From Pomphorhynchus laevis (lineage: Eukaryota > Acanthocephala > Palaeacanthocephala > Echinorhynchida > Pomphorhynchidae): 64,000 nucleotides of DNA. The stretch covers positions 1-64,000 of the forward strand of contig WNNJ02002766.1 of assembly GCA_012934845.2 (NCBI GenBank), given 5' to 3'. The position numbers and the translations under genes were made by a program. Below the pieces are notes generated by a model. The model was given only the letters and a program-made list of their open reading frames with translations, ran no database searches and was not told the DNA's origin. This document shows, piece by piece, positions 1-64,000 of this stretch; positions within the stretch are counted from its first letter, which is position 1; every line of letters begins with the position of its first letter.

Positions 1-34
<34 letters not shown>
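1..34. repeat. (AT)n microsatellite
   Basis: An uninterrupted AT dinucleotide run from the window edge, so its true length is unknown. It abuts the 3' end of the minus-strand LINE and may mark its insertion site or tail. Confidence 0.95.
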
Positions 35-41
<7 letters not shown>

Positions 42-3010
42 CTGTGTGCTTACAAGCCCACAAATGCGAAACAGATTAAAAAATTTACTCGTTTAGTAGC
101 ATCGATTTTAGTTGCTTTTTGAAAAATTGGAGTAAGGATGATGATCGCAGATGATCAGATAGGGAATTCCAAAGGAGAGGAGCAGCGAAATGTATGGTTC
201 GACGGCCGAAGTTGGTTTAGTGATGAGGTACGTGTAGCAGAAGAGAAGGACATGAAAGTAGGTGAGTAGAAAGATAGCGAGATTCACTTAGAGTTGGTAG
301 ATAGAGATAATAAGGAGAATTACAATGGAGAAGGCGATAAGTTAGACAAAGCAGACGAAAACGAATGCGATGTTCAATACTTAGCCATCCAAGTTTTGAT
401 AAATAGGAAGATATATGATCGAATTTACGAAGTCGAAAAAGGATGCGCATAACAGTGTTAATGAGGCGCTGAAGAGGTTTAAGGGATGACTTTGAAGAGA
501 AGACGAGAAGGCTAAGATATTAATCAATACGTGGGAAAAGAAGGGAGGAGATAAGAGATTTACATGAACTAAAATCTAGAGAATTTCTTACGATACGAAT
601 ATCACGGAGAAGAATATTTGAAGACCTAGTTTTATCACGAATGAAGGGATCGAGATGCATGTTATTGTCGAATTGAATACCTAGAAATACTAGTTTATCC
701 GCAGCAGGAATAATTGTGGTCTGAAGATACAGAGAAGGAGCAAAAACAGATACAGTGTAGAGTAAAATCCATAACACTTTAGATTTCTTAGGATTGAGGG
801 ACATGCGCAAAGAAATTAGATGTTCTGATAGAGCACCAAGACAATTAGACGAGGATATGAAAAGTTGGCTTAGGGAATGATGAGACGAGTGAGAATAAAG
901 AAGTATATCATCAGTGTACTGCATTACTCTGAAACAAAATTTATTAGTTATACAAGATAAATCTCCAAGAATAAGCGTAAATAGAATAGGGCCAAGTACA
1001 GAACCTCAAGGTTCTGTACTTGGAGATTGTTCTGTACTAACACCACAAGAGAGAGAAGTTAGAGGAGAACACATTGAATTATAATGGACGGAAAATGATC
1101 GATCGAAGATATACGAAGAGAACCAAGCCAATGTGGACGAAGAGAAGCCATAGTGATAGCGAAGACGAAAAAGAAGGATTTTGTGATCGACAATGTCGAA
1201 TGCAGATGAAAGATCGAGCGATATTACCACTACAAAGTCCTTTGTCACGAGCGGAGAGCAGCTCAGAAAATACTTTATGGCATTAGAGTTCGGTGGAATG
1301 ACTGGAGCAGAAAGCAGAATGAAAAGAAGGGTATAGCTGCGATGAAGAGAGATACTTGTTTATCTGATCTAAGACAAGGTGTTCAAGAATTTTAGATAAG
1401 GTTGGTAGAATTGATATTGGGCGATAAGATGAAGTAAGAGAGGGGTAAAGGGAGGGCTTTTTAAGTAGGGGACGAACAATGGCCGTTTTCCAAAGAACAA
1501 GAAATATTCCATTCACGATTGACGAGTTAAAGAGGCTGGTATGGAAAGGTGTGAAGTCTGTTGACAACAATTTGAGAATTCGAGTAGGGATGTGATCGGC
1601 AGGAGAGGACTTACAAGTTAACGAAATAAGAAGGCAAGATACCTCATATTCAGATACCGCAAGTAGGTAAAAGTGCTCTGGGATACGAATAGACGAGATA
1701 CAAGAAATTTGTGGAAGGACGATGATCGAATCGATTAGAGAATGTTTTTGAAATTAGGTAATCGAATAATTGAGAAGGATCAAGAGTGGAGGTGATAGAG
1801 GAACGAGAAAGTAGATAATTAAAAGTTTTTCATTTAGTTCGAAAGTCATTAGCGAAAGCCAGTTTGTTTCACCAAAAACTATGTGCCATAGAACGCAGAG
1901 TTGCCTATGCGAACGACGAATAGCAAAGAGCTGGTTACGATAAAAGGATGAGTCAAGTTCTGAAGATAGTATGAGATAACGATGATAAGTTCTGAAGGAA
2001 CGACGCAGGAGGTGTTTTGAAGTCACGCACTCAAAGTCGAAACATGTTGCAAGATTTTGACGTGATTGAACAAAGTTTTAGGGGAATAATTTCATCGAGG
2101 ATAAAGTAAAACACATTGTTAAAGAGGGTACATAAGTAATTAGGGGATTGGTAGATAGAAGGATACATTAACGGAGAGCGTTTAATATGAGAGCGAAGAA
2201 GGGAAAAGTCGAGGAATTTCCAAGAACGACACGAGATAATTTTTACAGGAACATTGATTTTTTAACAAAGGGAGAGAACGTGTATCAAGGAAGTGGTCAG
2301 ATAGAGCAGGATCAGATATGCACAATGAAGAAGACAAGGCAAGACGCGAAGGTAGGGCAACAATATCGAGGGTACCGCCAAGAATATGGGTAGCAGAAGA
2401 ATAATGAGGAGACATGATTTGAAAATCATGATCGTTAAATGTAGAAATCGTCTTTAGGGTATTGGAATCACGAGGACAGTCCAAGCGAACATTTATATCA
2501 CCTAGTACAACGCAAGGTAAACCGGAGAGGAAGATAAAATAAAGTAAGTTTGACAGTTCACAGAAAAAAAAGAGTCAAACGGATGACATGATCCAGGCCG
2601 ATAGATAAGTAGATATTGAGAAACAACGAGCCGGCTTTTACACTGAACCCAAGTAGTTCAAAAGTGATAGGAACAAATGGCAACGATAATGATTGCAACG
2701 GAGACCAATGGTGAGAGAAAGCTATAGATCACCGTGATTAATTGATCGATTTGAACTAATAGGTCATTGACGAGCTTTATGACCACAGAGAGATTTAAAG
2801 AGCGGAGGCGTTAAAGAGAGTAATCATTCTGATCAACGTGCCAAGATTCGGTTAACCAAAAAACATCCAAAGATTTATAAAAGAAAAAATCATATACTAA
2901 ATCAACCTTGTTACTAAGAGAACGGATATTTAAAACGGCTAATTTCCAGGGAGACTTGGAGAGCTGCGGAGTCGAATCAATTAGAGGATACACTGGATGA
3001 TTTACTTGAA
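35..3010 (-). pseudogene. L2/CR1-like LINE, ORF2 (endonuclease + reverse transcriptase), decayed
   Basis: Read on the minus strand from about 3000 down to 100, the pieces follow LINE ORF2 order. An endonuclease start lies at 2811-2993 (LNIRSLSNK, LTESW). The end of the endonuclease is at 2182-2484 (GGTLDIVALP, ALSDHF). RT palm begins at 1283-1570 (SSYRPISILPTLSKILE) and continues at 1006-1248 (SLDLSSAFDIVDH). The catalytic YTDD box and KSK motif are at 520-924. The C-terminal LGWLSIEHRI block and a LLWNSLS motif lie at 100-450. These motifs are typical of the CR1/L2 superfamily (established knowledge). Several frame changes and stops separate the blocks, so it is inactive. The clade is assigned by eye; a Rex1-type relative is possible. 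Confidence 0.85.
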
Positions 3011-3049
3011 GTTTTGCTGGAGGATTTACATTTAAATCATTTTCAATCG

Positions 3050-4180
3050 TTAGTCATATATTGGCTGGGTTAGAAATATCGTTGTTGTCTGTAGACGAAA
3101 CTTCGCCGAGTACTGGTAAGCTCTCATTTACTGCGTGGGCTTCCCTACTTGATGAAACGACTATCTTATGTCCTCTAATAAAAATATCGCTTTCTTGGGT
3201 CTGACTTTTTTCGTTCGAATAATTCTTTCCGTAATCTTTTAAGTTCCTCTTGTTCAAGTTTCGACAAATCAGGGCACAAGTACACCTTATGAAAGAGAGA
3301 TGAATTCTTAAGCTTAAGCGAAGATTTTAAAGATGATTCCACATGGCTGACGCTAGTTTTTACCTTAACCCACAGAGGGGAACTAGTATGAAGTGCAGGG
3401 AGTCGATGAAAGTCTAGTTTTTGTCAGACCAAAGGACAACCAATTTCCTCAAAGAGATTTAATAAAACTTGTTGCTCGCTTTCAGAAACGGGTAAATTAC
3501 GAACTATCAGATGTGAGGCCCTAGCGCTTTCCCTATCCAGAGAGTTTGCAAATATAGAATAAGATTTATCTACCTCTGGTGTGCGTTGAAAATAACAAAC
3601 AGCATGAGATACCTGCTTATTGATGCAACGGTTGAGGGAGGAGTTGATAGACTCATTTACTATTCTATGTATACGCTCTTTGTCTCCCCCAGCAACTATT
3701 TAAATCATTTGATATTAACTGGCTTTTAAGTTTAGTTACTTCAATTCGGGTTTCGTTGATTGCTTTAGCTGCACAAAATCCACAGAGTTAATCTTGGGAC
3801 AGTAAATCTCTAGAAAGCCTTCTCGGAAGGATTACCTTTGAATGCACGTTGCAATTATCCACAGTACACTTCATTTCGATTAAGATAGTATCCACGGCGT
3901 TTACTGTCATTCCCAGTTCATCGTTGTTCGAATATTGTGTTGATAATTTGGCTGTATGTTTGTCGTTATATTGATTGGATAGAATCAATCGTTCTCGATT
4001 TGAGCATTGGTGTGCACAACAATTAATGCATTGCTTACCATTTCGAACGCATACACAGCCCTTACAAACAGCTGTTTGACCATTACAAGGGCAGCATCGC
4101 TTATTCGCAGACTGTTCTGTCGTGGTGATTTGATATAAGTGAACAATTCAGGAACAGTTGTATGCTTATTATTTTGCATG
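3050..4180 (-). pseudogene. LINE ORF1 with cysteine-rich N-terminal cluster
   Basis: This lies immediately 5' of the LINE ORF2 on the same strand. In the frame read from about 4165 to 3788 there is a dense cysteine cluster around 4010-4095 with spacing C-C-x-C-x6-C-x2-C-x-C-x5-C-x2-C-C-x3-C, likely a zinc-binding module. Further downstream, about 3240-3400, is a block including LPALHTSSPLWVKVK and YLCPDLSKLEQEELKRLRKEL, which resembles the C-terminal part of ORF1 proteins in L2/CR1-type LINEs (recalled pattern, not searched). No start codon is seen in the cysteine frame, because a stop precedes it. Frames shift at least twice. Role in the intact element: RNA-binding/chaperone protein of the retrotransposition particle (family knowledge). 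Confidence 0.65.
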
Positions 4181-4194
4181 TATATTATTTCTCA

Positions 4195-4860
4195 AATGTA
4201 AGAATATAATATAATCAAGACAACGTCATAGTTAATTGTTAAAATGGAATTGGATTTGGCGTTTGAAGCACGGAATTGATGTTGATTGACGGATATGAAT
4301 GGGCAGATGATTCCACGAGAGAGGAGCAGCAGCCACAGTGAAGGAGCGGAAGCCAAAAGAGATAGAGTAGTTTGGGACATGTAAAAGAAGGGAATTACGG
4401 GAACGCAGAGCACATTACACAGGACGAGAATTGTCGAGAAAAAAGAGTTTGAGAAATGAAGGGGTATGAGAAGTTATAAGGCGAAAAGAAATGATAAGAA
4501 GACGAATGAAAGTCTGTTGTCAAAATGGAAGCGAAGGAAAACGAGATTGTCAACGATAAGAAATTTGTAGTATTCAATGATACGGAGGGAGGTTCTACGC
4601 CGAAGCGTCGAGGAAGGATCCACTTTATTTTTGATTTATTAGGATTCAGAGAAAGACGAAGAGAATAAAGATGATTGAAAATGGAAGCAAGACAGTTGTA
4701 AGCAGAAACACTAAGATCATGAATACGATAAGCAGGTAAAGAGGAAAAGAGATATGTATTAACTTGCTTGAGAACGAGACGATGGTAGTCAAACGTAAAT
4801 CATGCATTTAAAAAGGACAATAGGTATCAATGTAAGTTTTAATAACAAAAGATTTTAAGA
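4195..4860 (-). pseudogene. 3' fragment of a second related LINE
   Basis: Minus-strand translation gives LSLNPKKSK near 4630-4650, matching the same motif in the neighbouring LINE. A C-terminal block near 4270-4430 (FTVAAAPLSWNHLPIHIRQS in one frame) corresponds to the AAPLLWNSLSDHL block of the first copy. Only the end of ORF2 is present, with frame changes. It sits directly upstream of the first element, so the two copies are head to tail on the same strand. Confidence 0.7.
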
Positions 4861-5690
4861 TCACGAATAATACTATTTAATATAATATTTAATATATATC
4901 TAATATATTAATATTGTATTAATATTAAATATTAATACAATATTAATATTTAATATTGTTTTATATTTCAACCATGATAATTGACTCTTATTTTAAATTT
5001 TAATTATAAATTCTATTGACATATAAAAATAAATAGTATAACATGGTTATAATTATTTATTATTTATAATTATTTATGTAAATTTTTGATTTATAAAATG
5101 CGTAGATATCTGATCAATTATTTAAATCACTTAATAATTATTTTAATGACTTAAAGATATTTGCATTATATATTATGTTTTATCTCAGATATCTCAGTTA
5201 TCTGATATTTGTTTTACTAATTTTTATATTTATTAAAAAGTATAAATACAAATATATATAAATATAATAAAATTTTTATTATAAATGGACTCACTGCTTT
5301 TAGACTCAATCTGTTTGAAAAGCAATCTGATTTAAAACAGTGATACAACTTTGAAGGAATGTTTTCAGATTAGATAAAATAAATTATGCACTAAAGAGAT
5401 TTGCTAAAGAAACGATTTGCTCAGATTTGCTTATATGTTGCTAAAATTCCAGTGAACTAAATAATGTATTTTAAATGTATTATGTTGCTAATCGATAGAT
5501 AAACGATAGATAAACACTTATCTAAATGCGAAATTTTATTTGGTCCCTTCTCATGTGCGTCTTGTAATGTATTTTTTTAATTATTAAAAATTAAGATCTG
5601 GTAGCTCATTTTACTTAAATGTAAAATTCGATATATAACTGATAAAATATGGTAGCTTTTGATTGTCCTGTAAAAAGGAAAGATCAATCG
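4861..5690. other. AT-rich noncoding DNA
   Basis: Low-complexity AT-rich sequence with TTAATATT-type runs near 4870-4960. No coding potential, RNA gene or clear element end is visible. Confidence 0.7.
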
Positions 5691-5694
5691 TTAC

Positions 5695-8600
5695 AAATGT
5701 GATTACAATAGAGATGGCTACAATAAACTTAGCAACAATAGACGTCGCTACAAGCAATCTGCCTACAATTGCGTGGCTTCAATAAAAAGGACTACAACAG
5801 AGATAACGACAATGAACGTTGAAACAATGGGCGTGGTTGCAATGGATGTAGAAACAATTGAAATCGCTAAAATGGGCGTGCAAAATGAACTACAATGGAC
5901 GTAGTTACAATGAACATAGTGCCAATGTATGTGAAAACAATTACAATCGTTATAATGGGCTTTATAATCAGAGCGATTACAATGGGTGTTGTTACAATAT
6001 GCGTTGTTAAAATGGGCGTGATTACAATGACCGTGAGTATAATAGGAGTGGTTATATAGCCGTAGCTATAATGGACGTGGCTATAATGGTCGTGGCTATA
6101 ATAACCGTGGCTATAATGGCCGTGGTTGTAATATCCGTAGCTATAATGACCATGGCTACAATAACCGTGGCTATAATAATCATGAGTATAATTGCGTGGC
6201 AATAATTGTAGTAGCTATAACGGTCGTGGCTATAATAACCGTTGCTGTAATGGCCGTGGCTATAATAGCCGTGGCTATAATGACCATGGCTATAAAAACG
6301 GTGGCTTTAATGGTCATGGCGATAATGGTCATGGCTATAATGGCCGGGGCTATAATGGCCGTGGTTATAATGGCCGTGGCTATAATGGGCGTTGCTATAA
6401 AGCCGTGACTATAATGGCCATAGCTATAATGGACGTGGCCATAATGGTGGTGGCTATAATGGTCGCGGCTATAATAACCGTTGCTGTAATGACCGTAGCT
6501 ATAATAGCCGTGGCTATAATGGCCTTGGCTATAATAGCCTGGCTATAATGGCCGTGCTTATAATGGCCGTGGCTATAATGGCCGTGGCTATGATGGCTGT
6601 GGCTATATTGGCCGTGGCAATAATGGCCGTGGCAATAATGGCCGTGGCAATAATGGCCGTGGCAATAATGGCCGTGGCAATAATGGCCGTGGCAATAATG
6701 GCCGTGGCAATAATGGCCGTGGCAATAATGGCCGTGGCAATAATGGCCGTGGCAATAATGGCCGTGGCAATAATGGCCGTGGCAATAATGGCCGTGGCAA
6801 TAATGGCCGTGGCAATAATGGCCGTGGCAATAATGGCCGTGGCAATAATGGCCGTGGCAATAATGGCCGTGGCAATAATGGCCGTGGCAATAATGGCCGT
6901 GGCAATAATAACCGTGGCAATAATGGCCGTGGCTATAATGACAGTGACTGTAATGGCCGTAGCTGTAATGGCCGTGGCTGTAATGGCCGTAGCTGAAATG
7001 GCCTTGGTTATAATGGCAATGGCTATAATGGCGTGGCTAAAATGGCCGTGGCTATTACGGCCGTGGCTATAATGACCGTGGATATAATGGCCGTGGCAAT
7101 AATAGCCGTAGCTATAAGAGGCGTGGCTATAAGAGCCGTGGCTTTAATGGCCGTGGCTATAATGGCCGTGGCTATAATGGCCGTGGCTATAATGGCCGTG
7201 GCTATAATGGCCGTGGCTATAATGGCCGTGGCTATAATGGCCGTGGCTATAATGGCCGTGGCTATAATGGCCGTGGCTATAATGGCCGTGGCTATAATGG
7301 CCGTGGCTATAATGGCCGTGGCTATAATGGCCGTGGCTATAATGGCCGTGGCTATAATGGCCGTTGCTATAATGGCTGTGACTATAATGTCCGTAGCTAT
7401 AATGGCCGTGGCTATAATAGCCGTGGCTATAATGGCCGTGGCTATAATGGCCGTGGCTATAATGGCCGTGGCTATAATGGCCGTGGCTATAATGGCCGTG
7501 GCTATAATGGCCGTGGCTATAATGGCCGTGGCTATAATGGCCGTGGCTATAATGGCCGTGGCTATAATGGCCGTGGCTATAATGGCCGTGGCTATAATGG
7601 CCGTGGCTATAATGGCCGTGGCTATAATGGCCGTGGCTATAATGACCGTTGCTATAATGGTTGTGGCTATAATGTCCGTAGCTATAATGGCCGTGGCTAT
7701 AATAGCCGGGGCTATAATGACCGTGGCTATAATGGCCGTGGCTGTAATAACCGTGGCTCTAATAGCCGTGGCTCTAATTGCCGTGCTATAATAAGCGTGG
7801 CTATAATGGCCGTGGCTCTAATGGCCGTGGCTATAATGGCCGTGGCTTTAATGGCCGTGGCTATAATGGCCGTGGCTATAATGACCGTAGCTATAATCGC
7901 CGTGGCTATAATGGCCGTGACTATAATAACCGTGTCTATAATGGCCGTGACTATAATGACCGTGCTTTAATAACCGTGGCTATAATGGCCGTGGCTCTAA
8001 TTGCGGTGTTATAATGCCCGTGACTATAATGGTTGTGGCTATAATCGCCGTTGTTAGAACGGCCGTGGCTATAATAAACGTGGCTTTAATGGCCGTGGCT
8101 ATAATAGCTGCAGCTATTATGGGCGTTGCTATAATGGCCGTGGCTGTAATGACCGTGGCTATAATGGCTGTGGCTATAATGGCCGTGGCTATAATGGCCG
8201 TGGCTATAATGGCCGTGGCTTTAATGGCCGTGGCTTTAATGGCCGTGGCTATAATGGCCGTAACTGAAATGGCTGTGGCTATAATGGCCCTGGCAATAAT
8301 AGCCTTGGCTGTAATAGCCGTCACTAAGTTGGCCGTGGCCATAATGACAGTGGCTATAATGACCGTGGCTGTAATGGCCGTGACTTTAATGGCCGTGGCT
8401 CTAATTTCCGTGCTATAATGGCCGTGGCTGTAATTGCTGTGGCTATAATGGTCGTAGCTATAATGGCCGTGGCTATAATGGCTTCGGCTATAATGGCGTG
8501 GCTATAATAACCGTGGCTATAATTGCCATGGCTCTAAGTGCCGTGCTAAAATGGCCTTGGCTATAATGACCAAGAATATAATGGCAGTGGCTATAATGGC

Positions 8601-9400
8601 AGTGGCTATAATGGCCGTGGCTATAATGGCCGTGGCTATAATGGCCGTGGCTATAATGGCCGTGGCTATAATGGCCGTGGCTATAATGGCCGTGGCTTTA
8701 ATGGCTGTGGCTATAATGGCCGTGGCTATAATGGCCGTGGCTATAATGGCCGTGGCTATAATGGCCGTGGCTATAATGGCCGTGGCTATAATGGCCGTGG
8801 CTATAATGGCCGTGGCTATAATGGCCGTGGCTATAATGGCCGTGGCTATAATGGCCGTGGCTATAATGGCCGTGGCTATAATGGCCGTGGCTATAATGGC
8901 CGTGGCTATAATGGCCGTGGCTATAATGGCCGTGGCTATAATGGCCGTGGCTATAATGGCCGTGGCTATAATGGCCGTGGCTATAATGGCCGTGGCTATA
9001 ATGGCCGTGGCTATAATGGCCGTGGCTATAATGGCCGTGGCTATAATGGCCGTGGCTATAATGGCCGTGGCTATAATGGCCGTGGCTATAATGGCCGTGG
9101 CTATAATGGCCGTGGCTATAATGGCCGTGGCTCTAATGGTCATTGCTATAATGGCCGTGGTTACAATGACCGTGGCTACAATGGCCGCGGCTACAATATC
9201 CGTGGCTACAATATCCGTGGCTACAATATCCGTGGCTACAATATCCGTGGCTACAATATACGTGGCTACAATATCTGTGGCTACAATATCCGTGTCTACA
9301 ATTTATGTGGCTACAATTTCCGTTGCTACAATAGAGACCTTCTTCAATTTACGTTGCTAAAGAAGACCTGACTACAATTGGCGTTGCTTCAATGAACTAT
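5695..9400. repeat. 15-bp minisatellite (unit GGCTATAATGGCCGT), about 3.7 kb
   Basis: Roughly 245 tandem copies of a 15-bp unit. Blocks at 7140-7370, 7400-7640 and 8600-9130 are nearly perfect. Block 6612-6910 is homogenised for a variant with GGCAATAATGGCCGT. The flanks 5695-6100 and 9170-9400 are degenerate (GCTACAATATCCGTG type). Because 15 is divisible by three, all frames stay open where the unit has no stop. The long apparent proteins (MAVAI, RPLLP, IIATA and GYNGRG repeats) are therefore expected without selection. I see no promoter, splice sites or unique flanking exon, so I do not call a gene. Confidence 0.97.
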
Positions 9401-10024
9401 AATAAACTAAATGTTAAAATGAATAAAACTTTTATTATAACAGTTTTTCCTTACCACCTAATACTGAACTCTATATATACAGAGCTCTTATATAGATGTT
9501 TATTACGACCGTAAATTATTGCTACTGCCATTATCATCTCATATAGGCATTTCCGGTGGTTTCTTCAGGAAGGTAAAATCTTCGAATTATAATTACCCTA
9601 CAAATTCTATTCTAGTTCTAGCCGATATTGAATCTTTATACGCACGTATGTTTACAAACAGAGGATTAGCGGCTACTAATCAAGCTATGAGCAGATCCAA
9701 TGACACTCCGATAAAAATAGTCTTCATAACATGTTTGTTAAAATTTATATTATCAAACTACTAGATTAAAATTTATATTATCAAACTACTAGATTAGCAT
9801 GTCAAACTACATTTTTATTGTCGATTTATCAACGATATTTTTACATTGTGCCCGACGACCGAGTAAGTTTAGATGAATTTCAGCAAATATCGAATTCATT
9901 TATTCTCAAACATCCATAAAAAACTAGCTCAACACAGATCGACTACTTAAATGTCCGACTAATGCATACGGAAACTCGTACGATAAGACGCGTATCGTAA
10001 GGTTTAATCAAAACTTATACATAT
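9401..10024. other. Noncoding spacer with one unrecognised short ORF
   Basis: Between the minisatellite and the SLC6 duplication. A plus-strand reading frame at 9519-9764 could encode 81 residues (contains ILVLADIESLYARMF) but matches no family I recognise and has no supporting context. A short direct duplication (AAAATTTATATTATCAAACT) occurs at about 9739 and 9768. Confidence 0.5.
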
Positions 10025-11850
10025 TCTAACGATTATATCAAATGTATTTTCGGCCTTGGTTGCAATGAGATTAAACACAAATTGTAAAATTTATAAGCGA
10101 CAATAACTAAGTTTTTCTAAAATACCTTTTAAAATACTTTTTAAAATAATTCAGATTGAATGTATATCCACGATATGCTTTCAAATACCAATAAATAATA
10201 TATATGGGGATCGGAGTCATGAGAGAGGTATCAAAGACCAGGTACACAACGATTTCATGAACATTTTTGTCTTTTCCGATATAATCACAGGAAACTGAAT
10301 AAACAAATGCGATAAGTAATACAAGGGGAACCATAAATATCCACGTAAATTTCATAATATACCCCGGATCTTCGTCGTCTTCTATTGAAATTTTAGTCAA
10401 GAACGACTTTAAACCGTATGCGAACGTGATTGTCCATAATTCAAATATAATAATCCAATATGTAAAAGGGGCGTGGTTATAATCTAGGATTTTTACTATG
10501 AACGAGAAACCCGTACAGGAAACACTTCGAATAGCAACAACCCCCAGAATTAAATTGACGATTAAACGACCATGTATTTGATTAAACTTTATATACTTGA
10601 AGTGTTCACTAAAGACTGAATACATTGCTTCTATTATGTTGGATATTGAGGTAATTAACAAAATTAGTATCAATAGATTATATACTATCAAAAAAAACCA
10701 ACCGTATGCCATGTAAGCAATTTGCTGAGGCAGTTTATCGAAAATGCAATTTAAAGTGTAGAAAATGCTAGGAATTTTGCCTGAATCATCGATTTCATTG
10801 AGATTTAAAGCAAAAGCAGCTATTGCTGTAAAAATAATTGAAATCACTACATCAACAAAACCAATTATATACGCAAACAGTTTCAAACTTGTAACATTAT
10901 CACCGGCATAACTTCCAAATACGATAAAAATTCCAGTTCCTAAAGAAGTTGAGTATATAGAAGAGTTAAGAGCTCGAAACCAGGATTGTAAGTTAATAAG
11001 ATTTTTCCATCCTTGCACTAAATAACAAGCTTAAGCTCTTTATAGAATGTTTAAGGCATGCGGTTTTAGCCAGAAGAATAAAAATGGCCGCTATGTTATA
11101 GAAACTATAAATGCAAGCCGATTTACCAATACTCAACGTACCCTTGTAGATGTGAGCGAAATTTAAAACTATAACAATAAGAAAGGCTGGAAAATAATCG
11201 GGATCGAGCCCAATTGCACAAATTTCATAGTCTTCCACATTACTCGAAAATATAGTTCTATTTTGTTTTACACTTGAAGCGTTAATTGACCAAATATTTG
11301 GATATTGAAGTGAATGGATGAAGTTATGTAAAGCAAATGCTGTAATTCCGCCGTAATATGAAAGCGAATAGATATTCATTGCCAGTGTCGAGTAACCGAC
11401 TCCTCTCAAACATGGGCACATATCTGTCCACATTCCGACATAAGATTTTCGGAATGATTGTCCAATTAATAACTCTAGATATATTACTGGAATTGATATA
11501 AATATAGTTACTATTATGTATTGTAGGATGTAATTTGCACCACCGAAAGCATACATATCCGGAATAAAGTTTATTAGATTTCCAAATCCCACCACTTCAC
11601 AGATGATTGCGAGTAAGTAGGTAACAGGACTTGACCACTTATTAAAATGTGACTTATTGCTAAACATTGTGTCTCTATGATTAAATTAAAAGATTTATTT
11701 GTACATTCTGTCTAAATTGCTTATTTTTTTAAATATCACGTTAACCCCCTCAACGACTTTTCAATTTTACATACACACGAAGTTAGACGCCATGCTCTAG
11801 TAATAACTTCGTCGACATTTTACGAATTCTAAAATCAAATTGCTTTTATC
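10025..11850 (-). repeat. Inverted duplication, left arm (partner 56905-58936)
   Basis: Homology extends beyond the SLC6 frame. The 3' flank at 10025-10106 matches 58853-58936 (reverse complement). The 5' flank at 11668-11850 matches parts of 56905-57292, including shared stretches such as AACTTCGTGTGTATGTAAA. The right arm carries about 200 bp extra between 57000 and 57200. The two arms are 45 kb apart, in opposite orientation. Confidence 0.9.
10107..11667 (-). pseudogene. SLC6-type transporter, frameshifted copy
   Basis: This is the near-identical inverted counterpart of the intact gene at 57293-58852. Reading minus strand from ATG 11667, the frame matches the intact copy up to about residue 217. 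Then one extra A (AAGGATGG here against AAGGTGG in the intact copy) near 11013 shifts the frame. The remaining C-terminal half continues in another frame down to the stop at 10107. Apart from this the copy is well preserved, with only about a dozen amino-acid differences seen by eye. The lesion is therefore recent, or is an assembly or sequencing error. If real, the product would be truncated within the helix 5-6 region and non-functional. Confidence 0.9.
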
Positions 11851-12184
11851 AAAGAATAAATTTTGGATTATGACTTAAACATTACTATGGTAATATAAGA
11901 TTCATACAAGTTTATGCTTTCGTCTTTTTCCAAAGTTGTTTACAATATTTTAATCAGTAAAATATACGCTTTAATTACTTTAAAAATTAATTTATCTTGT
12001 GAAACATTAAAAATGTGTCAATGATATTAAATATATTTCTAAAAATATTTCAAATATATATTGATATTGTTCGAGTGTATGCTGGAAATAGTGTATCTTC
12101 ATGAATAAACGTAAAATTTTAGTGTCACACTTAAATAAATAATCTCGAAAATTTGTAAAAATTTAGTAATCTCGAAAATTTAAA
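11851..12184. other. AT-rich noncoding DNA
   Basis: No ORF, RNA gene or repeat boundary seen apart from the AATCTCGAAAATTT(G/T) duplication near 12142 and 12168. Confidence 0.6.
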
Positions 12185-12440
12185 ACTAGTTTCAACATGC
12201 TGTAATACTTCAATGGTCTATTAAGAATCCAGCAAGTCGATTAAAAATTGCACGAAACATTCCTGCGAATTTATAGGCTCCTTACCGGTCTATCAATTAT
12301 CGAAATAGATTTTTTCAGATCAGGTCATTAAATTGGAGAACGGTAAGAAATTTATAAATTCAAAGGAATGTTTCGTGCAATTTTTCAACGACTTGCTGAA
12401 TTCTCTATAGACCATCCATATATTACAGCATGTTAAAAAG
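12185..12440. repeat. Inverted-repeat (MITE/foldback-like) element
   Basis: Arms of about 100 bp at roughly 12190-12290 and 12340-12440 are inverted copies. Both contain AACATGCTGTAATA, GGTCTAT, CAGCAAGTCG and ATTGCACGAAACATTCCT in order. The loop is about 50 bp. No coding sequence. It could be a non-autonomous DNA transposon; target-site duplications are not evident. Confidence 0.75.
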
Positions 12441-12611
12441 TTAGTGCTCAGTGCCAGCGCCCTGATGATCCAACTGTGTACTAACGTCGGCGCAGGATGA
12501 TGTTAGTGGTTAGGTCGCTTGCAACTGGTTCGTGACGATATTCTTAAACTAGTTTGCAGACACTTATTTAGGATTAAATAAGAGAGCAGTATAACATCCT
12601 TACGTTTCAAA

Positions 12612-12614
<3 letters not shown>

Positions 12615-12698
<84 letters not shown>
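12615..12698. repeat. (AT)n microsatellite, left border of palindromic array
   Basis: Pure AT dinucleotides directly abutting the first hammerhead-bearing repeat unit. A matching tract borders the other end at 14112-14188. Confidence 0.97.
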
Positions 12699-12703
<5 letters not shown>

Positions 12704-12774
12704 TTGATTCAACCAGGACTGTCGATTACACCTATCTGCTTTTCTCTATATATAGAGAATTTCATGCTTCTACA

Positions 12775-12823
12775 CTGCAAGACGGCGTACCGTTTCGGCT
12801 TTGAGAAGCCTCATCAGTTGCAG
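12775..12823 (-). ncRNA. Hammerhead ribozyme, type I (array copy 1)
   Basis: Minus-strand reading: stem I CTGCAA paired with TTGCAG; core CTGATGA; stem II GGCTT/AAGCC with loop CTCA; GAAA; stem III ACGG/CCGT with loop TACG; cleavage triplet GTC. Every conserved core position of the hammerhead is present, so self-cleavage after the C of GTC is expected. Short 4-bp stem III is typical of retrozyme and Penelope hammerheads (established knowledge). Confidence 0.93.
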
Positions 12824-13125
12824 CAATACAGTGTATACACATGAAAAACATACTATATATAGATTAAAGCAGAAAGAATTCACTATATGCTAATTGCATG
12901 ACGTAGCTTGCGCTTTCGAAGTCAATGCAATGCAGTGAATTCTTTTCAGTGTAATAGACATCAGCGGGATCACTAAATGACCAATATAATAGATTACAAA
13001 GGAAACAGTACCGCCGCCTGGGATCCTCGCAGGACCAATATATAAATAAAAGGTTTGATTCAACCAGGACTGTCGATTACACCTATCTGCTTTTCTCTAT
13101 ATATAGAGAATTTCATGCTTCTACA

Positions 13126-13174
13126 CTGCAAGACGGCGTACCGTTTCGGCTTTAAGAAGCCTCATCAGTTGCAG
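13126..13174 (-). ncRNA. Hammerhead ribozyme, type I (array copy 2)
   Basis: Same structure as the copy 351 bp upstream. The only change in the catalytic module is in the stem II loop (CTTA instead of CTCA), which is neutral for the core. All stems and the GTC site are intact. Confidence 0.93.
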
Positions 13175-13464
13175 CAATACAGTGTATACACATGAAAAAC
13201 ATACTATATATAGATTAAAGCAGAAAGAATTCACTATATGCTAATTGCATGACGTAGCTTGCGCTTTCGAAGTCAATGCAATGCAGTGAATTTTAGACAT
13301 CAGCGGGATCACTAAATGACCAATATAATAGATTACAAAGGAAACAGTACCGCCGCCTGGGATCCTCGCAGGACCAATATATAAATAAAAGGTTTGATTC
13401 AACCAGGACTGTCGATTACACCTATCTGCTTTTCTCTATATATAGAGAATTTCATGCTTCTACA

Positions 13465-13513
13465 CTGCAAGACGGCGTACCGTTTCGGCTTTGAGAAGCC
13501 TCATCAGTTGCAG
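13465..13513 (-). ncRNA. Hammerhead ribozyme, type I (array copy 3)
   Basis: Identical in core and stems to copy 1. It lies in the partial unit next to the palindrome centre, about 65 bp from the first inverted copy. Confidence 0.93.
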
Positions 13514-13577
13514 CAATACAGTGTATACACATGAAAAACATACTATTTTCATATTTTCATGTGTATACACTGTATTG

Positions 13578-13626
13578 CTGCAACTGATGAGGCTTCTCAA
13601 AGCTGAAACGGTACGCCGTCTTGCAG
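13578..13626 (+). ncRNA. Hammerhead ribozyme, type I (inverted copy 4)
   Basis: Plus-strand copy. CTGATGA core, GAAA, GTC and stems I and III intact. Stem II is GGCTT/AAGCT, so the pair next to the core becomes a G-U wobble, which may weaken activity. Confidence 0.9.
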
Positions 13627-13928
13627 TGTAGAAGCATGAAATTCTCTATATATAGAGAAAAGCAGATAGGTGTAATCGACAGTCCTGGTTGAATCAAACC
13701 TTTTATTTATATATTGGTCCTGCGAGGATCCCAGGCGGCGGTACTGTTTCCTTTGTAATCTATTATATTGGTCATTTAGTGATCCCGCTGATGTCTATTA
13801 CACTGAAAAGAATTCACTGCATTGCATTGACTTCGAAAGCGCAAGCTACGTCATGCAATTAGCATATAGTGAATTCTTTCTGCTTTAATCTATATATAGT
13901 ATGTTTTTCATGTGTATACACTGTATTG

Positions 13929-13977
13929 CTGCAACTGATGAGGCTTCTCAAAGCCGAAACGGTACGCCGTCTTGCAG
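13929..13977 (+). ncRNA. Hammerhead ribozyme, type I (inverted copy 5)
   Basis: Plus-strand copy with perfect stems I, II and III, CTGATGA, GAAA and GTC. 351 bp from copy 4, equal to the monomer length on the left arm. Confidence 0.93.
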
Positions 13978-14109
13978 TGTAGAAGCATGAAATTCTCTAT
14001 ATATAGAGAAAAGCAGATAGGTGTAATCGACAGTCCTGGTTGAATCAAACCTTTTATTTATATATTGGTCCTGCGAGGATCCCAGGCGGCGGTACTGTTT
14101 CCTTTGTAA

Positions 14110-14111
<2 letters not shown>

Positions 14112-14188
<77 letters not shown>
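14112..14188. repeat. (AT)n microsatellite, right border of palindromic array
   Basis: Pure AT tract that interrupts the last inverted unit at the word TGTAATCTATATAT, where intact units read TGTAATCTATTATATT. The tract may have grown from this short AT stretch. Confidence 0.97.
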
Positions 14189-14190
<2 letters not shown>

Positions 14191-14232
14191 ATTCTTTGGT
14201 AATACACTTAGGTTCATTACCAAAGAATCAAA
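14189..14232. repeat. Short perfect hairpin
   Basis: TTGATTCTTTGGTAAT and its inverted complement ATTACCAAAGAATCAA are separated by 11 bases. This could be a stable RNA hairpin or a foldback at the array edge. No U-tract terminator context. Confidence 0.8.
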
Positions 14233-14595
14233 TATAGAAAAACTCCTCTACTGGAACCCGGCAACAATCGGTTCAACTCATAAATATAGTAGTATGAGCC
14301 ATCTCGTTGGCGTTTTGGCTGCCTGTGTGACCTTAGAAAAAGAGTATTTTCGATAAATTGCTAGTGTTCCAGATGCAAAAAGCTCGTGAACAGGAAACTT
14401 GTTTACCATACCATCTCTATCCATATCATGCGATTCATTTGTTGCTGCATTGTGTCGTTCGTTTGATGCTTAAAATGATTCGGCATATATTTTACAGTTT
14501 GCATCAAAGATGCTTATGTATCGACAGCAGTTTTTAAAATATTGCCGTATTACAATGGAATCCTAGACCGTTGTTATCAAGAAACCATATATATG
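14233..14595. repeat. Penelope-type repeat unit, relative of 46000-46880
   Basis: Shares GCATCAAAGATGCTTA, the CGGCATAT word, GATAAATTGCT and the ATGAGCCATCTCG..GTTTTGGCTGC block with the tandem units at 46000-46880. No coding sequence. Assigned to the Penelope-like terminal-repeat group because of the neighbouring elements (inference). Confidence 0.6.
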
Positions 14596-15960
14596 CTAAA
14601 TAACTGGACTTCGATCATCAGCTCCATCAGTCTAATGTATCACTCCGAGACGCTCCTAACCACCCAGCAGTCATCGTCAGTCGGATGAAGTGGTTAGGGT
14701 GCGTTTCGACTGCTTTTGTGATAACTGTAAAGACACCAGCAATTCCTCACGATGCTAAACGAAACTCAGGTGCATAAAGCGTTTTTACTGGCTTGTTGCG
14801 TGTGTGGACCTTCTAGTTATTCTTTATATGCACAAATGCGTATCCGTTGGTTACGAGGGCACTGAATTTCTCACAGGATTCCGAAAGGAATGCGTTTTTT
14901 ATAAATTGTAAGTGCGAAAAATCGCTTGAAACTGGTCCATGAGCCAAAACTGGCTACGATTGATTTTAACTCCATATGTGCTGCTAAATAACTGAACTTC
15001 GATCATCAGCTCCATCAGTCTAATGCATTACTCCGAGACGCTCATAACCACTAAGCAGTCATCGTAAGTCGGATGAAGTGGTTAGGGTGCGTTTCGACTG
15101 CCTTTGTGATAACTGTAAAGACACCAGCAATTTCTCACGATGCTAAACGAAACTCAGGTGCATAAAAGTGACCTCGTATCTGTTCGTTACGAGGTCACTG
15201 AATTCTTACAGGAGTCTGAAAGGAATACGTTTTTTATAAATTGGTAATGCGAAAAATCGTTTGAAACTGTGGTCCAATAGCTAAAACTGGCTACGATTGA
15301 TTTTAAATCCATATGTGCTGCTAAATAACTGGACTTCGATCATCAGCTCCATCAGTCTAATGTATCACTCCGAGACGCTCCTAACCACCCAGCAGTCATC
15401 GTCAGTCGGATGAAGTGGTTAGGGTGCGTTTCGACTGCTTTTGTGATAACTGTAAAGACACCAGCAATTCCTCACGATGCTAAAAGAAACTCAGGTGCAT
15501 AAAGCGTTTTTACTGGCTTGTTGCGTGTGTGGACCTTCTAGTTATTCTTTATATGCACAAATGCGTATCCGTTGGTTACGAGGGCACTGAATTTCTCACA
15601 GGATTCCGAAAGGAATACGTTTTTTATAAATTGGTAGTGCGAAAAATCGCTTGAAACTGTGGTCCAGGAGCCAAAACTGGCTACGATTGATTTTAAATCC
15701 ATATGTGCTGCTAAATAACTGGACTTCGATCATCAGCTCCATCAGTCTAATGTATCACTCCGAGACGATCCTAACCACCCAGCAGTCATCGTCAGTCGGA
15801 TGAAGTGGTTAGGGTGCGTTTCGACTGCTTTTGTGATAACTATAAAGACACCAGCAATTCCTCACGATGCTAAACGAAACTCAGGTGCAGAAAGCGTTTT
15901 TACTGGCTTGTTGCGTGTGTGGACCTTCTAGTTATTCTTTTGGAATCCCTACGTATTCCT
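14596..15960. repeat. Tandem repeats, ~340-390 bp units
   Basis: The block AACTGGACTTCGATCATCAG recurs at about 14602, 14990 (variant), 15327 and 15718, each followed by GAAGTGGTTAGGGTGCGTTTCGACTGC and a CACCAGCAATT..TCACGATGCTA segment. Spacing alternates near 390 and 337 bp. A fifth, diverged block sits at 16640-16800. On the minus strand the GTGCGTTTCGACTGC block reads as CGAAACGCAC, reminiscent of the GAAAC arm of the hammerheads in the next array, but the CTGATGA arm is not preserved. Probably terminal repeats of the minus-strand Penelope-like element at 17.5-18.1 kb. Confidence 0.85.
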
Positions 15961-16447
15961 TTCGGAATCCAGTGAGAAATTTAGTGCCCTCGTAACCACC
16001 GGATACACATTTGTAGGCACCATAACATAAAGTGCCCATTTCATAGGCACCTTAGCACACGCTTAAACAGTGTTTAAAGCTCGAAAAACCGAACTACACT
16101 TAATCTGAATCATCGAAGAGAATTTAGCATAAACTCTGTGTATGGCAGCGCGTATTCCAGTTTAACCATGCATCAGGCACTAAATTCCTTTTTATAGAAA
16201 TGCTGTATTACAGGGACACCTTTAAAAATTCAAATATATAAAATATATATTGTTATTACACCTGCCCTAGTACACCAAATGGTGTACTCGTGAATAAATC
16301 ATTATGTTTTCCTCACAAGGAGGCATAAACACCAGGCAGCATTCTATACATCATCATCAGACCAAGAAATAGAACCGAATTATTCTCGCAATATTCAAAG
16401 TCGCTACGTATGCCCAGTCATTCTAAGTGCGACGACAGACTTCAACA

Positions 16448-16489
16448 ACGGTAGACGCGTTTTGCACTAACTGAGCTCATAAGTACCGT
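16448..16489 (-). ncRNA. Degenerate hammerhead ribozyme, family B copy 1
   Basis: Minus strand: stem I ACGGTA/TACCGT is perfect and GTC is kept, with palindromic stem III ACGCGT. The core is mutated, however: CTTATGA instead of CTGATGA, and GCAAAA where GCGAAA is expected. Expected to be inactive. Confidence 0.65.
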
Positions 16490-16862
16490 GACTTTAATAA
16501 TCTGCCATAGGCATCTTAACACACGCTTAAACAATGTTTAAAGCTCGAAAATATATCATAAATATTTCGAAAGATCGCTCTCAACTGTGGTCCAGTAGCC
16601 AAAACTGGCTACGATTAATTTTTAATCCATATTTGCTGCTAAATAACTGGAGTTTGATCATCAGCTCCATCAGTCTAATATATCACTCCGAGACGCTTCT
16701 AGCCATCCAGCAGTTATCATCAATCGGATGAAGTGGTTAGGGTGCGTTTCGACTTTATTTTGTGATAACTGTAAATACACCAGCAATTTCTCACGATGCT
16801 AGACGAAACTCAAAGTCGCTACGTATGCCCAGTCATCCTATGTGTGACGACAAACTTTAACA

Positions 16863-16904
16863 ACGGTAGACGCGTTTCGCTCTTACGGTACTCATCAGCA
16901 CCGT
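16863..16904 (-). ncRNA. Hammerhead ribozyme, family B copy 2
   Basis: Minus strand: stem I ACGGTG/TACCGT (one G-U), core CTGATGA intact, GAAA intact, stem III ACGCGT and GTC intact. Stem II region GTACCGTAAGAGC pairs poorly (G-C and U-G only), so activity is doubtful. A six-base self-complementary stem III is typical of hammerheads that act as dimers (established for Penelope and satellite hammerheads). Confidence 0.75.
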
Positions 16905-17324
16905 GACTTCAATAATTATCAATTGGCACCTTAACACACGCTTAAACAGTGTTTATAGCTCGAAAAACAGAACTACCTTTAATCTGGATCATCAAAGGGA
17001 ATTTAGCATAAGCTCTATGCATGACAGTGCGTATTGCAGTTTAACCATGCATCAGGCACTAAATTTCTTTTAATGGAAATGCTATTTTACAGGGGCACTG
17101 TCAAGTGCACAAATATATAAAATATAATTTGATGTTACATCTGCCCTGGGGCATTGAATGGTGTACTCGTGAATAAATCACTGTTTTCTTCACAAGGAGG
17201 CATAAACACCAGGGAGCATTCTATATATCTTCATCAGACCAAGAAATAGAACCGAATTATTCTCGCAATATTCAAAGTCGCTACGTATGCCCAGTCATAC
17301 TATGTATGACGACAAACTTCAACA

Positions 17325-17366
17325 ACCGCAGACGCGTTTCGCTCTAACAAAGCTAATCAGTACTGT
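17325..17366 (-). ncRNA. Degenerate hammerhead ribozyme, family B copy 3
   Basis: Minus strand: core CTGATTA (conserved G changed to T), good stem II GCTTT/AGAGC with loop GTT, GAAA, stem III ACGCGT, GTC. Stem I has one mismatch. Core mutation should abolish cleavage. Confidence 0.65.
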
Positions 17367-17449
17367 GATTACAAGGATTATTCATATGCACCTTAAAAAC
17401 GCTTAAACAGTGCTTAAAGCTCAAAAACGGAACTACCCTTTTCATTTAT

Positions 17450-18130
17450 ATATGGAATCTCTACATATATATTCTCTCATTACTATCCTTTGTTTTAATA
17501 TTGGAAAAAGTTCGTTTGGCACGTTGAATAATGGAAGAAATTTTTGTTCATAGTGAATTGATTTCGACATAAAGTGAAGTGGATAATTACCATTTTTAAT
17601 ATTGAATTGATGGTCCTTATCTTACTTGTAAGTATATTTCTATTAGAGCGAATATTGAAAGCTCTGATGTAATATGACCTTGCTAAAGAAATTGGCTACA
17701 CATGCGGGGTAGCACTTCCAATTACGTAGAACTGTTGGTACATCTTTACGATAAACTATAGTTTCAAATTCATTGTTGTTTTTAATAATTTTAACACCCA
17801 GAAAATTAATTTCATTTTTACTTTCTAGTTGAAAAGTGTATTTAATGCAATTATCTCAATGTGTACATCATGTCATTTATGTGAGGTGCTAATTCCGAAT
17901 TGAAGGCAAAGAAAGCGTCATTAACATATCTATAATAAGCATTTAGACCATTTACACCTTCATAGATATCTTCTATCTTTGTAGAAATATTTCAGCTAAT
18001 ATCGGACCTAGAGGGGATCCCATAGCAACGCCATCAGTTTGAAGAAATTTTTATTGTTGAATAGGAGATGACTATTCTTCGTACAAAATGATAACAAGGA
18101 ATGCCACTTGGATTGACTATTTACACGCCA
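17450..18130 (-). pseudogene. Penelope-like reverse transcriptase fragment
   Basis: Minus-strand translation around 17990-18060 gives DGVAMGSPLGPILAEIFL, the hallmark RT block of Penelope-like elements. After a frameshift, 17910-17960 gives GLNAYYRYVNDAFFAFNSE, where the catalytic YVDD is YVND (first aspartate replaced by asparagine). Further on, TVYRKDVPTVLRNW-like sequence is recognisable near 17730-17760 in another frame. Several stops. No GIY-YIG nuclease could be identified. Hammerhead repeats lie on its 3' side. Confidence 0.8.
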
Positions 18131-18235
18131 TTTCCCAATAGGATATATACTAGTCATATATACTAGTATTTTTTAGAATATTTACTAGTCATTTTATATT
18201 CAACGATAAAATTTATTTCACTTGATTGCATCTGT

Positions 18236-18354
18236 GAGCTGAAATTCTTCTGATTGTGACACAACATTATGCTCTCAGGTATTGTTCCTATTCTTGATAC
18301 AGCTATGGTATTCTATTATATTCTTGATACAGCTATGGTATCCTATTCTTGATA
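18236..18354. repeat. Short repeated segment (also at 21068-21130)
   Basis: AAATTCTTCTGATTGTGACAC..CAGGTATTGTTCCTATTCTTGAT occurs here and, with few changes, at 21068-21130. The end is further repeated as TATTCTTGATACAGCTAT three times between 18289 and 18362. The two copies flank the retroelement segment 18.36-21.0 kb. Confidence 0.7.
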
Positions 18355-20034
18355 CAGCTATAGGATCAGACCAATGGGAATCGGTGATGTATCCAGACGA
18401 ATAATGTCCAAGGTAATCCTTGATATTGCTCGACCACAGCTCCAGCATGTTTGTGGAACATTGTAACTATGCGCGGGTCAGCGTGCAGGTACTGAATGCG
18501 TCATTTACGCTCTACGTGATTCCATGTCTAATGACCCTCAATCAATACTTCTAAGAATAGATGCCGACAATGCCTTTAACCGCGTGGACCGGGTGACTGC
18601 GTTGACTAATATACAGAAAGTATGTCCGGATCTGTCAACAGTCCTGCACAATATGTATGAACAACCTTCAATACTAGTCATCAACAACGAACGTATTCTA
18701 TCCAGAGAGGGTTTCACACAGGGTGATGTCTTTTCTATGTCAGCATTTGCAGCTGCCATCCTCTTGCTAATTTCGCGCATAAGGGAAAATGCTCCTTCAG
18801 TACGGCACTTGTGGTACACTGACGACGGCAACTGGTTGGCAGTCCCGAGGAGGTATTTGATGCATTTAGGTTCCTGCAAACACATAGTCCCCATTATGGC
18901 TTCTACGTAAACCCTCGCAAGTGTAAAGTATACGCGAATGATCAAAGTTTATCTAATACTGAGTATATCTTCTCAAGTACTTCTATCCCCATCACAAATG
19001 AAGGTTTATCAGTGTTGGGATCGCCCATTGGTAGCCAAGAATATATCGAGAGATCTTTTCACGAAACTGTCGATAATTTAGTGAATTTGATCGTTCGTCT
19101 TTCTGAAATTGGTAAGTCAGATCTTCAGATTGCATACACATCATTGACGAGGTTAATCCAACATAAATGGACATACATGCAGAGGTCATGTAGATGTTCT
19201 CCTGATTAGTTCTGCCCGCTTGTATTTTCGATACGATCCATGCTTCGAAAACCGATTGGCACGTAATTAGACGTAAATGATACGCTTTGGCACGTGTATA
19301 GACTAAGCCTTCGGAATGGCGGTGTCGGTATAAGAGATGCTACTAGCAGCACTGACTTCGAGTACAGTGCATCCCTTCAAATATGTGGGCTATGCTTAAA
19401 TGGTGTTGGTGACATAGAGTTGATAAGAACACAGGAGGCAATATGCAGACAAACACGTTCAGTGCGCAAGAAAATCGAAATAAACAAGCGATCTAAGCTT
19501 CTCGAGAAAGTAGACCAAGTTACGAGAAACTCGATCGAGCACGCATCACTGAAGGGAGCCTCTTCATGGTTGACATTAATTCCTACAGATGACGCAAAAG
19601 CAAGGCTAAGTAATGTTAAGTTTCGTGATGCAGTTATAGCCAGATATGATGCGTTACCCCCAGATGCTCCAACAATGTGTCATTGCGGTGCTTCGAATAC
19701 TCTTCCGTATGCATTTTCTTGTCCTCAGTGCGGCCTCACTTCGATTAGGCACGACATTGTACGCGACCTTATTGCACAAAATCTCACAGAAATTTGCAAC
19801 AATGTTCAAATCGAACTCACGCTGAGTCCAATTAATACGGAGGTTCGCTTTACTAACAACGTGACAACAACCGATAGAAACACAAGATTCGACATTGTGT
19901 GTTTCGGTCTTTATGGAGACAGGACAGAGCCTACTTTTCTTGACATATGCGTTTTTAACGCACACGCTCAGTCCAATACCTCAAGGAGCATAACTTCCTG
20001 CTTTGAATTTCATGCGTATATTTCAGGCTTATAG
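18355..20034 (+). pseudogene. Non-LTR-type retroelement with RT and zinc-finger/nuclease-like tail
   Basis: Plus-strand blocks in order: RPMGIGDVSRRIMSK (18370-18415); CAGQRAGTECVIYALRDS (18473-18525); RT palm ILLRIDADNAFNRVDR and TQGD (18545-18725); catalytic YTDD at about 18816-18827; a thumb-like region (GSPIGS, HKWTYMQR, 19012-19190); and a C-terminal 247-residue frame 19294-20034. The tail has RNGGVGIRD, a CHCG..CPQCG zinc motif followed by IRHDIVRDLI, then RFDIVCFG and FLDICVFN. This is the layout of a PD-(D/E)xK-type nuclease module in a family of invertebrate retroelements (recalled, unsearched). Frameshifts or stops at about 18463, 18910 and 19210 make it inactive. Clade not determined. 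Confidence 0.8.
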
Positions 20035-20330
20035 AAAGGATTAAAGTAGCTTGCAGAATAAAAATAGTCATCAAAATTTCAATAGTAACAATAACTGCAC
20101 AGGTATATCAACTTAACATATTTTTATATTCATATTGAGGAATTGATGTTCTTAATCATTCCTATAAGTTATTCACGCATGTTATGTATAAACGGTTAAT
20201 TAGCCATAGTGGATATCTTTTACCTGAAGGGCAATAAGATTTTCGGCCACACCTGTCTACTTTAATCACTATAAAGATTGTGTGTGATAAAGTTGCTGGC
20301 TGTTTTCGGAGGCATATTTCACTTTACTAT
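20024..20330 (+). repeat. ~305-bp repeat, copy 1 (copy 2 at 27345-27655)
   Basis: From GCTTATAGAAAGGATTAAAG to GGAGGCATATTTC the two copies are almost identical, including an imperfect TCATATTGAGG(A/G)ATTGATG. This one starts right at the end of the upstream element's coding region, so it may be its 3' UTR. Copy 2 is then a truncated second insertion. Confidence 0.85.
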
Positions 20331-20334
20331 ATAT

Positions 20335-20990
20335 ATTCATAGATTTTGAGTGAGCTTTTGATTAGTGAATCGCGATCTACTCAGTAAGCTTCATAGCAAA
20401 TTTCTTGTTAATGGCCGATTTCTACATCTTCTGTACTCTGTTCTACAACCAAATTGTCTAAGAGTTTCCGACGGTCTAAGCGTCTCGGCGCCATTAATAA
20501 CTGATTGTGATGGTTTGCAGAGCGATCCTCTGAGTCCACTGTTATTTTCGTTCTTTGTACTTGATCTTCCTAGTGCTATCCTTCAATCAGGACATGATAT
20601 AAAACGCGCTCTATACGCTAATGATCTCGCGATATTATTCGTTTTCCCAATTATCGTTAAATCCCCTTTATATTTTTTGCGACAGTAATGATATTAGTGT
20701 AAACATTAATAAATCCAAAGTTGTGAAATTTCGCTTAGGTGGTCTACTCCGTCTATGCGACAAGCTAAAATTTGAAAACGAAGATTTATAATTCTGCAAC
20801 ATTTATTAGAGGTGTTACTGACGTCGAAATTGTCGTTTACAAAACATTTAGATCGTAAATCTTCAAAAATAACAGTATCAACTTCTTGTGCTAGGAATTT
20901 TGCATTTTCATCATTTGATCGGACAATTTGTTACTTTCGTTTAATGTTGCTCTCGTTAATATAATATGCGCTATCAGCATTATGGCTATA
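20335..20990 (+). pseudogene. LINE reverse transcriptase fragment
   Basis: Frame 20365-20688 includes FLHLLYSVLQ, LQSDPLSPLLFSFFVLDL and ALYANDLAILF. These are the RT QGDPLSP and YADD blocks of a LINE, with G changed to S in QGD and D changed to N in YADD, so it is catalytically dead. After a frameshift, NINKSKVVKFRLGG follows at about 20700-20745. Different from the other LINE families in the window. 5' and 3' parts are absent. Confidence 0.8.
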
Positions 20991-21826
20991 TTTTAGCGCT
21001 TTTAATTTTCATCAGATGGACATATGCCTACAAAAAGACATTTAGTTTGGATAGCATCAATTTATTGGTATCATGATAAATTCTTCTGGTTGTGGCACGA
21101 CATTATCCTCACAGGTATTGTTCCTATTCTTGATCCGGCAGGACGCTTCTAATCAGCCTGGATGGGTCTCATCAGCTGTTAACGAATACCTACATTTCAC
21201 ATTTCGACCTTTATATCTGCTTACTACGTACACTGGTGTTGATCGGATTTATACTCAAGACGTCTGTATTGCGATTCAATTTTACATCCACTAGGCTGCT
21301 GTAGAAATACATTTTTCATATTATTTATTATAATATACATATTAATATATTAATAGTATATTATTATATATTATTATTTGCGATACAGACGTCCTAGGTT
21401 GATCAGGTAATTAATCCATTCAATATTTAAGACGGAAAGTAATATTTAATTTTCCAAGTAAGCAATTAGAATTATATTGTCCATGCCCCTTGACGCATTC
21501 GGCGCATTTGCCCATGCCACATAATTAAGGACACAGTTTAATTATATTAGGAACTATTATTGCCTTATATTGCAACTTATAAGTTATAATGTCATGTTAT
21601 ATGTTTTATAGATTGTTGTCCGATTAATGTGCTTGAATCGAACGATTTCACTAAATTTTATGTTTTTCTTTAGCTCAAACTTGCATTTTCGATTTCATCT
21701 GCCACAATATTAAGCTTCTAGAAATCTAAAATAATTTCACGAGCAAGATTTTCGTGGAAGTGTTTACCGTTGATTTTGTGTTTTTAAGTTAATAACATCG
21801 AGCTTTATTGAGGTTTTAGACCAAAA
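20991..21826. other. Noncoding; short repeat copy and BAF60 upstream region
   Basis: Contains the second copy of the short repeat (21068-21130), AT-rich runs at 21330-21380, and the leader upstream of the BAF60 gene. A pyrimidine-rich TTTTTCTTTAG at 21663-21674 could be a 3' splice site of a leader exon, but this is speculative. No other gene seen. Confidence 0.5.
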
Positions 21827-23146
21827 ATGATGCAAATGGTTGATCAACACAACTATACCAACAAAGGAATTCGATTAACATCGCAGCAGTTGCCTGCTGC
21901 AATAAGGGACCTTGTTCCCGAGTCAGAAATGTATAATCAGCTCTTAGACTATGAAAGCCGAATTGACGGCTGTGTACAAAGAAAACAAATCGAGTTAGAA
22001 GAGATTGTGCGAAATGCACCAAAAATAAAACGTAAATTGCGCATCCTTGTTTCTAGTCAATTTTATCCAGAAGGATTCCCAAACAGCTTTAATGGAGAAG
22101 ATCATGTTTTACCAATTGGCATACCTGCATGGGAACTTCACGTCGAAGGCCGTTTGGTTCCAATTGAAGGAGTTTTAAATGAGAAGAAATATAAGTTTTC
22201 GTCGTTTTTTAAAAGCTTAATTATCGAATTAGACAAAGATCTATATGGACCTGATAACCATATCGTTGAATGGAATCGAATGGCAAATACTGTTGAAACT
22301 GATGGATTTCAAGTGAGAAGAGTCGGTGACCAAGACGTTAAATGCCAAATAATCATGCTGCTTCAATGTCAAGCAAGTCAATATCGTTTGGACGCACGTT
22401 TTGCCCGTTTACTTGGTTTTTCCGCTGACCAACCTCAACAAAGTAGAAATTCGATTATTAGAGCTCTCTGGAGTTATATACAACGGAATAAACTTCAAGA
22501 TGCCGAGGATCCCGATTTGATTAGACCGAATCAATATCTCGGGCAGCTTTTGGACTGTGCTCCAGGTCAAATGATTAGATTCATTGATTTACCAGTAAAA
22601 ATCCAAAGGCTTCTATATCCGTCGGAACCGATAATACTAAATCATGTCATCCAAACAAATCCTGAGCGAAAGTTAAATGCAGGTGATGATCAATCATTCA
22701 CCAATCAATCACCTAGAAAAAAATTCCACTGTTATGTAATAGAAGTTGAAACAGATGATCCTGTAAAAGAACATGCTCGATTATTTATTGATGGGTCTAA
22801 TGAAACCGTTACCAAAGATCTTGAACAAACCCAGCTTATTATAAATAATTTACTTGAGCAAATCACTGAACATAATTTAAGACGAAAGTTTTTTAAAGCA
22901 TTTGCCGATAATCCACAGCAGTTCATAGACAGATGGTTGGCATCTCAATGTAGAGATCTGAAGCATTTATCAGATCCACTCAATTGGGATGACCTAACGG
23001 ATGATGAACGTAAATCGGCATTCTATTCTGAGCAGCAGCCATGGTTACATGAAGCTATTGGTCGTTATATCCACGGAAGAATTCAACTAAAAAAACAAGA
23101 ACTCGATAAAATTATTGATACAAATAGAAAAATTGGTTCTGGCTAG
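21827..23146 (+). CDS. SMARCD: SWI/SNF chromatin-remodelling subunit BAF60/SMARCD
   Basis: Single uninterrupted frame of 439 residues. Nuclear subunit of the SWI/SNF (BAF/BAP) ATP-dependent chromatin remodeller; it links the core complex to transcription factors. Visible family signatures: RDLVPESEMYNQLLDYESRID (residues 27-47, split motif), KIKRKLRILVSS (66-77), WELHVEGRL (102-110), FSSFFKSLIIELDKDLYGP (124-142) and a SWIB/MDM2 domain at about 187-263 (YRLDARFARLLG ... ALWSYIQRNKLQD ... LLYPSEPIILNHVI). It ends in the usual RDLKHLSDP and PWLHEAIGRYIHGRIQLKKQEL helices. Shorter than vertebrate SMARCD (about 500) because the Pro/Gly-rich N-terminus is missing. ATGs at codons 1, 2 and 4 are possible starts. 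The coding region has no intron; a retrocopy cannot be excluded, but it is intact. AATAAA signals occur at about 23508 and 23562. Confidence 0.93.
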   Translation: MMQMVDQHNYTNKGIRLTSQQLPAAIRDLVPESEMYNQLLDYESRIDGCVQRKQIELEEIVRNAPKIKRKLRILVSSQFYPEGFPNSFNGEDHVLPIGIPAWELHVEGRLVPIEGVLNEKKYKFSSFFKSLIIELDKDLYGPDNHIVEWNRMANTVETDGFQVRRVGDQDVKCQIIMLLQCQASQYRLDARFARLLGFSADQPQQSRNSIIRALWSYIQRNKLQDAEDPDLIRPNQYLGQLLDCAPGQMIRFIDLPVKIQRLLYPSEPIILNHVIQTNPERKLNAGDDQSFTNQSPRKKFHCYVIEVETDDPVKEHARLFIDGSNETVTKDLEQTQLIINNLLEQITEHNLRRKFFKAFADNPQQFIDRWLASQCRDLKHLSDPLNWDDLTDDERKSAFYSEQQPWLHEAIGRYIHGRIQLKKQELDKIIDTNRKIGSG

Positions 23147-23600
23147 AATCATACCTAGTGTAGCATTCTATCGTTAAATTTATCGACATTATAATTGACA
23201 TAAATTTACTTTAAAAGTGACTTATTGTGAAGTTAAGGCATTATTATCCCACGATGTAAAATATATTACATTTAAAGCACAGTTTAATGTTTATACTTTA
23301 CATTTTTGAATACATTTGTTCATGATATGGTTTACAGTTAAAATCAAGTTACTATGAAACCGCTGTACATTAAAACATTTAAGGTACGACTTTAACGATA
23401 AGTGAGCGCTATTATGTTTTTGGACGATACAACGCTTATGACAATTTAAAGTTTGTTTATTTTTATTTAAACTAAGACATTTCTAATATACTCAGTGATA
23501 GCATAATAAATCGAAACAATGTTTAGCTACGATTAAATAATCTTTAAATACAATTTAAATAATAAACTATTATCAATTGTTTAAAAATAATTATCTGATG
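23147..23600. other. BAF60 3' flank, AT-rich
   Basis: Likely 3' UTR and spacer. Possible polyadenylation signals AATAAA at about 23508 and 23562. No other feature seen. Confidence 0.5.
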
Positions 23601-23638
23601 TCTTTATTTAGAAAAAAGTTTCATTACGAAAGAATCCT

Positions 23639-24100
23639 ATGAAAGAAGTTAATTATAATGATTTAAATATAAACACAACATATGAGCGTAGTGATATAAG
23701 TTTAGAAACAATTATAACAGGTCATTGTTCTATAATGGATAAAAAAGGCATAAAGGTTGAATCAGATAATAAAACTATACCTATATTATATTGGAATCCA
23801 AAATTACATAAAAATCCAATAAAACCTAAGTTCATATGTAGTGCGTTTAAATGTACATTAAAACCACTTTCTGTCTATATGAATAAAATACTTAAAGTAA
23901 TTAAAGCACACTTTAAAAAATATTGCAAGGTAATCGAAATTAATACTGGTATAAAACACTATTTCAGTATTAATTCTACAAAAGAATTTTTAGAACAGAC
24001 AAAAGGAATAAATTTTCAAAATATAAATACATACGATTTTAGTACGCTTTATACAAATCTAGATTTAGTAGATATTAAAGAAGCGTTAATTAATTAATTA
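23639..24100 (+). pseudogene. Penelope-like reverse transcriptase N-terminal part
   Basis: A 152-residue frame with PKLHKNPIKPKFICSAFKC, LKPLSVYMNKILK and NTYDFSTLYTNL: the PKxHK, RFI and YDFSTLYT blocks of Penelope-like RTs. It breaks off into a TTAATTAA run just before the GVAMGSPLGP block. It is a different sequence subfamily from the minus-strand fragment at 17.5-18.1 kb (far more Lys/Ile/Asn-rich). AAATTA-rich codon usage suggests an AT-biased element or long decay. Confidence 0.88.
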
Positions 24101-24160
24101 ATTAATTAATTTATAATTAATTAATTAATTTTTAATTAATAAATTAATTAAAAATTAATT
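24085..24160. repeat. TTAA-rich simple repeat
   Basis: Overlapping TTAATTAATTAAT runs in both orientations. It interrupts the RT frame. Confidence 0.85.
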
Positions 24161-24223
24161 TATCTTATATTCGGAAAAAGATATACAAATATATGTTATA
24201 ATAACAATAAGGCCTATAGATAT

Positions 24224-24272
24224 ATACCTTAATAGGTATAAAGGTATTCAACCTTTATACCTATTAAGGTAT
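24224..24272. repeat. Perfect 22-bp-stem hairpin
   Basis: ATACCTTAATAGGTATAAAG and its exact inverted complement are separated by a loop of about 5 bases (ATTCA). Lies inside decayed Penelope-like sequence; could be a replication or template-switch foldback. Confidence 0.85.
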
Positions 24273-24289
24273 AAAGGTTGAATAAGATA

Positions 24290-25975
24290 ATAAAACAATA
24301 AAAGTATACTAATAAAACTATACCTATATTATATTGGAATTCAAAATTACATAAAAATCCAATAAAACCTAGGTTCATATGTAGTGCTTTTAAATGTACA
24401 TTAAAACTCTTTCTGTTTATATTAATAAAATAATTATAAGAATTAAAAATTATTTAAGAAATATATTAAGGTTATTGAAATTAATATTGGTATAAAACAC
24501 TTTTCCATAATTAATTACACATTTATCGTATTTTCTTCTTCATCTGTCTCAAGCTTCTTACTTTTATAACGCATTTATTCTACTTCATAACACTTTGTCG
24601 ACCACAGTATTATGTGGGTGACATTTACCATATATCCACTTATCGGAAGTGAGATCAGATATCCGTACTGAAAATCATTGACGCGATTCCCTCCGACTGA
24701 AAAATCCAGGTTTTTTGTAATTTCAGCGAATTAAACAGACTATATTTTAGATAATGAAAATTAAAGCATTTACAATCTAAAAGTTCTGTGTGTTTGGAAT
24801 ACAGGACTGTATTTGGAATATAGTATAATATAAAATACTAGTATATTATAGTATTTATAAATTAAAATAAAAAATTAATAAAAAATTATTATATTAATAA
24901 TTCATTAATATTTTTATCATTAATAAAAATATTAATGATAAAATACATCATTTTATTAAATGATGTATTATTTTGCATGATAATTCATGTACACTATTTA
25001 ATATAGAATATAATACATAAAATAATGAAATTTTAGGAATTGCAACAATTTGTATCGATATTTGTAACAAAAAATATCTAATTATCCTCAAAAATGAATT
25101 ATTTAAGTATCCTTATTCTTAATAAAACCAATATTAATGATAAAGAAGGTATATATCTAGATATGAACATTAAATTAACATCAATTAAAACTACTTTTAA
25201 TTTATATCATAAAGATTTCGATATATTGATGATATATGTGTATTTAACTCTAATAATTTTTATTCAATAAGCGAACAAATTTATCCAGGTAGACTCACTC
25301 TTAATAAAACCAATATTAATGATAAAGAAGGTATATATCTAGATATGAACATTAAATTAACATTAACTAAAACTACTATTAATTTATATCGTAAAGATGA
25401 CATATTTAAATTTACAAGAAACATATTTTTGCATGAGCATTCATGCATACCATATAATATAAAATATAATACATAAAATAATGAAATCTTAAGAGTTAAA
25501 AATAATATTGCAACAATATATAATGATATTGCCTTTCTTCAAAATCATTTAAAAAATTTAATAGATGCATATTTTAAACTAGATTACTATAAATTAAATT
25601 TAAATCAGTTAAAACTATTATTAATTTATATCTTAAATATGACATATTTAAATTGACAAGAAACCTATATTTTCGTGAGCATTCATGCATGCCATATAAA
25701 CATTAAATTGATATCAATTAAAACTACTTTTAATTTATAACGTACAGATGACTAATTAAAATTTATAGGAAACATATTTTTGTATGATCATTCATGCATA
25801 TCATATAATATAAAATATAATACATTAAATAATGAAATTTTAAGAATTGCCATAATATGTATTAATATTGATTTTCTTATACTTAATATAATTTAATAGA
25901 TACATATTTTAAAGTATGCTACTAAGAATAAAATCAAACAGAAAATCGTAAAATATATAAATGAATTCAATAATA
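24290..25975 (+). pseudogene. Scrambled remnants of the same Penelope-like element
   Basis: 24300-24500 repeats the KTIPILYWN..KLHKNPIKPRFICSAFKC block of the 23.6-kb copy. 25230-25260 includes RYIDDICVFNSN (the YxDD box, intact here as YIDD). 25090-25200, 25285-25390 and 25590-25740 are repeated versions of TLNKTNINDKEGIYLDMNIK and of INLYRKDDIFKF..NIFLHEHSC, matching the YLDLNI..YDKRDDF region downstream of YxDD in Penelope-like proteins. The same piece appears at least three times in direct order. Many stops; not functional. 24880-24975 holds AT-rich inverted repeats. Confidence 0.7.
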
Positions 25976-26245
25976 TTAAAAAGAAATTTAAAATCATTAG
26001 CGGAAAATTTTTATGGACGGATAATAATATACTTCGGATTAGAATAAGATACACTAGATTATCAAATTTCATCAGAGGATATACGTCATTAGCATATGTT
26101 TTGCCCCGCTGCTATGTTGTGTTGAGGAATACGGAATGAAACCTGATAGCATATCAGTTTCTTGTAATGACTTCTAATTCTTATTATGATACATCGTCTA
26201 TTATTTATTAGTCGATTCATAAAAATTAACTTTTCAAATTAATTT
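25976..26245. repeat. Structured dispersed repeat, copy 1
   Basis: Shares, with 51890-52080, 61060-61290 and 61620-61880, an ordered set of words: GGAAAATTTTTATGGA, TTAGAATAAGATAC, TTTCATCAGAGGA, TACGTCATTAGC, CCCCGCTGCTATGTTG, GAAACCTGATAGCATA and GACTTCTAATTCTTATT. It follows directly after the Penelope-like remnants and may be their 3' part. This copy has several helix-breaking changes. Confidence 0.75.
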
Positions 26246-26299
26246 TAAATTTTAACTTGAAATAAGTTATTGAAATTTTGATGGCTATTTTATTATGCA

Positions 26300-27370
26300 T
26301 GTTTCTTTAATCATTTCTATAAGCCAACAGCAGTACGCTACATTTCATTATTAGTGGGCCTCATTAGCTACTAATCCAATACCTACGTTTCACGTTTTGA
26401 TCCTTTTAATGTTGGCTGACGATCACTCGGCTCGTCTCTTTTATTGGCAATTAGATTGAATGAAATACTTTTATCTATTTTACAAATTTAATTGAAATCA
26501 TTTCTGATTTCGAATAAAATTAGCGTTGGTAGGGGAAGGATCTTCCTTCAATTTGAAAACCTACCTATTTTTGAAATTAATTGCAATTTTTAAACTAGTC
26601 ATATGTAGCTTGTCTCTTAATTTTAAGTTGATATACCTGTGAAGTCATTGTTACCATTGAAATTTTGATTCTGCCTTTTGATTCTGCACACTACTTTAAT
26701 CCTATCCTATTGGTGGACCTCTTTAGTTACCGATCCAATACCTACATTTCACGTTTTGGTCCTTTTAATGTTGGCTGTCCAAAATTTGCGACGATAACCA
26801 TTATCTGCTATAAAGTATTTTAACTAATTATTTTGCTTTAAAACTTTATAAACTTTGATAAGTTTGATGTTACAAATATAGCGATTTTTGATGACGTCGC
26901 ACTTGACTTAAATCCTATAAGCCAGCAACAGTTAGCCACATTTCAATATTGGTAGATCTCATCAGCTACTGATCTAATACCCACGTTTCACGTTGTAAAA
27001 ACGAACTATAATGAACTATAGGAAACAAACTAGAAGTGACTACTTTGACTACTATGATAGTGTAAATGTAGGTAATACTTACTAAGAAGTAGGTAGCACC
27101 TACTTCGAAGGGGCACCTTTCCCTACCAAGATTTTAAGGTAAAACCTTGCCTTACCAACGCTGATTTAATTTGAAATCAGAAATGATGTCAATTAAATTT
27201 GCAAAATGTAATACGAAAATTAGATTCATTCAATGTAATTGCCAATAAAGAAGACGAGTCGAGTGATCGTCAGCCAACATTAAAAGTACCGAAACGTGAT
27301 AAGTAGCTGATGAGGTCCACCAATACTGAAATGAAACGTAATGCTGTTGGCTTATAGAAAGGATTAAAGT
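26300..27370. repeat. Dispersed ~90-bp repeats
   Basis: The block with CCAATACCTACGTTTCACGTTTT..CCTTTTAATGTTGGCTG occurs at 26309-26430, 26693-26778 and 26909-27001 (plus), and inverted at 27265-27367. A further relative lies at 21125-21215. A second word, ATTTGCGACGATAACC..TTAACTAATTATTTTGCTT, at 26775-26885 recurs at 55090-55195 and, inverted, at 56755-56850. 27040-27180 and 26510-26580 are inverted counterparts around ACCTACC/AGGTAGG and AAATCAGAAATGAT words. No coding sequence. Confidence 0.7.
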
Positions 27371-27655
27371 AGCTTGCAGAATAAAAAATAGTCATCAAAA
27401 TTTCAATAGTAACAATAACTGCACAGGTATATCAACTTAACATATTTTTATATTCATATTGAGGGATTGATGTTCTTAATCATTCCTATAAGTTATTCAC
27501 GCATGTTATGTATAAACGGTTAATTAGCTATAGTGGATATCTTTTGCCTGAAGAGCGATAAGGTTTTCGGCCACCGGTCTACTTTAATCACTATAAAGAT
27601 TGTGTGTGATGAAGTTGTTGGCTGTTTTCGGAGGCATATTTCGCTTTATTATTAT
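27345..27655 (+). repeat. ~305-bp repeat, copy 2
   Basis: Near-identical to 20024-20330 (differences such as TTAGCTATAG for TTAGCCATAG). Preceded here by the inverted 90-bp repeat instead of a coding region. Confidence 0.85.
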
Positions 27656-28245
27656 TTATTATTTAATTATATATTTTTCATTTAGCATTATTTTTCATTT
27701 ATAAACAGTATAAAATACGTAGACTTAGTTGGCTGTCTGGTTTGCTCAAAAGGCTATAAGGAAGGCTTAATTGCATAAATATGTTCATATTTTTTGAAAA
27801 CAATTTCACTAACAATACCTTTAATTAAACGATAATTTTAATAGCAATATTATATTTTTAAAATTAATACTGTATTTTTTATGTATCGTATAGTTACCTT
27901 TCCATATCTGTGTTTCTCACCGATAACAAGTTTTGTTATAACGTTCCTTATCTTTTTCACTATTTAAATTTTATTATTTTAGTTTCATTTATGTATTTCA
28001 ATTATATCCTCTGTCACTTTCAATAACTGGTTTAAAATTCTCATTAATTTCCAAATCTTAAGGATCTTATAGCATGCTCTAAGTTCTTTGGGTTTTGAAA
28101 TCAATTGCATGATTTCTGAGCAGAAGATTACAGAAGTATTGTACATCGAATTAGTCATGTCTTTAATGACACGCTTATATCGCAACCGTCATCGCTTTAC
28201 TGCGTTACATTTTTGTATTATATATTTTATAACCATTAGGTTAAA
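27656..28245. other. AT-rich noncoding DNA
   Basis: No supported gene. A short minus-strand frame at 27985-28185 has no recognisable similarity. Confidence 0.55.
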
Positions 28246-29330
28246 TTGGTAGCTTAGGACTTGATAAAGTTTTAGAGCAGTCACTATCCTTATATAATTA
28301 TAGAGCCACTCAATCACCCCAACAATCTAGCCTTGATGTGACTTCAAGAGTAGGGACTTATCTGTTACAGATATCCTTAACTCCTGGGGACCACTCCTGG
28401 GCACCTCAAAATCCCACGCACCACTCTCCACTCGTGTCTGTCAGCTTTGGACAGACAACCAGAAAAAGTGGGTCGCCATCACAATGATATTAACCTCACC
28501 GTTCGACATAGCTGGCATGAATGCGAGAATTATATACAGGGTGGATATATTGTTGTATACAAAGCTATTCTTCTATGAAGACGACCCTGATGCGCGTCGG
28601 TTCTACCCTATTACGGGTGTATCTCAAGGATCTCCACTTTCTCCAATTTTGTTTCTTGCTGCATCCATTGAACTCTATAAAAAATTTAACCGCGATCAAC
28701 ATCTTGTGGTATAAGCTGATGATACCACAGCCCTGTTTTCTGGACGCAGGTGCAAAGATTTAGTCTCTAACATCAGCCGTTTCTTTTCAAGATTAAAGAT
28801 CAGTTACCCTTATCCAATCTTGTTTTAAACTCCGATAAATCGCAGGTGATCGTCTTTTATGGCGCCCCTGCCACCAAAAATAAGCTTAAGAGATTAGCAC
28901 TTTCCACACTCTCCTTTATTTTGCACCCTCAACCACTCCATATCTCCACGAGTCGAGTAAAATATCTGGGGTTCACCGTTACGGTGAACTAATAAGAAAA
29001 AGCTGACCTGGGTAGACTCAAACGTATTCTGAAGAGAGCTAGGTGGGCCCTGAAACGGACACAGCATATGCCATTGAATGGGAAAAACCAAGTGCGGCTT
29101 TGGGGTACTTGGCTATCTCGGGATTTGTCTTATTTTCAATGGGACGTCCCACATAGCCAAAACTGAGGTTTCTTATGCTCCTCATCTCGTGATTACCGAT
29201 CATAGTATGCCTCGATTGGATTCTTCGGGGGGGGGGTGAAAGATTCCGGGTGGTTCAGTCGGAGAGCGGAATGATGGATTGGCTGAATGGGCTCAGATCT
29301 CACTGAACCTGAGGCCGTAAAGACAAATGA
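28246..29330 (+). pseudogene. LINE family X fragment (RT region, decayed)
   Basis: Collinear with the ORF2 of the 31.7-35.5 kb element from the LDKVLEESLSL block (about 34020 there) to the 3' terminal IPLDLRP block. The stretch between SPSDIA and ARIVNRVEILLY is deleted, removing the first RT motifs. The catalytic box reads V-stop-ADD (TAC changed to TAA, about 28709). Multiple frameshifts after 28800. Same orientation as the better copy. Confidence 0.9.
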
Positions 29331-29580
29331 AGATATTGAGAATTGACATTTTGTTTTTCTTTTCTGTCTTTCTGATGTTTTTATTTTTTAAACTTTTTTA
29401 GTAGTTGTAGCTTATTATTTAACAAAGTCTTTATTATTCTGTCGATAAATTTGTTTAATGAATCCGACTCTGTTTATTAAAGACTATAAAGTCAAATACT
29501 ATTTCAATTGTATTAGATAAACCATTTTGAATGTTCTAAATTATTATTTATCATTAAAAATGGCTTGATTAAAAATCTAG

Positions 29581-30108
29581 ATGAGCTTCACAATTAGCCG
29601 TTCGTTGGTAAGTTTAAGCCAAACATCATTGCTTAAAGCTAAACGAAGACTTAAGTTACCTACAAAACCGATTGAACTTGTATACAAAGATAGCGAAGGC
29701 AAACAATTTAATTTTAAGCATGGACCACCTCCAGCTGTTTCTCAACCTCGAAGATTATTAGGATGGCGAATGCGTACCATTAACATCGGGTGTGCTAATC
29801 GCCCGTTTTATCTGCTTGTAATCCATCGTCAACGGGAAGATAAGGGAGACGAATACACTGAGCAGTTGGGCTCCTACGATCCGTTGCCTAACCGCTACGG
29901 AGAGCTTTTGATAGGTTTCAACATTGACAGAATCAGATATTGGCTAGGAAAGGGCGCAGAGCCTACAAAATCCGTGCGTGAGCTGCTAGGTTTAGCTGGA
30001 ATTCTGCCAGTATTTCCAAGATCATACCTAACCGCATATCGAAATCGTCTAAATAAACAAGACAGCAAAGAAGACATTGAAGAACCTGCTGATTGCAATG
30101 ATGTGTGA
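29581..30108 (+). CDS. MRPS16: Mitochondrial ribosomal protein bS16m
   Basis: Intact 175-residue frame, no intron. Component of the small subunit of the mitochondrial ribosome. The S16 core spans about residues 65-145: RTINIGCANRPFYLLVIHRQ, EQLGSYDPLPN, GFNIDRIRYWLGKGAEPT and SVRELLGLAGILP, all in family order and highly conserved. The first ~60 residues are an Arg/Lys/Ser-rich extension (ISRSLVSL, KAKRRLKL) compatible with a mitochondrial targeting region, although longer than usual. Start chosen at the first ATG, which follows an in-frame stop (TAG at 29578-29580). Its 3' flank begins a 90-bp sequence that recurs 545 bp downstream. Confidence 0.95.
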   Translation: MSFTISRSLVSLSQTSLLKAKRRLKLPTKPIELVYKDSEGKQFNFKHGPPPAVSQPRRLLGWRMRTINIGCANRPFYLLVIHRQREDKGDEYTEQLGSYDPLPNRYGELLIGFNIDRIRYWLGKGAEPTKSVRELLGLAGILPVFPRSYLTAYRNRLNKQDSKEDIEEPADCNDV

Positions 30109-30109
30109 G

Positions 30110-30747
30110 ACACTTCCGTGCAAAGTGATTGCCATTGTCAAAATTAGAACTGCTAACGACATGGGCAATATTTTAATAATCTACTATATTTGAATCCGAG
30201 TAACACGCTTACTTTTGTAAATTTTTTGATATGTTCACAGGAGGGTGTTTTAAATCAAAGTGTGTTGCTCAAGTAGTCGTTTTCGATTATTTAAAATCCG
30301 ATAAGCATAATACGATATGATATAAAATATCAGATAAAATATAATATGATATTAATCATCTATGATGTAATATTATTATATAATTGAATAATAATATTGG
30401 ATAATAATTGTTATCTAACAACAATATGCAAAAAATAAAAATTACCTTTGATAGGATCATCTTTAAGTCATCATATCATGTAATTATTTTCGTAGTTGCT
30501 TTATTAATGACATTTTATGAATACGGACATTATGGATTGTAAATATGTTTACAAATTGTTGGAAAACGGTCGACGAGACCGTTAACCAACAAAGGCGAAG
30601 TTAACGAAACAATGCTTCTAGACAACGAAAGAATATTTATAGTATTTCATTTCAACTTCCGTGCAAAGTGATTGGTAATTGTCAAAATTAGAACTGCTAA
30701 CGACATGGGCAATATTTTAATAATTTACTATATTTGAATCCGAGTAT
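30110..30747 (+). repeat. Direct duplication of the mRpS16 3' flank
   Basis: About 90 bp starting ACTTCCGTGCAAAGTGATTG and ending TATATTTGAATCCGAGTA occur at 30110-30200 and 30655-30746 with few differences. Between them lies about 455 bp of AT-rich sequence. It looks like a segmental duplication or an insertion flanked by an unusually long repeat. Not coding. Confidence 0.85.
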
Positions 30748-31691
30748 GTATTTCCGTCAAATATTCTTTGACAGCAGTCGCTACATTATCACGTATTTCT
30801 TTGTGTTTTACTTGCTTACGAGAGATTTTCAAATTACCAAAATCTCAAGCGTTTTCAAATAATGAAGCTGAATTTATTTTGAAATGTTTCAAACTTAACC
30901 CTAATATCTATCAATCACCAGTATATTTACAAACTGGTAAGAAACAGGCTTCTATAAAATGATTTATTTTTGTCATTTCTATGGTGAAAACCTAAATTGA
31001 ACAAGTCATCCCTAATTAAACATTATATTTCTATTAATCTGGGATTTTATTTGAGCTAAATGTTTGATATTAGATATATTCGACTTCGATGATTCAAATA
31101 ATATGAAAAAATCAATGTGTCCATAATTGAAAAATTTTAGAAAAAAATGTCTGACAAAAAATAATTTTTATAAGAATTTTTACTAACGTTTCCTTGATAA
31201 CGTAACATAACTTATATGTTATGAACAATTATCTATTAACGTTTCAGGTTGTAATATGCACAACATTTTTATTTTTAATTTTTTCTAAAAATAAAAATTA
31301 AATAACTAGAAATATAATTATCCTCGGGCGAAAGCCGAATAAGCACGTAGGTATCTTCCGTTATGCAAATTTGCTAACTAAAAAATGCGGTATTTAACTA
31401 AACATTATCCATCAATTAAATGCGACAATCTCGATTTTTAAATTATTTCCACTACATTGTAATAAATAAATAAAGACTTTATTAAATACACCAAAATATA
31501 GCATGACATTGTAATAAACGACACCCTTCGGGGTTTTAAAGCGAATAGGAATTATTTATCAAGTGTCGCTTTTTTAACGCGCTTCGCTATTTGCTTTGAT
31601 TTTTTCATTGTCGTGATGATAATGGACAACTCTTATTTTGCATCGATCATTATTCAAATCGTTATTATGTGTGAACAAGTAAATACAATCG
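30748..31691. other. Noncoding; probable 5' flank/UTR of LINE
   Basis: No recognised gene; a short plus frame at 30768-30962 has no family match. From about 31490 the sequence becomes less AT-rich and leads into the LINE ORF1, so 31490-31691 may be its 5' UTR (internal promoter region). Confidence 0.5.
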
Positions 31692-32915
31692 GTGCTTCAA
31701 AGATCAAAAATGAGTAAATTTAGCATGTCGGAGCGTTCAAAGAACTCAATGAAAACTAATTTTCCTGCCAATGCAATAAACGAGGTAAGTGGAGATTTAG
31801 GTTCTCTTGAATATATTCAGGAGGGTGAACTTCCCCCGGTACCAAAATTATCCAACCTGGTGATTATCAGACTTTTGGTGCCTCTGGAAAGGCAGAACAT
31901 GTTCAATGTTTTTATAAGAGGCTTTGCTCATCGATTTAAAAAAAGGATATTGTTCAATGCGATTAAATATTATGAATCTGAGATTAAAATCTCATTCTGC
32001 ACTCCTGATCTCGCAATGTCGTACGTAGACTACTTTAAAAAAGAGCATTCGGAACAAGGCATAATTGCTTCCAAACCAATCCTGGCAACAATAAAGATAA
32101 ATAATATGCCCACATACATTTCAGAAGAAGATATATCAGCCCTAGAAACTGATTACAAAATCTCTAACGTGCGCTTTATAAAAGGGATTAAAGGCTTCCC
32201 CATTCCCGTTGCGTTCTGCAATGCCCCGGTTGATGAAGCTCAAAAACTATCGATTTCAACATGCAATCCTTTTATGGGGTATAATTTGAGATTTTCAATA
32301 ATCGAAACCGACTCACTAACGTACCCTCACTGCAACAATTGTCATCAGTGGGGGCATTGGTCCACTGGATGTTCTTTACCACATAAGTGCGGCGTGTGTG
32401 GTACAACTGCTATACATCCTGAGAAGTGCGAAAGTAAGCCATTTTGCGCAAACTGCGGTGGTGAGCACCCCGCATGGTCAAAAAAATGTAAAATCTTTAA
32501 GGCGTACCAAAAGAGACACAGGGGTGTAACAGCAAAACCGACTAGCTTCGTGGAAGCTGTATCGTCTAACAAGAATGACGACAGGATGCCGGACACAGAA
32601 ATTCTTAAACTTATTGAAAAGCAGCATCAGGCATCAATGATTCAACTTGAAAAATTGGTCCAAAAATTGGTGGGTCAATTAGCGGAATCCTTCCGTTTTC
32701 CTCCTTCTGGGAAGACCAACAATATTAAGAAGCCACCAAAATCTAAGAAACGAAACGGGTCAGCGCTAAGCATAGCCGCTCTGAAGCTTGCTCGGAAGGA
32801 TTCGATTTGGGCTATGGCTAACGAGGGAAATGAAGATATCGCCCGTGGGCAAGCGACTCCATTTGTCGTGACGGGAAGCGGTAAAGGCGACTTTTCCGCC
32901 TCTAGTTGCGACTAG
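31692..32915 (+). CDS. LINE family X ORF1 (gag-like, zinc knuckles), intact
   Basis: 407-residue open frame. RNA-binding gag-like protein that packages LINE RNA. Residues 55-195 form an RRM-like region (LVIIRLLVPLERQNMFNVF; ATIKINNMPTYISEEDI). Residues 214-262 hold a cluster of CCHC-type knuckles, the first CNNCHQWGHWSTGC, followed by CGVCG.. and CANCGGEHPAWSKKC. The Lys-rich tail (KKPPKSKKRNGS) may bind nucleic acid. Two ATGs (31692, 31710) are possible starts. ORF2 begins 34 bp after the stop, in another frame. This ORF1 is the best preserved of the family here; the copies at 35.6 and 43.8 kb are broken. Confidence 0.93.
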   Translation: MLQRSKMSKFSMSERSKNSMKTNFPANAINEVSGDLGSLEYIQEGELPPVPKLSNLVIIRLLVPLERQNMFNVFIRGFAHRFKKRILFNAIKYYESEIKISFCTPDLAMSYVDYFKKEHSEQGIIASKPILATIKINNMPTYISEEDISALETDYKISNVRFIKGIKGFPIPVAFCNAPVDEAQKLSISTCNPFMGYNLRFSIIETDSLTYPHCNNCHQWGHWSTGCSLPHKCGVCGTTAIHPEKCESKPFCANCGGEHPAWSKKCKIFKAYQKRHRGVTAKPTSFVEAVSSNKNDDRMPDTEILKLIEKQHQASMIQLEKLVQKLVGQLAESFRFPPSGKTNNIKKPPKSKKRNGSALSIAALKLARKDSIWAMANEGNEDIARGQATPFVVTGSGKGDFSASSCD

Positions 32916-32949
32916 GTGGAGGGCGTCCCACTTCGGTAACACTTACGCA

Positions 32950-35408
32950 ATGGGAAGTAATCAAGGACCTTTTTCACTGAATATCCTTCAGTGGAATTCG
33001 GGAGGTGCTTCCGCCCTTAGCCTTCTATCTGGTAGAGATGCAGATGTTATAGTCCTTCAGGAGACGCGGTCTATCCGTCTCCCCCAGGATATTACTCGAT
33101 TTATCCCTAAGCACATATACACCCACTTTACTCCTTACATAACCCCCCTCACTCCTATTCATCACAAGGTCTTTTAACCCTAGTAAAAAGCTCCTTAAGA
33201 TCATCCCTCCTATTAAACTACTCTTGTCCAGCCCTATCTTGTTTAGCTATATCACTTTGTAAGAACGGTAAGCGTATAAGCATAGCCAATGTCTATATTC
33301 GGCCAGGAGAAATTCACAAAAACCGTGACCTCCTGGATCAAATATTGGGGAGCGGTTATGACATGTTACTTGGTGACTTCAACGACAGAACTGGTCGTTG
33401 GATTAATGCAGCACTCCGCAGAGCAAGGATCGACTATCTTATTCATAAACCACCTTCCCCAACCTTTCATTGCTCTACAACAAATTCTCTCCTCGACATA
33501 TTACTGCTACATAAGATGTGGTTGTTGAAACCCATTTGCACCGAGCAGTCGCGTCAACAACAGACCACCTCTCATGACCTAATTCGCTGGCGGCTAGAGG
33601 ACGATACGTTGCTTAGAAGAAGGTTTCACTTTGATCCTATTAGAGTGGCCTTCTTTCAGGCAGCTATCCAACTCTTCCCCAGAATTGGAATTGAGAGTTT
33701 GACCGAATTTAATTCCTACCTCTCATCGCAAGCTACCGCGATCCTTTCGACTACCTATAAAGGTCGAATATACAATCCTACTCCAACAAAGCTCAAGGTC
33801 CTAGCTAAAATGTTGCACCTTCCCAATCTCTCTGTTTCCGCCAGACATATCCTCTCGAATGAATATTGGAGCTCTAGATATAGGCTCCAGCTGAGCAGGG
33901 ATAGGGCAAGCATTGCTCACCAAAACCCTTCTCAGGCTTCCTTCTGGAAGATATTCAAGAAGGAGAAATTTGTTTGCTGGAAGGATAGAGCCTTGGTTTG
34001 GATTAGTAGCATAGGCCTTGACAAAGTTTTAGAGGAGTCACTTTCCTTACACAATTATGGAGCCACTCATTCTCCCCAACCAATCCCGCCTTGGTGTGAC
34101 TTCAGGAGTAGGGACTTGTCTGTTACAGATATCCTTAACTCCTGGGGACCACTCCCGGGCACCTCCAAATCCCACGCGCCACTCACCACTCGTGTCTGTC
34201 AACTTTTGACATACAGTCAGAGAAAGGAGGTCGCCATCACAATGCTATTAGCCTCCCCGTCTGACATAGCGGAAATCAACATCAGCCGTCGAGTTTTTTT
34301 ACCTAAAAAGAGATTAATCACTTGTCCTAAAGATCTGCGGCCCATCTCGATTCAAAACGCCCTCATATCCATCTACGAGAAAGCGCTTGCGCGTAGAATC
34401 CGCGTTCATTTATGTAGGCGTAATTTGATCCCACCGAGTTTTCATGGGTTTGTCAAAGGGCGCTCGGTCCATTCAGCAATTGGTGAAGTGCATCAGTTTT
34501 GTCAGGATAATAGTCATCAGCTTGCTGTGGCTGTTTTTCTTGATTTTTCAGCTGCATTTGACCGGATCTCCATTCCCTTCGTTATCTCCTCTCTCAGGTC
34601 CCTCGGGTTGCCTGCGAGAATTGTTAACAGGGTGGAGATATTGTTGTACACCAAGCGGTTCTACTATGAAGACGACCCTGATGCGCGTCAGTTCTACCCT
34701 ATTACAGGTGTACCTCAAGGATCCCCACTTTCTCCTATCTTATATCTTGCTGCATCCATTGTATTATTCAAGAATTTTAAACGTGATCAACATCTAGTGG
34801 TATATGCTGATGATACCACAGCCTTGTTCTCTGGACGCAGGTGCAAAGATGTAATCTCTGACATCAGCCGTTTCTTTTTAAGATTAAAAGATCAGTTGCC
34901 CCCATCCAATCTTATTTTAAACTCCTCAAAATCACAGGTGGTTGTCTTTAATGGCGTTCCTGCCACCAAAAAGAAACTTAAGAGACTAGCACTCTCTACA
35001 CTCTCCTCCATTTTGCAGCATCAACCACTCCCCATCTTCACGAGTCGAGTAAAATATCTGGGGTTCACCGTTACGGTGAATTGGTCGGCGAAAGCTGACC
35101 TGGATAGACTTAAACTTATCCTGAAGAAAGCTAGGTGGGCTCTGAAACGGGCCCAGCATCTGTCATTGAATGGGATAACCCAAGTGCGCCTCTGGGGTAC
35201 TTGGGCTATCTCGGGATTAGTCTTCTTCTCACGAGGACGTCCCCCAGAACAAAGACTAAGGTTTCTCAAGCTCCTCATCTCGAGATTACCAACCATAGTC
35301 CGCCTTGACTGGACTCTTAGGTGTGTGAGAGACCCCGAATGGTTCAGTCAGAGGGCGGCGCGCTGGTGTGGCCGAGGGGCTCAGATCCCTCTGGACCTGA
35401 GGCCGTGA
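32950..35408 (+). pseudogene. LINE family X ORF2 (endonuclease + RT), one frameshift
   Basis: APE-type endonuclease plus RT, R1/Jockey/I-like group. The first frame (32950-33177) has LNILQWNSGGA and VIVLQETRS. A single shift between about 33130 and 33171 moves to the frame that stays open to 35408. That frame carries IANVYIRPGE, LLGDFNDRTGRWIN, TSHDLIRW (endonuclease), then the RT: DLRPISIQNALISIYEK, FHGFVKGRSVHSA, VFLDFSAAFDRI, GVPQGSPLSPIL and catalytic YADD at about 34804-34815, then LNSSKSQV and KYLGFTVTVNW. The C-terminal CVRDPEWFS..WCG region follows. The 3' UTR ends with ATAAAACCCTTACTTACTTA near 35511-35533. One mutation from open, so possibly young, or the shift could be a sequencing error. 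Confidence 0.92.
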
Positions 35409-35539
35409 ATATAAGTTGAAGATTCCAAAATACACGTCGTGAACAGTTTCTATTTTAAGTTGTCTTTTGCATGTTTTTGTTTCTTAAGTTTTTATCAGTT
35501 ATATAGTTATAAATAAAACCCTTACTTACTTATTGCTTC

Positions 35540-38460
35540 AAAGATAAGTGATAATTCAAGCAAAACGGCTATTTCAAAAGGTATTCCAACGATTTTTTCT
35601 GATATTCAAGACAAGCAAGTATTGATTTATTGTCTGTTAATCAGCCGGGAGCGGGGTTACTACCTCCTATCCTCAAATTGAAGAATTTGGTTGTTGTATC
35701 TTTAACCCAGCCACAAGAAAGGCACAAGTTACTTAATATTTTTTCTACGATCATTTGTTAACAACTATACAAATCAAGTTATCTTTAATTCTGTTCAACT
35801 TCATGAGTCGGAAATTAAGACTTCCTTCGCTACATGCAATTTAGTGGAGGAGTAGGAAAGATTCTTTAACTCAAATTTAAAGCAATTTGGTACGTTACAG
35901 TACAAACCGATTCAGGCCTCTTTAAAAATTAATAATATACCTCCGCACTTAGAGGATAAAGATGTAGAATCACTCAAACGGGTATACAAATAATCAAGTT
36001 TCAAACCTGTTAAATTGGTTTTCCTTTATCAATTGCTTTTTGTTCGTCGTCGATGGATCATGCAGAAATTCTCGCGAACTCCGTGTTTAATCCATTTCTC
36101 GGAAGGGCGACCTTTCCGCCCCTAGCTCTGTCTAGGGATGAGGCAATCCCACCCAGCTGACCCAACACAATGCTGAGTACTCGTGGACCTTTTTCACTGA
36201 ATATTCTTTAGTGGAATTCGGGAGGAGCATCTGCTCTTAGACTTGTATCTGGTAGAGATGCAGATGTTATAGTCTTTCAGGAGAAGCGGTTTATCCGTCT
36301 TCCCCAGGACATTACTCGATTTATCCCTAAGCACATTTGTTCCACTATACTCCGTACATAACCCCGCTTCACTCCTCTTCATCTCAAGGAGTCTTGACCC
36401 TAGTTATGTTTCTTAAGATCGTCCCTTCTACTTAACTATTCTTGCCCAGCCTTGTCTTGTTTAATAGTTTCATTCTGTAAGAACGGTAAACGCTTTAGTC
36501 TAGCTAATGCCAATATCCGTCCAGGGGAGATTCACAAGAACCGTGACATCCTGGATAGGATTATTTATAGCGGATATGGCATTGTACTTAGTGATTTCAA
36601 TGACAGAACTGGTCGTTGGATAAATGCAGCAGTCCGCAAAGCCAGGAACGGTTATCTTATTCACAAGCCACCGTCTCCCACCTTTCATTACACATCAATG
36701 AATTTACTCATCAACTTATTACTGCTCCATGAGAGGTGGTTTTTAAAACCTCACTGTACGGAGCAGTCGCGGCAACATCTGTCCACCTCTCATGACCTGA
36801 TTCGCTGGCGGATAGAAGAGGGTACGCTACTTTGAAGGAGATTTCACTTTGATCCTATAAGAGATGCTTTCTTTCAGGCAGCTATTCAACGCTTCCCTCG
36901 AATTGGTAATGAGAGTCAATCCGAATTTATTTCCTACCTCTCTTCACAAGCTACCGCAATACTTTCGACTACCTATAAAGGTCGTATTTTCAGTCCTACT
37001 CCGACAAAACTCAAGACCTTAGCGTATATGCTCCGTCTTCCCAATCTCTCTGATTCTGCCAGACTAGTTCTCTCAAAAGAATATTGGAGCACTAGATATA
37101 GGTTCCAACTGGGTAAGGACAGGGCAAGCATTGCGTCCATTTTTCCAGCCCAGTCTTCCTTCTGGAATATATTCAAGAAGGAGAAGGTCGTCTGTTGGAA
37201 AGATAGAGCTTTGGGCTGGATTGGAAAAATAGGTCTTGACAAAGTTTTGGACGAGTCACTATCCCTACATAATTATGGAGTCACTCAATCACCTCAACCA
37301 ATCCCGCGTTAGGGAGACTTTAGGAGTAGGGATATATCTGTCTCAGATATCCTTAACTCCTGTTGGCCTCTTCCGGGCACCTCCAAATACTTCGCTTCAC
37401 TCTCTTCTCGTGTCTGTCAGCTTTTGACAGCCGAACAAAGAAGAGAAGTAGCAGTCACAATGCTATTAGCCGCCCCCATCCGATGTGGCCGGCATCAACA
37501 TTAGTAGATGTATATATTTACCTAAGAAAAATGCGGTCTCTTGTCCTAAAGACCTGCGGCCCATATCGATTCAAAATTCCCTCGTGTCGATCTACGAAAA
37601 AGCGCTTGCGGTAGAATTCGCGATCATCTGAGTCGGCGAAATTTAATCCCACCAAGTTTTTATGGGTTATTCAAAGGTCACTCGGTTCATTCAGCAGTAG
37701 GTGAAGTGCATCAGTTCTGTCAAGAAAATAGTTATCAACTCGCTGTGGCTGTTTTATTTGACTTTTCTGCTGCATTTGACCGAATCTCCATTCCCTTTGT
37801 TGTTTCATCTCTAAAGTCCCTTGGGTTTCCTACGAAAATTGTTAATAGGGTGGAGATATTGCTGTACACCAAGCGGTTCTACTATGAAGACGACCCTGAT
37901 GCGCGTCAGTTATACCCTATTACAGGTGTGCCTCAAGGCTCCCATATCCAATCTTATTCACAATTCGTCGAAATCGCAAGTAGTTGTCTTTCATGGCGCT
38001 CTTGCGACAAAGAAAAAATTAAAGAGACTATCACTCTCAGCTCTATCTTTCATATTGACTAATCAACCAGTCCTTACATTCAAAAGTCAAGTAAAATATC
38101 TGGTGTTCACCGTTATGGTAAATTGGTCGGCGAGAGCTTACCTGGATAGACTTAAACGTATCCTGAAGAAATCTAGGTTGGCTCTGAAACGGGCTTAGCA
38201 TATGTCATTGAAAGGGAAAACCCAGGTGCACCTTTGGGGTACCTGGGCTATCTCGGGACTAGTATTCTTCTCAAGAGGACGTCCCCCAGAGCAAAAGCTA
38301 AAGTTTCTTAAGCTCCTCGTCTCTAGTTTACCCAGCATAGTCCGCGCCGATTGGATTCTTCGGGAAGGGGTGAAAGACTTCGGGTGGTTCGGTCGGCGAG
38401 GGGCGTGTTGCATTGGCTGTAGGGCTCAGATCCCGCTGGAACAGAGGTCGTAATATTAGG
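35540..38460 (+). pseudogene. LINE family X, second head-to-tail copy, decayed
   Basis: ORF1 start remains at 35640-35990 (LKLKNLVVVSLTQPQERHKLLNIFS). ORF1 then jumps from NSVFNPFLG (about 36100) directly to its 3' end, so the zinc-knuckle part is deleted. ORF2 pieces: WNSGGASALRLVSGRDADVI (36210-36265), NIRPGEIHKNRDIL and DFNDRTGRWINAA (36452-36835), SFWNIFKKEKVVCW (37028-37312), and RT FDFSAAFDRI to GVPQGS (37706-37945). At 37945 the sequence jumps from PQGS to SNLIHNSSKSQ, deleting about 230 bp including YADD. The C-terminal block 38202-38453 is open. Begins about 30 bp after the end of the previous copy. Confidence 0.92.
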
Positions 38461-39329
38461 TGACGGGAAAAGTGATCGTTTCTTTAAGTCCTGTTTTCAT
38501 GTCTCTTTTTAGTTAGTTAGTTATTTTTTATCGTTTGTTATTTAAAGTCCTTATCTTCTCTTATTTTGAATGATTGAAAAATTTAAAATGATCTAAAAAT
38601 TTAATTTAAAATTCATTGTCTTGTTCCGTAGCTTTGATGGGTTCACGTTTTTATTTTAAGTTATCTTTATATCCACAAATACGATAATATTTTAGCATTG
38701 GATATTCAATTAATAGGATGCTCTCCATATAATTAACATATGCTGTCCATATGCTTTTCGATACTTAAACACAACAATGATGATTCGTTTAGAATCATTA
38801 AATACTTGCTGCTATGTATCAAGCTTGTTGAGCCCGTTGATCTTATCAACCTGCCTGCTTTTGTATTTTTTATATTATCCTTAATTAAAAAAGTGGCAAG
38901 CCACCTGTTGTTTATGGCTTTTTCCGTTTGCTTTTATTTTCAAACGTCATTCTATTTACGTAAAATTCCTTATATTCTGCAACAATAATATCAAGCAAAA
39001 TTGCTTCATCTGTAACGATTGTAAAAATATTTTATTCACATAAACTCTTCATGCTTTCGACTATCTAGGAAAATTTTAAAAAACTTTAGCGGTTACTAAT
39101 TTCACGTTTCTCAAGTTGAAAGTTTAAAACAAATATTGTTTTGTGTAGCTCTTGTTGAAGCTTACTCATTCCTTAGCACGTTTTATTCATATAAATGCAT
39201 GTAGGTCACACTTACCGTTACGCTATTTAGTTACACACCAAATGATCTTATCGTGTAACAGCAACATCGGTGCTTCATATTAATCCATAAGTTCAAGCAA
39301 AATCGAGCAGCAAGAGAGGAAAACAAGAA
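38461..39329. other. Noncoding, AT-rich
   Basis: The word TTTTATATTATCCTTAATTAAAAAAGTGGCAAGCCA region near 38863-38905 recurs, diverged, at 45715-45755, so part belongs to a dispersed repeat linked with the LINE copies. No gene seen. Confidence 0.5.
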
Positions 39330-39910
39330 AGTAAGTGCTTTAAATTTTCTGAATTTTCAAGTAAATCTCCAGCTGGCGATAAAATACGACCTATTTATAC
39401 TACGGTGAAGACCAGAAAGACGCAGTAATGGATTTGCCTAATATCAAAAGTATACTTGATTCTGCAACTCAAGGTAAGTTAGCGTCAGTTGAGAATGAGC
39501 TTCCCCTATTAGGAAGGTATATAATCAGGTTGATGTAAAGCTTTTATCTCCACTCAAAACTGGAGATTATTATAAGAATTGATCTTGCAATGAAATGCAC
39601 AGAAATTCATCTTGGTTCTTTAAATGTAAAAGTGGTGAGCAGATATTTGTAGAATTTGCCACTACAAAGTCAGTCAATGCTAACGTACCTGCTTAGAAAG
39701 GATTCATCCAATTAATGGATACATATATCAAAGTACCGCTGCTGGATGCATTATGATTCAACATGCAAACTCGAGACGGTATGCCATAAATGCACTGGTT
39801 ATGAAAGTTATTAGGCGCTATATGCCCACAATGATACACCTACTTGTCTCAACTCTACCTTTGACATCCTGCATACAGAAAGAAACGTATCTGCTTCAAA
39901 AAGTACAATA
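39330..39910 (+). pseudogene. Possible LINE ORF1 5' fragment
   Basis: Frame from the ATG at 39428 reads LDSATQGKLASVENELPLLG, similar to the start of ORF1 in the family (GDLGSLEYIQEGELPPVPKL), then LNVKV and other weak pieces with stops. Weak evidence; a diverged relative rather than the same family. Confidence 0.4.
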
Positions 39911-40139
39911 AACAATAACGGTCAACTTTATTCGCAATGAATATTTTCATTCGCTCTTCATTCGCTTTTCATTCGTTTTTGATTCGCAATTAAACAATAA
40001 CAATAATTATAAAGGTTTTCTTACAAATCCAAAAGGTTAAATGATACATCACAAAACAGAACAGTCAATAGTCAATAACAACCAAAATTTTTCGTACTCA
40101 ACCATGGTAGTCTTCTTGATACATCTTCTTCTTTACGGC
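39911..40139. other. Spacer between opposed LINE copies
   Basis: Short serine/phenylalanine-rich low-complexity stretch (ATTCGCT..TTTCATTCG repeats at 39940-39990). No feature identified. Confidence 0.4.
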
Positions 40140-40777
40140 CTCAGATCCAGGGGGATCTAAGCCTACCAACCGATCCAACACGCCGCCTTCTGACTGAACT
40201 ACCCGGGGTCTTTAACCCCCTCTCCCGAAGAATCCAATAGAGACGGACTATGCTGGGCAAACGAGATACGAGGAGCTTAAGAAACCTTAGCCTTTGATCT
40301 GGGGGACATCCTCTCGAAAAGAAGACTAATCCCGAGATAGCCAAAGTGCCCCAGAGGCGCACCTGGGTTTCCCCCTTTCAATGATAGATGTTGAGCCCGT
40401 TTCAGGGCCCACCTAGCTTTCTTCAGGATACGTTTGAATCTATCCAGGTCATCTTTCGTTGACCAGTTCACTGTAACGGTGAACCACAGGTATTTTACTC
40501 GACTCGTAAAGGTGGGGAGTGGTTCAGAGGCAAATATTGAGAAGAGCGCAGAGAGTGCTAGTATCTTAAGTTTTTGCTTTGTTGCAGGGAAGCTATTGAA
40601 GACTACCACCTGCGATTTTGCGGAGTTTAAAATAAGATTGGATTGGGGTAGCTGGTCTTTTAATCTTGAAAAGAAACGGCTGATGTCAGAGACTACGTCT
40701 TTACACCTGCGTTCAGTGAACAGGGCTGAATATCGCGTTTAAATATTTTAAGTAGGTTAATGAAAGCAGCAAGATAT

Positions 40778-40925
40778 AACATAGGAGAAAGAGGGGAGCC
40801 TTGGGGTCGTCTTTTCGACCCCAAGGCTCCCCTCTTTCTCCTATGTTAGACCTTGGGGTCGTCTAATTCTGCGCGATTTTACTATGAAGACGACCTTAGG
40901 GTCGTCTTCATAGTAAAATCGCGCA
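40778..40925. repeat. Two adjacent perfect foldbacks inside LINE RT region
   Basis: AGGAGAAAGAGGGGAGCCTT followed by GGGGTCG, loop TCTTTT, then the exact inverted complement (about 40778-40846). Next, GCGCGATTTTACTATGAAGA..CGACC, a short centre, and its complement (about 40865-40931). Both use normal LINE sequence (the PQGSPLSP and EDD regions) as arms, so they are copied and inverted segments. Confidence 0.9.
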
Positions 40926-43077
40926 GAATCTCCACCCTGTTCATTATTCTCGCGGGCAACCCGAGGGATATGAGAGAAAAGATCACAAAGGGAATGGAGA
41001 TACGGTCAAATGCAGCAGGAAAGTCGAGGAAAACAGCCACAACTAGACGATGGATATTATCCCGACAAAACTGCTCCACCTCACCAACTGCTAAATGGAC
41101 CGAGCGACATTTGACAAACCCATGAAAACCTAGAGCTATCAAATTACGCTTACTTTAATGTTCGCAGATTTTACGCGCAAGCGCTTTTTCGTAAATCGAC
41201 ACGAAGGCATTTTGAATCGAAATGGGTCGCAGATCTTTGGGGCATAGAACAGGATTTTTCTTAGGAATAAAAACTCGCTTACTAATATTGATGCCTGCTA
41301 TATCGGATAGGGAGGATAAAAGCATCGCGCCGGCCACCTCTCTTCGCTGATCAGCTGTCAAAAGCTGACAGACCCGAGAGGAAAGAGGGTCTGTTGGAGG
41401 TGCCCGAGAGTGAACCCCAGGAGTTTAGGATATCCGTAACAGATAGATTCCTACTTCTGAAGTTACTCCAAGGCGGGATTGGTTGAAGTGATTGCGTGAG
41501 TTCATAGTTGTGTAGGGCTAGTGACTCCTCTAAACCTTTGTCAAGGCCTACATTCCCATCCAACCCAATGCTCTATTCTTCCAACAAACAAACTTCTCCT
41601 TGTTGAAAATCTTCCAAAAGGAAGACTGAGAAGTACTAAGGTGAGCAATACCCGTCCTATCCCTACTCAGCTGGAACCTATATCTAGTGCTTCAGTATTC
41701 ATTCAAGAGAGCCTGTCTGGCGGAAACAGAGATTAGGGAGGTTAAGCAATTTCGCTAGGACCTTGAGCTTGGTCGGAGTGAGATTGTATATACGACCTTT
41801 ATAGGTTGTCGATAAAATCGCGGTAGCTTGCGAAAAGAAGTAGGTATTAAATTCGGTCAGACTATCATTTCCTATTATGGGAAAGAGTTGGATAGCCGCT
41901 TGAAAGAAGGCCGCTGTGATCGCATCAAAGTAAAACCTCCTTCGAAGCAACGTATCTTCCTTAATTTTCCAACGAATTAGGTCATGAGAGGTGGACAATT
42001 GCTGGCGCGACTGCTCCGTGCAGAGGGGTTTTAACAACCACCTCGAGTGAAGCAGTAAAATGTCGAGGATAGAATTTGTTGATATGCAATGAAATGTATG
42101 GGATGGGGGTTTGTGAATAAGATGACCGTTTTTAGCTCTGCGAAGTGCTGCATTGATCCAACGACCAGTTTTGTAGTTGAAATTCCCACGTATCATGTTA
42201 AAGCTGCTGTCGATAATACTATCAAGGAGGTCACGATTCTTGTGTATCCTCCCTGGACGGATGTAGACATTGGCTAGACTGAGGCGTTTACCGTTCTTAC
42301 TGAGTGAAACTTGTAAACAAGACATAGCTGGACATGAATAGTTTAAGATGTCCTTGAGATGAAGAGGAGTGAGGTGGGGTTATGTACGGAGTATAGTGGG
42401 AACAAATGTGCTTTGGAATAAATCAAGTAATGCCCTGCGAGACGGATAGACCGCGCTTCTGAAGGACTACAACATCTGCATTTCTACCAGATAGAAGTAT
42501 AAGGCCAAAAGCACCTCCCAAATCCCACTGAAGAATATTCAGTGAAAAAGGCTCACGAGTACTCTGCATTGTGATGGATTAGTTGGATGTGGGTTTGCCT
42601 ACCTAGACGGAGCTAGGATCGGAAAGGTTATCTTTCCCGTCACTAGAACCATCCGGGCAGGTACTTGCCTATGGGCAGGATCTTCATTTCCCCTTATTTT
42701 CTTACTCTTCAGGAGCTTACCGGTCTTGATAGGGGATGGGGATGGCATTAGCCGAAGCCCCCCCCTTTTTGGATGATGGAATTGCCGTTGATGATGGAAT
42801 AGTAGGGTTATGAAGAACGCGGCAAGAACAGTGGTTACTAAATCTTCCATCTTATACATTGTTTAAATACGTAAATAAACTGCCCTCATGAGGTCATCGT
42901 CTCTCATACTGGTGGCAGCATTTGTAAAGGTACCAGATTTCGGTTGGGCAACAGACTTGTTAAATCCACTTCGATATGATTTAAAATGGCTGCTATTTCT
43001 GCCCAATGCATGATGGCTCAACCCACAGTTAGAGCATAATGGGGGGAACACGTTTTTCCCCTGCCAACATTGCCGGA

Positions 43078-43416
43078 CACTAGGGGGAGTCACGCATCCC
43101 ACATGTCAATGGTTCACTGCAGATGGAGGCCAAGTGCCTCCGTTTATGGCACCGGCTGCAGTGAGGATATGTAAAGCCAACATTGCCGGACACTGGGGGG
43201 AGCCACGCATCTCACATGTCAATGGTTCACTGCAGCTGGAGGCCAAGTGCCCCCGTTTATGGCATTGACTGCAGTGAGGAAATGTGAAGCCAACATTGCC
43301 GGACACTGGGGGAGCCACGCATCCCACGTCAATGTTTCACTGCAGCTGGAGGCCAAGTGCCCCCATTTATGGCACCGGCTGCAGTGAGGATATGTAAACT
43401 CTTCTTTGTCGATTAT
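43078..43416 (-). repeat. 113-bp tandem triplication of the zinc-knuckle region
   Basis: The word CATTGCCGGACAC ends at about 43080, 43193 and 43306: exact 113-bp spacing. Each unit encodes, on the minus strand, one CCHC-type knuckle (variants CSQCHKRGHLASSC, CSRCHKWGHLASSC). 113 is not divisible by three, so successive knuckles fall in different frames; the result is not a single extended protein. Confidence 0.92.
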
Positions 43417-43900
43417 AGAAAATCTGAAATTAAATCCCATGAAGGGATTACAAGCTGAATTAGCCAGCAATTCAGCTCGCTCTAGTGGAGCGAACAAAAT
43501 CCAACTGGTATCGGGTGTCCACTCTTACCCATTATTGAACGGTAGTTCGATATTTTATGTTTCCTGTAGCAATTCGACATCATTCTCTTCCATTTGACAT
43601 GGGAGGTTAGATACTTTTAGCGTAGCAAGTATGGGTTTAGAGTATATAAACCCATACTCCGACAGTGAATATTCGAAGTATTTAATATACCCTTTAAGAG
43701 GTCTGAGGTCGTAAAATATATCGTTAATTCAGTTTCACATAGTTTGACCAAGTTAAAAATGACTCTGTTTGATAATTGCTCGTTAAACGTCCGTAGGAAA
43801 AAGTTAAACAATAAATGCCTTTTTATAGGCTTTTTGATTTTTATAATGATCAATTTTTTTAGTTTGGGGATGGGGGAAGTACCTCCCCATCCCTAGCAAC

Positions 43901-44129
43901 AATTGAAACTTTACTAACCTTTAGAACAGGCGATTTAAGACCAGCATTTACCTTTAATTCGTCTTTTTCCATTGTTTTTTCTCGCAATTCAACTGGAAAA
44001 CTGACTTTTTCACAATCCTTTGTTCCTCCGACGCTTTTTCATAACATATGCTGCACATTTTGTAACCATAAAAACCTTTAAACAATAACGGTAAACTCAT
44101 TATTATCAGCTCGGTGCACCTTTCGGAAT
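43901..44129. other. Spacer, 5' flank of the inverted LINE
   Basis: No gene; a short minus frame at 43954-44154 is not recognisable. Confidence 0.4.
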
Positions 44130-44530
44130 CAGGGCTCTGAAACTGGCCCAGCATCTGTCATTGAAAGGAAAAACTCAGATGCGCCTCTGGGGCACTTGGG
44201 CTATCTCGGGATTAGTCTTCTTCTCTAGAGGACGTCCCCCAGCGCAAAAGCCTAGGTTTCTCAAGCTCTTCGTCTCTCGATTACCCATCATAGTCCACTT
44301 CGATTAGACTCTTTAAGGGGGGTGAGTGACCGCGGGTGGTTCAGTCGAAGTGCGGCGTGTTGGCTCGGCTAAAGGGCTCAGATCCCACTGGACCTGAGGC
44401 CGTGAGTCATGTAAGAAGATTAAACAGTGTCATTATATCGATTCGTTTTCTTCTTGTTTTTGTAGCTTTCTGTTTCTCTGTTTCTGACGATAACCCCTTT
44501 GTATTATTTATTTAAGAAATCCCCCTTATT
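44130..44530 (+). pseudogene. LINE family X 3' end fragment
   Basis: Contains AQHLSLKGKTQMRLWGTW, FFSRGRPP and the final block with stop changes, then a 3' UTR like other copies. 5'-truncated insertion, plus strand. Confidence 0.88.
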
Positions 44531-44689
44531 ATTGTTTCGGAATCATGATAATGATTTTGTGCGCTACTTCAATTTCAGATTTCTCCATTTCACTAACTTA
44601 ATTCAAAGGCAAATGATATAGTTGATTTCAACCATACTGGGAACGAATTCCCTAAACAACAAAGTTATTACTATCTTAAAAAGTTCTGC

Positions 44690-45390
44690 TTCTAATCAGG
44701 GTGGTCCTCTTGAAAAGTCATGGAGGTCCTACCTCAAACAAAAGGTCTTCTTCTCCTAGTACGCTGAAGCTCACTAAAATCGATGACATACGGGCGAGCA
44801 AGGTAAAGAATGATGATACTCATTTTGACTTTACCACTCAACGTTGTGAAAAGGGGAGACCCAACGCGGTTAAGGTTACTAACCAGCCCTACTGAGGGTC
44901 TACCTTTTTCCGCTGGCGAACTCCACGTAATAGGAAGTAGTCGAGAACCATTTTCACTTGAAATACTTCACTGATATATGTGCTGTTTGTATCTCTTCGT
45001 ATTCTGCCTGATCGATATGCAGACGTCTACGTTTATCACCTACTAAATTTATTATGTCCTTCATTCTGGAAGATATTCAAGAGATAAAATTGTCAGTTTA
45101 AAACGTAATACATCAGGTTATATTGGTACCTTGCCTCTTGACCAAGTTTTAGGGAAGTTGATATCCCTACACAATTATATATCCATTTCCACCATTCAAC
45201 TAATCCCTTCTTGGTGTGGTTTCAGAAGTAGATACTTATCTACGACAGATATCCTAAAATCTTGGATCCAACACCAAGACTCTTATAATCCTATAACCAC
45301 TCTCTAATCTTGTCTGTCATAATTTGAAAGACAGACAAAAGAGATCACCATCACAATGATGTTAGCTTGACCTTCTGATATTATGTAAAA
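44690..45390 (+). pseudogene. LINE family X internal fragment, highly decayed
   Basis: End of ORF1 and start of ORF2 at 44700-44960. It then jumps to FWKIFK (45070), SLHNY-like, WFQ/SWCDFRSR-like and TMMLA-like remnants that follow the order of ORF2 34020-34260 in the better copy. Many stops. Confidence 0.65.
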
Positions 45391-45999
45391 TTTGAGAACA
45401 TTTGTGTACAAATTTTATTTTTATTTTTTTTTATTTTAAATTTAATTTTTTTAAATTAAATTTTAACCCACATTTTAACTTAGTTAAGCCTTTATGGTAA
45501 ACTACATTATTTAATAATATATGGAGTTCGCATTGACGCTCCTGACAGTCTGTTCAGCTTAGCAAATAACTTGTTGGATAATTATGTAAAGATAGAGAAG
45601 ACAGTTATTTTCTGTATTTTCTGTTTTTCATCCAAATGCAGCTACTTATTTTACTCGATCGAGTTTTCAATATATTGCCTCTATGTGCACTAACAATCAT
45701 GCTTTTTTGCATTCTTTTATATCATCCTTGATGAAAAAAGTGACAAGCCATCTAAGTAATGATTTCCTTACTCTATGCAAAAAGCAAAAATAATGCTGGT
45801 AATGTAATTTCTTATTCATCATTTTACAAATTTGGTATACGAAAGCAAGTCGAATTTGGTATTTTACACATTTATTATATCTGAAAAAATAAGATAACTC
45901 TTAAAAAATTTTTAAAAACGAAATACTTATTAAAATTATGCAGTTAATATATTGTTGCTGCTCCTGTCATTCGTTAGATCCTTGAGAGGATTCGGCATA
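45391..45999. other. AT-rich noncoding DNA
   Basis: T-rich runs at 45415-45460 and a diverged copy of the 38.86-kb repeat word at 45715-45755. No gene. Confidence 0.5.
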
Positions 46000-46880
46000 T
46001 GTATCATAGAGATTGCATCAAAGATGCTTAATAACAACGGTCCATGATTTTATTGGAATACGGCAATATGTTGAAAGCTGATGTCGGTACTTAACTGGAC
46101 TACACTTAACGATCTGCATACTATTCGTCAGTACTATATGTCATAGATGATTGGCAGCGCTCATCAGTACTATGAACCATCTTTATGACGTTTTGCCTGC
46201 TTGACTGGCCTTTGAAAAGGAGCATTTCCGATAAATTGCTTAAGTTCCAGTGGCAAAAAGATGCTTAATAACAACGGTCCATGATTCCATTGGAATACGG
46301 CAATATGTTGAAAGCTACTGTCGGTAATTAACTGGACTACACTCAATGATCAGCATGCTATTCGTTACTACTAGACGTCAGGGATGATCGGCAGCGCTCA
46401 TAAGTAGTATAAGCCATCTCGATTACGTTTCGGCTGCATGTGTGACTTTTGAAAAAGAGCATTTAAGATAAATTGCTTGATATATATTGTATATATAGCT
46501 TTATATATAAATTGCTTTCTATATTATACTGGTGCAGGGATTTGCTGAGTAAACAACGGTCCAGGATTTATCACGAAATACGGCGTTCATAGAAAATTGT
46601 TTTGCTTGAATGACTGGACTTTGATTCAAAGTGTTATATATTACAAAGGAAACAGCACCGCCACATGGGATCCTCAACTTCCTAAATGTTGTGGGACCAA
46701 CAGGAAAGCTAACGGAAGCAACAGGTAGCAATAGCATCGGATGGAAACGATCACGTTGTAAATGTTACTATTCGTTACTACTAGACGTCAGGGATGATCG
46801 GCAGCGCTCATAAGTAGTATGAGTCATCTCGATGACGTAAAAGGAAACAGCACCGCCGCCTGGGATCCTCAACTTCCTAA
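46000..46880. repeat. Penelope-type tandem repeat units
   Basis: The block GATGCTTAATAACAACGGTCC repeats at 46023 and 46260 (as 20-base word), spacing about 240 bp, each followed by a CGTCA..GATGATCGGCAGCGCTCAT segment (46150, 46380, again at 46785). 46640-46690 and 46840-46880 carry the GGAAACAGCACCGCC..GGGATCCTCAA block shared with the 12.7-14.1 kb hammerhead array. On the minus strand CTGATGAGCGCTGCC (46165) and GACGTC followed by TAG look like broken hammerhead arms, but no GAAA lies between them. Confidence 0.75.
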
Positions 46881-47238
46881 AAAACATAGTTTATAGATTC
46901 GTTTTCATCGTGTCAATTTAAAGTTGTAGAAATCAAGTTAAATACCTAAAATTTAATGAGTCATCTTAAGAAAAGGGTGAAAGCACTACCCAGTAAACAC
47001 TTGTATTTCTACTGAAAACACTCGTATCTTTTAACTGAAATGTCATTTCAACTGAAATGTAAAAACGTCAAGTTGTATTATTGTATATACGCAAATTACA
47101 TCTACTTTTTACGATGTAGTTTTTGAGATCAGAAGTAGTTTACTTGTACAGTTTTTTAGTGTCAATCTTAATTACACCTGCGAAAATTCTAATTGTTTTA
47201 ATAAGTTTAAGATTTTAACGTTTGCGAATACTAGAACA
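46881..47238. other. MDH upstream region
   Basis: 5' flank of the malate dehydrogenase gene. No clear TATA box or initiator could be assigned. Confidence 0.45.
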
Positions 47239-50200
47239 ATGAAGGAAGCCATCAAAGTTTTAATTACTGGAGCTGGTGGACAGATAGGATATTCACTAGT
47301 CTACATGGTTACCAGTGGTTACGTTTTTGGAAATGATCAGGTATTCTCTTATACGAAACGAAATCATTAAGTTGAAAACACTTCTTTATAAAGCCAATAG
47401 ATTTGCATCTTCTTGAAATTCCGTATGGAATGAAATCCCTCCAGGGATTGTGTATGGAATTACAAGACTCATATTTACCTTTAATTCATTGTAAGTATCG
47501 ACATTATGTTTTCACTTCTATTAGTTTATTCAAAGTACTTTATCGTCTTCGGTTTTCGTTTTTATCCACATTTGCTCTTGAAATGATTTATTAAATCATT
47601 AATAAAGTGGAGTATATAATAAATTAAAGTATATATAGAGAGTGTTATTAAGAATTTTTAATGCTTAGGATGCGCTATCAATATTGCTTTACTAATAGAG
47701 TGTGTTTTAATATTATAGATTAGTATAATAGGTTTTAAAAATATGTAAAAATAGTTTGAACGTTTACTAAATGATAAGTCTGCTTACATGGAAATAGTGT
47801 TATATCTTGCAAGCATGTTTGAAATATGCTATCATTTGCTTTTATTTCTATTGATCCACTAAGAAGAACATTCATTGCAGAAAACATATCACCTTCACAT
47901 TTGCAAAGGATGTATAGAGCCAGTTCTAATGAATAGGGAGCTTTCTGATGAATGGCTGATTGTGCGAAAGATAGATAATCGTTTACTAAATAAGCGGAAA
48001 TATCTTAAAAGTAATTTTAGTAGATCAATGCCTTACCAGATTGAACCTTCAATAAATTTAATTTCAGTACAAAAGAAATAGTATTACTTAGAAAAGCATT
48101 TGTTTTCAATTTTCAAATGATTCAGTTGACGAAATCTAACATTGGATTTCCTGATATTGTATTAATCTTACAACAATTAATCAATTAACCATTAATCTTA
48201 CAAGGGCTAACATGAATAAGAAAAAATTTGAATGAAAAAAAACTTTCAACGATCTAAATAAAGGTTTTCTAAGCATATTACAAATAAATTGAAATAAACC
48301 GAATATCAAAAGGATTGCAATGCATTTATGCTTGCGATCTGTCGTTAGTAAAAGTATATGAATAAAAGTAGCCATAATTTTTAAATCAAAAATATACAAT
48401 AACACTATTTTTAAATAGTTGATAATGATTCATTATTGATAAATAATTATTGGAGCTGGATCAAAAAAAGAGGATTTTTTGTTTGATATTTCGCTAGCCT
48501 ATGTTAGCATCTTCAGAAAATTACTAAGGTGGTTTTCTGAAAGAATTTCAATACACCTTTTTTCAATTAATACGAACAGGAAAGAATAAACATGCATGCT
48601 GTTTTACAAACTTCTTCGAGAAGTTAACCCGGAATGCGCCGACCACAGACGCCTAGCCCCCATGGGGCTTTTCGATCTTAGTCTAATCATCACTACAGGG
48701 TAGTCTCATCAATGTGGCCCTGTAGTTACACAACTTCGACGGTTCGTGATCCTTAGTAAACCTCTGAACGAAATTCAATGAAAATTGTAATTTTCTGAAA
48801 ATGCTAACAGAGGCTAGCGAGATATCAAACTAAAAAAATTCTTTTTTTTGATCCAGCTCCAATAATTATTTATCAATAATGAATCATTATCAACTATTTA
48901 AAAATAGTGTTATTTTTGATTTAAAACTCGTGGTTACTTTTATTCATATACTTTTACTAACGACAGATCGCAAGCATAAATGCATTGCAATCCTTTTGAT
49001 ATTCGGTTTATTTCAATTTATCTGTAATATCCTTAGAAAAGCTTTATTTGGATCGGTGAAAGTTATTTTCATTCAATTTTTTCTTAGTTATGTTAGCCAT
49101 TGTAAGATTAATGGTTAATTGATTAATTGTAAGATTAATGCAATATCAGGAAATCTAATGTTAGATTTCGTCAACTGAATCATTTGAAAATTGAAAACAA
49201 ATGCTTTTCTAAGTAATACTATTTCTTTTGTACTGAAATTAAATTTATTGAAGGTTCAATTTGATAAGGCATTGATCTACTAAAATTACTTTTAAGATAT
49301 TTCCACTTATTTATTAAACGATTATCTATCGTTCGCACAATCAGCTATATGTAAAAATTTTATGTAAATTAAATAATATGTAAATAATATATTTTAAATA
49401 TTATTAAAACTAATATTTGTATATATTATTGTAGAGCCTTTTAAAATTCTACTCCGCCTCTAGGATTACAAGCACGCGAGCAAATTAGTAATTAAAATGA
49501 TCATCGGATCTTGTCCGATTAGCTTTGATGCTTCTTAATCTTGTGGTTAGATTAATTGTCCTACTATGTTAAACACGATTTTTTTAAAACGTAAGTTTAT
49601 GAATAACTACAGAACGACCCTTGAAAATACAGTCTACCACCACATCACCACATCAATTTTATATTTATTAAATATAAAAATAATATATTTTATTATTTTA
49701 TAATTTATTAAAGAAGTTGTCTTGAAAATAAATACTTACAATTAAAAAAGGACTGTTGAGTATTGTCGAAATATCTAATAATAAATAAAGTCTTTTGTAA
49801 ATGTTCTTTTCGAGGATGGTTCGCAATAAACAAGATATTATTAAATAATATAAAAGATTATAAATAATTATGTATAAATGATCTTGATCCAAAATTATAA
49901 TTTGTAATTTTAGAGCAGGATCAATATAATATCATTTTATATATTTCCCTAGCTGCTGTTAGCATCATCAGAAACAAAAATAAAAATCTATGGTTTGTAA
50001 AAATAAAAAAGTAAATATAAATTTATGGTTTGCTAAACTGTAAAAAATATGATTAGATAAAATAATGACTATAAAATAATATTTTTAAGACTAAAAGTTT
50101 TAATTTATTAAAACTTTATATATGCTGAAACGTGAATTGAAATATAACTGATTGCCGGATGAGATTCGGAATAAATTTAATTATGCCTTGGCTTTTCTAT

Positions 50201-53200
50201 CGAGAATCAAATTAGCTTTATTTATAAAGGTAATAAAATTATAAAATATATAAATAATATTTTATTTTTTAATATTTTGTTTTGGTATTTAAGAAGTTAA
50301 TTTAACTTTTTCTTATTTTATTTATTCGCATAATAAATTAATTTGCTATGTTGAGCCAAATTTATATTGTCGCATTTCATCGTCTACCAGAAATAATTTT
50401 ACAAAAAGTCATACAAATTGTATTTAATTTCTAACTTGAACACGCCATGAAAAGGTTTTCCTTTTCATCAAAAAAACATTGCATATTTCAATTTAGTAGC
50501 TTTAATTGTTTATCTTTATGCTTAAAATATAAATAAATAATTATCTTTTATATAAGATAATAATTATATTATTTAAAAGATAAGATCTTTATTATCTTAT
50601 TTTATTAAACCTTATTTTATGTTTTTAATTGTATTATTTTATTTTTATCAATTGTATTAAACTTATTTTATTAATTAATCCTTTTTTATTATTTTATTAT
50701 TTTATTAAATCTTATCTTATTTGATTATTTTTTTATCTTATTAAATCTTATTTTTAAATAGGATTTTTATTTTAACTTGGATATAATAAGTAAAATAGTA
50801 AAAATAATTAATAAATCTTAATAATAAATTAATAAATTAAAATAATAAATTAAATAATAAATTCATTTATAAATAATAAATATATGGCCGTATATTTATC
50901 CACGGTATCTAGCAAACGGACACACATTTATCGTGTTTTTGCAGTACCTGAACACAAGTCATTATGTTTTTAAATCCTTGATAGCCCAAAGTTGTCATAT
51001 TTAGTTCTCAATTTGTTAGCTGATTGATTGTTGTTCATCCATCTATATTTAGAAACAGAAATAAAATTTTCCTAATCGTACAATCATTGTAAATCAGTCT
51101 CAGATATACCTAAAATATTATAAAATCAATAGATCTACTAATCAATTAATTAAAACAATAATTAGTTAAAATTAATTAATAATTAATTAATTAGAACTGT
51201 CAAGAATGTTCAAATACACAATTCGAATTTTGTATTTTATTTAAAACAATTAACTATTTGTTTCATTAAATTTATTTAAATAATTAAATTGTTAATCATT
51301 TATTTAATAATTAATATAGTTATATTTAATGATATATTAAATATTAATATATCATTAATATAGCTATATAAATGTTTTATTGATTTGTATATTGTGCAGT
51401 CGTTTCTTAAGAAAAGGTTTACACATCACTTTCGGTTCTATATTCTCTAAAAATGTTAATGGAAAAATAAAAATTGTAATTAACGGGAAAATATTTCAAC
51501 ATTTGTATAGAAAAATCGTTCTTACACGTGGCGTAAAATCAGAAAGTGATGCCACACACATTGCTGCTACAAATTACTATGTATATTGTATAGCTGATGC
51601 AATTATAAATTAATTCTTTTTGATAATTGTCGTCTATATATTTTAAAATTCTAAATTTAAATAGTTTCTGGTGAGTCTTTAAATTTTGAGTTGCATATTA
51701 TAGCAACTCGTCGTGTAATTTCAAAAACCTTCTGTCAATCCGATATAATATTTATATAATATTTGATGTAATTAGATATGATAAATATAAAGTTATAGTT
51801 AAACGAACTATTACTATATGTTTGCTGAACTATATTTGATTTCAACTACATATATATTTTATCTCTAATTTGTACATTAAAGATGTTTTATTTGAATAAG
51901 ATACACTAGATAATCAAATTTCATCAGAGCAAATACGTCATTAGGGTGTATTTGACCCCGCTGCTATGTTGAGTAGAGGAATAGGGGTTGAAACCTGATA
52001 AAATAGCTGTTCCTCCTGATGACTTCTAATCCTTACTCTGCTACATCGCCTGTCATTTATTAGTCATTCATAAAAATTGACTTTTATTTTTAATTTTATT
52101 TGTAAATTCTATCGTTATTTCAAAAATCGAAATAGCTATCAATAATCGAAATCTTTAATTGTATTTTTATAAATTAATTATATCTTTCAATATTATGTAT
52201 ATGATGTAGAAATATAATACAGAAATACTATCAATTGCATAATATTTGATTACTATTTTAGCCATTATCAATACAGATAATCTTGAAGAAGGGTTTAAAG
52301 ACATCGATGTTGCGTTTTTGGTAGGGTCCGTTCCTCGTAAGCAGGGTATGGAACGGAAGGACTTAATGAGCGCTAACGTTAAAATATTCGAAAAGCAAGG
52401 TCAGGCACTAGATAAATACGCCAAGAAAACTGTGAAGGTATAATATGCGAAAAGATTCTTAGACATTATCATATACTGCTTACCTAGGTCATCGTTGTTG
52501 GTAACCCGGCTAATACTAATGCATACATTTGCTCGAAATTTGCGCCGTCCATACCATCACAAAACATAACTGCAATGACAAGATTAGATCAAAATCGTTG
52601 CTATGGTATGTTAGCTGATGCTCTTAAGGTAAATGTATCGTCGATTAAAAATGCAATCGTTTGGGGTAATCACTCGACTACCATGTTTCCTGACACTAGT
52701 CAAGCGACCGTTACTCTACCAGACGGCAAAACACTACCGGTAGATGACAAACTTAGTGACAAGAAAGAATGGCTACGCACTATGTTTGTTAAGGTAATGT
52801 GTTGTATATTTGATGACATTATCAATAAATTAAAGAATTAAATAATTATTTGAACTTATTAGACATAAAATTAATCAAATTAATTCAACTTATCTTGTAG
52901 AAGAGTTGGTAGTCATCCTTCTGACGAGCCATTCTGACGATTCCTACTATTAGGACGTGGACGAAGTTCGTCAATATGTGCGGGGTCATGTACAAGTAAT
53001 GATCGTTTTGACTGATCGGCGTTATTTAAACTGTTTAGGGATGATTTCATTGTCTTGTTATTTGAACTTTAATAATAATTATTTGAACTTCCACGCCCTA
53101 ATATGTCAGTTTGGAGGCCACCCTGGAATTCGTCATGATAGCTTGAGGGATACAGTCTTTCAAGCAGCAGTTTCTGCTGGATTGAGGGTGGCAAAGGAAG

Positions 53201-54644
53201 TACCCAACCTAGTTCGTGGTTTGCGAGAGAGACTGGCGGACATTCTATTTTATAAGGACCCTCCTTTAGCAGTTGATTTTGCCGTAACTAACCCACAACA
53301 AAATGCGTATATTTCCATAGCTTCTGAGATCCCTGGTTATGCCAGGGATCTCAGAAACCATCTTGAACTTTAACAGATATTTCTTTAAGTGAATTCGTTT
53401 AATATTAACATCAATTATCTATACATATTATATGCTTTATCTCTAATTTATGTATGTATACATTATGCTATATTCTACCTTTTAGTAACGTGTACAATAT
53501 GCATGCAATTTAAAAAAGAAATAATTATCAAAAATTGAAATATCTATCACATAAGACGTTAATTATTAAAGTCTATTTTATAAGGACCCTCCTTTAGCAG
53601 TTGATTTTGCCGTAACTAACCCACAACAAAATGCGTATATTTCCATAGCTTCTGAGATCCCTGGTTATGCCAGGGATCTCAGAAACCATCTTGAACTTTA
53701 ACAGATATTTCTTTAAGTGAATTCGTTTAATATTAACATCAATTATCTATACATATTATATGCTTTATCTCTAATTTATGTATGTATACATTATGCTATA
53801 TTCTACCTTTTAGTAACGTGTACAATATGCATGCAATTTAAAAAAGAAATAATTATCAAAAATTGAAATATCTATCACATAAGACGTTAATTATTAAAGT
53901 CTTAATTATTATGATGTTATCATTTATGTCCACTCAATACAGCCCATACGAAGATAAAAAATCTGGATTGAATTTGAAAATTATATTTTTGTTAAACAAA
54001 AATATCGGTTAATACCCTAAGATATAGAGAAGTAGGACTAGTATCTGCTAAATTGTATAACAATTTAATTGTATGTCATATATTGCAATTTATTGTAATA
54101 CATTGAAATATTGTAAAAATATTCTAGTATATTTTATAATATTGAAATATTGTGTTAAAATATTAAATTGAACGAATTTCCAGCTTCATTTCGATATTTT
54201 TATTACTCAAAGCCAGCAAAATATTTGACTATACGAAATTGTATTAATATTACAAAACATTGATGAATTCTATTTTAGTCAATACAAACTAGGGGCTCTG
54301 CTATTATTGAGGCAAGAAAGTTAAGTTCAGCTCTTTCCGCAGCTAAAGCAGCTTGCGATCATATGAAAGACTGGTGGAATGGAACTGAGGTATAAATTGT
54401 ATTTTTTTAGATTATTTCTTAATTATGTTGCTTTTAACAGCAATACGCATCAATGGTAGTTCAAAGCGATGGATCTTATGGTGTAGAGAAGGGGTTGTTT
54501 TTCAGCTTCCCGTGTACTATAAAGAATAAGGAATGGCAAATCGTTCAGGGTATACAATTTGACAGCTGGGCTCAATCTATGATTGACGCAACAATGAAAG
54601 AACTTATCGAAGAAAAGGAAATGGCTCTACATAGTATTGCCTGA
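47239..54644 (+). CDS. MDH1: Cytosolic malate dehydrogenase, six exons
   Basis: NAD-dependent oxidation of malate to oxaloacetate in the cytosol (malate-aspartate shuttle). Exons by reading frame and GT-AG sites: 47239-47340, 47394-47490, 52262-52437, 52488-52793, 54279-54389, 54441-54644. Total 996 nt, 331 residues plus stop, close to the family's ~333. Introns are 53, 4771, 50, 1485 and 51 bp. Motifs: Rossmann [11 protein letters not shown] near the start; [15 protein letters not shown] (substrate arginines); [16 protein letters not shown] (catalytic Asp, Arg); [11 protein letters not shown] (catalytic His); [21 protein letters not shown]-terminal [14 protein letters not shown]. All catalytic residues are present and the frame is open, so it is probably functional. 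Introns 2 and 4 carry repeats and retroelement pieces. Confidence 0.94.
48483..48526 (-). ncRNA. Degenerate hammerhead-like motif, family F
   Basis: Minus strand CTGAAGA-T-GCTAAC-ATAG-GCTAGC-GAAA: a valid CTGANGA core, stem II of five pairs with one mismatch, then GAAA. Relatives: plus 48797-48830 (CTGAAAA, GAGA) and minus 49950-49985 (CTGATGA, GGAAA). No convincing stem I. Low confidence. Confidence 0.35.
48641..48719 (-). ncRNA. Hammerhead-like ribozyme, family E copy 1
   Basis: Minus strand: stem I GGCCACA pairs over seven positions with TGTGGTC (one G-U). Core TTGATGA (first C changed to T). A long 33-nt stem II region beginning GAC. GAAA. Hairpin AGCCCC/GGGGCT then GGCGTC as GTC cleavage triplet. 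The core change should impair cleavage. Support comes from three relatives with different single core changes, implying a CTGATGA ancestor. Confidence 0.5.
49347..52261. other. Remainder of MDH intron 2, AT-rich
   Basis: Simple AT-rich sequence with TTATTTTATTA runs (50550-50770) and no conserved exon. A short plus frame at 51380-51613 ([19 protein letters not shown]) is unrecognised. 51890-52080 is the structured dispersed repeat. The end of the intron is TTTACTATTTTAG-like at 52250-52261. Confidence 0.6.
51890..52085. repeat. Structured dispersed repeat, copy 2
   Basis: Full set of family words. Compared with the copy at 61.7 kb, GGCCCC..GGGGCC is replaced by GACCCC..GGGGTT, a change that keeps pairing on both sides. 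Confidence 0.8.
52950..53373 (+). pseudogene. Retroelement C-terminal nuclease-like fragment in MDH intron 4
   Basis: The open frame ending at 53373 reads [39 protein letters not shown] and [12 protein letters not shown]. The GGH..RHDxLRD then D..AVDxxVT layout parallels the IRHDIVRD..RFDIV..FLDICVFN tail at 19.7-19.95 kb, so it is the C-terminus of a retroelement polyprotein. The N-terminal part (52957-53090) is not recognisable. 53089-53106 may be a boundary. Confidence 0.65.
53244..53899 (+). repeat. 328-bp perfect-looking tandem duplication
   Basis: Units 53244-53571 and 53572-53899 both begin TCTATTTTATAAGGACCC and end TTAATTATTAAAG; no difference was seen by eye. The unit includes the 3' end of the retroelement frame and its flank. 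It lies in MDH intron 4. Confidence 0.95.
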
Positions 54645-55772
54645 TAAGTTAAATTGATTTGGAAGAAAAAGAAAAATTTAGCAACTTCCCAGTTATTTAA
54701 AATACTTCGCAATGTTTGACAAAAACTTTAGATTAAGCGATTTTATCGTTGTCTCTTGGATTTTTTTACAAAAGTTCACAAAATAGAACTAAATATTATT
54801 AGTAAAATAAATTGAAAAAATCAATAAAGATCTCAAAATAAAACATTTAAACGATCAATTAATGCATTTTTGCAGCCAATTGATAATTATAGATCCATAT
54901 CAGTTATCGACGAGTACATCTATAAACAACTGTTCCAATTGTTTTAATTAATAAATTATAAATAACTTATAATTTAATTATAATTTTTAATAACTTAATT
55001 TTTTTAATAATTTAATTATAATTTAAATTATAATTAAATTAAATTATAATTTAAATTATAATTTAACTTTAAGGCATGATGTTGTTTTTGATCTGCAATA
55101 AAGTATTTTTTAACTAATTATTTTGCTTGATAGTGCTATTTTGATAATGATATTTTGCTTGGTAAATTTGATGCTATAAATATAGCGATGTTCAGAATTT
55201 TAAAGCAATGTCAAAGATAATGTACAAATGATGGTTTACAAAAAATGCACGAATTTTTAAATTTGAGAAGGTTACAAATGACTTTATCGAATTTAAATTT
55301 AAAAGAATTTAAAAATTTAAAAGAAATTCAAATTTAAAATAAAAAAAAATTAAAATTTGGCCACAAATGTTCTGTAATCATTTACAATGCTAACAAATTC
55401 AAATATACATTTTAGTGCATAATAACTGTTTTATTTATTGATATAATTAACATATTTTTTAATAAATTTTATTAAATTTAAATTTAGTTTGAGATTGTAG
55501 CCAATATTTGACAACTATTTTGCTTATATTTATATACACAAAATTAATAAATATTTCAGTTAAGTTGATTAAATATATGTTAAACAATTAACTGATTACA
55601 ACCATTAAACAATTTTAATCACTTAATCAAAAAGTAAATTTATTTTTAATATTTCTTATTTTTAATTCTTAGTAAAAATAAGAAATATTGAGCACTTTAA
55701 TGTGTATTTGTGTATTTAATTAATCAAAATTGATATTCAAGTTAAAAGTTAAATAAAGTACAAAATATTTTT
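54645..55772. other. MDH 3' flank, AT-rich
   Basis: Possible polyadenylation signal AATAAA at about 54836. 54940-55075 is a TAATTATAATTTAAATT simple repeat. 55090-55250 carries a repeat and a 40-bp piece resembling the PDI pseudogene's start (TTTAAAGCAATGTCAAAGAT, plus strand). Confidence 0.6.
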
Positions 55773-56745
55773 TCATTGTTCTACAATAGTTCTTTTGCTG
55801 GAACTGCTACTGACTTCTTTTTCAACTGTAGATATGGATTTATCCTTGTTCACAATTGCTAATTCTGATATTCCTTCAGTTTCAATAAACATTATAAAAC
55901 TTTCTAAAGTACGATTTCCGCCGTAAACAATTAGCTGAATATTTTCAATTTTTGGGAATAAGATAATTGTTGGGAAGCTGCGAATATGGATATAATTTCG
56001 TTAAGTGTAGCATCAATTTTAGCGACGAACACATGTGAGTGATTTTCGAAATAAGTATCGAGCAAATTGTAGACAGGTTTCATACGCTGGCAAATACCAC
56101 ACTAGGGTGCATAAAATTCCACTCAAACAGCTTTCGATGGATCATGTGATACAGAAATGATATTGCTCGGTACAAGAGTTTTGACTGGACCACTGTTCCA
56201 ATCCTCCGGCAACTTTTGTGATATGTAGTGAGGCTTAATTTTGTTATCTAAACAATTTTGAACGAAATGTATTAGATTAACAGCGCTTATTTCATTCTCA
56301 TTGTCATACTTGAACTTAATCAAATCGCCTTTAATCTTGGGCGAATGGCCGGTAATTGGGTAGCAGTTAAATCGAAAAACTCAAATGTCCGTGAAGGATC
56401 TTCCAGGTCACTATCAACATGAGCGAATGCAACTGTCCCACGAAATGACTTTGCGGTTTCCAACATAACTGTTCTGTATTTATCAAAAATATCCTTTTTA
56501 CTTGTGTTCAGTGGATTAGATGAATTTCCGACAAATAAGAGAACGTTCACTTTAATATCAAGCATAAATTTAGCATCTTCAGCATTAAAATTTGAGAGCA
56601 ACGGAACAATATTGGATTTCACAAAATTTTTAAATGTATCATACGTTGCGTTTCCTTCCATTACTGCTTCTAATTCATCAAACTTTTTGTAAACCATCAT
56701 TGGTACATTATCTTTGACAGATATTGCTTTAAAAATTTGAACATC
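55773..56745 (-). pseudogene. Protein disulfide isomerase pseudogene (b, b', a' part)
   Basis: Minus strand from DVQIFKAISVKDNVPMMVYK (56745) through LLFVGNSSNPLN, RGTVAFAHVDSDLEDPS, a frameshift near 56330, FKYDNENEISAVNLIHFV, then the a' thioredoxin domain. Its VEFYAPWCGHC-equivalent reads V-stop-VEFYAP-stop-CGIC: TGA at 56123-56125 and TAG (in place of Trp) at 56102-56104. A further frameshift near 55975 precedes RSFPTIILFP (conserved cis-Pro) and YGGNRTLESFIMFIE. The end lacks a KDEL-type signal. The first thioredoxin domain is absent. No introns are seen, consistent with a processed or partial copy. PDI normally forms disulfides in the ER; this copy cannot. Confidence 0.9.
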
Positions 56746-57292
56746 GTTATAAAATCGCTATATTTGTAGCATCAAACTTATCAAACTTTAGCGAGTTTTA
56801 AAGCAAAATAATTAGTTAAAAGCAGATAATGGTTATCGTCGCAAATTTTCGAGATTATTTACTTCTTTAGTGCGACACTAAAATTTTACGTTCATTCCTA
56901 AAATCAATTCGATTTTAGAATTCATGAAATGTCGACAAAGTTATTACTAGAGCATGACGTCAACTTCGTGTGTATGTAAATTATATTTTAAAATGAAATT
57001 ATAACTCGAATAAGTGACTGTGATACATTCCTAAATACAGAGTTAAACGACATTTATGAATTATTATTTTTATAAATTGTTATTTTCAACCTTAATACTT
57101 ATAAAATACACATAGCGGCCTAAGCGCATTCAGATAAAAGATCGACAATATCAATGTGATATTTTAAAAGTTAAGAAGCAGTAATATGAATTTATGTGAA
57201 AAATCTATGACAAGGTTAACGTGATATTTAAAAAAATAAGCAATTTAGACAGAATGTACAAATAAATCTTTTAATTTAATCATAGAGACACA
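56746..57292. other. Upstream flank of intact SLC6 gene
   Basis: 56755-56850 is an inverted copy of the 26.8-kb repeat. 56905-57000 and 57200-57292 match the upstream flank of the frameshifted SLC6 copy; 57000-57200 is unique to this side. GTTAACGTGATATTT..ATAAGCAATTTAGACAG just upstream of the ATG is conserved between copies. Confidence 0.75.
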
Positions 57293-58936
57293 ATGTTTAG
57301 CAATAAGTCACATTTTAATAAGTGGTCAAGTCCTGTTACCTACTTACTCGCAATCATCTGTGAAGTGGTGGGATTTGGAAATCTAATAAACTTTGTTCCG
57401 GATATGTATGCTTTTGGTGGTGCAAATTACATCCTACAATACATAATAGTAACTATATTTATATCAATTCCGATAATATATCTAGAGTTATTAATTGGAC
57501 AATCATTCCGAAAATCTTATGTCGGAATGTGGACAGATATGTACCCATGTTTGAGAGGAGTCGGTTACTCGACACTGGCAATGAATATCTATTTGCTATC
57601 ATATTACTGCGGAATTACAGCATTTGCTTTACATAACTTCATCCATTCACTTCAATATCCAAATATTTGGTCAATTAACGCTTCAAGTGTAAAACAAAAT
57701 AGAACTATATTTTCGAGTAATGTGGAAGACTATGAAATTTGTGCAATTGGGCTCGATCCCGATTATTTTCCAGCCTTTCTTATTGTTATAGTTTTAAATT
57801 TCGCTCACATCTACAAGGGTACGTTGAGTATTGGTAAATCGGCTTGCATTTATAGTTTCTATAACATAGCGGCCATTTTTATTCTTCTGGCTAAAACCGC
57901 ATGCCTTAAACATTCTATAAAGAGCTTAAGCTTGTTATTTAGTGCAAGGTGGAAAAATCTTATTAACTTACAATCCTGGTTTCGAGCTCTTAACTCTTCT
58001 ATATACTCAACTTCTTTAGGAACTGGAATTTTTATCGTATTTGGAAGTTATGCCGGTGATAATCTTACAAGTTTAAAACTGTTTGCGTATATAATTGGTT
58101 TTGTTGATGTAGTGATTTCAATTATTTTTACAGCAATAGCTGCTTTTGCTTTAAATCTCAATGAAATCGATGATTCAGGCAAAATTCCTAGCATTTTCTA
58201 CATTTTAAATTGCATTTTCGATAAACTGCCTCAGCAAATTGCTTACATGGCATACGGTTGGTTTTTTTTGATAGTATATAATCTATTGATACTAATTTTG
58301 TTAATTACATCAATATCCAACATAATAGAAACAATGTATTCAGTCTTTAGTGAACACTTCAAGTATATAAAGTTTAATCAAATACATGGTCGTTTAATCG
58401 TCAATTTAATTCTGGGGGTTGTTGCTATTCGAAGTGTTTCCTGTACGGGTTTCTCGTTCATAGTAAAAATCCTAGATTATAACCACGCCCCTTTTACATA
58501 TTGGATTATTATATTTGAATTATGGACAATCACGTTCGCATACGGTTTAAAGTCGTTCTTGACTAAAATTTCAATAGAAGACGACGAAGATCCGGGGTAT
58601 ATTATGAAATTTACGTGGATATTTATGGTTCCCCTTGTATTACTTATCGCATTTGTTTATTCAGTTTCCTGTGATTATATCGAAAAAGACAAAAATTATA
58701 ATGAAATCGTTGTCTACCTGCTCTTTGATACCTCTCTCATGACTCCGATCCCCATATATATTATTTATTGGTATTTGAAAGCATATCGTGGATATACATT
58801 CAATCTGAATTATTTTAAAAAGTATTTTAAAAGGTATTTTAGAAAAACTTAGTTATTGTCGCTTATAAATTTTACGATTTATTTTTAATCTCATTGCAAC
58901 CAAAGCCAAAAATATATTTGATATAATCGTTAGAAA
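56905..58936 (+). repeat. Inverted duplication, right arm (partner 10025-11850)
   Basis: Carries the intact SLC6 gene plus both flanks shared with the left arm. The homology ends near TTTGATATAATCGTTAGAA at 58936. Confidence 0.9.
57293..58852 (+). CDS. SLC6 (neurotransmitter:sodium symporter) family transporter, divergent
   Basis: Intact 519-residue membrane protein, no intron. Twelve-helix LeuT-fold symporter family. Helix 1 reads EVVGFGNLINF (24-34): the Na+-ligand Asn30 of the GxGN motif is kept, but the family's gate arginine (N-x-x-R-F-P) is Asn33. GGANYI corresponds to GGGAFL, then IYLELLIGQ (helix 2) and GVGYSTLAMNIYLLSYY (helix 3). The extracellular loop has NAS and NRT glycosylation sequons. 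Helix 6 region is LGTGIFIVFGSYA. Shorter than typical members (~600), with short termini. Substrate cannot be told; loss of the arginine suggests an unusual or non-transporting member. Paired with a frameshifted inverted copy at 10-11.7 kb. Confidence 0.88.
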   Translation: MFSNKSHFNKWSSPVTYLLAIICEVVGFGNLINFVPDMYAFGGANYILQYIIVTIFISIPIIYLELLIGQSFRKSYVGMWTDMYPCLRGVGYSTLAMNIYLLSYYCGITAFALHNFIHSLQYPNIWSINASSVKQNRTIFSSNVEDYEICAIGLDPDYFPAFLIVIVLNFAHIYKGTLSIGKSACIYSFYNIAAIFILLAKTACLKHSIKSLSLLFSARWKNLINLQSWFRALNSSIYSTSLGTGIFIVFGSYAGDNLTSLKLFAYIIGFVDVVISIIFTAIAAFALNLNEIDDSGKIPSIFYILNCIFDKLPQQIAYMAYGWFFLIVYNLLILILLITSISNIIETMYSVFSEHFKYIKFNQIHGRLIVNLILGVVAIRSVSCTGFSFIVKILDYNHAPFTYWIIIFELWTITFAYGLKSFLTKISIEDDEDPGYIMKFTWIFMVPLVLLIAFVYSVSCDYIEKDKNYNEIVVYLLFDTSLMTPIPIYIIYWYLKAYRGYTFNLNYFKKYFKRYFRKT

Positions 58937-61059
58937 AATAAGAGCTTCTTTCTTATTTCATCTTGATCAGTGATGTAGCTACTTTATACTGTTATAAACA
59001 TATTATATCCAAGTTCCTTGTACATATTGGATTATTATAATTGAATTATGGAGTCACGTAAAAATATGGGTAGTAACAGTCAGGAATAATAGGTAATTTT
59101 GTAACTTTTTTATTTGCAAGTTTGTAATCTTGAATATGACAGTGGCATTTTGGAATAAAATATTTTTACTCATTTACTTTCTTCGTTCACGTAAGTTTAT
59201 AAAAAAATAAAAGAGAAATTAATATTTTTATCGACAGTGAAATATTTTTATATTTCACTATAAATATAAAATGAATATATAAATATAAATAGTATTAATA
59301 TAAATATAAATATATTTTATATTTTTAATAAAGAACATTCATCAAGAGCACATCTAAGTACTTCAACTTTGTTTGTATTTTTAAAATGATAGAAAATAGC
59401 CCTTTCTAATCTATCGTTTTATTAAATTTGACCTTATGTCACACATTTTTTCTATCAAATGAATCCGAGATCTCAGTAAGTACATTGAACTACATCTATA
59501 TCAGTGATTTTCATTAATATATAACTACATCAATAGACTTGTTGCAGTGTGTGTTAAGGTGGCAATGAATAAAGTCATGTTCATGATACTGATGAGTTTC
59601 ATTAGGACGAAACACTTGTCTAACGTTGCGTTTGTGTTCGATTAGAAAGAAATAAATTAATATTTTTAATGTCGAGTTTTTGGTAATGAAAGTGTGTAAT
59701 TTTAATTAATAAAAAATATATTTTTAAAAATATATCAATAAAAATCATATTTTGAATAAAATGAAATTTCACTTGTTAAAATGACTGAAATATAAAAATA
59801 AATAAAAGTAAATAAAATTATATTAATGCATCAAAAACAAAGATATTAAATTTAAATTATTTTAATTTAAGTAAAATATCAAAAATTTCTAAAGTCAATA
59901 ATAAAAGTACAAAGTACCAGATAATTAGAATTTTTAGTCCAAGAGAATACCTTAAATCGAAAATGTGTAAGTTGTATTCGAAAATTTTAACCTGTTTATT
60001 CAATTTTGCAATCAAACTGAACAAATATCAATCAATCAAATATCAATCAAACTGGCTCTAACATATGGAATAAAATGTGTTTCCACTCATTTACTCATTT
60101 ATTATTGGAATTCAATAAAATAATAAATATGATATTCAATAATGTAATAAATATGTAATAAAATGTAATAAAGAAATGCAATTAAAGAAAATAAAACTAT
60201 TAAATAAGAATAGTTCTATGCGTTCCGATACAATGAATAAACGTCATTTCAATTTCACAAGTCTGCAATTTTCGTAAATGTAATAAATATAGGTAATATG
60301 AGTACGTAAAAATGTAGTTTAGTCTTTGCATTCAATCTAACAACTTTTAGATTGAACTTGCATATCATTCGGTAACATCTGTACTATGACTTGTTTCATT
60401 TAAAATTTAATCACGTTGGTGTTGAATTCGATAATATAACCGCTTTTACATTTTTAAAATTCGCAATTAATCTTATAATTCGACATTTAACCTCTATAAT
60501 TTGATCAATTAATTTTTACTATTGTAATTAATATAGCTCAGTTCATTCAATTATGTTACTTTTGCATTAGGTTTGCATAAATCTAATTACTTTGTCATTC
60601 AAAATTTTTACTTTGGCTTACAATCTCGTTCATATTTAATTTGGCCACTCGCGCTTTTTCGTCACTTTCTCATTATTCCTTTTTACATTTCATTGAATCT
60701 CGTCACTATTGTTTTCGTAACGTTTGCATTTAATTTCGTAAACTTTGCGTTTAGTCTCCTTAACATTACATTTAATTTATTCACTTCTACATTACAATCT
60801 CGTTTGCTTCCAGTCAAATTTCCTTCATTATACTATTAATCTCCTCAATTTATTAGCATGTTTAGTCATTCAAAATAGTTACGTATGCATTTAATTTCGT
60901 TTAAAATAAAACTTTTTAATCTAATATTTAAATCTTAAAATTCTTTTAAATTTATAAACGATAATAGAAAATAAAAATACTAATTAGGATAATTGTACAG
61001 GTATAGCTAGAAAATCGTCAAATATATAAAATATTAATATATTATCAAAATATTATTAA
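58937..61059. other. AT-rich noncoding DNA
   Basis: No gene supported. A plus frame at 60573-60839 (Phe/Leu-rich) has no family signature and lies in T-rich sequence made of repeated CGTxACTTTT / TTTAATTTCGTxA words (60450-60900). Contains the solitary hammerhead at 59582. Confidence 0.6.
59582..59627 (+). ncRNA. Solitary hammerhead ribozyme
   Basis: Core CTGATGA (59589-59595), stem II GTTT/GGAC with loop CATTA (two G-U pairs), GAAA (59609-59612), tiny stem III ACA/TGT with 2-base loop, cleavage triplet GTC (59618-59620). Stem I CATGATA against TAACGTT pairs with one A-A mismatch. All conserved core bases present. Resembles Penelope-type hammerheads, which usually act as dimers because of the short stem III. 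Confidence 0.75.
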
Positions 61060-61300
61060 AAATAAATTTAAACCTTTAAGCGGAAATTTTTATGGATTAA
61101 TAATATATAATATGCTTTGTATTAGAATATGATACTATATAATTTAATTTTATCAGAGGAAATACGTCATTAGCGTATAATGACGTATTCCGCTGATATG
61201 TTGGGTTAACTAATAGAATTCGAAACTTGATAACACAGCAGTTCCTCTTGATGATCTCTATTCTTTATATAATTATCAGTCAATTTAAAAAAAAATATTT
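61060..61300. repeat. Structured dispersed repeat, copy 3
   Basis: Family words present but diverged; the GGCCCC arm is lost (TATTCCG) while outer arms TTTTATCAGAGGAA and TTCCTCTTGATGA still pair. Confidence 0.75.
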
Positions 61301-61619
61301 TTAATTTAAATTTTAACTCTATATAAATATAAATTATGTAAAATCTTATATATTTTAATTATTTATCGTTATTTTTAATATTTATATAATAATTTATTTT
61401 AAATTTAAATACGTAGCCTCAGTTAGGAGATTTGATTATGTGCCCAAATTTATCTTGAATCGACGAAAATGATTATTAAGTTGAAAAAACTTATCTTCAA
61501 TCTAATTCGAATAGATTCGCATAGTGTAGATACAATTAATATCATCACAGCATTACAATATTGTTTATCACATTCTGCTAAAGATTTTAATAAAAATATG
61601 ATTACAGCAATAATATAAA

Positions 61620-61885
61620 GAATAAATTTAAACTCTTAAGTGGCAAATTTTTATGGATGGATAATAAATAATATACTTTGCATTAGAATAAGATACTAGA
61701 TAGTTATTTCAGAGGAAATACATCATTAGCATGTATTTGGCCCCGCTGCTATGTTGGGTAGAGGAGTTAGGGGCCGAAACCTGATAGCATAGCAGTTCCT
61801 CCTGATGACCTCTAATTCTTATTCTGATACAACGTCTGATATTTATTAGTCAATTCATAAAAATGACGTTTATTTTAAATTTCAA
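61620..61885. repeat. Structured dispersed repeat, copy 4 (best preserved)
   Basis: Ordered complementary segments: TTAGAATAAGA / TCTTATTCTGA; TTTCAGAGGAA / TTCCTCCTGATGA; hairpin AAATACAT..ATGTATTT; GGCCCC / GGGGCC; CTGCTATG / CATAGCAG. The last two pairs cross each other, which would form a pseudoknot if transcribed. Not coding. Confidence 0.8.
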
Positions 61886-62119
61886 TTTTTATTTTTTATT
61901 TTTATTTTTATTTTTTAACTTGATTTAAATTATAGAAAATCTAAAAACAATTATTAATTTTATTATTTAATTATTAAATTTTGATTTAGCATTATTATGT
62001 TTTGTTTATTTTATAATTATATAACAATACGTAGACTCAGTTAGCTGATTTAATTAATACAATTCTTTACCATTCTTATGACAGTATTAATAATCATATA
62101 ATTATTAAGCCAATTTTTT
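61886..62119. other. AT-rich spacer
   Basis: TTTTTATTTTTATTTTT-like runs; no gene. Confidence 0.5.
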
Positions 62120-62248
62120 TCATGTTGTAAAACAATATACAGTTCGAAAGAATTCACTTTACTTTTTTAGTATTACACACGAACAGAAAAGTTTAAGCCT
62201 GCATGATTTTAAACAACCTTCGTCGAAAGGCTTAACCCGGAATGCGCC

Positions 62249-62328
62249 TACAACAGACGCCTAGCCTCCAATGGGGCGTTTCGACCTTAGTCTACTTATC
62301 ACTACAGGGTGGTTTTATCAGTGTGGCC
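62249..62328 (-). ncRNA. Hammerhead-like ribozyme, family E copy 2
   Basis: Minus strand: stem I GGCCACA/TGTTGTA (mismatch), core CTGATAA (conserved G changed to A), GAAA, stem III ACGCC/GGCGT perfect over five pairs, then C giving the GTC triplet. The core mutation predicts no activity. Confidence 0.5.
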
Positions 62329-62898
62329 CTGTAGCTACACAACTTCGACAGTACTTAATTCTCAGCAAACCTCTGAACAGAATTCACTAAGCACACGCTC
62401 CTCCACCGGCGACCATCCTTTCTACTGGAATGGTTTGCGTAAGCAGTGGCTTCACAAGACAGCACGTGTGTAATCGCGCCTTCTTTAATCAGCTTACTAA
62501 GGTTGCTGAACAAGCAACACGCTTGATTACAGCTGAAACACAATGCACGAGCAAAAACTCTCTAGCTACAAAGCACGAGCAAAGCTCTAGCGCAGAAGTT
62601 AAGATTCGTCACTCCACATATAGTCGTTATATGAATAAAACTACTTAGAACCACAGACGCCTAGCCCCCAATGGGCTTTTCGACCTTAGTCTACTCATCA
62701 CCACTGGGTGGTATCAACTTTGCAGGATGTTACTTGTTCAGCAATTTACTGATGAAGAAAGAGCGACATCGCACGTGGTTTCCTATAAATCCACCCGCTT
62801 ACGCAAACCGTAGCAGACCGGTGGAGGAGCGTGCGCTTTGCGATTTCCTGTCAGAGGTTTACTGAGGATTAAGTACTGTCAAAGTTGTGTAGCTACAT

Positions 62899-62978
62899 GG
62901 CCACAGTGATGAGACAACCATGTAGTGGTGAGTAGACTAAGGTCGAAATGCCCCATTGGAGGCTAGGCGTCTGCTGTA
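62899..62978 (+). ncRNA. Hammerhead-like ribozyme, family E copy 3
   Basis: Plus strand: GGCCACA then GTGATGA (first C changed to G), GAC..GTC closing stem II, GAAA, TGCC/GGCG arms, GTC triplet, then TGCTGTA. It is the arm opposite to copy 2. Confidence 0.45.
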
Positions 62979-63108
62979 GGCGCATTCCGGGTCAAGCTTC
63001 TCGACGAAGGTTGTTTAAAATCATGCAGGCTTAAACTTTTCTGTTCGTGTGTAATACAAAAACGTAAAGTTAATTCTTTCGGATTTACAACGTCACAATT
63101 AGTTGCAA

Positions 63109-64000
63109 TTTACAGTTCATTAAAATTTAGCAGAATTTGCTGGGTTTTTTTTGTAAAAATTGGCGTGTATCAGAATATGTTCATAAATTTCATTTTGTAA
63201 ATAAATAAACTTTTATGCCAAAATGACAGAAGTAGATTCTTCTTGGTCCTTTTAAGCAAAAATAAATTCATGCTGCAACAACAAAAATATTAATTTATAT
63301 TAAAAAATATTAATTCAGCAAATATCATCAATAAAGCAAGTCAAAGATTAACGTTTGGCGCCTTACATATATTTGCAAAATTTTATTTATAAAACCTCTA
63401 ATGTATTCCCAGTCAATTGCAAGGAAAGGAACAACATCATCAATTGGTATGATATTTTAGATAAGAATATAATCATCTTTAATAAGGCAGCAGGAAGTGA
63501 ATTTTAATTAAGTAAAAATTTAAGTGATAGCTTAAATTAATTATTAATTAATCAAGTAATTAGCATCACTATGCACTAATAAACCTCAACCGGTGACTTT
63601 TGGCATATTCTTAATTACTATTATTTACGTATGCTAAATATATTTTTTATAGAATTTATATAAGATTTAGATTACTAAATTGAAATTAATGGATTTATAG
63701 ATTAATTATTGTAAATTTATATATTAATTAATTGAATTAATAGACTGAAATTAATAGATTTGATTCCAATATGATTTCACTTATGCATTTTTAGCAGCGT
63801 TTCAATTTTACTTTTTTTTTAATTTGCACAATTGATTGTCCCATAATTAGCGTACTTTAAAATAACACATTATTTCCGTCTAAAATAAATTTATAGAATC
63901 ATATGGTATTGTTTAACACTATGAAAAATAAAAAGGATTTATCTAACAATTAATATCGTTATTTATCTTACGAATTTCAGAAATTATCGTTATTTATCTA
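63109..64000. other. AT-rich noncoding DNA to window end
   Basis: No gene, RNA or defined repeat recognised; TTAATTAATTAA-like runs at 63530-63560 and 63715-63740. The end GTTATTTATCTTACGAATTTCAGAAATTATCGTTATTTATC contains a short direct repeat of CGTTATTTATCT (two copies). Confidence 0.55.

Follow-up and report, generated by a model that had tools for sequence, protein, structure and literature searches.

A head-to-head retrozyme array in Pomphorhynchus laevis with an insertion anatomy fitting target-primed copying onto both strands of a TA-rich target

We analysed a 64,000-nt stretch of the Pomphorhynchus laevis genome (contig WNNJ02002766.1, positions 1 to 64,000; hereafter the window), in which five hammerhead ribozyme motifs lie in a palindromic tandem array between two (TA)n tracts. 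The array is probably a single retrozyme insertion, formed when a helper reverse transcriptase, most likely Penelope-like, copied retrozyme RNA onto both strands of a TA target; we put the probability of this reading at roughly 0.7. At the level of sequence, the window and related loci display the ribozyme motifs, a family of copies, two preferred end sites, TA flanks, outward-facing sense 3' ends and independent palindrome centres. The retrozyme class is already known, and what is new here is the anatomy of the insertion. We found no report of this anatomy in the literature on retrozymes, hammerhead ribozymes and Penelope elements, although this is a weak statement.

Hammerhead motifs and array architecture

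The features of the array are as follows. Hammerheads were identified by secondary-structure scan, Rfam and inspection of the letters, and (TA)n tracts by TRF; unit coordinates are counted from position 13621.

12615-12699, no strand: left (TA)n tract, presumed target, about 42 copies, joining the left arm after unit position 82 (site A)
12699-13546, minus: left arm, about 2.5 turns of the unit, sense 5' end at unit 276 and sense 3' end at unit 82 (site A)
12775-12823, minus: type I hammerhead, intact
13126-13174, minus: type I hammerhead, intact, with C to T in loop II
13465-13513, minus: type I hammerhead, intact
13547-13553, no strand: palindrome centre, 7-nt filler between the two 5' ends
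13554-14114, plus: right arm, about 1.6 turns of the unit, sense 5' end at unit 285 and sense 3' end at unit 143 (site B)
13578-13626, plus: type I hammerhead, stem II closed by a G-U pair owing to C to T at its base
13621-13971, plus: complete 351-nt monomer, cleavage site to cleavage site
13929-13977, plus: type I hammerhead, intact
14112-14188, no strand: right (TA)n tract, about 38 copies

An earlier, sequence-only reading had placed five hammerheads here, three on the minus strand and two on the plus strand, and the letters bear this out. Its description of every unit as carrying a complete ribozyme holds for four of the five, but not for the plus-strand copy with the stem II change. A strict scan of both strands of the 64-kb window, which required the core CTGANGA / GAAA, three stems and a proper cleavage site, matched these five motifs only, and returned 0 matches in 20 controls made by shuffling the window in 500-base blocks. 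In the Rfam check that had been proposed, no family matched the window at its gathering score; with an E-value threshold, Hammerhead_HH9 (RF02275) matched all five motifs, scoring 24.5-29.2 bits against a gathering score of 52, with E-values from 2.8e-4 to 8.9e-3. When 111 bases with a single copy were searched by themselves, the match to RF02275 had E 8e-6. Rfam miRNA matches around 13477-13614, all below gathering score, were rejected as the palindrome read as a hairpin. A weak Hammerhead_1 match at 59583-59626 (20.5 bits, E 2.4), which the strict scan missed, is probably due to chance.

The two arms meet at the 7-nt filler, in agreement with the orientation switch at about 13545 recognised earlier, and the flanking AT tracts noted at that time are the two (TA)n runs. 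The unit length of about 351 bp is exact for two units, but a third has lost 12 nt and measures 339 nt. Cleavage sites do not coincide with the start or stop of either arm. Pairs of long inverted repeats in the array are 98-100 percent complementary; the two arms differ by 1.5 percent and neighbouring units by 0.5 to 4 percent. That the unit encodes no protein was upheld, the array having no ORF of at least 110 aa; read as a circle, the unit is open over at most 70 codons, of which 11 come after the first ATG. The longest A run is 4, i.e. the unit has no poly(A) stretch. Beside the array, at 12190-12438, lies a MITE-like inverted repeat with 102-nt arms that are 83 percent complementary.

A retrozyme family across the genome

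The alternatives offered for the array were a retrozyme or a Penelope pseudo-LTR, and the data favour the former. Judged from its sequence, the array family has the tested features of metazoan non-LTR retrozymes. Each unit carries a canonical type I hammerhead, though one scoring below the Rfam gathering threshold; the monomers are tandem, non-coding and within the size and GC limits of the class (351 bp against about 150-450 bp, GC 0.387 against a ceiling of 45-50 percent); copies are many and dispersed, ranging from dimers to long multimers (arrays C13 and C604); and the unit RNA is predicted to be highly self-paired. According to the parts of PMC7229834 drawn on here, metazoan non-LTR retrozymes share all of this: one type I hammerhead per unit, non-coding tandem repeats of 150-450 bp, low GC, high copy number and strongly self-paired unit RNA. 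The terms inverted, opposite orientation, head-to-head, TA repeat, microsatellite and twin are absent from the main text of that paper. A further likeness is to the Schistosoma W-elements, tandem satellite-like units of which some have functional hammerheads; in the sections of PMC8490949 available to us, their way of moving is left open and the word retrozyme is absent.

The pseudo-LTR alternative was not supported and was discarded: between the unit and the compared stretch of a genomic Penelope-like copy (L045) the best match has E 0.43, which is not significant, and no hammerhead turned up in the searched stretches of this copy (L045 by pattern, L045 and L046 by Rfam). The array itself, having no ORF of the length given above, does not encode the reverse transcriptase and GIY-YIG endonuclease of a Penelope-like element.

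The 351-nt unit is predicted to fold as a long rod of -117.6 kcal/mol, against -81.4 +/- 5.3 for 100 dinucleotide shuffles (z -6.84). The hammerhead fold lies about 10.7 kcal/mol above this minimum, which uses a competing stem between the 3' strand of stem I and an upstream stretch. The circular unit RNA may therefore hide its ribozyme, in contrast to most animal circles, in which the hammerhead is free to fold according to the portion of PMC7229834 consulted. This is only a hint, since the energy model ignores the contact between loops I and II.

The genome search suggested earlier for further copies was productive: the 249-Mb assembly contains 394 exact cores (220 forward and 174 reverse), while the reversed pattern gave 0. 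We fetched 33 stretches around 100 of the 394 core places and annotated unit pieces by BLAST, which yielded three long or divergent arrays (C13, C604 and C99) and 25 dispersed loci. Adding the window brings the dispersed loci to 26, of which 25 are distinct, C316 being a duplicate of C127. Among the loci listed, arms range from 43 nt to multi-kb, and 25 of 40 arm pieces are longer than one unit. An intact hammerhead by a strict rule is present in 84 of 159 near-family units. C99 (L017-L019) is a divergent retrozyme satellite, whose pieces each share about 72 to 93 percent identity with the unit; its ribozymes are mostly decayed (3 of 50 intact), and it contains both head-to-head and tail-to-tail switches.

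Adjacent units differ by a median of 8 and 10 percent in the big arrays; at dispersed loci the figure is 0.9 percent for C260, with medians elsewhere from 2.3 (C255) to 9.8 (C41) percent. Between the two arms of a head-to-head locus the difference is 13 to 21 percent in C386 and C530 and 1.4 to 7 percent in seven others, against a median of 10 percent between loci. Young loci such as C260, C200, C19 and the window are only 0.6 to 1.5 percent apart from each other; low divergence between arms or units is therefore no proof of a single template. The template could have been a circle or a uniform multimer, including a multimeric linear RNA, both being possible. Core conservation across 27 loci (0.010 against 0.064, P 0.0017) was set aside because the loci were chosen by exact core match; in the three large arrays alone it is weak (0.025 against 0.052, P 0.07).

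Outside this genome, three exact core matches in IMG/VR were considered as viral relatives and rejected: the hammerhead scan accepts only two of them, each contig has a single motif, and no tandem repeats were found in L001, the one viral contig checked for them. The core search in prokaryote genomes gave 0 matches.

Insertion ends and TA targets

Outer sense 3' ends were counted without C13, C604 and the divergent satellite C99, without the duplicate C316, and without inner pieces, a 47-nt piece of C386 and the 35-nt piece of C404; no 3' end was counted for the right arm of C188, which runs up to the end of its contig. The 34 ends comprise 16 at site A (unit 82-94), 10 at site B (129-148) and 8 elsewhere. 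Within 33 of the 351 unit positions thus lie 26 of 34 ends, with a nominal binomial P of 1.7e-20 for site windows that were drawn after the ends had been seen and for BLAST ends that a TA flank pulls into the TA run. The TA-rich runs of the unit had been listed before any other locus was inspected (C 27-34, A 81-95, B 141-149 and D 271-278), and on these pre-set intervals A and B hold 23 of 34 ends, C and D none. A (TA)5 lies at most 40 nt outside 10 of the 34 ends, compared with 96 of 8814 background positions.

A genome-wide search for ends, using a 14-nt anchor before each run followed by (TA)7 within 12 nt, gave 29 places for A (91 raw), 13 for B (39 raw), 1 for C (1 raw) and 0 for D (0 raw). 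Anchors in the fetched loci number 125 and 112 for C and D, against 72 and 63 for A and B. Runs C and D are perfect TATATATA runs and better TA matches than A and B, and since the ends shun them, it is not simple microhomology that chooses the ends. The better guess is accessibility or protein recognition. In the predicted circular fold the probability of being unpaired is 0.82 at A, 0.49 at B and 0.0 at C and D, which pair with each other, against a mean of 0.33 for the whole unit. For the family majority sequence the corresponding values are 0.62 at stretch A and 0.45 at stretch B. The two sites lie about 55 nt apart in the unit.

Between A and B, 40 nt of unit 104-143 recur at 46636-46675 and 31 nt at 46840-46870, inside other repeats. 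This stretch is absent from the Penelope-like stretch L045 and from the 26 dispersed loci outside their retrozyme pieces, and was therefore left out of the argument; it is possibly a shared recognition module. A second tandem repeat family, with units of 337 and 390 bp and no convincing Rfam match, starts just past the right TA tract (14240-17440). At C387 and C495 a retrozyme arm abuts an AT-rich stretch of this same family, which may be a recurrent target of retrozyme insertion.

Head-to-head loci

The head-to-head arrangement had been thought unusual; in this genome it is recurrent. Arms joined head-to-head with their 3' ends facing outward occur at 9 of the 25 distinct loci examined (C404, C19, C188, C346, C386, C387, C530, C588 and the window), C386 having a further 47-nt piece between its two arms. 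The centres lie at different unit positions, and these loci therefore look like independent events as opposed to copies of one palindrome. No tail-to-tail arms were seen among the 25 distinct loci, apart from a 35-nt inverted scrap in C404 at the 3' end of its right arm. The genome-wide end lists brought the head-to-head loci to ten by adding C2065, and also contained two tail-to-tail pairs, C1816 and C2567, whose two arms share one TA tract in either case. The excess of head-to-head loci has P 0.039 for 10 against 2 and P 0.002 for 10 against 0, counts that include the window, itself chosen for this feature.

Five head-to-head loci (C386, C530, C588, C2065 and the window) have both ends inside the site windows, and every one of them has one end at A and the other at B, with a chance probability of 0.014-0.024, C588 qualifying only through the widely drawn B. 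A near miss is C346, whose ends at 101 and 75 are both near A and would not fit. Furthermore, the two 5' ends lie at most 9 nt apart in 4 of the 10 head-to-head loci, where 0.54 would be expected (P 0.0014); the window, with 5' ends at 276 and 285, is one of the four.

Candidate helper element

A decayed member of the candidate helper family lies in the window itself, outside the array:

23599-26254, plus: decayed Penelope-like reverse transcriptase copy, from ORFs and matches to the genomic copy L045
23599-24102, 24310-24516, 25216-25593 and 25694-26254, plus: pieces of this decayed copy

The corresponding family is abundant in the genome, with 9487 candidates, of which 150 were scored, and open frames of up to 908 aa. 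The motifs DFSTLYTNL and RYIDD, read by eye, may mark a Penelope-type reverse transcriptase. The candidate pieces gave no reverse transcriptase family in Pfam and no such match in the PDB, and a single-sequence structure model of the enzyme (pLDDT 29.8) was too poor for a fold search. A genomic copy, C6, has an N-terminal GIY-YIG-like stretch recognisable by eye (VVYLIQC..QYIGKT..R..H and E..FWIKTLNS) as well as a CxC motif. Four PDB hits were obtained for the N-terminal stretch, including two I-TevI chains (E 0.23 and 0.45), the best being the unrelated regulator CpxR (E 0.024). Pfam found no GIY-YIG domain in the candidate pieces, and the structure model of the stretch (pLDDT 33.4) was likewise too poor for a fold search. 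The Penelope-like class of this candidate helper was thus assigned by eye, without profile or model support.

Naiad elements reportedly carry an N-terminal GIY-YIG-like stretch and a CxC motif in the order seen in C6, show a bias towards microsatellites and include inverted insertions; they are not known to carry hammerheads. The local candidate resembles Naiad-type elements in its GIY-YIG-like N-terminal stretch, as read by eye, in the CxC motif and in a very high copy number. Since no significant sequence is common to the unit and L045, the helper enzyme is assigned by the insertion pattern only.

Insertion model and alternatives

Cleavage, RNA circles, the enzyme with its Penelope link and the following order of steps are inferred. 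A transcript of tandem units would cut itself at each hammerhead, and retrozyme monomers and multimers, linear or circularised, would accumulate. A helper reverse transcriptase, most likely that of the abundant Penelope-like element, would then break a TA-rich target, and the two 3' DNA ends of the broken target would prime on the retrozyme RNA. Copying would begin inside the RNA, mostly at the predicted accessible sites A or B, and each strand would be extended, often over more than one turn of the unit. Joining of the two cDNAs 5' to 5' (sense) would leave a head-to-head array with its sense 3' ends facing out into the TA tract.

This anatomy fits target-primed reverse transcription of both strands, by analogy with a Penelope-like element in vitro. 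In the portion of PMC11167929 used here, the purified green anole protein cuts and extends both target strands, prefers AT-rich DNA, and starts internally at two adjacent RNA sites; the start site has no homology with the target and is the same for both strands, and the hammerhead of the element is dispensable for insertion in vitro. For rotifer Penelope insertions, the parts of PMC3846280 consulted describe most as head-to-head, with palindromes at the junction that are ascribed to self-priming; the same paper cites a preference of Penelope elements for AT-rich simple sequence and describes the rotifer ones as able to move foreign sequence in trans. Head-to-head insertions and AT-rich targets are common to Penelope-like elements with GIY-YIG and the arrays described here, as are, on the present model, the extension of both strands and internal starts from two neighbouring RNA sites. 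They differ in that the anole start site is unlike its target, whereas A and B resemble the TA target, and in that Penelope-like elements code for protein, while the retrozyme unit codes for none and shares no significant sequence with L045.

A LINE could in principle have mobilised the retrozyme, with twin priming combined with internal priming by TA-ended DNA giving the inverted structure, and other reverse transcriptase ORFs, with RVT_1 matches and LINE-like by eye, are indeed present in the window. Twin priming likewise yields 5'-to-5' junctions. We nevertheless regard a LINE as rather unlikely, given that the unit has no poly(A) stretch, that in the window each arm is longer than one turn and has its outer end at an internal site, and that ends avoid the two perfect TATATATA runs. 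Slightly less probable, in our estimate, is a snap-back route, in which the end of a single cDNA folds over and primes synthesis of its complement to give a palindrome. The near-equal 5' ends at four of ten head-to-head loci, the window included, are what this would produce, but at the other six the 5' ends are 33 to 160 nt apart on the unit circle, and the second arm should return to the same end site, yet the sites differ in each of the five loci whose two ends are at A or B.

Spread as satellite DNA by recombination or extrachromosomal circles, with the hammerhead as a passenger, would account for the long arrays C13, C604 and C99, the last with its few intact ribozymes. Recombination would not be expected to give dispersed copies with two preferred end sites, TA flanks and a single prevailing type of inversion, and we hold this explanation to be very improbable. 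The near-perfect inverted repeat also raises the question of an assembly artefact from a fold-back read. This seems scarcely credible: the arms carry private changes, different end sites and different unique flanks, and arrays built alike, but centred elsewhere in the unit, occur on other contigs.

Returning to copying onto both target strands by a helper enzyme, a narrower version would have one ribonucleoprotein copy one multi-unit RNA into both strands at once, using A on one strand and B on the other and often the same 5' end. The A/B discordance and the near-equal 5' ends speak for it; C346, the wide B window, the equality of the two strands in the anole system and the low divergence among young loci go against it, and we entertain it tentatively, leaning against. 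If true, it would make Penelope-type enzymes movers of animal retrozymes. In the part of PMC7229834 drawn on here (Cervera and de la Pena 2020), the enzyme that moves animal retrozymes is left open, and Penelope-like elements are named as a strong candidate on the grounds of shared hammerheads, tandem copies and co-existence. The copies described here would record the insertion reaction itself. Because their features resemble those measured for a Penelope-like protein, the question of the mover becomes a direct biochemical test with a natural 351-nt RNA.

Other features of the window

Just downstream of a malate-dehydrogenase match, two tandem copies of 328 bp at 53244-53902 are 100 percent alike, reflecting either a very recent duplication or an assembly error. 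A 3.3-kb minisatellite with a 15-bp unit at 6011-9302 is open in several frames. Two inverted neurotransmitter-symporter-like gene copies (10024-11763 and 57197-58935) are 98 percent identical, one having an open frame of 525 aa and the other being split over two frames.
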